This document shows, piece by piece, positions 1 to 64,000 of a DNA stretch of 64,000 nt. The stretch is taken from positions 10,900,001-10,964,000 of the forward strand of contig NC_083512.1 in the NCBI RefSeq assembly GCF_032362555.1, read 5' to 3'. Numbering within the stretch: the stretch's first letter is position 1; every line of letters begins with the position of its first letter. The stretch is from Amyelois transitella. Lineage: Eukaryota > Arthropoda > Insecta > Lepidoptera > Pyralidae. The position numbers were made by a program, and so were the translations under genes. The notes beneath the pieces were generated by a model. The model was not told the origin of the DNA. It ran no database searches and saw only the letters and a list, made by a program, of their open reading frames with translations.

Positions 1-2670
1 GATCATTAAGCCAAACAGCTGAACAGGGTCTTTTGAAGACTGATGGCTCTGTCCACCCCGCTTGGGATATAGACGTGATTATATGTATGTAAGCATTTAT
101 AATATTTTTAACGGCTTAGACAAAAATTCCTTGATCAAATTAGGCACATTCTAGGAATCTGCCAATAAACCGGCGATTTGTCATGATGATTAAACATTTT
201 GAATAGCTGTGTTCCAAAGCGTATAATAAATAGTGTAGCGTATAATATATAGCGTGTAATAAAAATACACAGCTTTGAAAACTTTATTATATTATTATAA
301 AATTTAACAACAACCCTTTGGGAATATTAAATATAATATCTACTAATAAATATGAATGTTTCTGTCGTTAAAACCATTTCCAATTATTGCATCAATATTT
401 CCAAAGGCGCCCAACTCTTTCCAAATTCCGGGATTCTCTCGGTAAAAGATATTTAATATTTGGTTACTTTGAACTGCGGTATCAGTTGATAGCAGTCCAA
501 GTTAACTGCGTCTCCGAAATTTCCCGACTCCAGATGCTTACCGTATACCTCAGCATTGGTTGGCAATCAAACTAATATAGATAAATCCGAAAACAGTCAT
601 CGGTACACGACCGAAGCAAGATTTGAAACTGTGCTTTTGTTAGCATTACGCCTTTTTAGGCATCCACAGTTCGACTATAAACGTTACTTGAATATTGTCA
701 CAATATAGATGGATATTTTATTTACTTACTTCAATACGTGTATCATGATATTGATGTACATACATACATACATACATAATAGATTCTTATTATAATATCT
801 TCAGGTACTAACTTGCATAGACAGGGAATGTATATAAAACAAAAGAAGTATACAGAAATCGTGGAAAGTGGAAGTAGGCCTCTGCCTAACGAAAGGACGT
901 AATGGATGTAAAAAAAACTAAAGTACATACTGCAAGCTATAAAATACCACGAAGCTGCGAGCGAAAGATAGCGTAAGATAAATCTTGAACAAAGAAACGC
1001 ATTACAAAATGGTGGTCAAATAAATCAGACACCACAAAACTAAAGGGAAACTTGCAAGTTATGAAGCCATCACTCAAGTCTTTTTCCCGGCCGAGCTTAT
1101 CTGTGAACCATAGATATCGGAATAATTTAATACAATAGAAATGTCGTATAGATATAATGTGTCGCTGCCTCACATCGCACGCAGTTATTTGTGTAATTGA
1201 TAAGATGTCAAATAAAACTCAACATTGATATGCAATGTTAAAATGTTAATGGTGACTAAAGGTGGTGGTGACCATCAGTTGCGACTACACATTTATCACT
1301 ACTTGCCACTTCTTCTTGCTATCTGTCCTCTGAACCTTTACAGAAGTTACTAACTCATAATGAATCATGGTAATAACTGCACCAGATGAATGTGCCTATT
1401 CCCTTACTCGCCTTTACGGTATCCATGGGAATGGATAACCTATCTATTCCCTTGGATACGGTAAAGGCTTATCCAAAATTCTGGTAACCACCCGACAATA
1501 CTTACCACTTCTATAATCTAACATTATTCCGAATGCTATGGTTCCTGTACATCGTTCCCGGTGCTATCCCGCTTCCCACCCCAGTATCGTTTCAACTCTA
1601 ATTCGGGTAATACGTGTCTATGGTTTCTGGTAGCCTAGTACTTTTTGTTGTGACTGAACCTTTTTTAGTGAATTTGTGAGTGTGTTTTTAATGTAATGAG
1701 GATTGATTTGTAAGTGAAGAGATTAAAACATGATTTTGTACGTTTAGCATTTTTGTTTCAAGTTGTAAATCAAATAATAATTTATTTTATGGACAGCTGA
1801 GAATGCAATTTGGGAATGCACTGAAATAATTAATTAATGCGCTATGATGAGAAACAGAAATAATGTTTTGTAATTTTTTTTTATAACTTTCTGTTCTAAT
1901 CACTTGTACGTTGTAAGTAAAATATAATAAAACTTATTAACTTCCCATCAATCAAGTATATGACGAAGTTATGTTTTTCTTACAAAACAATTCTAGTAAT
2001 GACATTAAAACTTCTTCTTGATATTTTTTTACAAATGGCTACTTGCAAAATGATTTTGTTTTAAATTTAGAATAAAAGAAAATTATTTGAACACTAAAGA
2101 ATTGGACAATTGAGTGCGCATTTACAATTACTTATATTTAAATGCGTTTAATAATTGGACAAAACTTGTTTATATTTTCATATTTATACATAAAAGCTAC
2201 ATAAAAGCTTTACAATACTGTCCGGTTTTATTATTAGCTAGCTTTTGCGCGCGGTTTTTGCTTCAGTGAGATAAAGGTCTGTGCTTATCGTGTCTCCAAA
2301 ATGTTTAAAGCTCAAAATCTAATAGACCATTACTAGCTACGCTCCCGTGTGAAATTCTAGAAAAAAAAGTAGCCTTTGTTACTCCCGACGGTCTATTCTA
2401 TATCTGTGCCATAATCTGTGCGACTAATTTCCAGTTTTTTTTTGAGTTTATTCGTTACAAACATACAGAAAGACACATCTTTTCTCTTCGTAACATTAGT
2501 ATGGAAATTAATGTAGGGATCTCCAAAAATAATTAGAGAACGTAAAATGGACGCTACAGAAGCAATGAACTGGTATAATTCGGGAGTGCATGGTACATCA
2601 ATTAGGCCCAATTTATTCATCCTCCCAACAGATGGTTTTGTAATTGACTTTGTATAATAGGACGCTATAT
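1..2670. other. Intergenic, repeat fragments only
   Basis: Bases 1-91 are the 3' end of a SINE (+). About 835-925 is a decayed LINE tail. A (TACA)n run lies at about 755-777. Nothing else resembles a gene; short ORFs here have no recognisable domain. Confidence 0.6.
1411..1467. repeat. 22-bp imperfect inverted repeat in SINE-like DNA
   Basis: CCTTTACGGTATCCATGGGA and ATTCCCTTGGATACGGTAAAGG, two mismatches. The arms resemble the SINE ACGACATCCATGGGAA segment. Confidence 0.75.
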
Positions 2671-2681
2671 AGGGGAGATTA

Positions 2682-2883
2682 CATACATACTTACATATAA
2701 TCACGTCTTTATCCCTTGCAGGTTAGACAGAGCCAACAGTCTTGTAGACCGATAGGCCACGTTCAGCTAGCCCATCGCCAAAAAGAAGATTCTCAAGTTT
2801 ATAAGCCTATCCCTTAGTCGCCTTTAACGACACCCATGGGAAAGAGATGGAGTGGTCCTATGCTTTTTTCTATTGGTGCCACA
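2682..2883 (-). mobile_element. SINE copy with 11-bp TSD
   Basis: Duplication AGGGGAGATTA at 2671-2681 and 2884-2894; internally deleted (about 60 bases short). Confidence 0.88.
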
Positions 2884-3552
2884 AGGGGAGATTATGTATA
2901 CAATTTGATGTTAGCTTTAAAACTATGGATGATGTAGGGATGGTATTAATTAATGACAAGTGAAATTTGTGATTTCTGCTTTGGGATCGAAGAATAGCGA
3001 TATAAGATCAATGTGCCTGTTGAACGTGGCCTTTCAAGACTGCTGGCTCTGTCTACCCCGCAAGGGATGTAGACATGATTATATATGATTTTTTTTTGTT
3101 TTGTTATAACTGCTATTACTTCTACACATGCTCTTTGGAAGAGGTATTAGATATTAAAAGATTTAAGTTACGTGATGTTAATTCAATTAAATTATAACTC
3201 AAATGATACCTCATATCCAATTTAGAAATTAAATCTATTTTATTCTTAACATGTATTCTCCAAAAAAATTGGTTAAGAACCTGTCATTCTCTTTAAATCG
3301 CAATTCCAACACTGAAACAAGATTGAGACTTTCATCTGGCCCGTCTACCCCGTAAGGTATAAAGACGTGATATGTGTGTCTCCTATCACCCAGCTGCGTG
3401 CCACTGCGCACAAAAATTATCACATATTTATCTAAATGGTTCACATCCTTTGCGCCGTACCACTCCCGGTGTATTTGACTGCGTTAGTTAACGATTGTCA
3501 AACAGTTCTGATTTGTGTATTTGTATTTATTGATTTATTTATTCTTGTTTGG

Positions 3553-3738
3553 GATAAATTGTTTGTAAGGGATAGGCTTACAAACTTGGGATTCTTTTTT
3601 AGGCGATGGGCTAGCAACCTGTCACTATTTGAATCTCAATTATATCATTAAGCCAAATAGCTGACGTGGCCATTCAGTCTTTTCAAGACTGTTGGCTCTG
3701 TCTACCCCGCAAGAGATATAGACGTGACCATATGTATG
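3553..3738 (+). mobile_element. 5'-truncated SINE with 13-bp TSD
   Basis: Duplication TATTCTTGTTTGG at 3540-3552 and 3739-3751. The truncation shows LINE-type target-primed insertion. Confidence 0.9.
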
Positions 3739-3855
3739 TATTCTTGTTTGGTTGTTTGTTTGTTTGTAAACTCTTTGTTGCACATGTACAATGGCGGACT
3801 TATCCCAAATGGCATTTCTTCCAGTCATCCAAAATATTCTTTATTGAAATATTTA

Positions 3856-4099
3856 TACATACATACATATTGTCACGTCTATTACCCTTGCGGGGTAGAC
3901 AGAGCCAACAGTCCCGAAACTGATAGGCCACGCTCAACTGCCTGGCCCAATGAATTCATAGTGACAGGTTGCTAGACTAATGCCTAAAACAATAATCACA
4001 AGTTCATAAGCCTATCCCTTAATCGCCTTTTACTACATACATGGGAAAGGGATGGAGTGGCCCTATTCTTTTTTGTTTTGTGCCAGGAACCACACGGCA
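3856..4099 (-). mobile_element. SINE copy
   Basis: Near-identical flanks TATTGAAATATTTA (3842-3855) and TATTGAAACATTTA (4100-4113) form the duplication. Confidence 0.88.
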
Positions 4100-4354
4100 T
4101 ATTGAAACATTTACAAAGTACAATAGGCGGAATTAATGCTAATAACATTATCTAACAGTCTACTATTGGGTTAAGCAGAGAACCTTTGTGTGGGTTATAA
4201 TAAATAATGTATAATAAACAAACTTTTACTGTATATATATATTCTTGTTTGTTTGTCATACACTGCTTATCTATAGTCTAACGACTTCTTCAAATATTAG
4301 TCTGAGGAACATGTGAGAAAGAGATTATCCTTTTCTTGTTTATTGCGACATGAC

Positions 4355-4579
4355 TCGGAGGAGTGGGAAGACCTAGACGAACGTATCTTGATCAAATTAA
4401 GGACGTCCTGGTAAAGGGTCAGGTCAAAAGTACCCGAAACCGCCGAGCTTGTATGAAGAGAGTTATGAATGTGGACGAAGCGAAAGAAGTATGCAGAGAT
4501 CGTGGCAAGTGGAAAGAGGTAGTCTCTGCCTACCCCTCCGGGAAAGAGGCGTGATTTTATGTATGTATGTATGTATGTA
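4355..4579 (+). mobile_element. 5'-truncated RTE-like LINE tail with TSD
   Basis: The last 200 bases of the same LINE as at 41460, ending in (TATG)n. An 11-bp duplication TGCGACATGAC is present at 4344-4354 and 4580-4590. Confidence 0.9.
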
Positions 4580-4627
4580 TGCGACATGACCGCCATGCAC
4601 ATCATTAACCCTTCGAGTCGTTTACCG

Positions 4628-5030
4628 TAAATAACGCGATATTTCAAGTTTTCCATTTTGTTAACTGAGTGACGCAAACAGAAACATTAGAAGAAGAAAA
4701 AATAAATGAATGACAGTTACCGAAACACAAATACATGGGTAAATAGCTGTATTAATTTGAATTTGGAATTCTTGACCAAAGAGGCGAAATTTGTGATCAA
4801 AGTGGCCAGTAGAACAAAACTCGTACTCGTAAATAACGCGATATTTCAAGTTTTTCATTTTGTATATAGAGTTACGCAAACAGAAAAATAAAAGAAAAAA
4901 AAATCAAAAGAATGACAGTTAATAAAACACAAATGCATGTGTAGGTACCTAAATAGCTGTATAAATTTGAAATTGGAATTTCTGACCAAAGAGGAGATAT
5001 TTGTGATTAAAGTGGCCAGTACAAAAAACG
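4628..5030. repeat. 202-bp tandem duplication
   Basis: TAAATAACGCGATATTTCAA recurs at 4628 and 4830. Both units continue through GACAGTTA, AAATAGCTGTAT, GACCAAAGAGG and AAAGTGGCCAGTA. Diverged by substitutions and small indels. No gene. Confidence 0.88.
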
Positions 5031-5194
5031 CCAATTTCATATATAAGGACCTAATATAATAAGTTTGAATCCTGTTCCCGTGGGAATTTCTGAGTACTCC
5101 CTACTCTATCCAAGAAACGTACATTTTGAATTTCATCTCCTTACGTTGTCTGTCAGTCCCACATCATGGCAGTAATGGAAGAGTTACATAACAT

Positions 5195-5420
5195 ACATAC
5201 ATATACTCACGTCTATATCCTTTGCGAGGTAGGCAGAGCCAACAGTATAGAAAAGCCTGGCCACGTTCGGCTACATGGCTTTATGATGAAATTGAGATTA
5301 AAATAGTGACAATTTGCTAGCCTATCGCCTACAATAGGAATCCTAAGTAAATAAGCCTATCCCTTAGTCGCTTTTTACGATACTCATGTGAACGATATAT
5401 GGAGTGGTTTTGTTCTGAAG
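5195..5420 (-). mobile_element. Diverged SINE copy
   Basis: Tail to body recognised (CTCACGTCTATATCCTTTGC; CCTATCCCTTAGTCGCTTTT); head lost. Confidence 0.75.
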
Positions 5421-5825
5421 TGATGGCACTTAACTTTAATTTTTACTTATACGAAGACCTTCCCACACTTAATCACTTAGTAATAACTTAGTCTAAAATA
5501 AAGTCCTTATAATCAGACACAATCATTGATTTTTAATAAACATTCATTTCTCACCGCACTGACTATTTATAACTATAACTACCAAATCTTCAATTAAAAT
5601 CATTCATAACGCATCTAAAATTACAACACACCCAATTCGTATCACAATTGAGGACGGATGAGGGTTATTTAAAAGGGCCGCATGCGAGTAGTTAGCGACT
5701 GCGGCCGGCCGACAAAACAAGATAGCTCATTGATTGATGTACTGGGTGTCAAAATATGTCGTTGTTTTAAAGGGCTGGACCTTACAAATAGTAATATTGT
5801 AAGGGGAAAGCCTCATTTATTCCTT

Positions 5826-6088
5826 ACATACATACATACATATAATCACGTCTATATCCCTTGCGGGGTAGACAGAGCCAACAGTCTCGAATAGACTGAA
5901 TGGCCACGTTCAGCTATTTGGCTTTAAGATAGAATTGAGATTCTAATAGTGACAGGTTGCTAGCCCATCGCCTAAAAAAGAATCCCAAGTTTATAAGCCT
6001 ATCCCTTAGTCGCCTTTTACGACATCCATGGGAGAGTGATGGAGTGGTCCTATTCTTTTTTTCTATTTGGTGCCGGGAACCACACGGC
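5826..6088 (-). mobile_element. Full-length SINE with 16-bp TSD
   Basis: The best reference copy of the dominant SINE: head GCCGTGTGGTTCCCGGCACC, tail (TATG)n, length 263. Duplication GCCTCATTTATTCCTT at 5810-5825 and 6089-6104. No clear Pol III box A/B was seen in the head. Confidence 0.93.
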
Positions 6089-6104
6089 GCCTCATTTATT
6101 CCTT

Positions 6105-7529
6105 TATTCATATTATCTCGTCTATATTACTTTCGGGGTAGACAGAGCCACAGAATTTGCCTTTACGTAAAACTTTCCACTCAAACTACGGCGAAATTGA
6201 ATAGAATTTCGAAAAAAGAAAGTTGAATAACAAACTCAATTAAAAAGTCCGATAAAATTTTCAATTTGAACTGAAATTGTGAAAAAGTTACATAGAAACT
6301 CGAATAGTTGCTGTAATTTAATAACGGTACGAAAAATCACAGTCGTTTCTGCAGAAAAAAATTTTTTTGTTTCATATTTATCATTAAACTATTTTATCAA
6401 ATATACAAAGTCCTTTGTTTCCCTACAGATGAAGATGTGTGAAATCTTATGGAGGTTGCAACCAATATGAGTCACTTCATACCAGAGTAGAGACTACGTG
6501 GAGATGCTATGCGACATTTTGACTGACCAGTCGAAATTTTGCAATTTCTAACAAATCTTTTTTTCCCAGTAGATAAAGTTAAATTTTGGATTGCTCTCAA
6601 ATTCTGGCATTTGGCTCAAAGGTGTGCACTAATAGAGAATTTCTCAAAATTCCCTCGGGAAATCAAGCAGATTTTTCCGAGCGGAGCTGTAGACTTAGTC
6701 AATAAAATTCCCAAGAAAAAGTTATATGAAAAACATAAAATATTAAAACAAATACGCCATCGTCCGTTACTCGCTAAGGCAGTTCATTCACACGCTGGCC
6801 CAAGATTGAGATTGCGTGATACAATATAAGATGTTTATGACTGACTCATATATTTGTAGTTTGTAGTACTCGTACACTAATTGTGACGTGACACGCTACT
6901 GGGCCTTCTCTCATCTTTGCGTGATCCCAATTGCACCCTACGCCACGATCCCAATTGCACCCTACGCCATTATGCTTCGGAAATTGGAATCTGCTGTTCT
7001 TTTTCCACGTCGTCTGGTCTATGGTGTCTTCAGTTTCAAGACCATTAGCATGCTTATTATCTTTCTTGACATCAAGTCATGATTTCTTCTGCTTACCCGT
7101 CCTATCTGGGCGCGGTGGATACGGAATAGTCAGACATTTATACTGCAGATAATTTGCAGTCTCTGAGGACTTCCGATAGATGTGGATGTACAGTGTACGT
7201 TCAGGAAAACCAAAACCTCTACCACCTTATCTTGATTGGTGTATTGAAGGTGGGCCAGATATCTTATGATTTGTCTGCACCACCGTAGAGAGGTCTCCTA
7301 TATTTTTTCTGAATACACGCTAATAAGCAACTGCTTTATACGCCTATAGTTCGATATGAGTTTTCTAAACTATTTGTCAAGCATTCTTATTTCTTAGTAC
7401 TATTGTAATCATCTGTTATAGTATCATACCTTCTGTCTACTTGAGTGAGTGAGTGAGTACTTCTGACCTAAGGAGATAACACGTTTACACCGTTCCTATT
7501 TTGTTTATCTTTTTCTTCTTCAGTACCCG
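6105..7529. other. Intergenic with two unassigned short ORFs
   Basis: Open frames at 6279-6470 and 6539-6829 (96 aa, Lys-rich) match nothing I recognise and lack splice or start context. A 24-base tandem duplication of GATCCCAATTGCACCCTACG starts at 6923 and 6947. A short SINE tail piece lies at 6112-6155. Confidence 0.5.
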
Positions 7530-7741
7530 TCTTATAGTCACGTCTATATCCCTTACGGGGTAGACAGAGCCAATAGTCCCGAAGAGATTGAATGGCCACA
7601 TTCAGCTGCTCGGATTTATGATGGAATTGAGATCCAAAAGAATTTTATAAGCCTATCCCTTAGTCGCCTTTTACGATATCCACGGGAAAGAGATGGAGTG
7701 GTCCTTTTCTTTTTTGTAATGGTGCCGGGAACCACACGGCA
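7530..7741 (-). mobile_element. SINE copy
   Basis: AGTCACGTCTATATCCCTTA to GGGAACCACACGGC, with an internal deletion near 7640. Confidence 0.85.
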
Positions 7742-8069
7742 TCTACAATATGTTGTGCTGATATCATTTAAAATCAATTAAGACCATCAAATAATTATGA
7801 TCCAGTCCAGCTGCATGTTATGAACCTGTATCATCTGAATGTTTAAGTCAGCTATCTCTCCAAACTACATTTTTAACCCTTCGTCTAAATCGTCAGTGAG
7901 CGGGGTCGTCGCTCGACGGCTGACAATCAACACATCCTGCCTACAATTGGACGCGAAAGGAACGCATCTGCTGATAATGTTGTCAGATCACTGCGCTTTG
8001 ATTTGTTGGGTGATTTTTACGATATGCGCACACGATTAGGCACATAATATAGATTATATTTGGCATCTC

Positions 8070-8282
8070 TTTCCCGTGGACGTCGTAAAAAGCGACTAAG
8101 GGATAGGCTTACAAACTTGGGATTCTTTTATAGGCGATGGGCTAGCAACCTGTAACTAGTTGAATCTCAATTCTATCGTTAAGCCAAATAGCTGAACGTG
8201 GCCATTCAGTCTTTTCAAAACTGTTGGCTTTGTCTACCCCGCAAGGGATATAGGCGTGACCATATGTATGTATGTATGTATA
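8070..8282 (+). mobile_element. SINE copy, 5'-truncated
   Basis: CTCTTTCCCGTGGACGTCGT through (TATG)n. Confidence 0.85.
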
Positions 8283-8891
8283 TTTGGCATTATGAAACAA
8301 AATAACTTTAGGAGTAACATATTACTATTGAGTACTAGAGTAACATGAAATAAATTAATGATCAAATAAAAATGTGGAAAGCAAAAGTTCCTAGAACTTT
8401 TAGCTGTTTTCGAAAGCGTGTAAATGAGTTTTGTAGTCATTCTTTGTTTGTAAAATTATTTATTGAAGGTACATTTTACAATACATGTATCTGTTGCATT
8501 CGCTTCTTCATAATACCATATTGATAACATTGTCTCGATTGCATTCTCAGCCGTTCATGTCAAATTGGTGGTCCACTAAAGATTCTGAAAAAAACTTACA
8601 GGGAAAAATCTGGGGATAATTTTGATATTTTAACAATTATAACTGGATAAAGTGTAGCATCTGAAGGTAAACTGCTTCTGACCAATCAGCCTTGATGTTT
8701 GAAGTTCAAGATGCTTTTGTTTATTTACCGCTTATAATGACATCCACAGAATGAGATGAACTGGTCCTTAAAACGTACAGTCCTGTAAGCAATTTTGAGA
8801 TGAATAGATTTTCAAAAAAACATTCTTTTTTTTTAACTAATCATAAGATAAAATGTATGTGGTACCTCAACTCTAAAAAAATATAATCACA

Positions 8892-9105
8892 CTAGCCGTG
8901 GAATAGTTATTTTGGGCATCATTGAAGCCCTCAAGGATGAATAATTTTACCCATTTTTTTTCACATATTCCATTATTTCTTCGCTCCTTATAGTTGCTAC
9001 GTTCCTTCCTTAAATGGACTATTCAACGCAAAAAGAATTTTTCAATTCGAACCAGTAGTTCCAGAGATTAGCGCGTTCAAACAAACAAACTCTAAAGCTT
9101 TCCTT
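8892..9105 (-). mobile_element. Degraded Lep1-type Helitron upstream of gene A
   Basis: ACTAGCCGTGGAATAGTTAT and GAGATTAGCGCGTTCAAACA landmarks, ending about 150 bases before the gene A start codon. Confidence 0.65.
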
Positions 9106-9254
9106 GATTCAGCCGAAATATCCTTGTATCGTTTACTGTGAAAACTGAACCTTTTATCAAAACCCACTATCAATTCCAATTCCCAGAATCGCCCACAAAA
9201 AAAAAAACAAATGAATCATTACAAATGATTTGGCCCTAACGATGGGGTATTAAC

Positions 9255-12200
9255 ATGTGTGTGATGGAACGGAATGTGCGGACTATAAAGACTCTAACAT
9301 GGTGTGCGGTGATCCTGGCGCTGGTGGTGGCAGAGGTGGCCAGTCTCAGCGGGTCCAACGTCTGCGTGGTGAAGCAGAAGTGAGTATCTTGTATTTCTGT
9401 AATACTACGTCACCATTTCTATAAAACGAAGCGGGTGAAGGGTGCCGTGTGGTTCCCGGCATAAATAAAAAATTGGGATCACTCTGTCTCATTGTCTCGT
9501 GTCGTAAAAGACGTCTAAGGAATAGGTTTTTATAAACTTGGGATTCTTCTTGAAAACAGCTGAACGTGGCCTATCAGCCTTTTCAAGACTGTTTGCTCTG
9601 TCTGCCCTGCAAGGGATATAGACGTGATAGAAGTAGGAGTATGGAAATAATTTATGCAGTCCGTGGCCTTTGAGTTCTTCCGAGAGTCTAATCTGTTTTA
9701 AGGAATAAAAACGTGATATGTAATGTAGGTACGTTTTTTCTTCTTCCTGACTTTAGTCCCGGTTGCATCCTCACCACTCCGGAGAGGAGCCCGGGGCATC
9801 GGGGTATGCCATTGACCAAGGATTGGATAAATAAATAAATAATTTATATGTATTTATTTTCAGATACAACATCACAAAGCGAGTGAAGTACCGCGCTCCG
9901 ATGTCTGTACGTACTCTGGAATGGTGTTTCTCGCTGCCGCCCAGATGTTCCCGCTGGAACACCGAGATGAGAGACTTGACAAGACTAGAGGTAAGTTAAT
10001 ATCTGTACCTTCTAATTTCAGAATGAGGGTGACTGTAGCGGCCGTTCAGCCTCCATGGACAAACACTCTTAGACCTGACAATTTAGATGACCAAAACCGA
10101 CTGACAGACTTATGAAAAAAAGGACAATCGACGAGACGACGAAAAGACATCTTGAACAGGCAAAATTCTTTTTTATTATATTCAGACACGACGCAATACA
10201 CCCTCGGCCCGTTCAGAGACAAAGTATACTACTAGGGTGTAGTGAGAGAGATTGATTTGCACTCCACTGTCGTCAAAGGGAAGATTTTCCGTCAGGCTTG
10301 GGAACCTCGGCGATGGTGTAGAGTCGGAGGAAGAAAATGCAGCAGTGCAGTTTGTTACCGCTTCATCTGCACTTGGAAGCCTTAGAAGCGGCAGTAAATT
10401 TAGTTTTAAGTTATTTATTTGACGTCAACCAACGTTGTGAAACCAAAAGATTTGACAATTATTAAGTGATATGAAGTAATATCGCTTAATAATAATAATA
10501 TAGAATAAAAAATTTAAACTTGAATTTGAGGTGTATGCTTCAATCTGTAGAAACTCTGACAGCGCGATTTGAAACTTCTCTGCTATAGGCTGATGGCTTC
10601 GCATTCTTTACAACAAGGGTTTTCAACTCTTCTGGAATCTGTGAAATTGAGGTTCCCGGCACCAATAAAAGAAAAAGAATAGTACCTTACACTCTTAACA
10701 CTCCTTTTTTTGACAAGTCGAGTAAATAGTCGGTCCTAATGAACACTTATTTCGATTGCCTATAATTGCTATGCATTGCAAATTAACAAGAGTATTGGTA
10801 AGTACGCGACCATTATTAAGTGACAGTGGTCAGGTCCAGTTTACCTCAAGGATAATCCTCGGTCAAGGTAATAAAGTCACGTATTTTAAGTAGTGGAAAG
10901 ATGATGAGGTTTCTTGGGTAATTGTTAGGAATATTGAGTCAAACAAATTGTGGAAAGGTGCAAAAACTGTATTGTGACTGATTTAATCTTTACGAAAACT
11001 ACTTTGACAACATCATTACGTTTGACGTTTTGTATTATAAAAAAAGTAAGTTTAATAGACAACAAGAAGGTACTACAAGGTACGCAAAAAATGATATACA
11101 AGCTCAAATTCAATTAACCAAAATCCAAATTAAAATATTTGATTCATTATTATTGGACATACTCGTATCAATAGCACTCAATAATTGTCATATCTTTTGC
11201 ATCTTTCATATGACAATACTAAGTTTACTGCCGCTTCCAAAGCGTCAGTGCAGAGGAAGCGTTAACAATCTGCACTGCAGCATTTTCTTCAACAACGTCA
11301 ACTTCACAATTATCCAAACTTAGAATAGAAATGTGGAGAAGAGAATACATCGAAATGATTTATACAAAATATAATTTATATAAAAATAGAATTTATATAA
11401 TAATAAATATATTTTTTTATAGTTTGGCAATTTTAAATAAATTGATGACAAATCCTACAACGACCACCAATGATCATGACTCGTTATAGTGATCATATTA
11501 TACTTATTTATACACGATGACTAATTGATACATACAAACTTAAAATTACGTCTTTATCCCTTACGGGGTAGACAGAGCCAAAATACCCGAAAATACCACG
11601 TCCAGGTGTATGGCTTATGATGGAATTTGGATTCAAAAAGTGACAGATTGCTAGCACATCGCCTTAAAAGCTTGTGTGCCTATCTCGTGATGATTAAAGT
11701 AATCATAGTGATCATTGTTTGCTTTCAAAGTGCCGTGTGGTTCCCGGCACCAATACAAAAAAGAAAAGGACCACTCCATCTCGTTCCCATGGATCTCGTT
11801 AAAGGCGACTAAGGCATAGGCTTACAAACTTGGGATTCTTTTTTAGGCGATGCTAGAGCTAGCAACCTGTCACTATTTGATTCTCAATTCTATCATTAAG
11901 CCAAATAGCTGAACGTGGGCCATTCAGTGTTTTCAAGACTGTTGGCTCTGTCTTCCCCGCAAGGGATATCGACGTAACCGTATGTATACATACATATGGT
12001 CACGTCTATATCCCATGTGGGGTAGACAGAGCCAACAGGCTTGAAAAGACTGATCGGCCACGTTCAGCTACTGACCGTACCGTATGTCTGTATGTATGTA
12101 TGTATGTTTGCTTTCAGACAGAGGAGAGGACGGCTGAGGTGTCAGTATGTTGTCCCGGTTACAAAATGCAGGATGTGACATGCGTTCCCATTTGTCCTAA

Positions 12201-15200
12201 CGGGAAGACAGGAGCGGACTGTTCTAAGGGTATGACTGTTCTATATAGACTAGGCTGACTGATCTATTCAAACCGTTATTAAGGTTTTCAAATCATGTTT
12301 AGTCTAATTCTATCAGTAAGCCATAAAGCCTTTTAGTCTTCAAGACTGTCTCCTGATTTGAAGTGTCTCCTGATTTAATGTACTGTCATGTATCGAGTTT
12401 TCTACAGCTTCTTTTGTTTATCATATTTATTAAACAGTTTCGAATAGTCATCCTGTAATTTTATGACATGAGTTTCCAGTCTGATCCTCTTAACTTGATA
12501 GGCCTCTTGCTGTTTGCTCTGTCTACCCCGCAAAGGATACTGATGTGATTATATGTATGTATCTATAGTCTAAAGTCATATAAAGGTACCTTAGTAAAGA
12601 TTGGCAATCTTTTAGTATCGACATATTAACATATAATCAAGTCTATATCCCTTTTGGGTAAGACAGAGCCAACAGTCTTGAAATGACTAATAGGCCGCGT
12701 TCAGCTGTTTGACTAAATGATAGAATTGAGAATCAAATAGTGACAGGTTGCTAGCCCGTCGCCTAAAAGAAGAGTCCCAGTGTATAAGTCTATACCTTGG
12801 TCGCCTTTTACGACATCCATGTTGTTTTTAAATATTCTATGGAAATTCATGTCATTTCTGTGCTATGCTTCAGTGTTCTATGATTATTTATAGATTGACT
12901 TTAGGAAGCTGTCTTTGTTTCGTGATTGTTCACACAATAAGAAACATTGCTTGTTTTAATAACGTAGGCGCTTGTTTGATTTTTGACTTGCTTGGTGAAA
13001 TTTAAATAATAATGTCTCTGTCCATTTAGAGTTATATATAATGTAGTTTCAAATCTTTTTTATTTCAAAAGATGATCAGAATTTGTTACTTGATTTTTAC
13101 ATACATATAATCTCCTTTATCCTTTGCGGGGTTGACAGAGCTAAAAGTCTTGAAAAACCTTAAAGGCCACGTATAGCTTTTCTGCTTAACGATATAATTG
13201 AGATTCATGTAGTAACAGGTTGCTAGCTCATCGCCTAAAAGAAGAAGCCCAAGTCTATAAGCCTATCCCTTACTCGTCTTTTAAGACATATATGGGAAAG
13301 AGATGTGTGGTGCTATTTTTTTCAGATGACTGTTATCGCCTAATATTTACTATTCTTACTACTTACAGTTGATGCTTCTTCTCCACAAATTTAATCATGA
13401 TCATTTTGTCAATCTACTTCACCTTATTAAACTGAAATAACTTCTTGTTCTTCTTATTTTAATATAAATGACATTAATTATGCTTAAACGTGTGTAGAGT
13501 ACCTAATTTAATTATATTTTGACCCATTCTTTTTCTCTCTTTAAGTTTATCCAATTAATTGCAAAATACATAATAACAATAATTCAATTGCTTTTCTTTA
13601 TTTAATTTATCTTTTCATTCCACGAACAAATCTAAACATACACAATATTGTCAGAAGTTACACCAACATGCCACGAATTGTACACTCAATTATGTAGAAT
13701 TCTAATATTTCTTAATTCCAGGATGTCCTCCGAAAAAATGGGGTCCTAACTGTGTGAATGAATGTAGAAATTGCACTGAAAACGGGCACTGTTCCCCCGT
13801 TACTGGAGAATGTGTGTGTCAAGATGGATGGCAAGGTGAGAGGTGGGTTGCCACTTCAGATATTATGGCATACAAACATATATTGGTCACGTCTATATCC
13901 CTTGCGGGGTAGACAGAGCCAATAGGCTTGAAACGACTTAATGGCCACGTTCAGCTATTTGACTTAATGATAGAATTGAGATTCAAATAGTGACAGGTTG
14001 CTAGCCCATCGCCTAAAAAAAAAATACCAAGTTTATAAGCCTATCCCTTAGTCGCCTTTTACGACATCCATGGGAAAGAGATGGAGTGGTCCAATTCTTT
14101 TTTGTACTGGTGCCGAACAGAATTTATAAACATCGTATTAATTTTTTCTTCAAGTATTTCAATTTCTTATGTTACAGTTGTCAAACAAGCATGCCCACAA
14201 CGATTGCCACGACAACAATGAGAGAATTACTAACCACCTTGAGAACTGAACCCACAACTAAAACCACTGTATTTACTACGCCTAGCAGTACAACATTGCC
14301 TTCTGTTATAACAACTATTCCTACAATTACAACTGCCCCTACCACAATTACCCCAAAAATTGTGACAACGACAGCAGTACCTATTACAACGAAGAATATA
14401 ATTACAACTTCAGGGATAACAGTTGAAAAATTTAATGATGTAACTACGTTTATACCAATACCAAAAGTACGAGTAACAACAGAAATACCAGCCACAGAAA
14501 TCGTGACTAAGAAAGTTATAGTAGCCAACACAGCATATAATAGAACTGAACCTACAACGGATTATAAAGGTACATTTATTGAAGCAACTACACTAGGGAA
14601 TAGAGTAACAAGAATCTTAACTAATACAACTTTATCAACTTCAAGTTCACCACATATATTGACACCGACAACTACAAGAACGACTAAGGGGACTACAAAT
14701 TTTGAGACAACGAGAAAACCCGAGACTGCAACCAAAGTTCACCCAACAACGCTGAAATTCAAACCAAAGGAAATATGGATAAGACCAGCACAAAAAGGTG
14801 AATCTCCCATTTTAGAAATAAAGACTTTACAAAGTCACGAAACACATACGAAAATTAAAACAGCAATGAAGAAGGAACTCGCCCAAGAAACAACTACACC
14901 GAAGACTATAATCGTTTCGATTATTCCAACATCGGTATCGTATGCGACATTTAAGAAGATTGCTTTGTCTACAGCATCATTTGTTTCACAAAAGAACGCT
15001 ACAGCAATAAGAGCTTATAATCAACCTTTAGAGGTTACAAATTCTATGTCCATTCAAACATCAACATCAACAACTCTCACAAAATCAAATACATCATCTT
15101 TGAAGCAAACAGGCAATTCTATGTTCACAGTAAATGTAACTAAAGCACAAAACAGTACTGTAAGCACATTATCACCCACAAGAGGGCCCTTTTCAACTAA

Positions 15201-17268
15201 AACACCTGTTAATAATAAAACTAACAGCATGTCAAGCACGACTGTAGTTAGAATGAGTTCTAATTCTCTAACCACGTCTCCTTCGACTAAACACAAGACT
15301 TCGTTAAAAAAATATGTAACCTCATTCACAACAAGTACTTTAATACCTGTTTTCAATGCGACAGAACGAATAACATCACAATATTTTACAACAAAACAAA
15401 ATTCTGAAGGGAAACTGAATAATATAACACAATCATCTGCAAGAAATGGATCGTTTGAAGCGAAGACAGAAGAGAAAACTAACATTACTAAACATAATGC
15501 ATCAAATGTTAATTCTAAGTTTAAAACAGTGACTGCCAAACCTGACCAAGATGAAGAAACGTTTCATATTTTGACAGAACCGGAGCATATAACTGCAGTT
15601 ATGGGTGATAAAGAGTCTGAGAGGAGCTCAGTGGACCTTATATCGGTGATAAGCATAGCTGGAGGTATAATGATGGCTGTCATAACCGTAGCGGTGATCA
15701 TCGTGATGATAGAGAGGTGCAAGAGGCCGAGGTATGAACATGTGAGGAAGATCAGTGATATGAGAATGCAAGTTATGATCGATAATAATGATGTGCCGCC
15801 TCCATATGTGAGGAGTATTTTCCATACGCCTTTACCAGGTAATTATTGCTTAATTACATACATATAATCTCGTCTTATCCTCTGCGGGTAAGACAGAGCC
15901 AACAGTCTTGAACTGACAAGAAAATATAAAAATACCACGTTCTGCTGTATGGCTTAATAATAAAAATAAAATTCTAATATTGACAAGTTGCTAGACTATC
16001 GCCTACAAGAAGAATGCCCATTTTATGAGCCATTCCCTTAGTTACCTATTACGACATCCACGGGAAAAGTATGGAGTAGTGCTAAACTAAAGTGTTCGGA
16101 ACCACACGGCACAATTACTATTATTGCAAATTTTCTGTTGTAACTGGCAATGATCTTCCTAGTGTCAGTCCGTCGTTACCTCAATATAGAGGAGCCCGAG
16201 GTGCCCTATAATTATGATTGGGTCAGGTTCTTACATAAAACAACACTCGTATATCTGCCATAATTATTATTATGTTATTCGGGAAATAGTAAAGTTAAAT
16301 AACATTATGTTTACGTACATACTTACATCTATCACGTTTTTATTCCTAACGGACGTGTCTAGACAGAGACAATCAGATATTTAATGTACCTTAAATAATG
16401 ATTTTATTTTCATTTCATTAACTGTTGATTCTACCTGTTGTCTACCCCGCAAAGGATAAAGACGTATGTAGACGGTGTATGTATGTATACTATAGACATA
16501 TAAGGGTTCCTTGTTTATCCGGAACCCTAAAATAGATGAATAAATAGTAAATAGACAGACAATAATGAAAATCGATTTCCTGAACTCACTATCAAAGGAA
16601 ATAAAAAAGAAGCAGTATTTCAACAGTATTGATATCGGCCCATTAGCTCAGTTGGTTAGAGCGTCGTGCTAATAACGCGAAGGTCGCGGGTTCGATCCCC
16701 TCATGGGCCACGATTATTTTTATAGTTCTTTATTTTTTTTCAGATCCTCCAACAACAGAGAAATGCCATTATCAACCAATTTCAACTCTTGACCGAAACC
16801 TAAAACAATTTATGAGGCCCGTCGTCGTACAAACAATTTCGCCTATAATGCTAGAAAACTTTAGAGGTGAGTTGTTGCTTGGTAAATAAAAAGTAGATTA
16901 TATCTGAACTTAGACTAATATATAATAATATTTCAATCATTATTTTATATTTTAACAATTAATTTTACGTTCAAGGTATACTGGAATGCCATTATGATCA
17001 CTTGCCTCAAAGGAGCCATGATTTCGGAACGATGCCAGCGCGATTTTCCACAACGCCATCTATGCCAGACAGTGGTGAACTACGTGGATCGCGTGCTCTC
17101 TCAGTAACAGAATCAACAATAGAAGCTTTAAAGTGCGAGGCAAAATTAGATGTAATTGACAACACTACTTCTGAACCTCTGTATGCCGAAATTCCCTGCT
17201 GGAGACCGCCTTCTGAACATGCTATTGAAATAATTAACATGAACGGAGAAGCTGTGACAGAGTTATGA
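9255..17268 (+). CDS. nimA: NimA-like transmembrane receptor (gene A): EMI region, CCPGY motif, EGF, Thr-rich stalk, TM
   Basis: Seven coding exons, all phases closing to 853 aa: 9255-9379, 9864-9990, 12118-12229, 13722-13842, 14178-15838, 16744-16866, 16976-17268. A signal peptide (about 1-33) leads to an EMI-like region with conserved Cys and the LEWCF stretch, then CCPGY in exon 3. One Draper/MEGF-type EGF with CVCQDGWQG spans exons 4-5. A Thr/Ser/Lys-rich, mucin-like stalk of roughly 475 residues comes next, then one membrane helix (about 647-673) and a tail of about 180 residues with PPPY (near 701) and YAEI (near 826). EMI plus CCxGY plus EGF plus TM is the NimA layout; Draper would carry many EGFs. 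Family knowledge suggests a phagocytic or scavenger surface role in haemocytes; ligands are unknown. An upstream in-frame ATG was used because the signal peptide needs it; a second in-frame ATG lies at 9264. The symbol rests on architecture only. Confidence 0.8.
9448..9632 (+). mobile_element. SINE copy in gene A intron 1
   Basis: GTGCCGTGTGGTTCCCGGC head, deleted middle, GATATAGACGTGATA end. Confidence 0.8.
11728..12104 (+). mobile_element. SINE with a second SINE nested in its tail, at gene A exon 3 acceptor
   Basis: A + strand SINE (11728 to about 11990) is interrupted in its tail by a truncated - strand SINE, bracketed by ACCGTATGT repeats. The whole is flanked by a 12-bp duplication TGTTTGCTTTCA at 11716-11727 and 12105-12116. 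The right duplication is the polypyrimidine tract and acceptor of gene A exon 3. Confidence 0.9.
12625..12825 (-). mobile_element. SINE copy in gene A intron 3
   Basis: Antisense copy from AATCAAGTCTATATCCC to TTTTACGACATCCATG. Confidence 0.8.
13098..13325 (-). mobile_element. Diverged SINE copy in gene A intron 3
   Basis: Recognised by CCTTTGCGGGGTTGACAGAG and TTGCTAGCTCATCGCC landmarks. Confidence 0.75.
13868..14114 (-). mobile_element. SINE copy in gene A intron 4
   Basis: Near-complete antisense copy ending 63 bases before the exon 5 acceptor. Confidence 0.88.
15857..16112 (-). mobile_element. Diverged SINE copy in gene A intron 5
   Basis: Begins 18 bases after the exon 5 donor; ends GGAACCACACGGCAC. 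Confidence 0.8.
16637..16710 (+). tRNA. tRNA-Ile (AAT anticodon), nested in gene A intron 5
   Basis: A 74-base cloverleaf: acceptor stem GGCCCAT pairs with ATGGGCC, box A TAGCTCAGTTGG, anticodon loop CTAATAA reading AAT, box B GGTTCGATCCC, and discriminator A. A T5 run follows within 10 bases and could serve as the Pol III terminator. It sits in the sense direction, 33 bases before gene A exon 6, so its trailer overlaps the pyrimidine tract of the exon 6 splice acceptor. All stems look intact, so it is probably functional and not a SINE head. Confidence 0.93.
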
Positions 17269-17491
17269 TTCGGCAATTTTTTGATATGCAGATAGCATGC
17301 GTAGCAATGTCTGAAGTTCTGAACGTATTGAGTGATGGCCGATAGATGGCGTTTTGCATATTTTTAAAAAGTGTTTTGTAATGTATTGTGAATTTTATTG
17401 ATGTTAAAATACCAAAGACAAAAATTGTGTGGATTAACTATAAATGATGTATGTTAAATGTGTAAGTTATTTGGGTATACGCGTTGAGGTG

Positions 17492-17497
17492 AATAAA
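17492..17497 (+). terminator. Poly(A) signal of gene A
   Basis: AATAAA lies 224 bases after the gene A stop codon, giving an ordinary 3' UTR. No other candidate gene uses it. Confidence 0.6.
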
Positions 17498-17856
17498 ATA
17501 TGTATTACCTAATAATAGTGAGTTTAATTCTTTTGTGAATAATTATACATACATAGATATGATCACGTCTTTATCCCTTAGGAGAACAGAGCCAATAGTC
17601 TTAAAATACTAGATCGATTTTCCCAAATCCCCTCCTAAAGTCAAAAATTAAATAAAAACATTTAGACAATCCTATGACAGACTTTAACCATAATAGTTTT
17701 AAAAAGTATAGTCTTCAGATGCACGAGTGACACCGAGATATCAAACACAGCCGGCTCCGATTGTAAAAGGTCAAGAGTCAAGTCAAGACGGTCAAGATCG
17801 GGATCAGGGTCTGGGCTATGTAATGACAATAACAAAATCAAAGTTATAAGCTGTGT

Positions 17857-18030
17857 TTCAATACATACATAAATCACGTCTATATCCCTTGCGGGGTAGA
17901 CAGAGCCAACAATCTTGAAAATACTGATAAGACCACGTTCGGCTGAGGCTTTCAGAATTGGATTCATGTTGCTAGTTTGTCGCCTAAACTTATGAATCGC
18001 AAGTCTTTTACGACATCCATGGGAAAGAGA
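17857..18030 (-). mobile_element. Truncated SINE copy
   Basis: AATCACGTCTATATCCCTTG body, followed directly by the unit described at 18050. Confidence 0.75.
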
Positions 18031-18049
18031 TGGGAGTCATCCCGTATTG

Positions 18050-18300
18050 GATCTCGTACATGGTTATGTAACGAGAGCGATGATTCGGCTCGACCGCCAC
18101 CAAAGGGAAGATCTTCCGCCAGGCTAGGTGTTATGCCTGGGGAACCGCGGCTCCAACGATGTTGTGTCGGAGGTTGTATATATAGCTCCAATCCATGAAA
18201 TCTTTGCTTGCGCGATTTAGGGTTTTCGCTGTTTTTGACTAATAGCGTCGCGAGATTCTATTTTTTATTTTTGGGACTTATGGCGTATAGATTTCGCTAC
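18050..18300 (+). repeat. Interspersed repeat shared with 44811-45010 and 10225-10330
   Basis: The shared run includes AAGATCTTCCGCCAGGCTAG, GGGGAACCGCGGCT, GCTCCAATCCATGAAA and GCGCGATTTAG. No ORF or clear ends; an unclassified transposon fragment. Confidence 0.7.
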
Positions 18301-19049
18301 AATTACATTATCGATAAGATGCAGTGGATTTGACCGAAGTTCTTACGTTGAGGGAAGCATCGTGAGCTAACCTGCACATTCAGACATCTGGATGTGTAAC
18401 CGTGATCCAAAACGGGTTTTTTTTTATTATTATTTTATTTTTTATAGCTTTAATTCTGTTTGTCACTAGTGTAAAAAAAAATGTTTGTATAATAATAGGT
18501 ATTTTTTTAAATATTTATTTTATGTGTGTATATATATTAACATTATTTTATTATTATATTATATTACTGTGCAAAGATGTCCCTATTGAGTTCTTTTAAA
18601 TTGGAGAAAATATTTTCGACAAATTTGGTCAGTGAGGCCATCGATTGTTCTTTTGTCATCCAATACGGGTTAGGTTTCCCTGCAAAGGTGCGGAGGTGAA
18701 ATAGGAGTCGCTTCGTGTAAAAACCTGACTCACCCAATCCAGGATCCATGGTCAAGGCCTTACATCAGGCTGCTCTTCAGAGAAGTGAGGATGCAACCGG
18801 AATTATCAGAGGATGGAAGAAGAAGAAGCATGTGCTATGCACATGTATTTAAAAATAAAGTTTAAAATATAATTTTTGAATGAATGACATTACATGAATA
18901 TTTACAAGGCACAGATGACGCCCAGTCACCGCTGATGTCATGATCAGACTAGATTGTGATTTATTATTACCAGGAAAATGTAACTAAATATAAACCACAA
19001 CTTAAACTTAAGCGCAAACAACATACTTAGTTTGAAAACATTTGGGAAA

Positions 19050-19312
19050 ATTCCTTCCTCTATGGTTCAGTGGTTAAGTGCTTGCCTCAGAGTCAAAAGT
19101 CTCAGATTCGGCTCCCGGTTAGGTCAAAATGTAAAATGGTCTTGTTTTTAGAATTGTCTCAGGATTTTTAAGTTAATGTATAAATTGGTATGAAATCAAT
19201 TAATGAAAAAAAAATTTAATAAATATTTCCCTTTCTTCCATAAGTACCTTTATGTATGTACAAAATATAGTATTGTTGTAACACAAGGAACATATATTAA
19301 GCTTAAATAAAC
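19050..19312 (+). mobile_element. tRNA-derived SINE-like copy
   Basis: Head TATGGTTCAGTGGTTAAGTG with a degraded box B (AGATTCGGCTCCC), A-rich middle, and GTAACACAAGGAACATATT near the end. Confidence 0.6.
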
Positions 19313-19349
19313 ACACATTGATTGATCAACGGGATCAATCAATGTGTGT
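19311..19349. repeat. 16-bp perfect inverted repeat
   Basis: ACACACATTGATTGAT and its exact complement 7 bases later. Function unknown; it sits at the end of a SINE-like copy. Confidence 0.85.
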
Positions 19350-20005
19350 ATTCGTCAGTCTTGATATTTTTTGTAGAAAGACGTGACCTAGCCTCTGCCT
19401 AGATAGGCATATATTTTCAAAGAATAATAAATAGGTAGCCAACTTTTTTATAAACAACTGCTTCAGACAGGGGTGAATATAATCTTAAATGCTACATATA
19501 CATGCAAAAAAAATATATAATAACAATAATATCTTAGATAAAAAAAAATATGCAACGGTGTAGATATGCTTGCCACGGAATTCGAATCGATTAAATTTGA
19601 GTCAAGATTGAAACCTCTTAAGTCTAGATTCTTACGTCTAGAAATCTAGACCAACGGAGGGCAGTTCAAACAGTCACGAAGACTAAGAATTGTATCACCT
19701 GTTTGTTTTTACTATAAACTATATTTTTGTTTATTTTTTTTTACATTCGATTGTCCATAAATATGCAAAATAGATATTATCTCACCGATTCGTGTCGATG
19801 ACAACATCAGTTAGCGGAATTAGGGATCCGTTTGCAGTGTAAGGAAACCTTAAGTTTTTTATATCGTTATTATTTGAGGAAAAATATTTTGATATAATTG
19901 AGATTCATATAGTAACAATTTCAAAGCACGTCGCCTGAAAAGAGGGTAATAAAATTTACTCATAAAATATAAGCGGGAAAGGAATTTGCTACCCATTTGT
20001 ATAGT

Positions 20006-20070
20006 GCGAAAAACTATCGCTGTTTCGCTTTGTTTTTATGACGTGAAATGGGACAGCGATAGTTTTTCGC
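20006..20070. repeat. 18-bp perfect inverted repeat, 29-base loop
   Basis: GCGAAAAACTATCGCTGT at 20006-20023 and its complement at 20053-20070. Could be a relic transposon end or a cruciform; no gene nearby. Confidence 0.88.
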
Positions 20071-20446
20071 GCCATAAATAAGGCGCCGCGCGTATTATGT
20101 TTTGCGCTACAAAACCAACATGGAAATTTTTTTCTATTTCCTCTCATATTATGCTCCTAGAAAATGACTGAAAAAGCAAGGGCGGCATGGCATCGACATC
20201 TTTTTCAGAAGACAAAGAAGTTCTGCTTCTTACTCAAATAAATATAACTGATAATTATTTTAAGCGTTTTAAACCATAGAGTTCGTAATAATATAACATT
20301 ATAGAAGTGGTAAGTAATTCACTGAAGTGATTTGTCGTTATGGAGAAACAACGTAATAGATATTGTATTACAATTCTGAAATTTGTTTTACAACATTTCA
20401 TACATTCCTGTAGTTTCAAGTAAATAATGACATAATTTTATGGTGG

Positions 20447-20590
20447 TGCCTGGCACCAATAAAAAAAACAACAATCGCTCCATCCACCCATGGATGTCAT
20501 AAAAAGGGACTAAGGAATAAGCTTATAAACTTGGAATTCTTCTTTTATGCGATGGCTACTTGTCACTAGCACGTGACGTATGTATGTATT
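20447..20590 (+). mobile_element. Deleted SINE copy
   Basis: GTGCCTGGCACCAATAAAAA head, body to ATGGCTACTTGTCACTAGC, short (TATG) tail; the central 3' half is missing. Confidence 0.7.
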
Positions 20591-21077
20591 TCATTTATTA
20601 TAATCTTATTTCGATTCTTATAATTTAAAACCGATAATTTTGTACGGAACCTCCATCAGGAAATTTAATTAGAATCAAACCCAAGTAATTCACAATACTT
20701 ATGTCAGTTAAGTGTCTAAGGTCTCAGTGTCGGTTCATGCGCGTTGGCAGCGACAGCGCATATTGTTTGGTGAGTATATTATCAATATTATCTTATTTGA
20801 CCGTCAGTGGCACAGACAATATATACTTACATATAACTAGCTAGGTACAATCATATAATGAGCTACAGCTAAACAAAAAAATACCTACATATGGTTTTTC
20901 TTTACATAAAAGGTAAGGCAAAACGATAAAGCTTTAAGGATTTTTAAAGAAATTGCCAAATTTTTTCAATGAAGTGATTTTTATGATTATAGATTAATTC
21001 TTATGTTAATGATTACCGTTGAAACTTTGTCTTAAAAAATTTATGGGTGGATTTCAACAAGTGATTTTTTTTTGTCA

Positions 21078-21340
21078 TTTCGGTGAGATTTTTTATTTCA
21101 ATGCTATTCTACAATTTTTTGATAATAAATAAAACTTTAAGCTATTTTATAACATATGCGTGAATGGTCATCAAATATCATCGAAACTTGCAGATATATT
21201 TAAGGTTGAATTTTTAAGTGTCCACTGAAATGATAAGTATCCATCGAAATGATAATAAAAGCCCACCGAAATGAAAATTACCCACCGAAATGATTTAAAT
21301 GTGCACCGAAATGAAATAAACCCACTGAAATGATACGGCT
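21078..21340. repeat. Left cluster of CACCGAAATGA-like motifs
   Basis: Repeated short motifs: TCATTTCGGTG (reverse orientation) near 21080, then CACTGAAATGATAA, CATCGAAATGATAA, CACCGAAATGA (three close variants) and CACTGAAATGATA between 21222 and 21335. Spacing is about 20-25 bases in the dense part. Confidence 0.7.
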
Positions 21341-21652
21341 AAGAACAACCGTGCTGCGGAACAAGGGTTCCGTAATATTTTAAGTTCGGTTTTCATATTC
21401 TTAGTTAAAGAAGATACAGTTAGTTGTTGTTATAATATCTTTCTTTGAGACTATTCTCATTGTTTCTTTACTCAAATAACTGTGACTAATTTTAGGCACG
21501 TTTAATTTTTTTTAAAGTCATTTTAGTAACTGTGATATTTTTAGTAAATAATGAAGTTTGCTATAATTAAGCTTCTTAGATTTTATTACACACTTAGTTA
21601 CCTACAGCTCGACCATAATAAAAGCGTGCTAATATTTATTTTACTACCTGCA

Positions 21653-22033
21653 TTAAGGCGTTGTGGCAAGCAAAACTAGTGCTGCCAATGAAAAAAAATA
21701 ATATGTCAGTAACTAGTACGAATATCAAAAATGTACAACACCCGAACACTAAAGTATTATAATCATATTATGCATTGTTTTTTAGAAATAATAAGAAAAC
21801 TTTGTTTCATTGTGTTGAGAAACAAAAAGCATTATTGCTAAAAGCGGCCGTTTTTTCCTTTGATGAAAACTGTTGCTCAAAACAATGACATACAGTTTTC
21901 CTAGTATGTTTAAAAAATAAAGCGCGTATTAATTTAGTATTCGGGTGTTGTACATTTTTGATATTCATTACTTACTGAGATATGATTTTTTTTTTCATTG
22001 GTGGCGCTAGTTTTGCTTGCCACAGCGCCTTAA
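21653..22033. mobile_element. TTAA-flanked foldback MITE, 381 bp
   Basis: The ends are inverted copies: GGCGTTGTGGCAAGCAAAAC on the left and the reverse complement of a near-identical sequence on the right, continuing inward through the CCAATGAAAAAAA stretch and an AAAATGTACAACACCCGAA stretch. Both ends abut TTAA, the target typical of piggyBac-type elements. It has no ORF, so it is non-autonomous. Confidence 0.75.
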
Positions 22034-22909
22034 CACCAAAATATGGAGCAGGTAAAGAACTTCGTTTAGGTATAAAAATGTTATAAGAAGTTAAAATTAA
22101 AAAAAAAACAGAAAGGTTACACACTGGAGAGTTCATCGAATTAACAGTTTCTTTACGGAATAAGGCAGATACGTACCCTCGTGACTCTTAACCCGGTCAA
22201 ATGTAGCAAGTAGTTAAAGGTGATAAGTGGGATTTAGTATTTTATAAGTAAAACTTCTATATTAAACAAATCAACTCTTATATTTTTTGATAAGAAACAT
22301 TATAAAACATCTAATTATATCAGACGAGCTAAGTACTTTAAAACCCTTTTAATTGAGATCACGTTATCTTAAATCACTAATAACAATACAGTATAGTATC
22401 TAATAAAAAAAAAGGAATGCAGTTTTTTTCTGCCTAAATACTTATTATTGCAAACTATAAGCCTTAATAAAACAGTATTTTTAAGTAGGTACGTAGATGT
22501 AACTTATGTCTCTAATTCGCTAATCAGCCTCTTTTTATGACTTTAAATATGTATATATTGGTTCTTAACTAGATATATAGTAAACAAATGTTTTTTTTTT
22601 TATTATCACATGATAACACTTCTTCATTATAATTAAGTATACTATAATTCTCCATTAGTTTAACTTACTACTTAATAGGAACATAGCAAATATCACAAGT
22701 ATAAATATTCACGCACGAATGATCCAATGGGTTGCTACAAGTTTTACCACACTTTAAGAAAGATAGCCCACACATTAGCAAGCTTGTATTTAAGTGGGAA
22801 TATGCATTTGAAATCAGGCTCATTCGTGCATTAAACAAGTCGAGTACTTAAAAAAACAAAAAACGAAACCAACGAATAACTACTTACTTTAAAAAATCAA
22901 ATCAACAGT

Positions 22910-25843
22910 TCAATCAAAAATATTCAAATCTGAAGTCGATGAAGACGATGATAATCTTTTTACTGGTCTCCTCTTGACTTTAGTTTTGATTTCCTGTTCA
23001 CTGTCACTGTTACTTTGTTCATACTTTTCAAGTAATGCAGTATCAGGGTTATCAAAAAATGAACACGAGGGAGTGTTGAATTCAATGAAGTTTTCATACT
23101 TTTCCAGTAGTGATTTGGGGATCATTGATGATTCCTGTCCAGTTTCTTCTTTTTGATTATTCATTCCAACGGGAGATTTGGATGTTGAGGGCTTAAGAAC
23201 TGATATGTCAATGTTTTGGATCGAGTGTATTGATAGTTCAGTTATAATACTACTTCTTTTCTTTGGATGTTTCTTTTCTTTGGATGGTTTGGGACGTAGT
23301 ACCAACTTCTCTGTTAGTTGTATTGGACGCAGCTGTGCCATATTTGTAGTATTTACAAAAGTAGGTAATTGAGTCTCAGTTAAATCATGAAAACCTAAAT
23401 GTTTGCCGTGAGGGCACATTACGATTTTATTTAGGCATTCTCTTTCAACACAGGATAGATGACGAAGTGCCAAACGGTTCCCCGACTCTTTAGACCAAAC
23501 CACTTGGTGAACTTTCATAGTTCCCGCAAACGTTTTCAAGTCTTTGGGCAAAAGCCAGTCTTTTTCTGTTATTTGATAATCTTCAACTACTTCGATTTTC
23601 ACGCCTTGAACAAAAGACTTTAAGTTTTGTACTAGTACTTCAATATTGGTAATATCATGTTGATATGCGACCTGTTTATCCAGCGTTCTCTTTAACACCC
23701 CACCCACTCCGTCTGCTGCGCTTTTTCCATGGCCGCACTCGCAATAGTTCCATACTATGTGGGTCAGCATTGGACAATAGGAAGACAGTTGTGATATTAT
23801 GTATAATATCTTTTTATTCCGGTATTGGGCAGACGGAGAGTCAGAAATAATGTAAAGATTGCGGACTAGAGGCGCAGTTATTTCAATTTCACGCAAAATA
23901 GGAACAAGATGCGCCCAGACTGCTGCAGCATCATGCCTTAATGATGTACTTACAGTACAAAAAGATTGAGTTTTGCAAGTTTCATTGTTCAGTTTAAAAT
24001 AAATTACAGCAGTGTGTAACGTAAATTGTTTTCTGCTGCCACCAAAATGAAGAGACTGAATTTCGGATCCATATTTAGTGGTATAATTTTCACTAAAATC
24101 TATTTGTATAATGCAGTCTTCTGTAGTCATATTTTCTTTTAAAGTCTTAAAAGCTTGGTTTTGGTTTTTATTATTAAGGCAATGTTGAAGGAATGCTTTC
24201 AGGCTGTTTTCAAATTTTTTAATCAGATCTAGAGGTTTTACCCAGTGTCTTACCTTTTCAACTTTAATAGCAGATTTCTCTACACTATTTTTGGTGTATG
24301 TACTTTTGTTCTTCTCCCAATTCCAATACGTTACGTGTACTCCATTATCAAACTCTTGGTAATCAATGAGTCTACTTTTACAGTTCGAGCATGTTCTTTG
24401 CAGACAATCGATGTTATCTTTACTACAACATAGGCTGTTTAAAACGTCGGATATTGTGTTTTCTTTGATCAGGCGATTTCTTTTCATCGATTCAATCAAA
24501 AGTTTCATATTTTCATGCTTTTCACATAAACATGTGTTTCGTGCATTCACATTTGGTTGAATAATCCAGAAAGGTTTCAGTCTTGAAAATGTTGAATAGC
24601 TTATCGGTGGTTCGCCTGATTTTAGATATTTCAAGTGTAAATTTTTAAGTGTGTCTGTCATTAGTCTCTTTTGTTTTTTTAAGCCATGTCTTGATATAGT
24701 GTCATTTTTGCCAGGACAAATTGTTGAATTTTCATCGTCTTCTAAAAATGTTACAACCCTCGTGAGATATTGTTTTTTTTTCTTATCAGATTTAATAACT
24801 ACTTCTGTTTTTTTTTCTACTTTTTGCGTATTTTTTTTCAAATTTATATAACTGCTTTGTAGTCTATTACACCTTTTTTTGAGCATTTCTTTTTCCCGAG
24901 AGACCTGTAATAATTTATTTTGTAATTCTGTTATTAGCTTATTTTTAGTTCTTTGATATATGCGGAATTTATCTTTAAGCGCTCGCCTTAATTCTACAGA
25001 TGTAATTGACGATTCTGACACAGGGCTGTTGGGGCAAAGTGTTGACTCAATACTACTCAGATTTGATGGAGATGGTATTCGTTGTGCGCTACTTGGTAGT
25101 ACACAAGGAGTGGTAGTTACTACGTTGTCGTAAATATGATGTTGAACATCGGAACTGACGGAACTATCACTGTTCATCCGCAAGCAGCGCCGTATCATGC
25201 TGCAACGAGTAGGTCTTAGAGATGAAGATGGGTAGTCTTGTCGTGAAGTACTTGGACCAGGATTATTATTGTCTACAAAATTTCGATGCCTTGAGAGCGG
25301 GGTTTGTCGTGGACTGCTTGTGTATATAGGACGAGAGGTTGTAGTCGCTGTATGTTGAGGTTGGATATTCGTACTGATGCTACTTCTACTGTTCAATCGT
25401 AAGCTGTGCCTCAAAGTATTGCAACGGGCAGGTCTTGCAGTCGAAGAAGGTGAATCTTGACAGGAAGTGCTGAGTCCAGGATTATTAATATCCTCACCAA
25501 TTTGATTTGTTGAAGATTGTTCTGGATGATCTTGAACTGTTCCAACTAGAGAGTTTGCACGAGTAGCCGTAGGAGCCGTAGTGGCTCTTTTTTTTTTTCT
25601 TTGGTAATAAGCGGCAGCACTTATGTTGTTTCTTCTTCTTAAGTTTCTTAATTTGGTCTTGTTCATTTGATGCCTTGAAACAATTAATCCTGCTGCTTTC
25701 TTTCTTGCATATCTTTCTCTATCTTTTTTCAGAAACTCTTCGCGTGTCTCTGCATTGCTCTTTATTCTTTCTTTTCTCCTTCTTTCGTACAACCTTCTTT
25801 TTTCTAACCTTTCTTCTCTAGTCTGTGTTCTTGGCCGAGGCAT
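22910..25843 (-). CDS. Intact DDE-type transposase-like protein, 977 aa
   Basis: A single uninterrupted ORF. Residues 1-90 are very basic (MPRPRTQTREERLEKRR start), a block typical of an insect/fish multicopy transposon family that I recognise but cannot name. A low-complexity Ser/Thr-rich linker follows, then a probable coiled coil (about 285-345), a Cys/His cluster (CLCEKH; CSNC) that could bind zinc, and a core with three conserved acidic sites: D582 in DFSENY, D668 in SDSPSAQYRNK and D711 in GKSAADGVGG. The tail is charged. The 86- and 43-residue spacing is compatible with a DDD/E nuclease but catalysis is inferred. Intactness and the flanking motif clusters suggest a recent autonomous DNA transposon; a domesticated host gene is the alternative. 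Superfamily not assigned. Confidence 0.8.
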   Translation of the reverse strand: MPRPRTQTREERLEKRRLYERRRKERIKSNAETREEFLKKDRERYARKKAAGLIVSRHQMNKTKLRNLRRRNNISAAAYYQRKKKRATTAPTATRANSLVGTVQDHPEQSSTNQIGEDINNPGLSTSCQDSPSSTARPARCNTLRHSLRLNSRSSISTNIQPQHTATTTSRPIYTSSPRQTPLSRHRNFVDNNNPGPSTSRQDYPSSSLRPTRCSMIRRCLRMNSDSSVSSDVQHHIYDNVVTTTPCVLPSSAQRIPSPSNLSSIESTLCPNSPVSESSITSVELRRALKDKFRIYQRTKNKLITELQNKLLQVSREKEMLKKRCNRLQSSYINLKKNTQKVEKKTEVVIKSDKKKKQYLTRVVTFLEDDENSTICPGKNDTISRHGLKKQKRLMTDTLKNLHLKYLKSGEPPISYSTFSRLKPFWIIQPNVNARNTCLCEKHENMKLLIESMKRNRLIKENTISDVLNSLCCSKDNIDCLQRTCSNCKSRLIDYQEFDNGVHVTYWNWEKNKSTYTKNSVEKSAIKVEKVRHWVKPLDLIKKFENSLKAFLQHCLNNKNQNQAFKTLKENMTTEDCIIQIDFSENYTTKYGSEIQSLHFGGSRKQFTLHTAVIYFKLNNETCKTQSFCTVSTSLRHDAAAVWAHLVPILREIEITAPLVRNLYIISDSPSAQYRNKKILYIISQLSSYCPMLTHIVWNYCECGHGKSAADGVGGVLKRTLDKQVAYQHDITNIEVLVQNLKSFVQGVKIEVVEDYQITEKDWLLPKDLKTFAGTMKVHQVVWSKESGNRLALRHLSCVERECLNKIVMCPHGKHLGFHDLTETQLPTFVNTTNMAQLRPIQLTEKLVLRPKPSKEKKHPKKRSSIITELSIHSIQNIDISVLKPSTSKSPVGMNNQKEETGQESSMIPKSLLEKYENFIEFNTPSCSFFDNPDTALLEKYEQSNSDSEQEIKTKVKRRPVKRLSSSSSTSDLNIFD

Positions 25844-26217
25844 CCTAAAATAAAAAGAAACACAGTTCCTTTTTACTTACTTTCACACACAAAAACATAT
25901 ACACGCTGTACATACCTAGTTTCCCTAATATACCTTCAAATATACCATGCATTTACATTAGCTCTCTCGCAATGGAGAAGTTCAATGATGTTAAAAATAC
26001 AACATCATAAAATTAAAATATATGTAGATCTGAACTAATCAATAAACTGATCTAATGAGTGTTTTTTTTTTTTAAATTCATCAATATAGGTATGATTGAT
26101 ATATGGATTATAAAAGATTGTGTTTTTTCGCGAAACGACTACCTACCTACACATAAAAGTATCTAGCAAGGTAAGTTTAAAAAAATATCTCGAGGATCTC
26201 TAAAACTTTTAACGGAT

Positions 26218-26660
26218 TTATCATTTCGGAGATACATTTCATTCCGGTGGACTGTTATCAGTATTACAGTCCACCGAATCCGCTGAAATGATAACACTGA
26301 GATGATAAAACAGATGTCAATTTGACAATAACTCTGAAATAATGTCTGTATCAAAATTTCAAAACTATTTAAACAAAACCATACTTACAGCGTATTTAAT
26401 GCACAATTTTGAAATAAATCAAATTAATGTAACACAAGTTATAACAGCTACCGAAATGAAATTTTTTTTGACCCCATATCACAGAAATGATACACTTACT
26501 TTTTTGGCGGGAAATCACAACACGTTGTAACGCGTGCATAGGCGCCGAGAGCTCAAGCCGGACTAATCTGAGGCGAGGAAAGGTAAGGGGGGCGCAACAA
26601 CGCAATATTGACGGAGTTTTACTGCTAAAACTTAATGTCCTTTGAAATGATAATTTTTTT
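26218..26660. repeat. Right cluster of CACCGAAATGA-like motifs
   Basis: Same family as the left cluster: TATCATTTCGG near 26219, CATTCCGGTGGACTG and CAGTCCACCGAATCCG forming an inverted pair (26242-26285), GCTGAAATGATAA, TACCGAAATGAAA (26450), AGAAATGATAC and TTGAAATGATAA (26641). Mirrors the left cluster across the transposase ORF. Confidence 0.65.
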
Positions 26661-27308
26661 CGGGACAAAAGTTGAATGCCTGTCAAATCTATGAGAAGGA
26701 AGATAAACAAACAAAAATAGTTTTTGTTGATAGGAAATACATTATTAAATGAAACTAAAATCGATTTCAATCCAAAAAAAATATCGTATTTGCAGGATAA
26801 GATATTTTATGAGCAAAATTGGGTGCGGGACAGGTCACCGTCATGATAAAGTGACACTTTGTCATTTTTTTTGGCATGTAATAGATGCCGTAACTCGATG
26901 ATTTTTTTTGCCATGGTAGAGGAGTACAAACTTCATTAAGGAAAAATATGAAAAATCATAAAGCACCATTCCTCACTACCGTTTTCACGTTTGCCGTGTA
27001 ATTCTTGTGCTTGCGCAATTCACCCTTATACCCTTTTGTATTGTTACGCGATCACGACTGAGTTAGGATTTTGGGTTAGGCTTTTTATAATTTGATTTGA
27101 CACTTAAAGGATATATACCATTGCAGGGTCTATCTAGATCTATGTCAGTAACGTTGCCTTTAAAAATATGTAAGAGGTCAAATGTGACCCAAAAGTTCAA
27201 AATACTAGCCACCATGTATACCAGAATCAGGGAATTTTATTTTAATAATAGTTCGAGTCTAATTGCTCTTATATCTATTTCTTCAATGTTTTTTTTTTTA
27301 ATTTTTCA
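26661..27308. other. Gene B upstream region
   Basis: Probably holds the promoter and a noncoding first exon, since TTTTTTAATTTTTCAG at 27294-27309 is a good splice acceptor. I could not place the first exon or a TATA box with confidence. Confidence 0.4.
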
Positions 27309-27315
27309 GTTCAAA

Positions 27316-30300
27316 ATGAAAGGTCTATTAATTATATGGGCTATAGCAGCCTGCGCGTACGCAGTCGACTCAGATGATGTCCAATCAGTAAAGTCTGTCA
27401 AGGGAGGTCTTTCTCGGTACATTTATAAGGGAGACAACAATATTTCTAGGTAAGGTTTTCTTACATTCAATATTACAGACATATTAATGTATATTTAATT
27501 AGACTAGACTCCTACGGTGATAAATATTGCTCATCACGTATTCTTCCTTCCATTTTTTATATTTGTGCAGTGTGGTTACCGGCACAAATTAAAAAAAAAT
27601 AAATAGCATCATCCTATCTCTAATGGATGTCAATGTGTAAAGGCGACTAAGGGATAGATAGGCGTATAAACTTGGGCGTCTTCTTTTAGGCGATGGGCTA
27701 GCAACCTGCCACAATTTGAATCTCAATTCTATCATTAAACCTAACAGCTGCACGTGGCCTATCAGTCTTCAAAACTGTCGGCTCTATCTACCCCGCAAGG
27801 GACATAGACGTGATTATATGTATGTATTACTTATATACTGTTATTATGACTTAGAAAATTAAAACTATCAAGCGGTGTGTAAGTGACAAAGATTAATAAC
27901 AATCTATTAAGATTTCTATTATGTTTTAGAGAGCGCTTTTTGTTTCAGATTCTATAACAGCCGGCAGTTCAATTTGACAAAACATAAGGATGTTGAAGAA
28001 ATAGGAGTTTGTTATATAGAAATACCGTAAGTATTCATACATACGCCTCTTGGAAAAGACTTTCAGATTATCTTAACTTGCCTCGAAGTCTGCATACTTT
28101 ACCCAAAATTTACGTTAAAAAAATATCGTCTAAGGTGTAATTACGGTTTAATTTCTTTTTCATATAGTGACTATACCCCAATCTTTTCATTGATAATAAT
28201 ATAATTAAGACATTATATAATTATAAATACTCTAAGACTTTTTTTTGATGAACTTCAGATGTATAAAAATCGAAAGATAACACATGTCTGACAAAAATTC
28301 TGACGCCTGTGACCTGTGTTGGCCACTTGCTCATACGATAAACGAACATATGCCTTATGAATCGATCAACTAACTCTAAGGTCTTCTGAACGTTCGTGCT
28401 TAACCCTAACCCATCTTGCTTTTTATGACCCATCTTTATACAAGCCGTGTGGTTCCCGGCACAAATAGAAAATAAGAATAGGACCACGCCATCTGTTTCC
28501 CTTGGATGTAGTAAAAGGCGTCTAAGGGATAGGCTTTTAAACTTGGGATTCTTCTTAGGCGATGGGCTAGCAACTTGTCACTGTTTGAATCTCAATTCTT
28601 TCATTAAGCCAAACGGCCAAACGTGGTCTATCCGTCTTTTCAAGATTGTTGGCTCTGTCTACACCGTGAGGGATAAAGACGTGACTGTATGTATGTATGC
28701 ATGTATCTTTATAGACTCTCTAAAGTAACAGAAACTGTGAATAAAAAAAAATTATTATTCCATTTTTTTCAGAACAGCCCAATTAGTTCAAGATCAAAAT
28801 CATGTGCCAGCTGGTAATGGGGTAAGTTAATAAAGAAATCATGCATCAGATCCAAGGAATTTCCTTTGTTAATAAATATCGCTATGTTATAGGTACTATC
28901 ATTGAAATAATGCATGCTAAATCTCTAGGTATTATGAAAATGTTTGGTTGAAATTCAACTTCAAAACTGCCTACTACAATTTTGTCCAATAAATTAATTG
29001 CATACATAATAACATAAATTCTTACAATAAGACACGTTAGTTTTACCTACTTCACTATACATAGTAACATGCATTACCATCTTTTTGAATCCAAAAAAAT
29101 ACATTCCTGTATTCCTGTTAATCCTGAATTTACATTATCTTTTTATTCCTTTCCAGTCACGCCCAGAGCTGTCTAGAATCCGAAGCTGCTGCCACGGCTA
29201 CGCCAGAAACATCCACGATTTCATGGTCTGCGAGCCGGTCTGTTCCAAGGGCTGCATCAACTCCCTCTGCGTCGCCCCAGAGACCTGCCAATGCTACCCT
29301 GACTACGTCAAGAATTCTGCAGGCTTTTGTACCGCTACCTGCCCTATTGGATGCCAGAATGGAAGATGTTCTGGTGGCGAATGTATTTGTAACTCTGGAT
29401 ACAAATTAGACTCGGAAAGCAAATATTGTGTGCCGAGTTGCAAAGATGGGTGCGGTGGGTCAGGTAAGACTGATATGTGAATCCTTTTAAATGAAAAGGA
29501 ATACTGAAGACAGACGGCTGCTTGTCATACTAGTTTAGGTATCCCTAGAATTAAAATTACCACAAACATCGTGGTTAGTGGTCTATGCCGTTTAAAATTT
29601 AAAAATTGCTTCTTATTCGTATTCCTATAATACTGTAATTTCCTAAAGATTCCTCTGTAGTATCATTGAATTAGTAATACAAGTGTCAAACTCACTGCAC
29701 AGCAACTCAATCTATATTATTTGTCCGTCTAGTATTTATATCTGTTCTGTTTTAATTTAACTTCTTTTTTCTCCAATGTCAAAGTTTGTCCATAATGCTA
29801 TTACTACTAACTCGCTACTAACATGATGATATTTTTCAGGAAACTGTACAGCACCAAACACCTGTACTTGCCAGCCAGGTTACCAGTCGACTCCAGAAGG
29901 CTCTTGCAAAGCCTCTTGTGAACATTGCGAGAACGGAGAATGTGTCGCCCCGAACAGATGTAATTGTCGTACTGGTTATAGTAAAGATCCACAAGGAAAA
30001 TGCAAGCCACAATGCACTCCGTAAGTTGCTAAATTTTATTGAGGTTTGAACAATTTACTCGTAAATACAAACGACATCATTAAATATTCATTTCCAAAAA
30101 ATTATCTAAGTAAATGTTCCGCTTTTTTTATTTCAGTGCCTGCCGATCTAATACCAACTGCATCGCTCCAAACGTGTGCTCAGCTCCCTCTGAATTCTCT
30201 CCGCAAAATCATGGTCTACCACTTAATGTAATGCCACTTCATCCAGAAAATCAAGTGAATAATACAACACGCCCACTACAACCAAACACAAACCATTATC

Positions 30301-32295
30301 CTAATCCATACAATCCAAATTACCCACAAGGTCCATATTACCAATATCCAGGAAATAATCCAAATTATAACACACGGAATCTTTCAAATGGATCACATGA
30401 CAGCTCCTATAGTCAACAAGGTCAAATATCGCAACGGCCCGATGAAGGCTTCTATTTCAATCAGGGAAATTACCCTTATCCAGGAGGCCAAAATCCTCAA
30501 CAAGGAATTGCTTCACCAAATAATACATTATATCCTTCTCTACCAAGATCAGGACAAGAATCAAATCATTATCCGGGTAATAATTATCCAGGAAATAATC
30601 CAAATTATAACACACAGAATCTTTCAAATGGATCACATGACAGCTCCTATAGTCAACAAGGTCAAATATCGCAAAGGCCCGATGAAGGCTTCTATTTCAA
30701 TCAGGGAAATTACCCTTATCCAGGAGGCCAAAATCCTCAACAAGGAATTGCTTCGCCAAATAATACATTATACCCTTCTCCACCAAGACCAGAACAAGAA
30801 TCAAATCATTATCCGGGAAATAATTATCCAGGAAGGCCATATCAGGGCAATCAATATCCAGGCGGTCAATATCCAGAAAATCAATATTCAGGGAATCAGT
30901 ATCCAAATGGTCCACATGTTCATCAAAATGAACCCAATTCTTCTCAACCACATAGAGGAGACATAGATTCTGATAGTAATCAAGGCTCTCGATCAACATC
31001 GCCAAATAACACCATCCATGGATACCCATATCCTGGATCAAATCGCAACCCAATTTACCAAGAATCGAACTCCTATTATGCTGGTGGCCGTCAACAAAAT
31101 ACTTCTTTTAACTCTATGAACCAATATGGCTCTAGTTCATATGACTCATCAGATCAAAGACATGGTCAAACATATCAAGGATCATACAATAGATCTCAAC
31201 AAGAATCACACGACTCCAGAAACCAGAGAAATTTCGATTCGACGCAGCATCAGTCATATGATATATCTAACCAAAGATCATATGATTCATCGCATCGTGA
31301 ATCTCATGATTCTTCTCAACATGGTCAATATGGATCGGAATATCAAAGTAATTATGGAAATTTCAACCGCGACTCTCAGAATTCTTCAGTCTTTGGGCAA
31401 CTTGATGCACATCATCACAATTATTCAAATCAAGATACCCAACATTCTAATCAAGGCCTTCAACATTCTTCCAACCAAGACACGCAAAACTCTTATCATC
31501 ACGGCAATAGCTCTTCAAATCAAGGCTCAACACAGTATGGGTCTTATGATTCTTCAAGACGGGAATCTCTAGACTCTACAAATCAAAGAAATCACCAAGG
31601 TTTTGACAGAGCCAATCAAGCAACATACCCTTACTTCAATTCGGGCAGTAATCCCAGAGAAGCTCCTGAAGTATCTAATCAGGTTGCCAACCAAAGTGTT
31701 GATAACACTGGTCACACTTATGTTCACGGTTTCGCAGATAGATTTGATATAGATAACAAAGAGAATATAGACCAACAATCTGCCGATGTGCCAGTGTGTT
31801 CAAAGGCTTGCATTAACAGCTATTGCGTTGAAGGGAACGAATGCCGATGCAAGCCGGGATACATCCCTGACAGGACAAATCTAAGCGTGTAAGTATAATT
31901 GTTTTTTTTTTAATAACCCTTACAAAAAGCCAAGTAGTTGTCACAGTTTCAGTAGGCAAATATTCACAACTACAACAGCATTATTTACACCTTACGAAAT
32001 GTAGTCCAGAGTCTTAAATCTGAAATCATCTGGAAACACCAATTCATTAAGTTTATGGTCAATTCTTTTACTAATCTTATTCTCCCTCTTGTTAATTCCC
32101 CTACATTGATGGAATTACTTGTGTAAACTTCTTCATATGTAAAGCTTCTGCAAAATTTCCAGATGCCAGCCACATTGCCCTGGAGGGTGTCCTAATGGAG
32201 TATGCTCTGGCCCCAGACTTTGCCTGTGTAATGCGGGCTACTACAAGGATACGAGTGTCAAAGGGAGACAAGTATGCGTAAAACGAAACAGATAG
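27316..32295 (+). CDS. Secreted NIM-repeat protein with long N/Q/S/Y/P/G-rich insert (gene B)
   Basis: Seven exons closing to 877 aa: 27316-27449, 27949-28026, 28773-28821, 29157-29463, 29840-30020, 30137-31888, 32163-32295. A signal peptide (1-16) is followed by a charged segment, then CCHGY at about 98-102 and NIM-type repeats of the CxxxCxNGxCxxxxxCxC kind across exons 4-5. Exon 6 interrupts the array with about 540 residues of low complexity: first YPGGN/NYPG-rich, then DSS/NQ/SYDSS-rich, including an 80-residue tandem duplication. Two further NIM units close the protein in exons 6-7. There is no membrane segment, so it should be secreted, as NimB proteins are. The YPGG/NQ tract is unusual for the family and could drive self-assembly (inference). 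A TTTTTCAG acceptor just before the ATG suggests an upstream noncoding exon. Confidence 0.85.
27565..27833 (+). mobile_element. SINE copy in gene B intron 1
   Basis: Head GCAGTGTGGTTACCGGCAC to (TATG)n; moderately diverged. Confidence 0.85.
28444..28708 (+). mobile_element. SINE copy in gene B intron 2
   Basis: Complete: GCCGTGTGGTTCCCGGCAC to GTATGTATGCATGTAT. Confidence 0.88.
30347..30830 (+). repeat. 240-bp in-frame tandem duplication in gene B exon 6
   Basis: Two copies at a 240-base period (80 codons), each running from GGAAATAATCCAAATTATAA to the GAATCAAATCATTATCCGGG region. They differ at a handful of bases, so the duplication is recent or kept uniform. Confidence 0.95.
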
Positions 32296-32458
32296 TGAAC
32301 AGTCTTCAAAGTTCGCTTTGTAATTATCTAAGTTTAATTTTGTGTGCTATTGAATACCTACTAGGTTAAAAGTTACATTATTTGGTTGCTTAATGTATAA
32401 AATTATTAAGACAGTTTTTATAGTTTTATTTTACTCATGCATGAGCTAATTATAATAT

Positions 32459-32812
32459 ACCGTGTGGTTCCCGACACCAATAAAAAAAAGAATACGACCA
32501 CTCCGTCTCATTCCCATGTTTTTTTTTTCGTAATGTAAAAACATAAAAAATAAAGAATAGGACCGGCACCAATAGAAGAATAGGACCACTCCGTCTAGTT
32601 TCCATGGATGTCGTAAAAGGTGACTAAGGGATAGGCTTATAAACTTGGGATTCTTCTTTTGGGCGATGGACTAGCAACATGTCACTATTCGAATCTCAAT
32701 TCTATCATAACGCCAAACAGCTGAACGTTGCCTATCAGTCTTTTCCAGTCTGTTGGCTCTGTCTACCCCGCAAGTGTTATAGACGTGATTATATGTATGT
32801 ATGTAAAAACAT
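32459..32812 (+). mobile_element. SINE with duplicated head, downstream of gene B
   Basis: Two heads in tandem (32459-32522 and about 32562-32620) before a single body and tail. This suggests one SINE inserted in another, or an internal duplication. Confidence 0.8.
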
Positions 32813-33382
32813 TGCGGTTTTTAATATCCCTATTGGATTTCATATGTGTTCTGTCTGTAGGGGTTTTTATTGTCATGTGATGATGCATCCACGGATGTTG
32901 ATAAAATAAAATGATAATAACTTAGAATAAAAACTACCAGAATGGCTATCCTGAAAGCACAGCACAAACACTAAGTTACATACAAACATACACATCTACA
33001 TATCAGCTACGATCAGCTGTTTGGCTTTATGATAGAATTGAGAATGCAAATAGTGACGTTCACAAGCCTATCCCTTAGTCGCCTCTTACCACAACCTTTT
33101 CAAAAAAAATATTAATTTTAGCATATTTTACTATAGAGTTAATAGCAGGCAATTGTGAGACTGTCGACTCTGTCTACCCCTTAAGGGATAAAGACGTGAT
33201 TATGTTTGCATATAGAGTTATAAAAAAAAGTTATAAGAGTTCTTACCTAACTTTCGTGCTGTACCTTCTATACTTATAGTAGGTCTATAACATGGTTTGT
33301 TCGTATAAACATAAGCAAAAATTAGTTGGTTAACCACATATGCGTACGATATTATTTTGATATACTTCATTTAAATGGAACT

Positions 33383-36300
33383 ATGGCGTCAAAGCTTTTG
33401 GGCGTATGCTTCGTTTTCATCGCTCTGAATTTTTGTGAAACTTATCTAAATGGAATTTGCACAAGGACTGAATGGTAAGAAAATATTATAATTGTCTCAT
33501 TTTGCATGTGATTTAACGATATTTTTTAAAAAATATACATAGATCTAACCTAATCAATATCGATAGTACATTTGGAAAACGTTAACTATATACGTTTATT
33601 GAATACAATAACATTGAGAAATTTTATCAGCTAAACAATACGTATATAAATAAAAAATATATATATTATGATTATTTATTAAACTTAACTTAATATTACT
33701 TAAGACGGCCTCTGTGGCGCAGCGGTAGTACGCTTGTCTGTGACACCGGAGGTCCCGGGTTCGAATCCCTGCCAGGGCATGATGATAAAAGAACTGTTTC
33801 TGATTTGCCTGGGTCTTGGATGTTTATCTATATAAGTATTTATTATAAAATATAGTATTGTTGAGTTAGTATCTCGTAACACAAGTCTCGAACTTATTTC
33901 GCTAACTCAATCTGTGTAATTTGTCTCGTATACATATATTATATCAAACTAAAAATAAAACTACTATATTAAATTAAAGTTGACTTTCTAAACAACAAAT
34001 TTATGAAATATATTATTGAAATTCAGACCCCTTGGTAGGATTCCCATCACGCAGGCAGCATTACTTTCAAATTTAGGTAGTTTGTGAAGTGAAGTTGAGA
34101 TTTGTAGCAAAGCCTTATTACAGCACGTGAGAGATCTGTATTTGTAAATTGACATTGTATTGTATTTAATCATACAAACATATGGTCACGTCCCTTGCGG
34201 GGTAGACGGAGCCAACAGTCTTGACAATACTGAATGGCCACGTTCTGCTGTTTGGCTGTATAATAAAATTGAGATTCAAATAGTGACAGGTTGCTAGCCT
34301 GTCGCCTAAAAAAGAATCCCAAGTTTGTAAGCCTATCCCTTAGTCGCCTTTTACGACATCCATGGGAAAGAGATGGAGTGGTCCTATTCTTTTTTGTATT
34401 AGTGCCGGGAACCACACGGCACGGCGTTTTTAATCAGGTACTCTAAACCGTTCAACCACAGACTTATTAATACACCAAACTTTTGCAGGACAAGTGTTCC
34501 CAGACAGGTGATGAAAACAAGATCAGTGAAGTATCAAAAGAAGCCATGCTTTTTCAGATGTTGGAATACGAGACGAGAGTATTATAAAGTTACGGAGAAC
34601 CAGAGGGTAAGAATTTTCATTTACAGTTTCCATTATAATCAATATTGAAATAAAGCTACTTCGTTGTTTTTATTTCAATGTCTTGTTGTTTGAGTTCTTG
34701 TTATGTTAATGACTCATTTTACATGATCACGCTGTGTACGCTAAAGTTGGACATTTTTCTTGTTCACTATATATATGTATGTATGTCTACATTTCCTAAG
34801 GATAATTATGCAATTTTGTAATGTGTCTGTATGTGTATCTTAATAAATAAATAAATATAAAAGACCGAAAGGCCACGTTCAGCTTGATGGAATTCAGAAT
34901 TCTCAATTCTATATAGACGTGATTATATGAATGAATGATTAATTGTGAATTTTTTGTTCGGATTTGCAAACTTAGTTTTTACCTAACAGATTGTAAATTT
35001 TCAGCAACGACGTGTTTTATATGAATGCTGCAAAGGTTACATACAAATTGGAATAAGCTCTAAGTAAGACAACATTTTTCAAAAAACTCTAACGATACAA
35101 CTATTTACTTTATAATTACTAACGACAACGATAGAAGATGTAATTACAGGAATAGAAAAGGGTATGTTAAGATAGTTTGGTCATGTGGAGAGGATGAATG
35201 AAAGCAGGTTGACTTAGCAGATATACAAGGAGATTGTGGAGGGAAAGGTCGGAGTGGGAAGGCCTAGACGAACGTATCTTGATCAAATTAAGGACGTCCA
35301 AACAAAGGGTCAGGTCAAGAGTACCCGAAACCGCCGAGCTTTCATGAAGAGTTATGAATGTGGATGAAGCGAAGGAAGTATATCTGCCTACTTGGAAGTA
35401 TGCAGAGATACTTCCTTCGCTTCATCCACATTCATAACTCTTCATGATAGCTCTTGATCGTGACAAGTGGAAAGATGAAGTCTCTGCCTACCCCTCCGGG
35501 AAAGAGGCGTGATTTTATGTATGTATGTACTAACGACAAACTCTTCCACAGGTCATTCCCACAATGTGTTCCACAATGTGAACCTTCGTGCAGAAATGGG
35601 ACGTGTATAAGTCCAAATAGATGTGAATGTCATCCAGGATATAACCTTCAATATGGAACATGTTTACCAGTTTGTTCTTGTGACTTTGGAACTTGTGTGG
35701 AACCATGGTCCTGCGAATGCTTTACTGGATATAGGATGACCGCTGTCAATGTATGTTCTCCTGTATGCTCTAGTGGATGCTATAATGGAACTTGTGTTAG
35801 TCCAGACGTCTGCAAATGTGATGATGGATGGGAACTGATAAATGGAAATACATGTGTTCCAAAATGTTCAACTTCATGTCAAAACGGCACCTGTGTAGCT
35901 CCGGATACATGTGAATGTGATTCAGGAAATGAATTCGTTAATGGATCATGTCAAATAATTGATACAGAGGCGAACACTTCTGAAACAACAACAAATTCAG
36001 ATAACGAGGATTATGAAAATGTCACAGAAGCTGAGCTATCAGATGATCCAATAGATAATACGACTGTGTCTAATGATTGTTTAAATGATAGTTGTTCGAG
36101 TACGGAAAAGAACAAAGAAGAACATAGTTATTTTAATGTTACTTCTGATTTAGCCCAGCCATATGAAGATCACAAGTAAGTGTGTAGTTATTTGTTTATT
36201 AACCATTACGTAGGTACAGATTCTCGTCTGTATCTGTATTACTAATTGTTGAGAGATACAAAATCGGTCAGCTACGTTGATCAAACTTTTGCTCTAAATC

Positions 36301-37201
36301 GTACCTACTGGCGACACTTTTTCAATCAATAATACGAAATTTGGCCTAGCCTTAGTGAAGAACTTAATGTTCTCAAAATTTTACACATAAATAATTCTCA
36401 GTCCGATTTTAAACGGGTATAACACTAATAATACCTATAGATAGATGCTTTCTTTGTATACATATGTATATAGAGGTTTATATACATATAAATCTTGATT
36501 TAATAGGAGAAAGGACGACAATTTATACATTTACTTTCGAATAACTTTCAGAGCCCTGGATTGGATATATTACTATGTGATTCCTGCTTTGGTTCTCATT
36601 TTGATCCTCATCATAATTCTGGTATGGAAAAAAACATCAATATCTAATCATTTCACTGGAGGTAGTTATATTGTAGAAGGTATGAGTGATTTATATTTGC
36701 AAAAAATATGAATATCAAACTAGACTGCAGTGACGTTCTTGGAATTTTACATACATACGCGTCTTATACCTTGCGTAGTAGAGCTACCAGTATCGAAATA
36801 TTTAAAGGCCACTTCAGTGTCCAGATGGCTTAGTAATGGAATTGTGATTCAAATAGTGATAATTTCCTAGCTCATCGCCCAAAAGAAAAAAATCAAGATA
36901 TACTTACTTAAACTCTTGATTTACTCTTACAGTCTAAGAAGAAAAATAAGCATACAGAGCACTCTTTTAATTTTCTTATTATTCAATTTTCTTGTTAAAA
37001 TTAATTACTTAGCCTTTCAGTCAGGTGTAAGTTGTAATAAGATTCCATAGTTATATTTGATCAATATGTAATTATTCTCCTACTTTCATTAAAATTTTAA
37101 TTGCAGGTGATAAGAAAAGTGCTCCAAACAACATAAGATTATCTGATATAGCAGAGATCAAAGGGAAGGATAAAAGCAATTGGTGTTACGATGAAATTTA
37201 A
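33383..37201 (+). CDS. Transmembrane NIM-repeat receptor with four NIM repeats (gene C)
   Basis: Six exons closing to 371 aa: 33383-33474, 34489-34606, 35005-35063, 35552-36175, 36552-36679, 37107-37201. It has a signal peptide (about 1-20), a short basic EMI-like part, and CCKGY at 78-82. Four NIM repeats in exon 4 follow (CEPSCRNGTC, CSCDFGTC, CSSGCYNGTC, CSTSCQNGTC), then an acidic Thr/Asn-rich stalk with several N-glycosylation sites, one membrane helix (about 304-324) and a 47-residue tail. Length and four-repeat plus TM layout resemble Drosophila NimC4/SIMU, the apoptotic-cell receptor, but orthology is not shown here. It is tandem with gene B (1.1 kb gap) and convergent with gene D. 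Intron 3 carries a LINE next to the exon 4 acceptor. Confidence 0.85.
33707..33940 (+). mobile_element. tRNA-derived SINE in gene C intron 1
   Basis: The head has box A TGGCGCAGCGG and box B GGTTCGAATCC (33758-33768), followed by a non-tRNA body ending CAATCTGTGTAATTTGTC. A different family from the dominant SINE. A related 3' end is at 29655-29740. Confidence 0.8.
34173..34423 (-). mobile_element. SINE copy in gene C intron 1
   Basis: Near-complete antisense copy ending GGGAACCACACGGCACGG. Confidence 0.88.
35129..35527 (+). mobile_element. RTE-like LINE copy with internal inverted duplication, in gene C intron 3
   Basis: LINE 3' end with (TATG)n tail. A 12-bp duplication TACTAACGACAA at 35117-35128 and 35528-35539. 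The right duplication ends 12 bases before the acceptor AG of gene C exon 4. Without the insertion the intron would be about 77 bases. Contains the foldback at 35342-35447. Confidence 0.9.
35342..35447. repeat. 40-bp perfect inverted repeat inside LINE
   Basis: Arms 35342-35381 and 35408-35447 are exact reverse complements (starting TCATGAAGAGTTATGAATGT), separated by 26 bases. Normal LINE sequence resumes after the right arm. Confidence 0.95.
36748..36900 (-). mobile_element. Degenerate SINE in gene C intron 5
   Basis: Tail and body landmarks only (TACGCGTCTTATACCTTGCG; CCTAGCTCATCGCCC). Confidence 0.6.
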
Positions 37202-37490
37202 TACTTATTCTTTTATACATTATCACGAAAGTATACACAGGTGGATAGATTATATATTTAACATCGGAATGAAAACAAATGATGAGAAAACTAAAACCCT
37301 GCTAAATTATGCAGGTACAAAAATAGCTTATTTCCATGATAAAAGACAGACAACTACTTTTATTTAACTAGATCTCAAAAAACTGGCTTTTCTCAGTGTT
37401 AAATAATTCAAAGCATTTCTACAAACTTCGGTAAACTTCAATATATTGTTATAGTTCTTTAAGCACTTTGAAGCAAATGCAGAAAATGTA

Positions 37491-37496
37491 AATAAA
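37491..37496 (+). terminator. Poly(A) signal of gene C
   Basis: AATAAA about 290 bases after the gene C stop. It lies only 24 bases from the opposite-strand signal of gene D. Confidence 0.6.
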
Positions 37497-37519
37497 TATA
37501 TATAATATTAAAACATTGC

Positions 37520-37525
37520 TTTATT
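37520..37525 (-). terminator. Poly(A) signal of gene D
   Basis: AATAAA on the - strand (TTTATT on +), 33 bases beyond the gene D stop. Together with the gene C signal it means the two 3' ends meet or overlap. Confidence 0.55.
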
Positions 37526-37557
37526 TACTTGGCTATCAAGAAGTGGTGAAGGAAGAC

Positions 37558-40500
37558 TTAACCTGTAGGTCTTGGTTCCAATGGATCCTCTCCAAGCTCA
37601 ATGCCTTCGTTATTCTGATTTTGGGGCAAAACTGTAAAGTAATCATAATGTAACAGTAATTTACAATTGGGTCGAAATTCATATTTCCGTATCAATCGGT
37701 CAGTTTTATTTTTTAAATTGTAACGAATAAATCCAAAATATTGGACCAATATTTACGATATTTGACAAATGAACTATACCTTCAGGTAACATACACACAC
37801 GTCGCGTCTTTACATCTAAGGCACGAAGGCTTCATTTTGGCATGTAAATTTTGAGAAAGTGACAGGTTTCAAGCCTGTCTATCGTAAGTGAGCATTTTGC
37901 TTGATTCACTTTTACAATCTACCAATATGATCTAAGGCCCGATAACATAGGGTACTTTACATCTTTTTCTCAGTATATCAATGTCCACTAGTCTAGGCGG
38001 CGGTTCTAGTCCAAGTCAGCCCTTGTCGTTAGACCAACTGGCTGTTAGTTCGCTTCTTTTACCTATCCGTAGTCACTAAAAAAATAATTTTCTGGCTTCG
38101 TCTCTCGTCATCTCTGGGGCAGATTTGTCCAACCCAACGCCATTTGAGGAAGGAAACTCGAGTATCGATATTGGTGACTTTAGTACGTTGGCGTATGATC
38201 TCATTTTTAACTCGGTCTCGCTTTTCATGTTTCTTTATGATTATTATCATTTGTTCGAGATCTAAAATACCTTTTATCTACTAGTCAACAAAAAGAAGTA
38301 GTAGTTTTAGAGCTAAGAACAGTCATGAATCACATGAGAACAGCTTACCATAAACGCCCTTTTGTCTTCTATAAATAATTTTGCTTGCCCATATAACGGT
38401 GAGTGCAAGCAGTATAGACACAAATAATATAACAACAACTTTCCGTCGTTCATCTACAGATTTAGTGTCATGTTTACTGTAAAAAATAGGAAAATGTAAA
38501 ATGAATTCTTGGAAAATGCGTTTCACACACTTTTTATCGAATTTTAGATGTACAGTCCATGGGATCACGCCATTTAACTCAAAGGGGTAAAGAAACTTCT
38601 TTTTTTGCTGCATTCACATCCACTATTTCTTTTCAAGCGAGCTCATTTTTTACACTTTTTACTTTAACTATCACCAGAACATCCCAGACTAGATCACGGT
38701 ACGTACGTCTGAGCCTGTCTCTTTCTACGGTACCATTTATTCCTTCCTTCCAAAAATTACTATTGATAATTTACTATCTATATCTGCTTTGATAATTTTC
38801 AATGTTTATTTTATAAAAATACTTGTGGTACTCACTATACTAATGTAACATTAGTGTTGTAACTATAAAGTTTGAGGGGCATATCAGAAGTATCCTCTTC
38901 TGATTCATCATAATAATCTTCATCGTCACTTTTTTCAGTACCGTTTTTAGTTGATTCGTTTGCATTTGCTACTAATCTGCAAATTATAAATGTTATTTTA
39001 TATAAAAGGTAAAAATAAATATGAATGTTCATTGCATCACCATAAAAATATTTTAAGTGAATTAAAAAAAACGCATCAGAGCATGTGTTCGTGTTTATAT
39101 GTTTAAGTACATAATTGTCGGTTGGCTGCAAGTTTCTAATCGTAAAAAAAATTATCGATGTTTTTATAGGAACCCAAGTAAAATGTTTAAACTTACTCGT
39201 CATTAATATTAACATCGTCCTCAGATGTATAGATAAGTAAATCTTTATCTTCTGCATCAAAAGAATCTGTAGAGTTTTCAGGCCTAAAAATTGTCTTTAC
39301 TTTTTCCGTAATGTCTTCAATTGTTTTAACGTTCCCTAATGCTGCTTTCGTTGTTGAGAAGGTGGGAGTTAGACTTACAAATGGCAAAGTCATATCTGTA
39401 TCCATTATAGACTTGTTTTGCCCAAAATAAGAATCTGTAGCTGTGGTTTTTGATGACTTAATAAATGACTTAATTCGCTCCTTATTTTGAGCATCACCTA
39501 TTCCTTTGATATCATCAACCACTGAAGTAGATTTTGCAAATAATGGTGTTACTTTTCGCCCACTAAAAAGGATGGTGTTATTTTTTATATCTAAAGAATT
39601 TGTAGTTGGAGATTGTATTTTTATAGTTGGTTTAATCATAACATCAGTAATCTCTGTCGTATCCATTTTTGTTGATACATACTCAAATTCAGTAGAAATT
39701 TTCTTTGTTGATAATTCAACTGGTTTGTATCGGAAAATGGTTTCATTTTTAAATTCATAGATACTGCTTCTCTTGGTTGTTGATCTAACATGACGAAATA
39801 TTGTATCTTCCTTTTTTGTGAAGTCTGAAGTTGTAGGTCTCTCTATTTTATTTTCAAAGTCCATATCAATTTCTTTAGAAAAATTATTACTGCTATTACT
39901 ACTTTTACTTTCAAGTGTTAGCGATTCTGTGATGTTTTTAACGGTCGACTCTTCATCAGAAAATACCATAGTTTTAGTAACGTTTGCTTGCCTTCCGCTT
40001 TTGTTAGTAATTATTTTTGTTTCCATTGGAGAAGTTATCGATTCTGTTACAACTGGAATCGTATGGTTATTTTCTCTTGTTGTCTTTATTTCATGTTCGA
40101 CTAGCATCGTTATTACTTTTGTTGAGCTGTCTACTAGATTCAAAATATCTGATTCACTTTTATGCACAGTGCTTCTTTTACCGTCTGTAGTTATATCATC
40201 TAAAGTGGACATAGTTTCCAAAGTAACATTATCAGTAAGATTATTAATTTTCATGGGCATTCCAGTTTTATTATCTTCCGTTGCATTAACATTTGGATTT
40301 TCTTCTATCTGATAGTACCTATGAAAAGTTCATACTTTTAGTTTATAACCTTAATAACAATTTATGTACTTGTACGTATTTATACTTACCCAACGTAAGG
40401 GCAAAATGTTTCCAAGATGACGCCAAATAACCTGAAAATAATAAAAGACATACATAATAATTAAACAAATATAATACTTTATTTAACCATAAGAGATTTA

Positions 40501-43018
40501 CATACTTTAACAAAATTGAAACTAATAGAATAGAATACATTTATTTTCAAAATTGGATACAAGGTATAACTAATTGACGTCACATCACTTTAATCTAATT
40601 ATAACTACTACCGCTTCCAAAGCGCATGTGAAGAAGTTCCTGAATGCGCAGCAGTTCCTGAGATAAGCGCGTTCAAACAAACTCTTCAGCTTTATAATAT
40701 TAGTATAGATTCATACATATCATCACGTCTATATCTTTTGCGGGTTAGACAGAGCTGATAGTCTTGTTGTTAAAACGACTGAAAACCACATTCAACTCTT
40801 TGTCTTATAATAGAATTAAGATTCAATTAGTGACACGTTACCCGCCCATCGCCTAAAAGAAGAATCTCAAGTTAACCAATAAATGTCTCAGAAAACATAT
40901 ATAGGAATGATGATCACAAGATAGTACACAGTTTCTGCTTGTTTGCAAAGAAACCTCTTCCAGCCTCTAAGCTTCCAGCAGACCCAAAACAAGAGACATA
41001 ATGGAAAGAATGACATACCCATTTCAAGGATCTCGCAAAACCTCTTCTCCCGGACTAAAGCTAGAAGCATAAAGGATGAAGGAAGTTTGAAGATGCGGTT
41101 ACGACGCCACGATTTTGCTAGCTATGACGAAAATATTTATTAACATGTTAAAACTCACGAATCAGGCTCCAAACTTGAATTTTCAATGGACGCTATAAAT
41201 TTCTCTCCCTGAAATAAAAAGATATACTTAGTATATATGTAAAGAATTTTAATAAAAATCATTAAAATTTTATCATTCCACAACGAACATACCTCTAATA
41301 TTTTTGGATCCCCTTTCAAAAACCTGAAATATATATATGTTTATGTTTTACATGGAACTTTCAACTCAATACTATATAATTTTAACGATTTTCATATTTC
41401 AAAATGAATTATGGATAGTTTTTCTTCTTTTAATGTCTTTTATTTAATGAAATACTTACGGAGGAGTTACAGGAGATGGTAAACTGTATGCATGAAGCTT
41501 TAAAAGAGAAAGGAATGAAAGTGAACGTAAGTAAAACTAAAACACTGGTTTTTGAAATGGAGAAAGAAATGACAGCATGTAATATTTTGATTGGAGGAGA
41601 AAAAGTGGAGCAAGTGAAAGAGTTTGTATATCTAGGATCAAAGTTTACATCAGATGGCAAGTATGATAGTGATATTGAAAGGAGAGTGAACGCGGGGAAC
41701 ATGGTGAATGGAGCTTTGCATGCCTTTATGAGCAGTCAGAAACTATCCAAAAAGGCTCGACTGGCTGTGCACAGGGGCGTGTTGGTCCCGACATTAATGT
41801 ATGGGAGTGAAAGTTGGGTATGGCAAAAGAAGCATGAAAGCAGAATAAATGCAGTGGAAATGAGAGCGTTAAGGAGTATGATGGGTGTGAAATTGAGTGA
41901 CAGGATAAGGAACAGCGTGATAAGGGAATGTTGTGATTTGAAAGAAGATGTAGTTACAGGAATAGAAAAGGGTATGTTAAGATGGTTCGGTCATGTGGAG
42001 AGGATGAATGAAAGCAGGTTGACTAAGCAGATATACAAGGAGAGTGTGGAGGGAAAGGTCGGAGTGGGAAGACCTAGACGAACGTATCTTGATCAAATTA
42101 AGGACGTCCTGGTAAAGGGTCAGGTCAAAAGTACCCGAAACCGCCGAGCTTGTATGAAGAGAGTTATGAATGTGGACGAAGCGAAAGAAGTATGCAGAGA
42201 TCGTGGCAAGTGGAAAGAGGTAGTCTCTGCCTACCCCTCCGGGAAAGTGGCGTGATTTTATGTATGTATGTATGAAATACTTACCCAGAACTTTCACAAG
42301 CTTTATCAAAGTTTATAATTGTTAAAGATCTGAAAATAAATTTCTTTGTTTATTTCAGTAATCTACCAGTCAGTCTTAAGAAAACAGTAGACTGACAATA
42401 CTTAGATCAGGTGTCAATTTATCATACATGCATACATATAGTCACGTCTATATCCCTCGGGGCTACCAAAACTATTGGCTCTGTCTATCACTTTATCGTG
42501 ACATATATACTATGAACATTACAAATTGAAATTCTATCATAAAGCCAAGCAGGTGAACATGGCCTATCAGTCTTTTCAAGACTGTTGGTTCTGTCTACAC
42601 CGCAAGGGATAGACGTGACTATATGTATGTATGTATGTTTTTTTTAACATACCCATTCAACAGCATTACTTCTAAAGAACGAATTTGTCTAACATACGTG
42701 ACCTGAAATAAAAGTCTGAACTAAGTTTCTCTAACTACATTTCAGCTTATTTGACCAAAATGACTAATTAAAAAATACTTGTGTAACATGTTGGTTCTAT
42801 ACAAACATAAAAACACGCCTCTGTCGCGAAGGGATAGGCAGAGACATTACGATCCCCTCACACCTACTTCTTTCGCTTCATCTACATTTTTCAATCTTTT
42901 CATGCAAGTCCTGACCTGATCATTCATCAGAACGTCCTCTAAGTTTTTCTTTTGAAAAATAAAAAAAAATTATTATACTTACAATCAGAATGAAACAAAA
43001 TAATATTTTAATCAACAT
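37558..43018 (-). CDS. Unrecognised Ser/Thr-rich single-pass membrane protein (gene D)
   Basis: Ten exons, all phases closing to 572 aa: 43018-42983, 42702-42653, 42329-42285, 41323-41293, 41208-41159, 40431-40390, 40318-39197, 38976-38836, 38476-38349, 37631-37558. There is a signal peptide (MLIKILFCFILI start), then a small N-terminal module of about 60 residues with two Cys (about C40 and C81) split over five tiny exons. A Ser/Thr/Lys/Asn-rich stalk of about 375 residues follows in one exon, then an acidic patch with two Tyr (DDEDYYDESEED, a possible tyrosine-sulfation site), one membrane helix (about 518-537) and a tail of about 35 residues ending PLEPRPTG. No EGF or NIM repeat is visible and I do not recognise the family. 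Its position among Nimrod genes suggests a surface mucin-like role, but that is only contextual. The donor of exon 3 lies in a LINE target duplication. Confidence 0.75.
40645..40711 (-). mobile_element. Lep1-type Helitron 5' end in gene D intron 5
   Basis: TTCCTGAGATAAGCGCGTTC through TTTATAATATTAGTATAGAT. Confidence 0.7.
40714..40872 (-). mobile_element. Truncated SINE in gene D intron 5
   Basis: ATCACGTCTATATCTTTTGC to CCCATCGCCTAAAAGAAGAA, directly after a Helitron end. Confidence 0.75.
41460..42271 (+). mobile_element. 5'-truncated RTE-like LINE, 3' end of reverse transcriptase, in gene D intron 3
   Basis: An ORF (to 42255) encodes the C-terminal part of a non-LTR reverse transcriptase, with VKEFVYLGSKF, LMYGSESW and MLRWFGHVERM motifs, and ends just before a (TATG)n tail. 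A 13-bp target duplication ATGAAATACTTAC occurs at 41447-41459 and 42272-42284. The copy is antisense to gene D. The right duplication is the GTAAGTATTTCAT donor of gene D exon 3. Confidence 0.92.
42825..42960 (-). mobile_element. Degenerate RTE-like LINE fragment in gene D intron 1
   Basis: Carries AACACGCCTCTGTCGCGAAG, CTTCTTTCGCTTCATCTACA and CATGCAAGTCCTGACCTGAT landmarks of the LINE 3' end, much diverged. Confidence 0.6.
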
Positions 43019-43254
43019 TTTGCACCAAATACACGACGTCACTCATTAAAATAATCACAACTTTTGAAAGCTGTTAATCATATCTTCATTAAGTTAATTA
43101 TGTATTTACTAGAGTACGCATGCGGCTCCGTCCACCTATAACTAAATTTCCGTTCCAATGGGAGTTTCGGGAAACCTTTTTTGTTTGTTTGCAATACCTT
43201 TATTGCATAGAAATTTACACAGCTACAACAAATGTGTCAGTTACATAATTATAA

Positions 43255-43830
43255 ATATTTATTTATTTATTTATTTATTTAAACTTTATTGCACAAAAAC
43301 AAAAATGTACAAAAGGCGGACTTAATGCCGCTTGGCATTCTCTACCAGTCAACCAGTTGACCAAACAGAAAAAACTTTAAGTTGGTGGTGCGATAAAGTG
43401 CACATGCATACTGACAAAATACATACATTACAGAAAGAAAATGCGTAAATACATACAAGATATATATACATAATATACACTATAAATACATATTATTATA
43501 CATACATAAAATATATAATTAGGATATATAATTAGGATGACCCATCATTAATCTGCCGAAGAAAGAACCCCTTCACAGCATGTTTGAACGCAGAGCGACT
43601 AGGAGCTCTCCTAATCATTTCAGGAAGAGCATTCCAGAGCCTTACAGCCTGAACCTGGAAAGATTTCTCCAAAAAAGTAGACCGGAACAGAGGAGTACGC
43701 AGAGTCAGGTTGTCTGAAGAGCGAAGAGAACGGGAATGGGTGGAACTCAGAAGCGGGAATTTAGATTTTAAGTAAAGAGGAGAGTGAGCATCATTGAGTA
43801 GAGAGTAATATTCATATTTGTGCATATTAT
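43255..43830 (-). mobile_element. Jockey/CR1-like LINE 3' end
   Basis: An ORF at 43532-43825 (97 aa) ends in a typical LINE reverse-transcriptase C-terminus: VQAVRLWNALPEMIRRAPSR then FKHAVKGFF. After it comes a short 3' UTR and, at the far end, an (AAAT)n run at 43255-43283. 5'-truncated; its upstream edge runs into the palindrome at 43807-44163. Confidence 0.8.
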
Positions 43831-44163
43831 ACTTAATTATCTTGTTCCTTTATTGTTCGCCGGTTGACTGGAAAAGATCCCTTCATGGGATAAGTCCTAA
43901 GCAAGTGATTTATTTCTTTTATAACTATGTACTATAAAATATTATAGTACATAGTTATAAAAGAAATAAATCACTTGACTTTAAGCAGGTTCACGTTACT
44001 TTATTTCTTTTATAACTATGTACTATAAAATATTATAGTACATAGTTATAAAAGAAATAAATCACTTGCTTAGGACTTATCCCATGAAGGGATTTTTTCC
44101 AGTCAACCGGCGAACAATAAAGGAACAAGATAATTAAGTATAATATGCACAAATATGAATATT
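43807..44163. repeat. Nested 357-bp palindrome
   Basis: Arms 43807-43970 and 44000-44163 (164 bp each) are inverted copies in strict register with very few mismatches (one at the GGGATC/GGGATT site), around a 29-base spacer. Each arm itself contains a 61-62-bp palindrome (TTTATTTCTTTTATAACTAT and its complement around AAATAT). The outer 20 bp belong to the adjoining LINE. Confidence 0.95.
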
Positions 44164-46751
44164 TATATTATGTAACTGACAAAGGATTGTACGTACGTAA
44201 AGCTGTGCTGTTGATTCTTAGTACTTAGTAGTTGCGTGGAAATATCGAGTCGGTTAACCGGGTCATAGCTGAAAACCAGTGCTTTGCTTATCCCGAGCAA
44301 TGAAATCCGCTGAGCTTATGACCTTTTTGAATTGCTGCGGCGTACACCTGCTTAGAGTTAAGTTATATATATTTTTTTTAATTATTTTATGTTGTATTTG
44401 AGAAGCTTGTGTACGTTGAGTTATTTAAAATTAAAAACAAACAAACAAACAAAGTACCTACTCGTAATAACTAAGGACACGCCAACCTACAAATCTGTCG
44501 ACTCAAAGGTTAATGCTATTTGTTTGATGATTTAGTCAATCAGACATCTATCATCTTTTTTATACTTACTTTAGACTAGTCCTAAGAGAATAATGTGGTA
44601 AATAAAACAATTGGAAAATATTAAATAAAATTTAACTATGTATATTTTTGTAAAATTCTTTGATATGTTAATTTAAGATGTTTCCTTTTACAATTTTGCG
44701 TTTTAGTAATGCTTATATAGCGTACAATATTGTAAACAAATATTAATACTATTAGGGTCAATCACAGTCATGAAATCCATATTTTTACACAAAACATTTA
44801 CTCTCCTTGTGGCTAGAGCGATGATTCGACTCGACCGCCAGCAAAGGTAAGATCTTCCGCCAGGCTAGGTGTTATGGGGAACCGCGGCTTCAACGATGTT
44901 GAGTCGGAAGTTACATATTATGCTCCAATCCATGAAAACTTTGTTTGCGCGATTTAGATTCGCTATTGTGATTGGCTGTTAGTGTAGAGATGTCGCCTCA
45001 TCCTTGTATCCTTGTTTAGTTTCGGTCTGTCGTCAGACTAACAAAGGTCAAACTACAGTCGATCTGAGTAAAAACCGGCAATCTCTTTAAATCATCTCGG
45101 TAAGGCACTACAACCCCAGACTCTGAACAACGCAGCTAAGGAGCTATGAGAGCGTTTTTGGAAATTCCCACGTGAGCGACGCCCCGTTGATGCCGATGAG
45201 AGCCCCGATGATCTGATGATAATGAAAAGCAATAGCCAATTATATTTTACCTGTTAGAAAGAAACCAATTGAAGTTGACGTAGAAATTTTTGACTAATAT
45301 TTGTTTTCAAGCTCTTAAGGCGAGGAAAAACATCGTGGGGAAATCTGACAACTGGGTGTGTGATTAACAGAGATCGGAATAGGTAGATTGAATTGGGGTC
45401 AATGAACTGAAACGTATATATTAATATGGACATGCCTCCGTCCGGGATTGCGGGATTTGTAAATTATTAAGATTTTTTCCGGAATTTTTACAAGTGGGAT
45501 GAAGAATATATTAGTGGTAGCTGTTTTCCCCCGACTTCGTTCACGTAAATTGTAGTCCTATGTTACCCGCGGACAATGTAGTTTACTGTAATTGTAAGTA
45601 CTGAAATGGAATCCCGGAAAAGAGGCTTATCCATGTTATGCTTTCTATGGTAATTCATGATGCAAGTACATAAAATCAATCTACCTATTCCGATCTCTGG
45701 TGATTAAGCGCCTGCGCCTGCGCCTGCGCCTACCTGTATTATGCACATTACGTCGACGTCGTGCCGACAACGCTCGGAAGATGCCAAGTGTGGGGAGGCT
45801 CTGAGATTCAAGCTAGGTTAAGTAAACCTGCAAAAATGCTTACGCCAATCCGGGGATGCTCCTCGTGTAAACCTGGCTTAGTGACTTCATGAGGGACTGC
45901 GGGCTCCTCTCCAGAAAGGTGAAGACCAAGACTAACGCCAGGAGAATGATACTTAAAAGTAAAATGGTTACACCAAACTTTTCGTTCGCTTTATAAAAAC
46001 TACAAGATGTTTTTTTTATTTTTATTTAAAATTTATTTTAAAATACTAAATCAATTCACATTAGGTACTTGTAATTCTCTCTCTATATACGTTTTCTTGA
46101 CCATGTCCTTGAGAATACATTTTCTCAACATGTCTTATAATCTGGTTTCAGAAACAGACTTAATATGATTCAAAATGATTCAAGTTAAAAATTAAATCAG
46201 TTATTATCAAAAATATGACTTTTTTTTTATTAATGTCTTGATTTATTTACATCAAATGCGTAACAAATTTCAGAGTGTTGCCAGATACTGCACATTTGGT
46301 CGCGCTGTACGAAACGCAGTCGTCGCATTTTAATTATTTAAAATGAAGTTGAGTCTGAACAAATGCGAAGACAGCGGCGCGTGCGTCGCGACTAGTCTGC
46401 GATCAGTTTAACGAAATACACAACAAACTATTGTTCTCTTACATAGGGTTGCCACACCTTTGAAACGATTTCTTCTAAAAATTTTGTACTATGTATTTAG
46501 TGCCTACGTAATAGAAACTAGATTGTTTTTTGTTATATTCAAAATTCGCTGGATATGATTCTTGTTTGTTGTACAATGATCCAAAATAGGTTGGGTTCCC
46601 CTCTCCGGCTCATGGTCCCAGCATGTGTACTTCGGATTATACAATCAAGAGGTGAATCAGGTTTTTACACGAAGCGACTCCTATCTGACCTCCGCAACCT
46701 TTGCAGGAGAACCTAGTTAATACTTAGTTTAATACTCTAAGACAAGGTTAC
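44164..46751. other. Intergenic between genes D and E
   Basis: Contains the repeat at 44811, a (CGCCTG)n run at about 45708-45731 and unclassified repeats at 45790-45960 and 46600-46730. No ORF or recognisable gene. Confidence 0.55.
44811..45010 (+). repeat. Second copy of the 18050 interspersed repeat
   Basis: GAGCGATGATTCGACTCGAC to TGTGATTGGCTGTTAGTG; about 85-90% similar by eye. Confidence 0.7.
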
Positions 46752-46757
46752 TTTATT
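46752..46757 (-). terminator. Probable poly(A) signal of gene E
   Basis: AATAAA on the - strand 150 bases past the gene E stop codon. Confidence 0.5.
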
Positions 46758-46906
46758 GTTTCAAACCCTTCTAATTTTACATTTACAATTATATTGTCAT
46801 TTTTATAACAATAAATTAATTTTCTGTTGTGGCAACCCTATTTATATGCCTTTGGCAATTTTATCATTTTTCATTAAACACCTAACAAATAAAATCTAAA
46901 CCAATT

Positions 46907-49900
46907 CTATACATTATCTTCTGAAGAGAGAAGCTGTTTCTGAACATGTTTCTCTTCTTCCACGTTCTCGTAAACAGATTTCGTGTCTTCTCTTTCTTCC
47001 TCGTCGAGGTCGTTGAACCCTTTCGTTAAGGTATTAGGAACTGTGTATACCACACTACCGCAGGCGTTGTCTGTAACAAAAAAAAAACATATGGTCACGT
47101 CTATATCCCTTGCGGGGTAGACAGAGCCAACAGTCTCGAAAAGACTGATAGGCCACGTTCAGCTATTTGGCCTAATGATAGAATTAAGATTCAAATAGCG
47201 ACAGGTTGCTAGCCCATCGCCTAAAAAAGAATCCCAAGTTTGTAAGCCTATCCCTTAGTCGCCTTTTACGACATCCATGGGAAAGAGATGAAGTGGTCCT
47301 ATTCTTTTTTGTACTGGTGCCGGGAACCACACGGCACTGCCGGGTCGACACGACACCAAAAAAAATATACATGTTTCTAAATTGGAATAACCTACCTATT
47401 GGCTACTAAAGATAACTTAACATAAAATCACGCCTTTTTCCCAGAGGGGTAAGCAGAGACTACATCTTTCCACTTGCCACGATCTCTGCATACTTCCTTC
47501 GCTTCGTCCACATTCATAACCCTTAATAATCCCTTGCCGTCCGGTGCCATCCTGTCTACATCCAACAATCTCCCGCAAGGGATGACGTGACTACATGAAT
47601 GAATGAATTAATGAATGATATACACCTATATACGTTACACACACCTAAACTTTAGGTCAAGCAACTGGTAGTGAATAAATATATCTAATAATAGTTGACC
47701 CAATTATTTGTAGCCCAATTCACTTTGTTCTTAATATAAAAGTCTGCAAAGGTGTTTCACCTCATTGTTATGTACTATTTATAAACAAAAGCTTCAGTTT
47801 TGTTCCGCTGAAAGACGTTGTTCAGTAAACCAGATGGACACCATTAGTTATTTAGTTGATATGCTTGTTTTTCGATTATAGTAATAAGAATAAGTTAATT
47901 TAAATTAGACAAAAAATCATAAATTTTAATAAAAAAAAAAGGATAGGACCACTCCATCTGTTTCATTATCATCATCATTGATGTCGTAAAAGGCGACTAA
48001 GGGATAGGCTTATGAACTTGGTATCCTTCTTTTTGGCGATGGGCTAGCAACCTGTTACTATTTGAATCTCAATACTATAATTAAGCTTAACAGTTGAACG
48101 TGGCCTACTGATTTTAAGGCTGTTGGCTGTGTCTACGCCGCAAGGGAGGTAGACGTGACTATAGGTATTTATGAATGTATTTTTAACACATTTTAATAAA
48201 ATAAAAATTCCCCACAATGTGAATATGTATTTAGTGAGATTCTTATATCTAGTCTTTTAAAGTCCAGACTCACAATAGTTGGGTGTTTTGGTCTCGTACT
48301 TCTTCCTGCGGCTGTAGATCCTCTGCATCACCACGATCATCACCATGAGCAGGAGGAGGATTATGGCTCCCGCCACAACCCACGATAGCTCCATACCAGC
48401 TAGACTGGAATCAGGAATAAATAAATTTTATATATTCAGATAGATGAACTCTTAATTGCACCAAAAGTAAAAGAAAAACTGATAAAAAAAACAGGTTATG
48501 AGGTACAAAGACTAAGGATTATAGCACACAGCAATAAATAAATTTTATTTATTTAGTTAGATAAATATACTCTTAATTGCACCAATAGTAAACAGGTTAA
48601 GAGGTACAAAGACTATTATATAGTTTACGCACCTATTATTTTTTTTATGTTATTCTATATTTATTATTTTCTATTTTAATTTTGCGTTTTTTTTAAAGTA
48701 TTTTCTGTCATAATAAATTTATACTGAATTCCTTAGCTTTGATTCATGTAAGTATTAGTATTTAAATTTTCTTTAAATTTCGCAAATTAAGAAATATTAC
48801 ACCACTTTTCAAAACCTTTGAAAATTATACTAATTCATACATAAACATCGAGTCACATAGAATGTTGATAAGCTAAGAATCACTTTGATTAATAAATAAT
48901 ACAAGCATATAAAATAAAGTAAATGAATATAACCATTCCGGGACTTGCATTTTTGTAAATAAGTGTAAGTTTTATATTTAGACTTATTTGTAGATTTATC
49001 TTTTAGTTTTCTTTCATTAGTTTTATTTAGATTTCATTGAGTTTTATTAAGGTACCTAACTTACAATGTGTTTTGAAAAGTAAATTGAACTTTATATAAA
49101 TATTCAATGTTTAAATAAAGTATTAATACAGGCAATACTAACGTGGTAGTTGGCGCTACTTCCGCTGACTCAACCCTGAAGCAGGGCTTATCATCATCAC
49201 ACCAGCATTCCCCATCAGAGCAGGTTCCGTTGCACGACTCACAGTTCACCCTGGAAATTGTATGAATGAATAAAAAAACTGTGCCGTGTGGTTCCCGGCA
49301 CCATTATAAAAAAGAATAGGACCACTCCATCTCTTTTTCAGGGATGTCGTAAAAGGCGACTAAGGGATAGGCTTATAAACTTGGGATTCTTCTTTTAGGC
49401 GACAGGCTAGCAAACTGTCACTATTTGAATCTCAATTCTATCATTAAGCCAAACAGCTGAACGTGGCCTATCTGTCTTTTTTAAACTGTTGGTTCTGTTT
49501 ACCCCGCAAGGAAATAGGCGTGATTATATGTATGTATGAATAAAAAAATATGTAAGGAACAAATCACACACATTAACTAACTTAAACCCCAAAGTAATTT
49601 CAACAAGAAATAAAATTTATAGTCCTAGAAGAACGTATCTTGATCAAATTAAGGCCGTCCTGGCAAAGGATCAGGTCAAGAGTACCCGAAACCGCCGAGC
49701 TTGCATGAAGAGAGTTAGATATGAATGTGGATGAAGCGATGGAAGTATGCAGAGATCGTGGCAAGTGTGACTTACGAGTAACTTTAAAAATATTTTCCTA
49801 TTTAAACTAATATGATCATATTATTCAGTATTAATAATTGTTTATATAAAAACTGGTAAAGTGTTTTACAAAACAATTCAACCACGTACCTATAGCAACT

Positions 49901-52900
49901 GACGGGTTTTATTAAGATAAATTTATACAAACAATGTAACCTAAACGAGGAAATTACAGCATTGTTGATTAAAGACGTAAATTTAACAATAACACTGGTA
50001 TAAATTGCAATATGTACCATATTCCTTGTTATAATGAACAATACTAATATTATAAAGCTGAAGAGTTTGTATGTTATTTGAACACGCTTATCTTAGGAAC
50101 TAATGGATCGAATTAAAAAAAAAAATTATGTTGAATACACCATTTACCTATCGAGGAAGGCTTTATAACATCACACTGCAACTATAAGGAGCGAAGAAAT
50201 AATGGAAAATGTGCAAAAAATGGGGGAAATTGTTCATCCTTGAGGGCTTCAATGATGCACAATATGACTAAATTGTATGAAGTCGCTGGCACAGCTAGTT
50301 TAACATAAAATATGTAAGTTTAAATGGTAAGAGGTATGCATACATACATGTATACAATAGCCAGGCAGTACCTAGTAAGTAGGTAGGCAGAGACTTAATC
50401 TTTCCACTTGCCACGATCTCTGCATTCCTTCGCTTTGTTCACATTCATAACTCTCTTCATGCACGCTCGGTGGTTTCGGGTAAGAGGTATTCAAATGTAC
50501 GTTAATAACGTCATAAATTAAATCTAGATGAATTAAGCTATGTGCACCTACTATGTGATTCTATTCTGTGGATGCTATAAGATAATCAAAGGAAAAAAGA
50601 ACTCACAACTAGCTTTTACCCGCAACTTCCTCCGCGTGAATTAAGCTCCACCTACACGCGCGAATTTAGCGTCATTTACAAAAGAAAAGTTTTTTCGTGA
50701 AACTCTCGGTTATTTTCGTTTATAACAGGACGAAAAGTACCTTATATCCTTCTCCAGACTCTCAATTATATGTACGGAAAATTTCAAGAAGATTAGCTTA
50801 GTAGATTACGTATTAAAAGACAACAAACAAACAAATGAACTTTCTTTTGCATTTTGCAGGAAACCCAGAATGGATTTTGGCAAATATTTTTTACATGAAA
50901 ATTTTAAATTATTTTTATTCAGAAAATTTGTACATATACTCAAGGCAAAATATTTTTTCCAAATTGCAACATATTTTTTTTTGCATTTATCATATTAATT
51001 GGGATTTTAAGGCAGGTTGATATTTGACAAGCAGCCTAACGTGAAAACATTAACAATATCTTAAACCACTAATATATAACTCTATTAATTAGCTTATCTT
51101 TGTATAAGATACATTAAGTAGGTATTATTTATCAACATAATATTTTTATTATCTTCCGTTATCCCATACGCGTTCATTAGCCAATGTAATTTAGCCCGTT
51201 AAAATAATCCAATTAAAAAAAAAAAAACATCTACTACCTACCAATATATTATGTACCAAAAGTTAACTGTATTTCATTTTTGGCGCACTGTAAAAGACGT
51301 ATTTATGGTTGGCATTGCAAAACAATAAAAGTCTTTGAAACGGTAATTAAATACTTTAAGCCTGAGGATGTCCCTTCAATGGTTGGTGAGCAATCAAAAA
51401 GTACTTTGTTTATTTTTTATTTACTGCAAAACTCGTATGTACAAATGTAAAATGTTGCAATCTGAAAGAAATATTTTGCTTTGAGTATGTACAACTTTTC
51501 AGAATAAAAACTAATTTTAAATTTTCATGTAAAATATATTTGCTAAAATTCATTACATTCTGAGTTTCATTCGATGATATAAAAAGATTTTACAAAGTTA
51601 ACAACGCTTCGACGCCTTTGGAATATTAATAACAATAATTTGTATTATAAACTGGCTGTGCCCGCAACTTCGTCCGCGTGGAATAGTTATTTTGGGCATT
51701 ATGTAATGGCTTGAGGGCTTCAGCCTTTTTACATTTTTCATTATTTTTTTACTCCTTATAGTTGCAGCGTGATGTTATATAGCCTAAAGCCTTCCTCGAT
51801 AAATGGTCTATTCAACGCAAAAAGAGTTTTTCAATTCGAACCAGTAGTTCCTGAGATTAGCACGTTCAAACAAACAAACAAACAAACAAACAACCTCTTC
51901 AGCTTTATTAGTATAGATAGATATAAAAAACAGTACTCACGGTTTTAATTCGATACACGTGCCATTCTCAGCCACGTATCCTCGATCACAAAGACATACT
52001 CCATCCAAATCGCAAGTCCCATGTTCACACACTCCAGGACACGGCTTGTAACAGACATGACTGTCACTCGCATTGCTCATATAGTCTTCATTACATCTGC
52101 AAGTATCTGGTGCTACGCATTCTCCGTTAACACAGCTCTTATTGCAAACTGGAGAGCAGATTCCTGCTTCTAAACTGAAACCTTCACGGCATTTGCATAC
52201 ATCAGGGCCTACGCAGTCTCCGTTAATACAATTGGAGCAAACTGGAGTGCAAATGTTCCCTTCTTCGGAACCTCTAAAGCCAGGTAGGCAGGAGCATTTG
52301 TTAGGTGAAACGCAAATAGCGTTAACGCATTCAATTTTGCACACTGGTGCGCAGACGTAAGGATCATTATCGGGCTGGTAGCCGCTGTCACAACCGCATT
52401 TCTCGGGCTCCGCACAATAGCCGTTCAAACATGGCTTGCTGCACACAGGAACGCATTTTCCGACGCTATTTTTGGAGAAGCCTGCATTACATTGACACAT
52501 GTTTGGAGCTACGCAATCACCGTTGTCACAATCATCGCATTTCGGACTGCATGTGAAGTTATTCATCTTATCGTATCCGTAAAGGCATGAACAGGTATTA
52601 GGAGCAATGCACGTAGCGTTGACGCATTCAGGTTCGCAAATTGGTAGGCAGTTTGTTGAGTTATTTGGGTCGATTTTGAAGCCTGTGTTGCAAGTGCAGT
52701 TCAGTGTTGATGGGTCGTTGTGGAAACCAGGGAGGCATTGAGGGCCGCAGTGAGTGTTGTTGAGGGGGACGTAGTCAGGATTGCACATGCATTCGTCGTC
52801 ACTGACGCAGACCGCGTTGACGCATGGGTCTTTGCAAGTGGGGGGGACGCACTGCCTGTTGTCTTTGAGGACTAGCGAGGTGGGGCACCGGCAGACGTTG

Positions 52901-54901
52901 GGTTCCACGCAGGTGCCTCCATCGCAGCCAAGGTCGCAGACAGCTTTGCAAGCCTTCTCCTTGCGGTTGTAATACCATCCGCTGCAGCACGCGTTCTTTT
53001 TCACTTTTTCAACGTATTGCTGTGGAGAAAACCATTTCGTTTAATATATTATAGTCTATGGTATTACTTTGTTTAGTTTTAAATAAATTGGAATTCGAAT
53101 GAAATCAAAATTTATGAATTATATCCATTTTTGTTAATTTAATTTGACGGCACGGCCCGGAAGTAAATTACTCGAATAACTATAAAAAAAATTTTGTTAT
53201 TGTTTGTTTGTAAACTCTTTTTTGCACATAAAAATAAATATATTGAATTTATTTGACGTCAACCAATGTTGTTAAACCATACGTTTTGACAATTATTAAG
53301 CGATATATAGTATCCTATAGTAATGAATAAAAATTTTGAATTTGAATTTGAATATGACCAATTAAAAACAGTTATTGGATTTAGAATATTTACAATGGTG
53401 TACTTCTCCCAATTGGGATTTCTTCCAGTCAACCAAATTTTATTCCTATTTCAATCTTAATAAAATAGTTATTGGTACTTACAACACGTTTTCCGCCTTT
53501 CCATTTGGTCTTCGGCACACTGAAACAAATGAAAATCTATTTCATCTTATGAAAATATCAAAAAGAGCGTGAAAAGACTTCTTCAGACTCTAGTGATGCT
53601 AATGCCAATAGGATGCCGTAACGTTAACCACATCTTAAGTGAATGAATATGATAAAATGTACGAACTTAAAATACATACATACTATAGTCACGTCTATAT
53701 TCCTTGCGGGGTATACAGAGCCAAAAGTCTTAAAAAAACTGAAAGGCTACCTACCAGCATTTAAATTAATGTAGGTATGTGCATTCTTGTTTTTTTTAAT
53801 AACGGTTTTTGTTTTGCAATAACGGTTTTTTTATACGATCTAAGTATACCGCAAACGCACCTCACTAAAAACTTTAACTTTAGGCCATAGTTTTAGCAGT
53901 CGACATAACGAACTGTATTAAACTTGATTAATTTTTTTGTCTGTATAGTTGTTTTATTAAGTTTTCTATAATATTCAAAATACAAAAAGAATTGAAATAA
54001 AAGAGTATACACAAATTAAAGCGTCGAAAATTTTGTATAATAAAATGTTTTTGCAATGCAAAAAAGGATACCCTATTTCCATCAAATTTTATGAAGTGAA
54101 AAATATTGATTTTAATTAATTTTTTTGACGCTATAAATTTATTATAAACGTACTTAACCAAAGAAAAAGAATGAAATAAGTAAGTTTAACTGAGACAATT
54201 TAGCAAATAAAAACTAAATTAAACTGAAATCTGTAATTTATTCTCCTTTCGATTTATTTCTTTACATTTTCACGGAAAAATTATTCAGAAAAATTAACGA
54301 ACACATCGTAAATAATTAAAGAGCTAAGGCCTACATACACACATACATAGTCACGTCCATATCCCTTGCGGGAAAGACAGAGCCACAAATCACATGGATT
54401 ATGTAACATTATATGCACATAATAAACAAATCGTTTTGGCTTTCTCTCGTAAAATAATCGCAAATAAAACCCCGTTATTTTCGTACATACATACATACAT
54501 ATGGTCGCGTCTATATTCCTTGTGGGGTAGACAGTGCCAAGAGTCTTGAAAAGACTCTTGGGCCACGTTCAGCTATTTGGCTTACTGATAGAATTGAGAT
54601 TCAAATAGTGACAGGTTGCTAGCACATCGCCTAAAAAAAGAATCTCAAGTTTGTAAAGCCTATCCCCTAGTCGCCTTTATAACATGGGAAATAGATTCAG
54701 TGGTCCTATTCTTTTTGTATTGGTGCCGGGAACCACACGGCACATTTTTACATGATTATTTTCATGTCCTTACTTGACCGTTTCGGGACAAACTCCTACT
54801 GGTAAATCCCTTGAACTCCTCCCCCTGCCTTCCACCTCACAAACAACCAAAACGCACAACACTACAGTTAAAAACAATACAGGTACGCGTAATCGATTCA
54901 T
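46907..54901 (-). CDS. Transmembrane receptor with about ten NIM repeats (gene E, NimC/Eater-like)
   Basis: Six exons closing to 548 aa: 54901-54774, 53519-53483, 53019-51941, 49250-49143, 48404-48274, 47070-46907. It has a signal peptide (about 1-25) and CCSGW at 66-70. About ten NIM units follow in exon 3 (for example CVNATCIAPNTCSC); the third is degenerate, having lost its first Cys pair (CLPGFHNDPS). A further Cys-rich unit is on exon 4, then one membrane helix (about 457-477) and a tail of about 70 residues with YTVP and YENV. Multi-NIM plus TM matches the NimC1/Eater class of phagocytic receptors (family knowledge). YENV fits a pYxN SH2-binding site, which is inference. Gene F is its paralogue. 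Introns hold several SINEs, one just before the last exon acceptor. Confidence 0.87.
47092..47335 (-). mobile_element. SINE copy next to gene E last-exon acceptor
   Basis: A sense-oriented copy relative to gene E. Its tail ends about 20 bases before exon 6, leaving only the T-run and GTTACAG acceptor in between. Confidence 0.88.
47415..47530 (-). mobile_element. RTE-like LINE 3' fragment (antisense) in gene E intron 5
   Basis: ATCACGCCTTTTTCCCAGAG through CATTCATAACCC; truncated. Confidence 0.75.
47936..48178 (+). mobile_element. SINE copy in gene E intron 5
   Basis: GGATAGGACCACTCCATCTG to GACGTGACTATAGG; CATCATCAT expansion near 47970. Confidence 0.8.
49281..49547 (+). mobile_element. SINE copy in gene E intron 3
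   Basis: Complete copy starting GTGCCGTGTGGTTCCCGGCA. Confidence 0.88.
49627..49768 (+). mobile_element. RTE-like LINE fragment in gene E intron 4-5 region
   Basis: Matches the LINE 3' region from AGAAGAACGTATCTTGATCA to GATCGTGGCAAGTG; the tail is lost, so it is an old fragment. Confidence 0.75.
50041..50298 (+). mobile_element. Lep1-type Helitron copy
   Basis: Begins ATACTAATATTATAAAGCTG (the conserved 5' end) and ends GGCACAGCTAG followed by T, the Helitron CTRR-T terminus. Non-autonomous. No target duplication, as expected for Helitrons. Confidence 0.75.
50380..50490 (-). mobile_element. RTE-like LINE 3' fragment (antisense)
   Basis: Degenerate LINE end with TTTCCACTTGCCACGATCTC and the downstream CATTCATAACTCTCTTCATG landmark. 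Confidence 0.7.
51652..51917 (-). mobile_element. Lep1-type Helitron copy
   Basis: Antisense copy: conserved GCCCGCAACTTCGTCCGCGT hairpin region at the 3' end and TTCAGCTTTATTAGTATAGA at the 5' end. Includes a (CAAA)n expansion at 51868-51893. Confidence 0.75.
54488..54744 (-). mobile_element. SINE copy in gene E intron 1
   Basis: Complete antisense copy ending GGGAACCACACGGCAC, 24 bases beyond the gene E exon 1 donor side. Confidence 0.88.
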
Positions 54902-55238
54902 TGTAAATTAATCGATTAATCTTATAACGAACGATGCGCGCGTTCAGTCTGACGATCGGAACAATATAGACGTATAGGTACATGAATAAGGTACCAAAAG
55001 CTTGATAAAGTTATCACATCCTGCGCATGCGCATGTAAGCCCAATTTTCCATAATACAATGTAGCACAATAATAACTATTCATATTAAACTGCTTTTCTA
55101 TTAACAAGAACCGTATTTTTTTTTAGTTTAATTGCAGTGATGCGTCGAATTGGGCAATTAATTTTAACTGTCTTTCATGAAGACAGAGTAACTGATTATG
55201 AGTCATGGGACGCGAGAGATAAATTAAGATTCAAAACG

Positions 55239-55489
55239 CGCCGTGTGGTTCCCGGCACCAATAAAAAAAAGAATAGGACCACTCCGTCGTTAAAGTCGAC
55301 TAAGGGATAGGCTTATAAACTTGAGATTCTTCTTTTAGGCGATAAGCTAGCAACCTGTCACTTTTTGAATCTCAATTCGATCATTAAGCCAAACAGCTGA
55401 ACGTGGCCCATCAGTCTTTACAAGACTGTTGGCTCTGTATACCCGACAAGGGATATAGACGTGACCATATGTATGTATGTTAAAACGAT
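55239..55489 (+). mobile_element. SINE copy upstream of gene E
   Basis: GCCGTGTGGTTCCCGGCACC to (TATG)n with a short deletion at 55290. Confidence 0.88.
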
Positions 55490-55611
55490 AATATTAGGAC
55501 GTTTTTGTTTGTGACAATGTTGACTCAATGTTACAGTTCATATTTAATCGACTCCGATGTGACTTTGAGTGATTGATTTTTTAAAATGTTTTTTACGCAA
55601 TCACTAGGCGT

Positions 55612-55775
55612 TACATACATAAATAAAATCACGTCTATATCCCTTGTGGGGTAGACAGAGCCAAGAGTCTCGAAAAAAAATTGAAAGGCGTCGTTTGGCT
55701 TTATGAAGGAATCGAGATTCAAATAGTGACAGGTTGCTAGCCCGACGCCTAAAAGAAGAATCCCTAGTATAGAAG
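55612..55775 (-). mobile_element. Truncated SINE copy
   Basis: ATCACGTCTATATCCCTTGT to CCCGACGCCTAAAAGAAGAA. Confidence 0.75.
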
Positions 55776-58334
55776 TCTATATACTGGGCGTTATAAACCA
55801 ATTTTGATCGTCTTTCGTTTTTATTTGGAAACAATAAAGTTAAAACGGACTCAGGGAAACGTATCATAAAATTTCATAGTAATAGTGGTAGTAATTACAA
55901 TTTTAAATTGAATGAATTATAAAAATTTATGTGATATATATATAGTAATACTTGGGCTTTCGGGTGAATTTCAATTAATTTTAATGAGCTTATCGTGTGT
56001 AATTATATAATGTAATTTGACATTGCTTGCACACAAGGTCAATAATACCTAAACTAAATTTTAATTCGTTACTTCTGAAATTATTAAGTGAGTACTTAAG
56101 AGTAATTTAGAACAAATTAATCATTAATAAATATTAAATAATGAAGAAAAAAATAATTGAGAAAGTATTTTAAAATAAAGAAGAACACAAATTTTACACT
56201 TTGAAAAACTTAAATCAAGTAATTTTTATCAACAAAAATTAATTACGGAAACTAGTTTTGAATAATGAAATTTTAATTGCCTATCAATCTTTTTAAGACT
56301 CAGTCTACCCCGCAAGAAATATAGACGTGACCATATGTATGTATGTAAAAAAAAAATATATTAGACTACACATCCCCGTTGCCAAAATGCGCAGGTTTCA
56401 TCAAGATGTTTTCCGAACATGGATTATTTAGACATACATATGTACATATAATCACGCCACTTTCCCAGAGGGGAAGGCAGAGACTTCTTTGCCACGACAT
56501 CTGCATACTTCTCTCTTCATTCACGTGCATAAAATTTTTGTTTGTTTATTTGTAAATCAAATCAAATCAAACATCTTTATTGTGAAAGACAGGTAAAAAC
56601 AAAATAAAATAGGTCAACAATAAAATTATAGGTACCTATCACTGTGTCCTGCCCATATGGACGTACAATATTTCCTTTGTAATATCTTTAATGTACATAC
56701 GAAAGATAACAAAAATAGAGTAAATCAGTAAGACAAAATACACAAAGGCGGACTTATCCCATTTAGGGATCTCTTCCAGTCAACCATTTCTTCATTCAAA
56801 CTCTTCGGCTTCGGTTACTCTTCATATTTAGAAGCGAAAGAAATTTCTTTGAAGAGGTCAAAAAACGGCTGAACACGACTAATTTCCGACGATTTCTATG
56901 TCTAGACATGTTTTGTTGTCTAGGCCGTACCGTTAACAATTTCGCAATTAAAACGACACTTGCTACCCAAATCCGTGATTAATGACGTCGTCTCAAAGCC
57001 AAAACATGATTGACTAATCATCACGCTTACGCACTGTACTTTTAAACGCTTATGGGCACTCTACACGTTTTTATAACCGTTGTTTTAAAGGGTAGTATTT
57101 ACTACCAATAGTTTTATCAATCCGTTTAAATACTTATGTAGATATGTACTCCAAGATCATAGATCCAGTAAATAATTTAAGATAAAATATTTCAACATGA
57201 CTGAACGAATAAAACGAAAACGAACCAAGATAAACGATATCCGTAATTAAAAAAAAAGCTCGCCAATATTTTTTTTATTTTACATATTCATTATTTCTAA
57301 ATGTCTCAACCGATTTACACCTATTTAAATAGACCTGTCAATGAAGAATTCTTCTAAAAACAAAAAATAAATCTATATACTTACTGCTCGAAAAATCTAT
57401 CAATTTAATGAGATGAAATGATTTGTTTAAAATCTTTCTTTAGCTTCAACAGCTAAACTTAATACTTAAAGCATTATCCGCCATTCAAACTTCATAAAAT
57501 GAAAATTAAATATAATAAAATCCTGACAGCTATTAACTAAAGGCAGCTATAGAAATCCGCAAACAAACGCCGCGCTTAACAAATACAGTGCGTGACACCT
57601 CAAATATTTTGCATACACCCGTAAGTACTCGTATATAGGCATCCTGTCAGGCGCTCGTAAAACATACTGACGGGTAGCGGGTTCGAATACAAAGTGGACA
57701 TCTGACGGCCGCACAGCTTGCAAATTGTTTATACTGCACACTAGCTTCCGCCGGCGGGTTTACTCGCATACTATCTCACGAGAACGGATATTGTGAATGT
57801 GATTTATTATTATCAATGATAAATTAATTTTGTTTGTCCCTTTCGTTGAAAACCAACAAAATGGCGCGAAATTCTGAGGCCAATATCTGCGTTTTCAGTC
57901 TATGTATAACTAAATTTTCCAGAAGGCTCAAATAGATTAGAGTCTAGGTATAACTAAATTTTCCAGAAGGCTCAAATAGATTAGAGTCTAGGTATGACTA
58001 AATTTTCCAGAAGGCTCAAGTAGATCAGAGTCTAGGTATAACTTTTCCCATGATGCCTACAAAATGGTAGGAAGGGGAAGGCAGCGCCGGAGGGGTTTCA
58101 GTGAGGTAGTCTGGCACACTCCGTGCCAGGAGACCCACACTCTCCCGGGTGAAAACCCGTCATCTGTAAAGGGGATTCCCCTCCGTTACAAAAAAAGGTC
58201 AAACTCAATTGTTCCCGCGAACTGGCTCTAGTGAGAAGTTCCTTTGCTATGTGCGTGGCAACCTGCCAAGGGCTCAGGTCCTGCATACAGCCACTACTGC
58301 TGGATGTAATAAGCCTCAATTTAACATGTACATA
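55776..58334. other. Intergenic upstream of gene E
   Basis: A SINE 3' piece (56280-56346), a decayed LINE tail (56450-56535, antisense), the 3' end of another LINE at about 56560-56785 (GGCGGACTTATCCC; CTTCCAGTCAACC, also seen at 3795-3830 and 53395-53450), and the 44-bp minisatellite. No gene. Confidence 0.55.
57900..58040. repeat. 44-bp minisatellite, three and a bit copies
   Basis: Unit starts TAACTAAATTTTCCAGAAGG, at 57907, 57951 and 57995, then a partial fourth (GTCTAGGTATAACTTTTCC). Confidence 0.93.
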
Positions 58335-58464
58335 CATACAAACATAAAATCACGCCTCTTTCCCGGAGGGGTAGGCAGAGACTACCTCTTTCCACTTGCC
58401 ACGAATCACGATCTCTGCATACTTCCTTCGCTTCATCCACATTCATAACTCTCTTCATGCAAGC
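58335..58464 (-). mobile_element. RTE-like LINE 3' fragment (antisense)
   Basis: Reverse-oriented LINE end (ATCACGCCTCTTTCCCGGAG onward) with an 8-base local duplication (CACGAATCACGATC). It abuts a SINE at 58465. Confidence 0.8.
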
Positions 58465-58722
58465 GTACATACATATAACCACGTCTATATCCCTTGTGGG
58501 GTAGACAGATCCAACAGTCTTAAAAAGACTAATAGGCCACATTCAATTGCTTGGCTTAATGATAGAATTGAGATTCAAATAGTGACAGGTTGCTAGCCTG
58601 CCGCCTAAAAGAAGAATCCCAAGTTTATAAGCCTTAGCCTTAGTCGCCTTTTACGACATCCATAGGAAAGAGATGGAGTGGTCCTATTCCCTTTCTAATT
58701 GTGCCGGGAACCACACGGCACA
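58465..58722 (-). mobile_element. SINE copy abutting LINE fragment
   Basis: Complete antisense copy; its tail joins the LINE piece at 58335-58464. Confidence 0.88.
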
Positions 58723-59084
58723 ACAACGGAGTAACATAAACAATTTTTTTATTTTACCCCGTCTAAGCTGTGGTCACATCAATCTGTTATCCTAAATATT
58801 ATGCTATGACAGTATATTTTTTGTGTCCTTCAACACCACAAGTTGAACCACCAGTATCTTCAAGACTGTTGGCTCTATCTACCCCGCAAGGGATATAGAC
58901 GTGACCATATGTATGTATGTATCACCACAAGACCATAGATTACTTTTGAACATTGTAAGTAACTCTTTATTAATGTCATATTTCATTTTTATGGTTCCGT
59001 GAACGTGGCGTTTCTATCTTCTCAAGATTGTTGGCACTGTCCACCCCGTAAGGCATAAAGACGTGAATATATTTATAGCATTTA

Positions 59085-59325
59085 AGTCTTGAAGAGTGTG
59101 GAGGGAAAGGTCGGAATGGAAAGACCTAGACGAACGTATCTTGATCAAATTAAGGACGTCCTGGTCAGGTCAAAAGTACCCGAAACCGCCGAGCTTGCAT
59201 GAAGAGAGTTATGAATGTGGATGAAGCGAAGGAAGTATGCAGAGATCGTGGCAAGTGGAAAGAAGTAGTCTCTGCCTACCCCTCCGGGAAAGAAGCGTGA
59301 TTTTATGTATGTATGTATGTAAATT
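59085..59325 (+). mobile_element. RTE-like LINE 3' end
   Basis: From GAGTGTGGAGGGAAAGGTCG to the (TATG)n tail, with a small deletion near 59165 relative to the copy at 41460. Confidence 0.85.
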
Positions 59326-59478
59326 TAATCGTAACGTATGCCAGAACACGTGACAATATCCCGTTCCGTTCAGTATTTTTCCTAATGATAACTATAGCAC
59401 TAATAAGGATAATCACAAACTATGCAATAACTGAATATTATTAATTATTTTACTATTATTGTTATTATCTAGCTGTTG

Positions 59479-59736
59479 TACTGGTGCCGTGTGGTTCCCG
59501 GCACCAGTACAAAAAAGCATAGGACCACTCCATCTCTTTCCTATGGATGTCGTAAAAGGCGACTAAGGGGTAGGCTTACAAACTTGGGATTCTTTTTTTA
59601 AGCGATGGGCTAGCAACCTGTCTCTATTTGAATCTAAATTCTATAATTAAACCAAATAGCTGAGCGTGGCCTATCAGTCTTTCTGTTGGCTCTGTCAACC
59701 CCACAAGGGATATAGACGTGACCACATGTATGTATG
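59479..59736 (+). mobile_element. Full-length SINE with 13-bp TSD
   Basis: Duplication TATCTAGCTGTTG at 59466-59478 and 59737-59749 brackets a complete 258-base copy. Confidence 0.93.
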
Positions 59737-60129
59737 TATCTAGCTGTTGCCGACGTTTTTGTGTGCGTGGACAAATTTTTTTATAAATTCATCAGGTGTT
59801 TTAGTTATGAAAATTAATTATATTCTATGTTCAAGACTTAAAGGCTTTATAGCCTTTATAATCTTTTATTAAAAAACGTTCAGTAGTTCCGGAGATTAGT
59901 ACTGCATACAGACACACACAACAGAAACAGACAGGAATTATTTTTCAAAATCCTTTCCTTCCGCCTATGGTTCTTTTATATATAAATATATTCTATGTAC
60001 GTGCGTAGTTTAATGTGCTTTGACCTTAAAAACATACAAACTAGTAATTAAATAAATATTAGTCACTCATTATTGCATATAATAATCGACTATTATTCTG
60101 CAAGTTAAAAATAAGTACATTACATAATT

Positions 60130-60388
60130 TTGCCCCTAATTATCTGCCGTGTGGTTCCCGGCACCAATACAAAAAAGAATAGGACCACACCATCTCTTTC
60201 CCATGGATGACGTAAAAGGCGACTAAGGGACAGGCTTATAAGCTTGCAATCCTTTTTTAGACGACGGGCTAGCAACCTACATGAATTTCAATTCTATCAT
60301 TAAGCCAAACACCTGAACGTTGTCTCTCAAGACTGTTGGCCCTGTCTACCCCACAAGGGATATTGACGTGATTATATGTATGTATAAA
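60130..60388 (+). mobile_element. SINE copy
   Basis: Complete copy whose head is also preceded by CCTAATTATCTG, as at 60743. Confidence 0.85.
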
Positions 60389-60742
60389 ATATGAACAAGT
60401 GCTATTATTTATAATTTTTTTATTTAATGAATATTATGTTACAATAACGCAATGTAGTCTTGCAAAAATACCAGTAGCGCCATCTATTAAAAACAACACA
60501 TTTCTTATTTAAGTTGGGAAGAGTGAATGTGTTCGGCGGTTTGGCTACACGGTTTTAAAACCTTCCCGGTATTTAATTCATCGTTACAAAATTAATTATG
60601 AATTAAAATTTTTTCCATAATTTTTGTGTCTCAATATTTTTTTTAACGTTTATAGATGAATTCTTTCCTATTTTGAATTTTGTTTTCGTAATAAGTGTTA
60701 TTATTTTTAATTTAGCAGTTTTATATTATCAATGGCCAGATG

Positions 60743-61012
60743 GCCTAATTATCTGCCGTGTGGTTCCCGGCACCAATACAAAAAGAATAGGACCACTCCA
60801 TCTCTTTCCCATGGTTGTCGTAAAAGGCGACTATGGGATAGGCTTGCAAACTTGAGATTATTTATTTTAGGCGATGGGCTAGCAACCTGTCGCTATTTGA
60901 ATCTCAATTTTATCATTTAGCCAAATAGCTGAACGTGGCCTATCAGTCTTTTTAAGACTATTGGCTCTGTCTAACCCGCAAGGGATATAGCCGTGATTAT
61001 ATGTATGTATGT
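60743..61012 (+). mobile_element. Full-length SINE with 11-bp TSD
   Basis: Duplication ATGGCCAGATG at 60732-60742 and 61013-61023. Its 5' end includes CCTAATTATCTG before the usual head. Confidence 0.9.
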
Positions 61013-61514
61013 ATGGCCAGATGTGAGTCACGAATTAATTTAATGGTATTATTAATTCCGGAACGATCGCGTCCCGTCGCACTATCGAGCCGCATGATTT
61101 GCATCCTGCGGGCGATGCATTGATAAAATATTTTTTTGCAGTAGGTATATTTCTTATTTAAAATTGGAAGAGTGAATGCGCTCGGCGGATTCCTGGAGGA
61201 ACTTATTACATACAGGCTAATTATAAATACAGCTATATTTTTTTAAATTTTTCAGTTACAGCCTAGGCCGTTTAGGAAGGAGCCGTTCTATCAGCAAGAT
61301 CTAGGATTAGAAAATTCCTAGCTTGGATCATAACGAATTACTTTCTTATTTCCTGACTCACAAGTTTAAAAAATACAACAATAACAACATCCTTTAGTCC
61401 TTTTCGACGTCCATCCATCCATCATCCGTACACCATACATCCACGTGTAAGAAGTGGAGACTTTATCCTTCGTTGTCGATAAACACACGACCTTATAGAG
61501 TATAAAAAAAATAC

Positions 61515-63277
61515 TTACGATTGTGTAAACGAGCAGTCCTTTTCAACACATTCTCCATCTCTACAAGTTCCCTTGCATCCATTACAAGGCTTGTAGCAAA
61601 TTGAGGAGTTAGTTCTCTTCACGTACCCGTCATAGCACGAACACACGTTAGGCGCCGTACACACGCCGTTCACACACGTAACATTACATGTAGGTGTACA
61701 CACACCCTTAATTTTCGAAAATCCTTCGCGGCACTCACAGACGTTAGGCTTGATGCACACTCCGTCACATTTATCACATTTCGGTTTGCAGTAACTGTCA
61801 TTCACTTTAAGATAACCGTCTAAACATTCGCATTTGTCTGGTGCTGTGCATTTGGAGTTGACGCATTTTGCGCACACAGGTTCACATGTAGACGCATCCT
61901 TAGCTTTAAATCCTGGCAGGCAAGAGCACGTGTTTGGCGCGACACAATTACCATTGACGCATTTCTCAATACAAATCGGGACACATTCGAAGTTTGAATT
62001 TATTTCGTGTCCCTCTTCGCATTTGAAACAATGCGTTTCGTTGTAGACATTAAAGTCTGTTTTGCAATGACAGGTGTTGTTTTGACCACATTGTGCGTTA
62101 ACGCACGGCGGGGTACAAGTAGGTGTGATGCAGTTTTTCTGTTCTGGATCAAGGTATGAAGGCGGGTCGCATTGGCAGACGTTCGGGGCGGTACAGCGGC
62201 CTCCAAGGCAGCCTGTACATTGCGGGGTACACGTATCCTCCTCGCCGTTGTAGACATAGCCTTCGCAGCAAACTGTCTGATTCGTTGTTATCCAGTACGT
62301 CTGAAATTGAATTGATAATGACATTACAACGCAACATTTTTTATCAAATTTGATATTTCTTATGAATTAGACAAAAATCTTTCTACAAAAAGTAAGAAAC
62401 TCAAATCGGTTTTAAAGCTTTGTTTAACATAATTTTATATGAACTTAATTTAATAAAAAGGCGGAAACTTAAATAACATGAACATTTCTTCATTATTAAA
62501 ATCTTAATGAAGAACTACACATAAAACGCATACGCAAGAGTAAAACCACGGGAAAAGACTTATCCTACTACTACATATAATAAATGCGAAAGTTTGTTAG
62601 GACGTTGTTTTTGTCACTCTAGCACACAAAAACTTCAGATCGTTGAAAATCCGTTAGATATTAAAATAACATAATAAGATAAAATTTATAGAGATTTAAT
62701 GCGTACGAATTCGCCGGCTAATGCTACTATTTCCATAAAACTGACCTCCGGTTTGGACGTCCGGGCGATGCATTTTTTCTTTCCGCACCATTTGTAAAAC
62801 GTGACCACTCTAGTTCGTGTTCTTTTGATACTGAAAAAAAAAAAAAACATTATTTGCCAAAAACACATATTTTTCACTATCAAAAATAATAATTGTTGTG
62901 TAACTAATTTTTACAATTAATTATTTTAATGTGTTTTAGCAAATAAAAATCTATTTTTTTATTTAAAAAATCTATTAACTTTCATCTTAGAAACTCTAAA
63001 ATTAATCGGAAATTAAAGACTTAACGTAACTTTTAAAAACAAGGGTGATATTTAAATTTAATTAAAACAGTAAATAAGTGCCCACTGCGTCTACACGTCT
63101 GCTTAAAATTTTATCTAATTACGTAACAAAATTAAAAATATATTTTATTTTATTTTTTTAAATATTTTCAAATTACCTCGACTTCACTATACACACCCCT
63201 TCGTCACCTGCCTTCAACGCACACAATTCCAAAATACAAAATGTCACGATTAGAAATATCACACATTTCACTGTCAT
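61515..63277 (-). CDS. Secreted NIM-repeat protein, paralogue of gene E (gene F)
   Basis: Three exons closing to 323 aa: 63277-63177, 62830-62746, 62300-61515. It has a signal peptide (about 1-22), a basic EMI-like stretch with paired Cys, CCEGY at 73-77, and about eight NIM units. The third unit (CEEGHEINSN) is degenerate exactly as in gene E, and both share a CYKPC landmark, so the two are tandem duplicates. As read, the frame ends at TAA directly after FTQS with no membrane helix, making it secreted like NimB proteins. The TAA lies inside a perfect donor TC|GTAAGT in the same phase (2) as the gene E exon 3 donor, so splicing to an unseen downstream exon is possible. None with a membrane helix was found between 60 and 61.5 kb. 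Confidence 0.8.
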
Positions 63278-64000
63278 CTTAAAACAATCGATTGTTCAAA
63301 AAAAAAATATGATTGTTTAAAAAAACATTGGCTGATAATTAAAAAAAAAAACTGGTTCAGGTATTTTTCACCGGCTACAACACTACTGGTTTTAAAAATT
63401 CATAAAACTGACTAGTCACTGTCTTTGTCACTTAAAATAAAAAAAATAATATTCTTTTTTTAAATATGGCGCCCGATTTGAATTTTTCCGGTGCACTACT
63501 ATTGTCCCATCCACAACAATGGCTCTGTTCTGACTATCACCGAAACTACTTACAATGCCCATATCATTAATATGAAGACCTCATTACCCCAGGCCATGGG
63601 ATTCCAACCCTTATTGCCTTAGGCCTAACTAATGGAACTGATTGTTAAGGACTTGCGACTCATGAAAACCCCGGTCTTTTCTTGTCAAATTAGTTAAATA
63701 TTCATTGTTATGTTCATTTAAATAGTTGTTAATTATAGCTGTCATATCTTTTGAAATCTTGTTTATTATATTTGTTGAATGAGTAATATTTTGCTAATTA
63801 TTATATAATACAACGTAATTATGATTTAATTTCTAATGGACACACTTTTTATTAAGCGAAGTGCTCCACAAAATGGTTGCAGTAGTAGGTTTTACGTCTT
63901 CAAATTGTTATGTAAAGTTTTTTTTTAATAATGTTCATATTGCGAACATTACACTTTTAATTTTAGAACTATAATAAAACAATAGGAAGATATATATATT
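63278..64000. other. Gene F upstream region
   Basis: Should contain the gene F promoter and 5' UTR on the - strand. AT-rich; no motif I can defend, no further gene. Confidence 0.4.

Follow-up and report, generated by a model that had tools for sequence, protein, structure and literature searches.

In the moth Amyelois transitella a NIM-repeat protein carries, between cysteine-rich arms of about 248 and 74 residues, a Cys-free tract of low complexity that is rich in Asn, Gln, Ser, Tyr, Pro and Gly, an unusual arrangement of domains within a known family. The gene is located on the forward strand of a stretch of 64,000 nucleotides (C8:10900001-10964000 of the assembly), here called the window, to which all coordinates refer. 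The initial annotation had described one 1752-base exon with NIM cysteines at both ends and about 540 Cys-free residues between them, and the measured values are 30137-31888 for the exon and residues 265-803, that is 539 residues, for the tract. It also knew of no described Nimrod with this layout, and likewise none with a comparable layout was found among the open-licence papers listed, as far as titles and the beginnings of abstracts are concerned.

Gene organisation and family assignment

The features of the gene, all on the + strand, are the following.

27316-32295, +, whole gene, seven exons in one frame, 877-residue product
27316..27449, +, exon 1, start codon and hydrophobic signal-peptide-like N-terminus (MKGLLIIWAIAACAYA), by hydropathy only
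27949..28026, +, exon 2, GT-AG, frame kept
28773..28821, +, exon 3, GT-AG, frame kept
29157..29463, +, exon 4, CCHGY (29187-29201), NIM repeats 1 and 2 and the start of repeat 3
29840..30020, +, exon 5, end of NIM repeat 3, repeat 4 and start of repeat 5
30137..31888, +, exon 6 (1752 nt), remainder of NIM repeat 5 (last Cys missing), tract, and NIM repeat 6 (first Cys missing)
30180-31796, +, Cys-free N/S/Q/P/G/Y-rich tract inside exon 6, residues 265-803 (539 aa)
30345-30834, +, tandem duplication of 240 bp (80 residues), 2.0 copies, in the YPG half of the tract
32163..32295, +, exon 7, NIM repeat 7 and stop, C-terminal hydrophobic segment absent

All six introns are of the GT-AG type with phases that fit, and the seven exons join into a single open frame of 877 codons; exon 6 is bordered by the acceptor tttttatttcag and the donor gtaagtata. 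The N-terminus has the highest 19-residue hydropathy of the protein (1.47, a hydropathy measure only), the highest value beyond residue 40 is 1.21, from residue 109 in the Cys-rich region, and the 19-residue scan of the whole product revealed no transmembrane segment. Once 16 residues are removed the predicted mass is 95 kDa.

The product matches the Pfam family EGF_PEAR1L (E 2.1e-11), and has the sequence CCHGY at residues 98-102, ahead of the first NIM repeat, corresponding to the CCxGY motif as given in PMC4073527. Seven NIM/EGF-like repeats can be placed in register, with all six cysteines in five of the seven and five cysteines each in repeats 5 and 6; a stricter scan with a NIM pattern caught three of the seven. 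The NIM consensus is CxPxCxxxCxNGxCxxPxxCxCxxGY (PMC4073527, PMC4833078). The gene product is read as a NimB-type Nimrod protein, probably secreted, judging from the hydropathy. With residues 1-264 as query, the N-terminal arm matches EGF modules of Fibrillin-1 (2m74, E 2e-4) and of WNT inhibitory factor 1 (2ygq, E 3e-4), which share its EGF-like Cys spacing, but the aligned stretches are without a comparable insert and these are otherwise unlike proteins.

A closer likeness is found in AgNimB2 of Anopheles gambiae, which by its description in PMC4073527 has an N-terminal hydrophobic segment, a CCxGY motif, seven NIM repeats and no transmembrane segment. Its predicted size is 44 kDa, against 95 kDa here, and the present protein differs from it by the predicted-disordered tract of 539 residues in the middle and by the loss of C5 and C6 from one EGF module. 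AgNimB2 is secreted, and is reported there to mediate phagocytosis of Staphylococcus aureus without binding directly to it. In elicited haemocytes of Heliothis virescens a Nimrod-like transcript, not necessarily that of the present gene, is reported to be up 3.3- and 6.7-fold (PMC4553588).

Composition of the tract

The tract consists of an N/P/Q/G/Y-rich part of 245 residues, as cut here, an S/Q/N-rich part of 244 residues with SYDSS-type motifs, and a less biased end of 50 residues. The first two parts agree with the earlier description of a YPG-rich half followed by a SYDSS/NQ-rich half, and in the whole tract YPG is found nine times and SYDS three times. The most common residues are Asn (78, 14.5%), Ser (77, 14.3%), Gln (65, 12.1%), Pro (50, 9.3%), Gly (48, 8.9%) and Tyr (48, 8.9%), followed by 27 His, 27 Asp and 24 Arg. 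Trp is absent, and there is a single Lys in the 539 residues, compared to 19 in the 322 residues of the arms. Gln and Asn together make up 26.5%, with a peak density of 26 per 80 residues. This is the highest value among the 78 open stretches of 80 or more codons that the window contains; the runner-up, with 18, is a frame that overlaps the tract in its own DNA, and all others have at most 15. N-glycosylation sequons give 16 overlapping matches, where shuffled sequences have 11.4, and an enrichment of glycan sites was dismissed as unconvincing, since 156 of 2000 shuffles reach or exceed that number.

Coding status of the tract

The tract appears to be genuinely translated, and an unspliced intron is an unlikely source of it, judging from four features. 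None of its 539 codons is a stop, whereas dinucleotide-preserving shuffles contain 23.2 stops on average and none of 2000 was stop-free; in the two other forward frames the counts are 7 and 48. A GTRAGW donor is absent from the tract, the GC content shows codon-position periodicity (0.51/0.43/0.24 at the first, second and third positions), and both flanking cysteines are lost, a cost that would not be expected if the tract was spliced from the mRNA. That the tract is missing from the mature protein, through a retained intron or a mis-assembly, is accordingly very improbable, and the retained intron was rejected as the main reading on the stop-free frame, the lack of a GTRAGW donor and the periodicity. 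In its favour can be mentioned that low-complexity DNA with a 240-bp duplication is prone to mis-assembly, that one looser GTRNG donor-like site and four modest acceptor-like sites are present inside the tract, and that its GC3 is low (0.237 compared to 0.451 for the rest of the CDS), which resembles lightly constrained sequence. Against a mis-assembly, the tract is present once and in full in the assembly, although this is the same sequence and hence not independent proof.

Insertion point and missing cysteines

Exactly two NIM cysteines are absent from the protein, the last of repeat 5, where Ala266 is found, and the first of repeat 6, where Asp800 is found. Repeat 5 keeps its first five cysteines, and CSAPSEF replaces CxCxxGY with the aromatic residue kept, while in repeat 6 DVPVC replaces CxPxC with the Pro kept; these two losses at the tract borders aside, the Cys spacing of both repeats fits that of the others. 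In EGF modules the disulfides pair cysteines 1-3, 2-4 and 5-6. When the cysteines are read in the EGF register, Ala266 and Asp800 correspond to C5 and C6 of one and the same module, the fifth, and the tract thus occupies the loop between them. After the N-terminal segment the protein has 44 cysteines, an even number, so all of them could be paired. A random loss of two of the 42 NIM cysteines would strike this pair once in 861 cases, a figure calculated post hoc. This pattern suggests that the tract grew within the C5-C6 loop, and we infer that the Cys pair was dropped afterwards. In the neighbouring NIM gene at 51937-53040 one repeat has two cysteines missing and the tract is absent, indicating that paired losses are not unique to the gene with the tract.

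Duplication and origin of the tract

Part of the tract was produced by a 240-bp tandem duplication. The two copies have 8 differences in 240 aligned bases, four synonymous and four replacement, suggesting that the constraint on the exact sequence of the tract may be weak; as a test of selection on the copies these numbers are too few to decide. The autocorrelation signal at lag 80 corresponds to this one duplication of 80 residues and other autocorrelation is weak, while short imperfect repeats of 15 and 30 bases are located at 30806-30904. Neither the duplication nor the absence of the two NIM cysteines next to the tract was part of the initial annotation.

A mobile element and a paralogue were both rejected as sources of the tract, as blastn and tblastn searches of the window match only the tract itself, plus the tandem copy in blastn. 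In the whole assembly (327,366,114 bases in 33 contigs) no second copy was detected at E 0.001, the single match being the tract itself at full length, and six peptide patterns were without match in viral contigs. A known domain was also discarded, since the sole Pfam match (Spectrin_2, E 0.1) is under its cut-off and was taken as chance; no PDB match to the tract was obtained up to E 1.

Disorder and aggregation propensity

Predictions support that the N/Q/S/Y/P/G-rich tract is disordered. At each of the 27 places sampled a FoldIndex-type score is below zero, and when exon 6 was modelled by AlphaFold2 from the single sequence the pLDDT is below 50 for 556 of 583 residues, comprising nearly the whole tract, whereas the EGF part that follows it shows block means of 61 and 73. 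The model was run without an alignment, which makes a low pLDDT weak evidence, and exon 6 holds only part of EGF5.

The tract had earlier been proposed to be prion-like or self-assembling; its low complexity and predicted disorder are supported, while a prion-like character is weakly predicted. A prion-like domain should have at least 30 Gln and Asn per 80 residues, and no 80-residue window of the tract reaches this number, with 26 as the maximum. For PAPA the cut-off is 0.05 within a disordered region, and the score has a peak of 0.062 at about residue 570 but falls below zero at 25 of the 27 positions sampled. An AGGRESCAN-like scan found no hot spot in the interior of the tract, as seven of the eight are located elsewhere and the eighth (VCSKA) starts at its last residue. 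PAPA, FoldIndex, AGGRESCAN and the Q/N rule were all applied without a positive control. Evenly spaced aromatic "stickers" were rejected, as 744, 223 and 511 of 1000 shuffles have a variance no greater than that observed in the first half, the second half and the whole tract. The suggested silk-like character did not hold up, with neither a silk-family match nor regular short repeats in the PDB, Pfam and autocorrelation analyses of the tract.

The sequence is at most weakly prion-like, and it is quite unlikely that the tract is a self-assembling or phase-separating domain that forms secreted aggregates or nets around microbes, as the initial annotation imagined. The Gln and Asn content, the share of Tyr, the near absence of Lys and the PAPA peak just over the cut-off are in line with such a role, and moth immunity offers a precedent in P102 of Heliothis virescens haemocytes, an amyloid-forming protein for which a role as extracellular scaffold is reported (PMC11818254), where here the scaffold role is only guessed. 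P102 is another protein, called an endoribonuclease-U domain protein in that paper, and it is likened to the present one by description and not by sequence. Apart from the Q/N count, the PAPA values, the missing hot spots and the uneven, shuffle-like aromatic spacing, the Pro content speaks against self-assembly, and the 16 sequon matches, if glycosylated, would probably oppose aggregation.

Possible function of the tract

The reading that we tentatively favour from the composition is that of a disordered, Gln/Tyr-rich and Lys-poor tether serving as a substrate for cross-linking in clots or capsules. The tether would join the two Cys-rich arms, which might bind partners (opsonins attached to microbes, receptors of haemocytes or further proteins of the clot). 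Gln residues in the tether could be linked to Lys of other proteins by haemolymph transglutaminase, and its Tyr residues could be substrates of phenoloxidase or a peroxidase. In this way the NIM arms would become covalently anchored in the clot or capsule surrounding a wound or a microbe. A tether with 65 Gln and 48 Tyr but a single Lys, between arms with 19 Lys, would suit such a substrate. In silkworm haemolymph, transglutaminase is described as stabilising immune complexes through cross-links, and phenoloxidase is associated with these complexes (PMC5310873). Fondue, a clot protein described as Drosophila-specific, is a transglutaminase substrate according to PMC11300172, and is comparable to the present protein by the proposed action as a secreted substrate cross-linked in the clot, not by sequence. 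For a silkworm protein called "glutamine-rich" in PMC8914287 the proposed role is in transcription.

Speaking against the cross-linking reading are the amino-acid-changing half of the eight differences between the duplicate copies, the low GC3 of the tract, and the absence of the word "nimrod" from the main text of the paper on silkworm immune complexes (PMC5310873). Nearly as likely as the cross-linkable tether is an inert spacer, formed when a permissive loop at the surface grew by replication slippage and tandem duplication, which either separates the arms or is tolerated without a role. The same replacements in the duplication and the same low GC3 are consistent with a spacer, as are the random spacing of the aromatic residues and the lack of a significant family match, whereas the 539 codons without stop, Cys or Trp and with one Lys, together with the loss of both flanking cysteines, argue against it. 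Some of these features might, however, be accounted for by the biased composition itself.

A more far-reaching reading, less likely than not, is that a soluble Nimrod was converted into a two-headed cross-linkable polymer in which EGF5 gave up a disulfide and hosts a 60-kDa disordered Gln/Tyr tether. It would be a scaffold protein of the haemolymph that anchors the binding sites of Nimrod in clots or capsules, and might also demix or aggregate alone.

Genomic context and significance

Other NIM arrays are present in the window on both strands, which gives it the look of a Nimrod cluster. In three further NIM open frames (at 35451, 51937 and 61515) the gaps between cysteines are of at most 42 residues. 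In an open frame of 616 codons at 14017, which lies close to a CCPGY and an EGF-like motif, 512 residues separate two cysteines, indicating that a long Cys-free stretch by itself is not unique in the window; this frame is Thr/Ser-rich with 8.0% Gln and Asn and 2.1% Tyr.

The gene provides a clean example of an EGF module that is minus one disulfide pair and has a very long insert in that place. To our knowledge the mode of action of secreted Nimrods is unsettled, and a Nimrod with a built-in disordered tether would suggest a role as structural glue beyond recognition. If the tract is a substrate of transglutaminase or phenoloxidase, the gene would tie the Nimrod family to clotting and melanisation.

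Possible mobile-element remnants and open frames without a clear family

Features not of NIM type
41434–42255, +, 273-codon open frame with a weak NCBIfam reverse-transcriptase match
About 27570–27830, 28440–28700, 32460–32790 and 34190–34430, both orientations, short-interspersed-element-like sequence (tgtggttcccggcac... variants), found by eye
22910–25876, -, 988-codon open frame
39193–40329, -, 378-codon open frame, free of Cys and rich in Ser/Thr

The reverse-transcriptase match (E 0.0017) scores 17.7 bits where the cut-off is 200, and the frame is perhaps a LINE fragment. The four short-interspersed-element-like stretches are similar to each other and lie within and around the seven-exon NimB-type gene. 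For the 988-codon frame nothing in Pfam scored above its cut-off, and NCBIfam gave no match at E 0.01; this frame possibly originates from a mobile element. The 378-codon frame matched no Pfam family at E values up to 0.1.

Other NIM-type loci

NIM-type features beside the NimB-type gene
51937–53040, -, NIM array (Pfam family EGF_PEAR1L, E 2.5e-27)
61515–62366, -, NIM array (EGF_PEAR1L, E 2.8e-18)
About 33384–36711, +, next gene 3' of the NimB-type gene, with CCKGY, NIM repeats and an open frame containing a hydrophobic segment
12148–15867, +, CCPGY, EGF/NIM-like motif (13751–13831) and 616-codon open frame

One repeat in the 51937–53040 array appears by eye to be without the presumptive third and fourth NIM cysteines. 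In the downstream gene, CCKGY is found at 35026, followed at 35451–36179 by NIM repeats and then an acidic tail, and the open frame 36499–36711 contains a strong hydrophobic segment; this gene probably encodes a membrane-bound NIM receptor.

In the 12148–15867 locus a hydrophobic segment was noted by eye close to the end of the 616-codon frame, which is rich in Thr/Ser and in which 512 residues separate cysteines. The locus looks like a Nimrod-type transmembrane receptor carrying a mucin-like stalk and is perhaps NimA-like.
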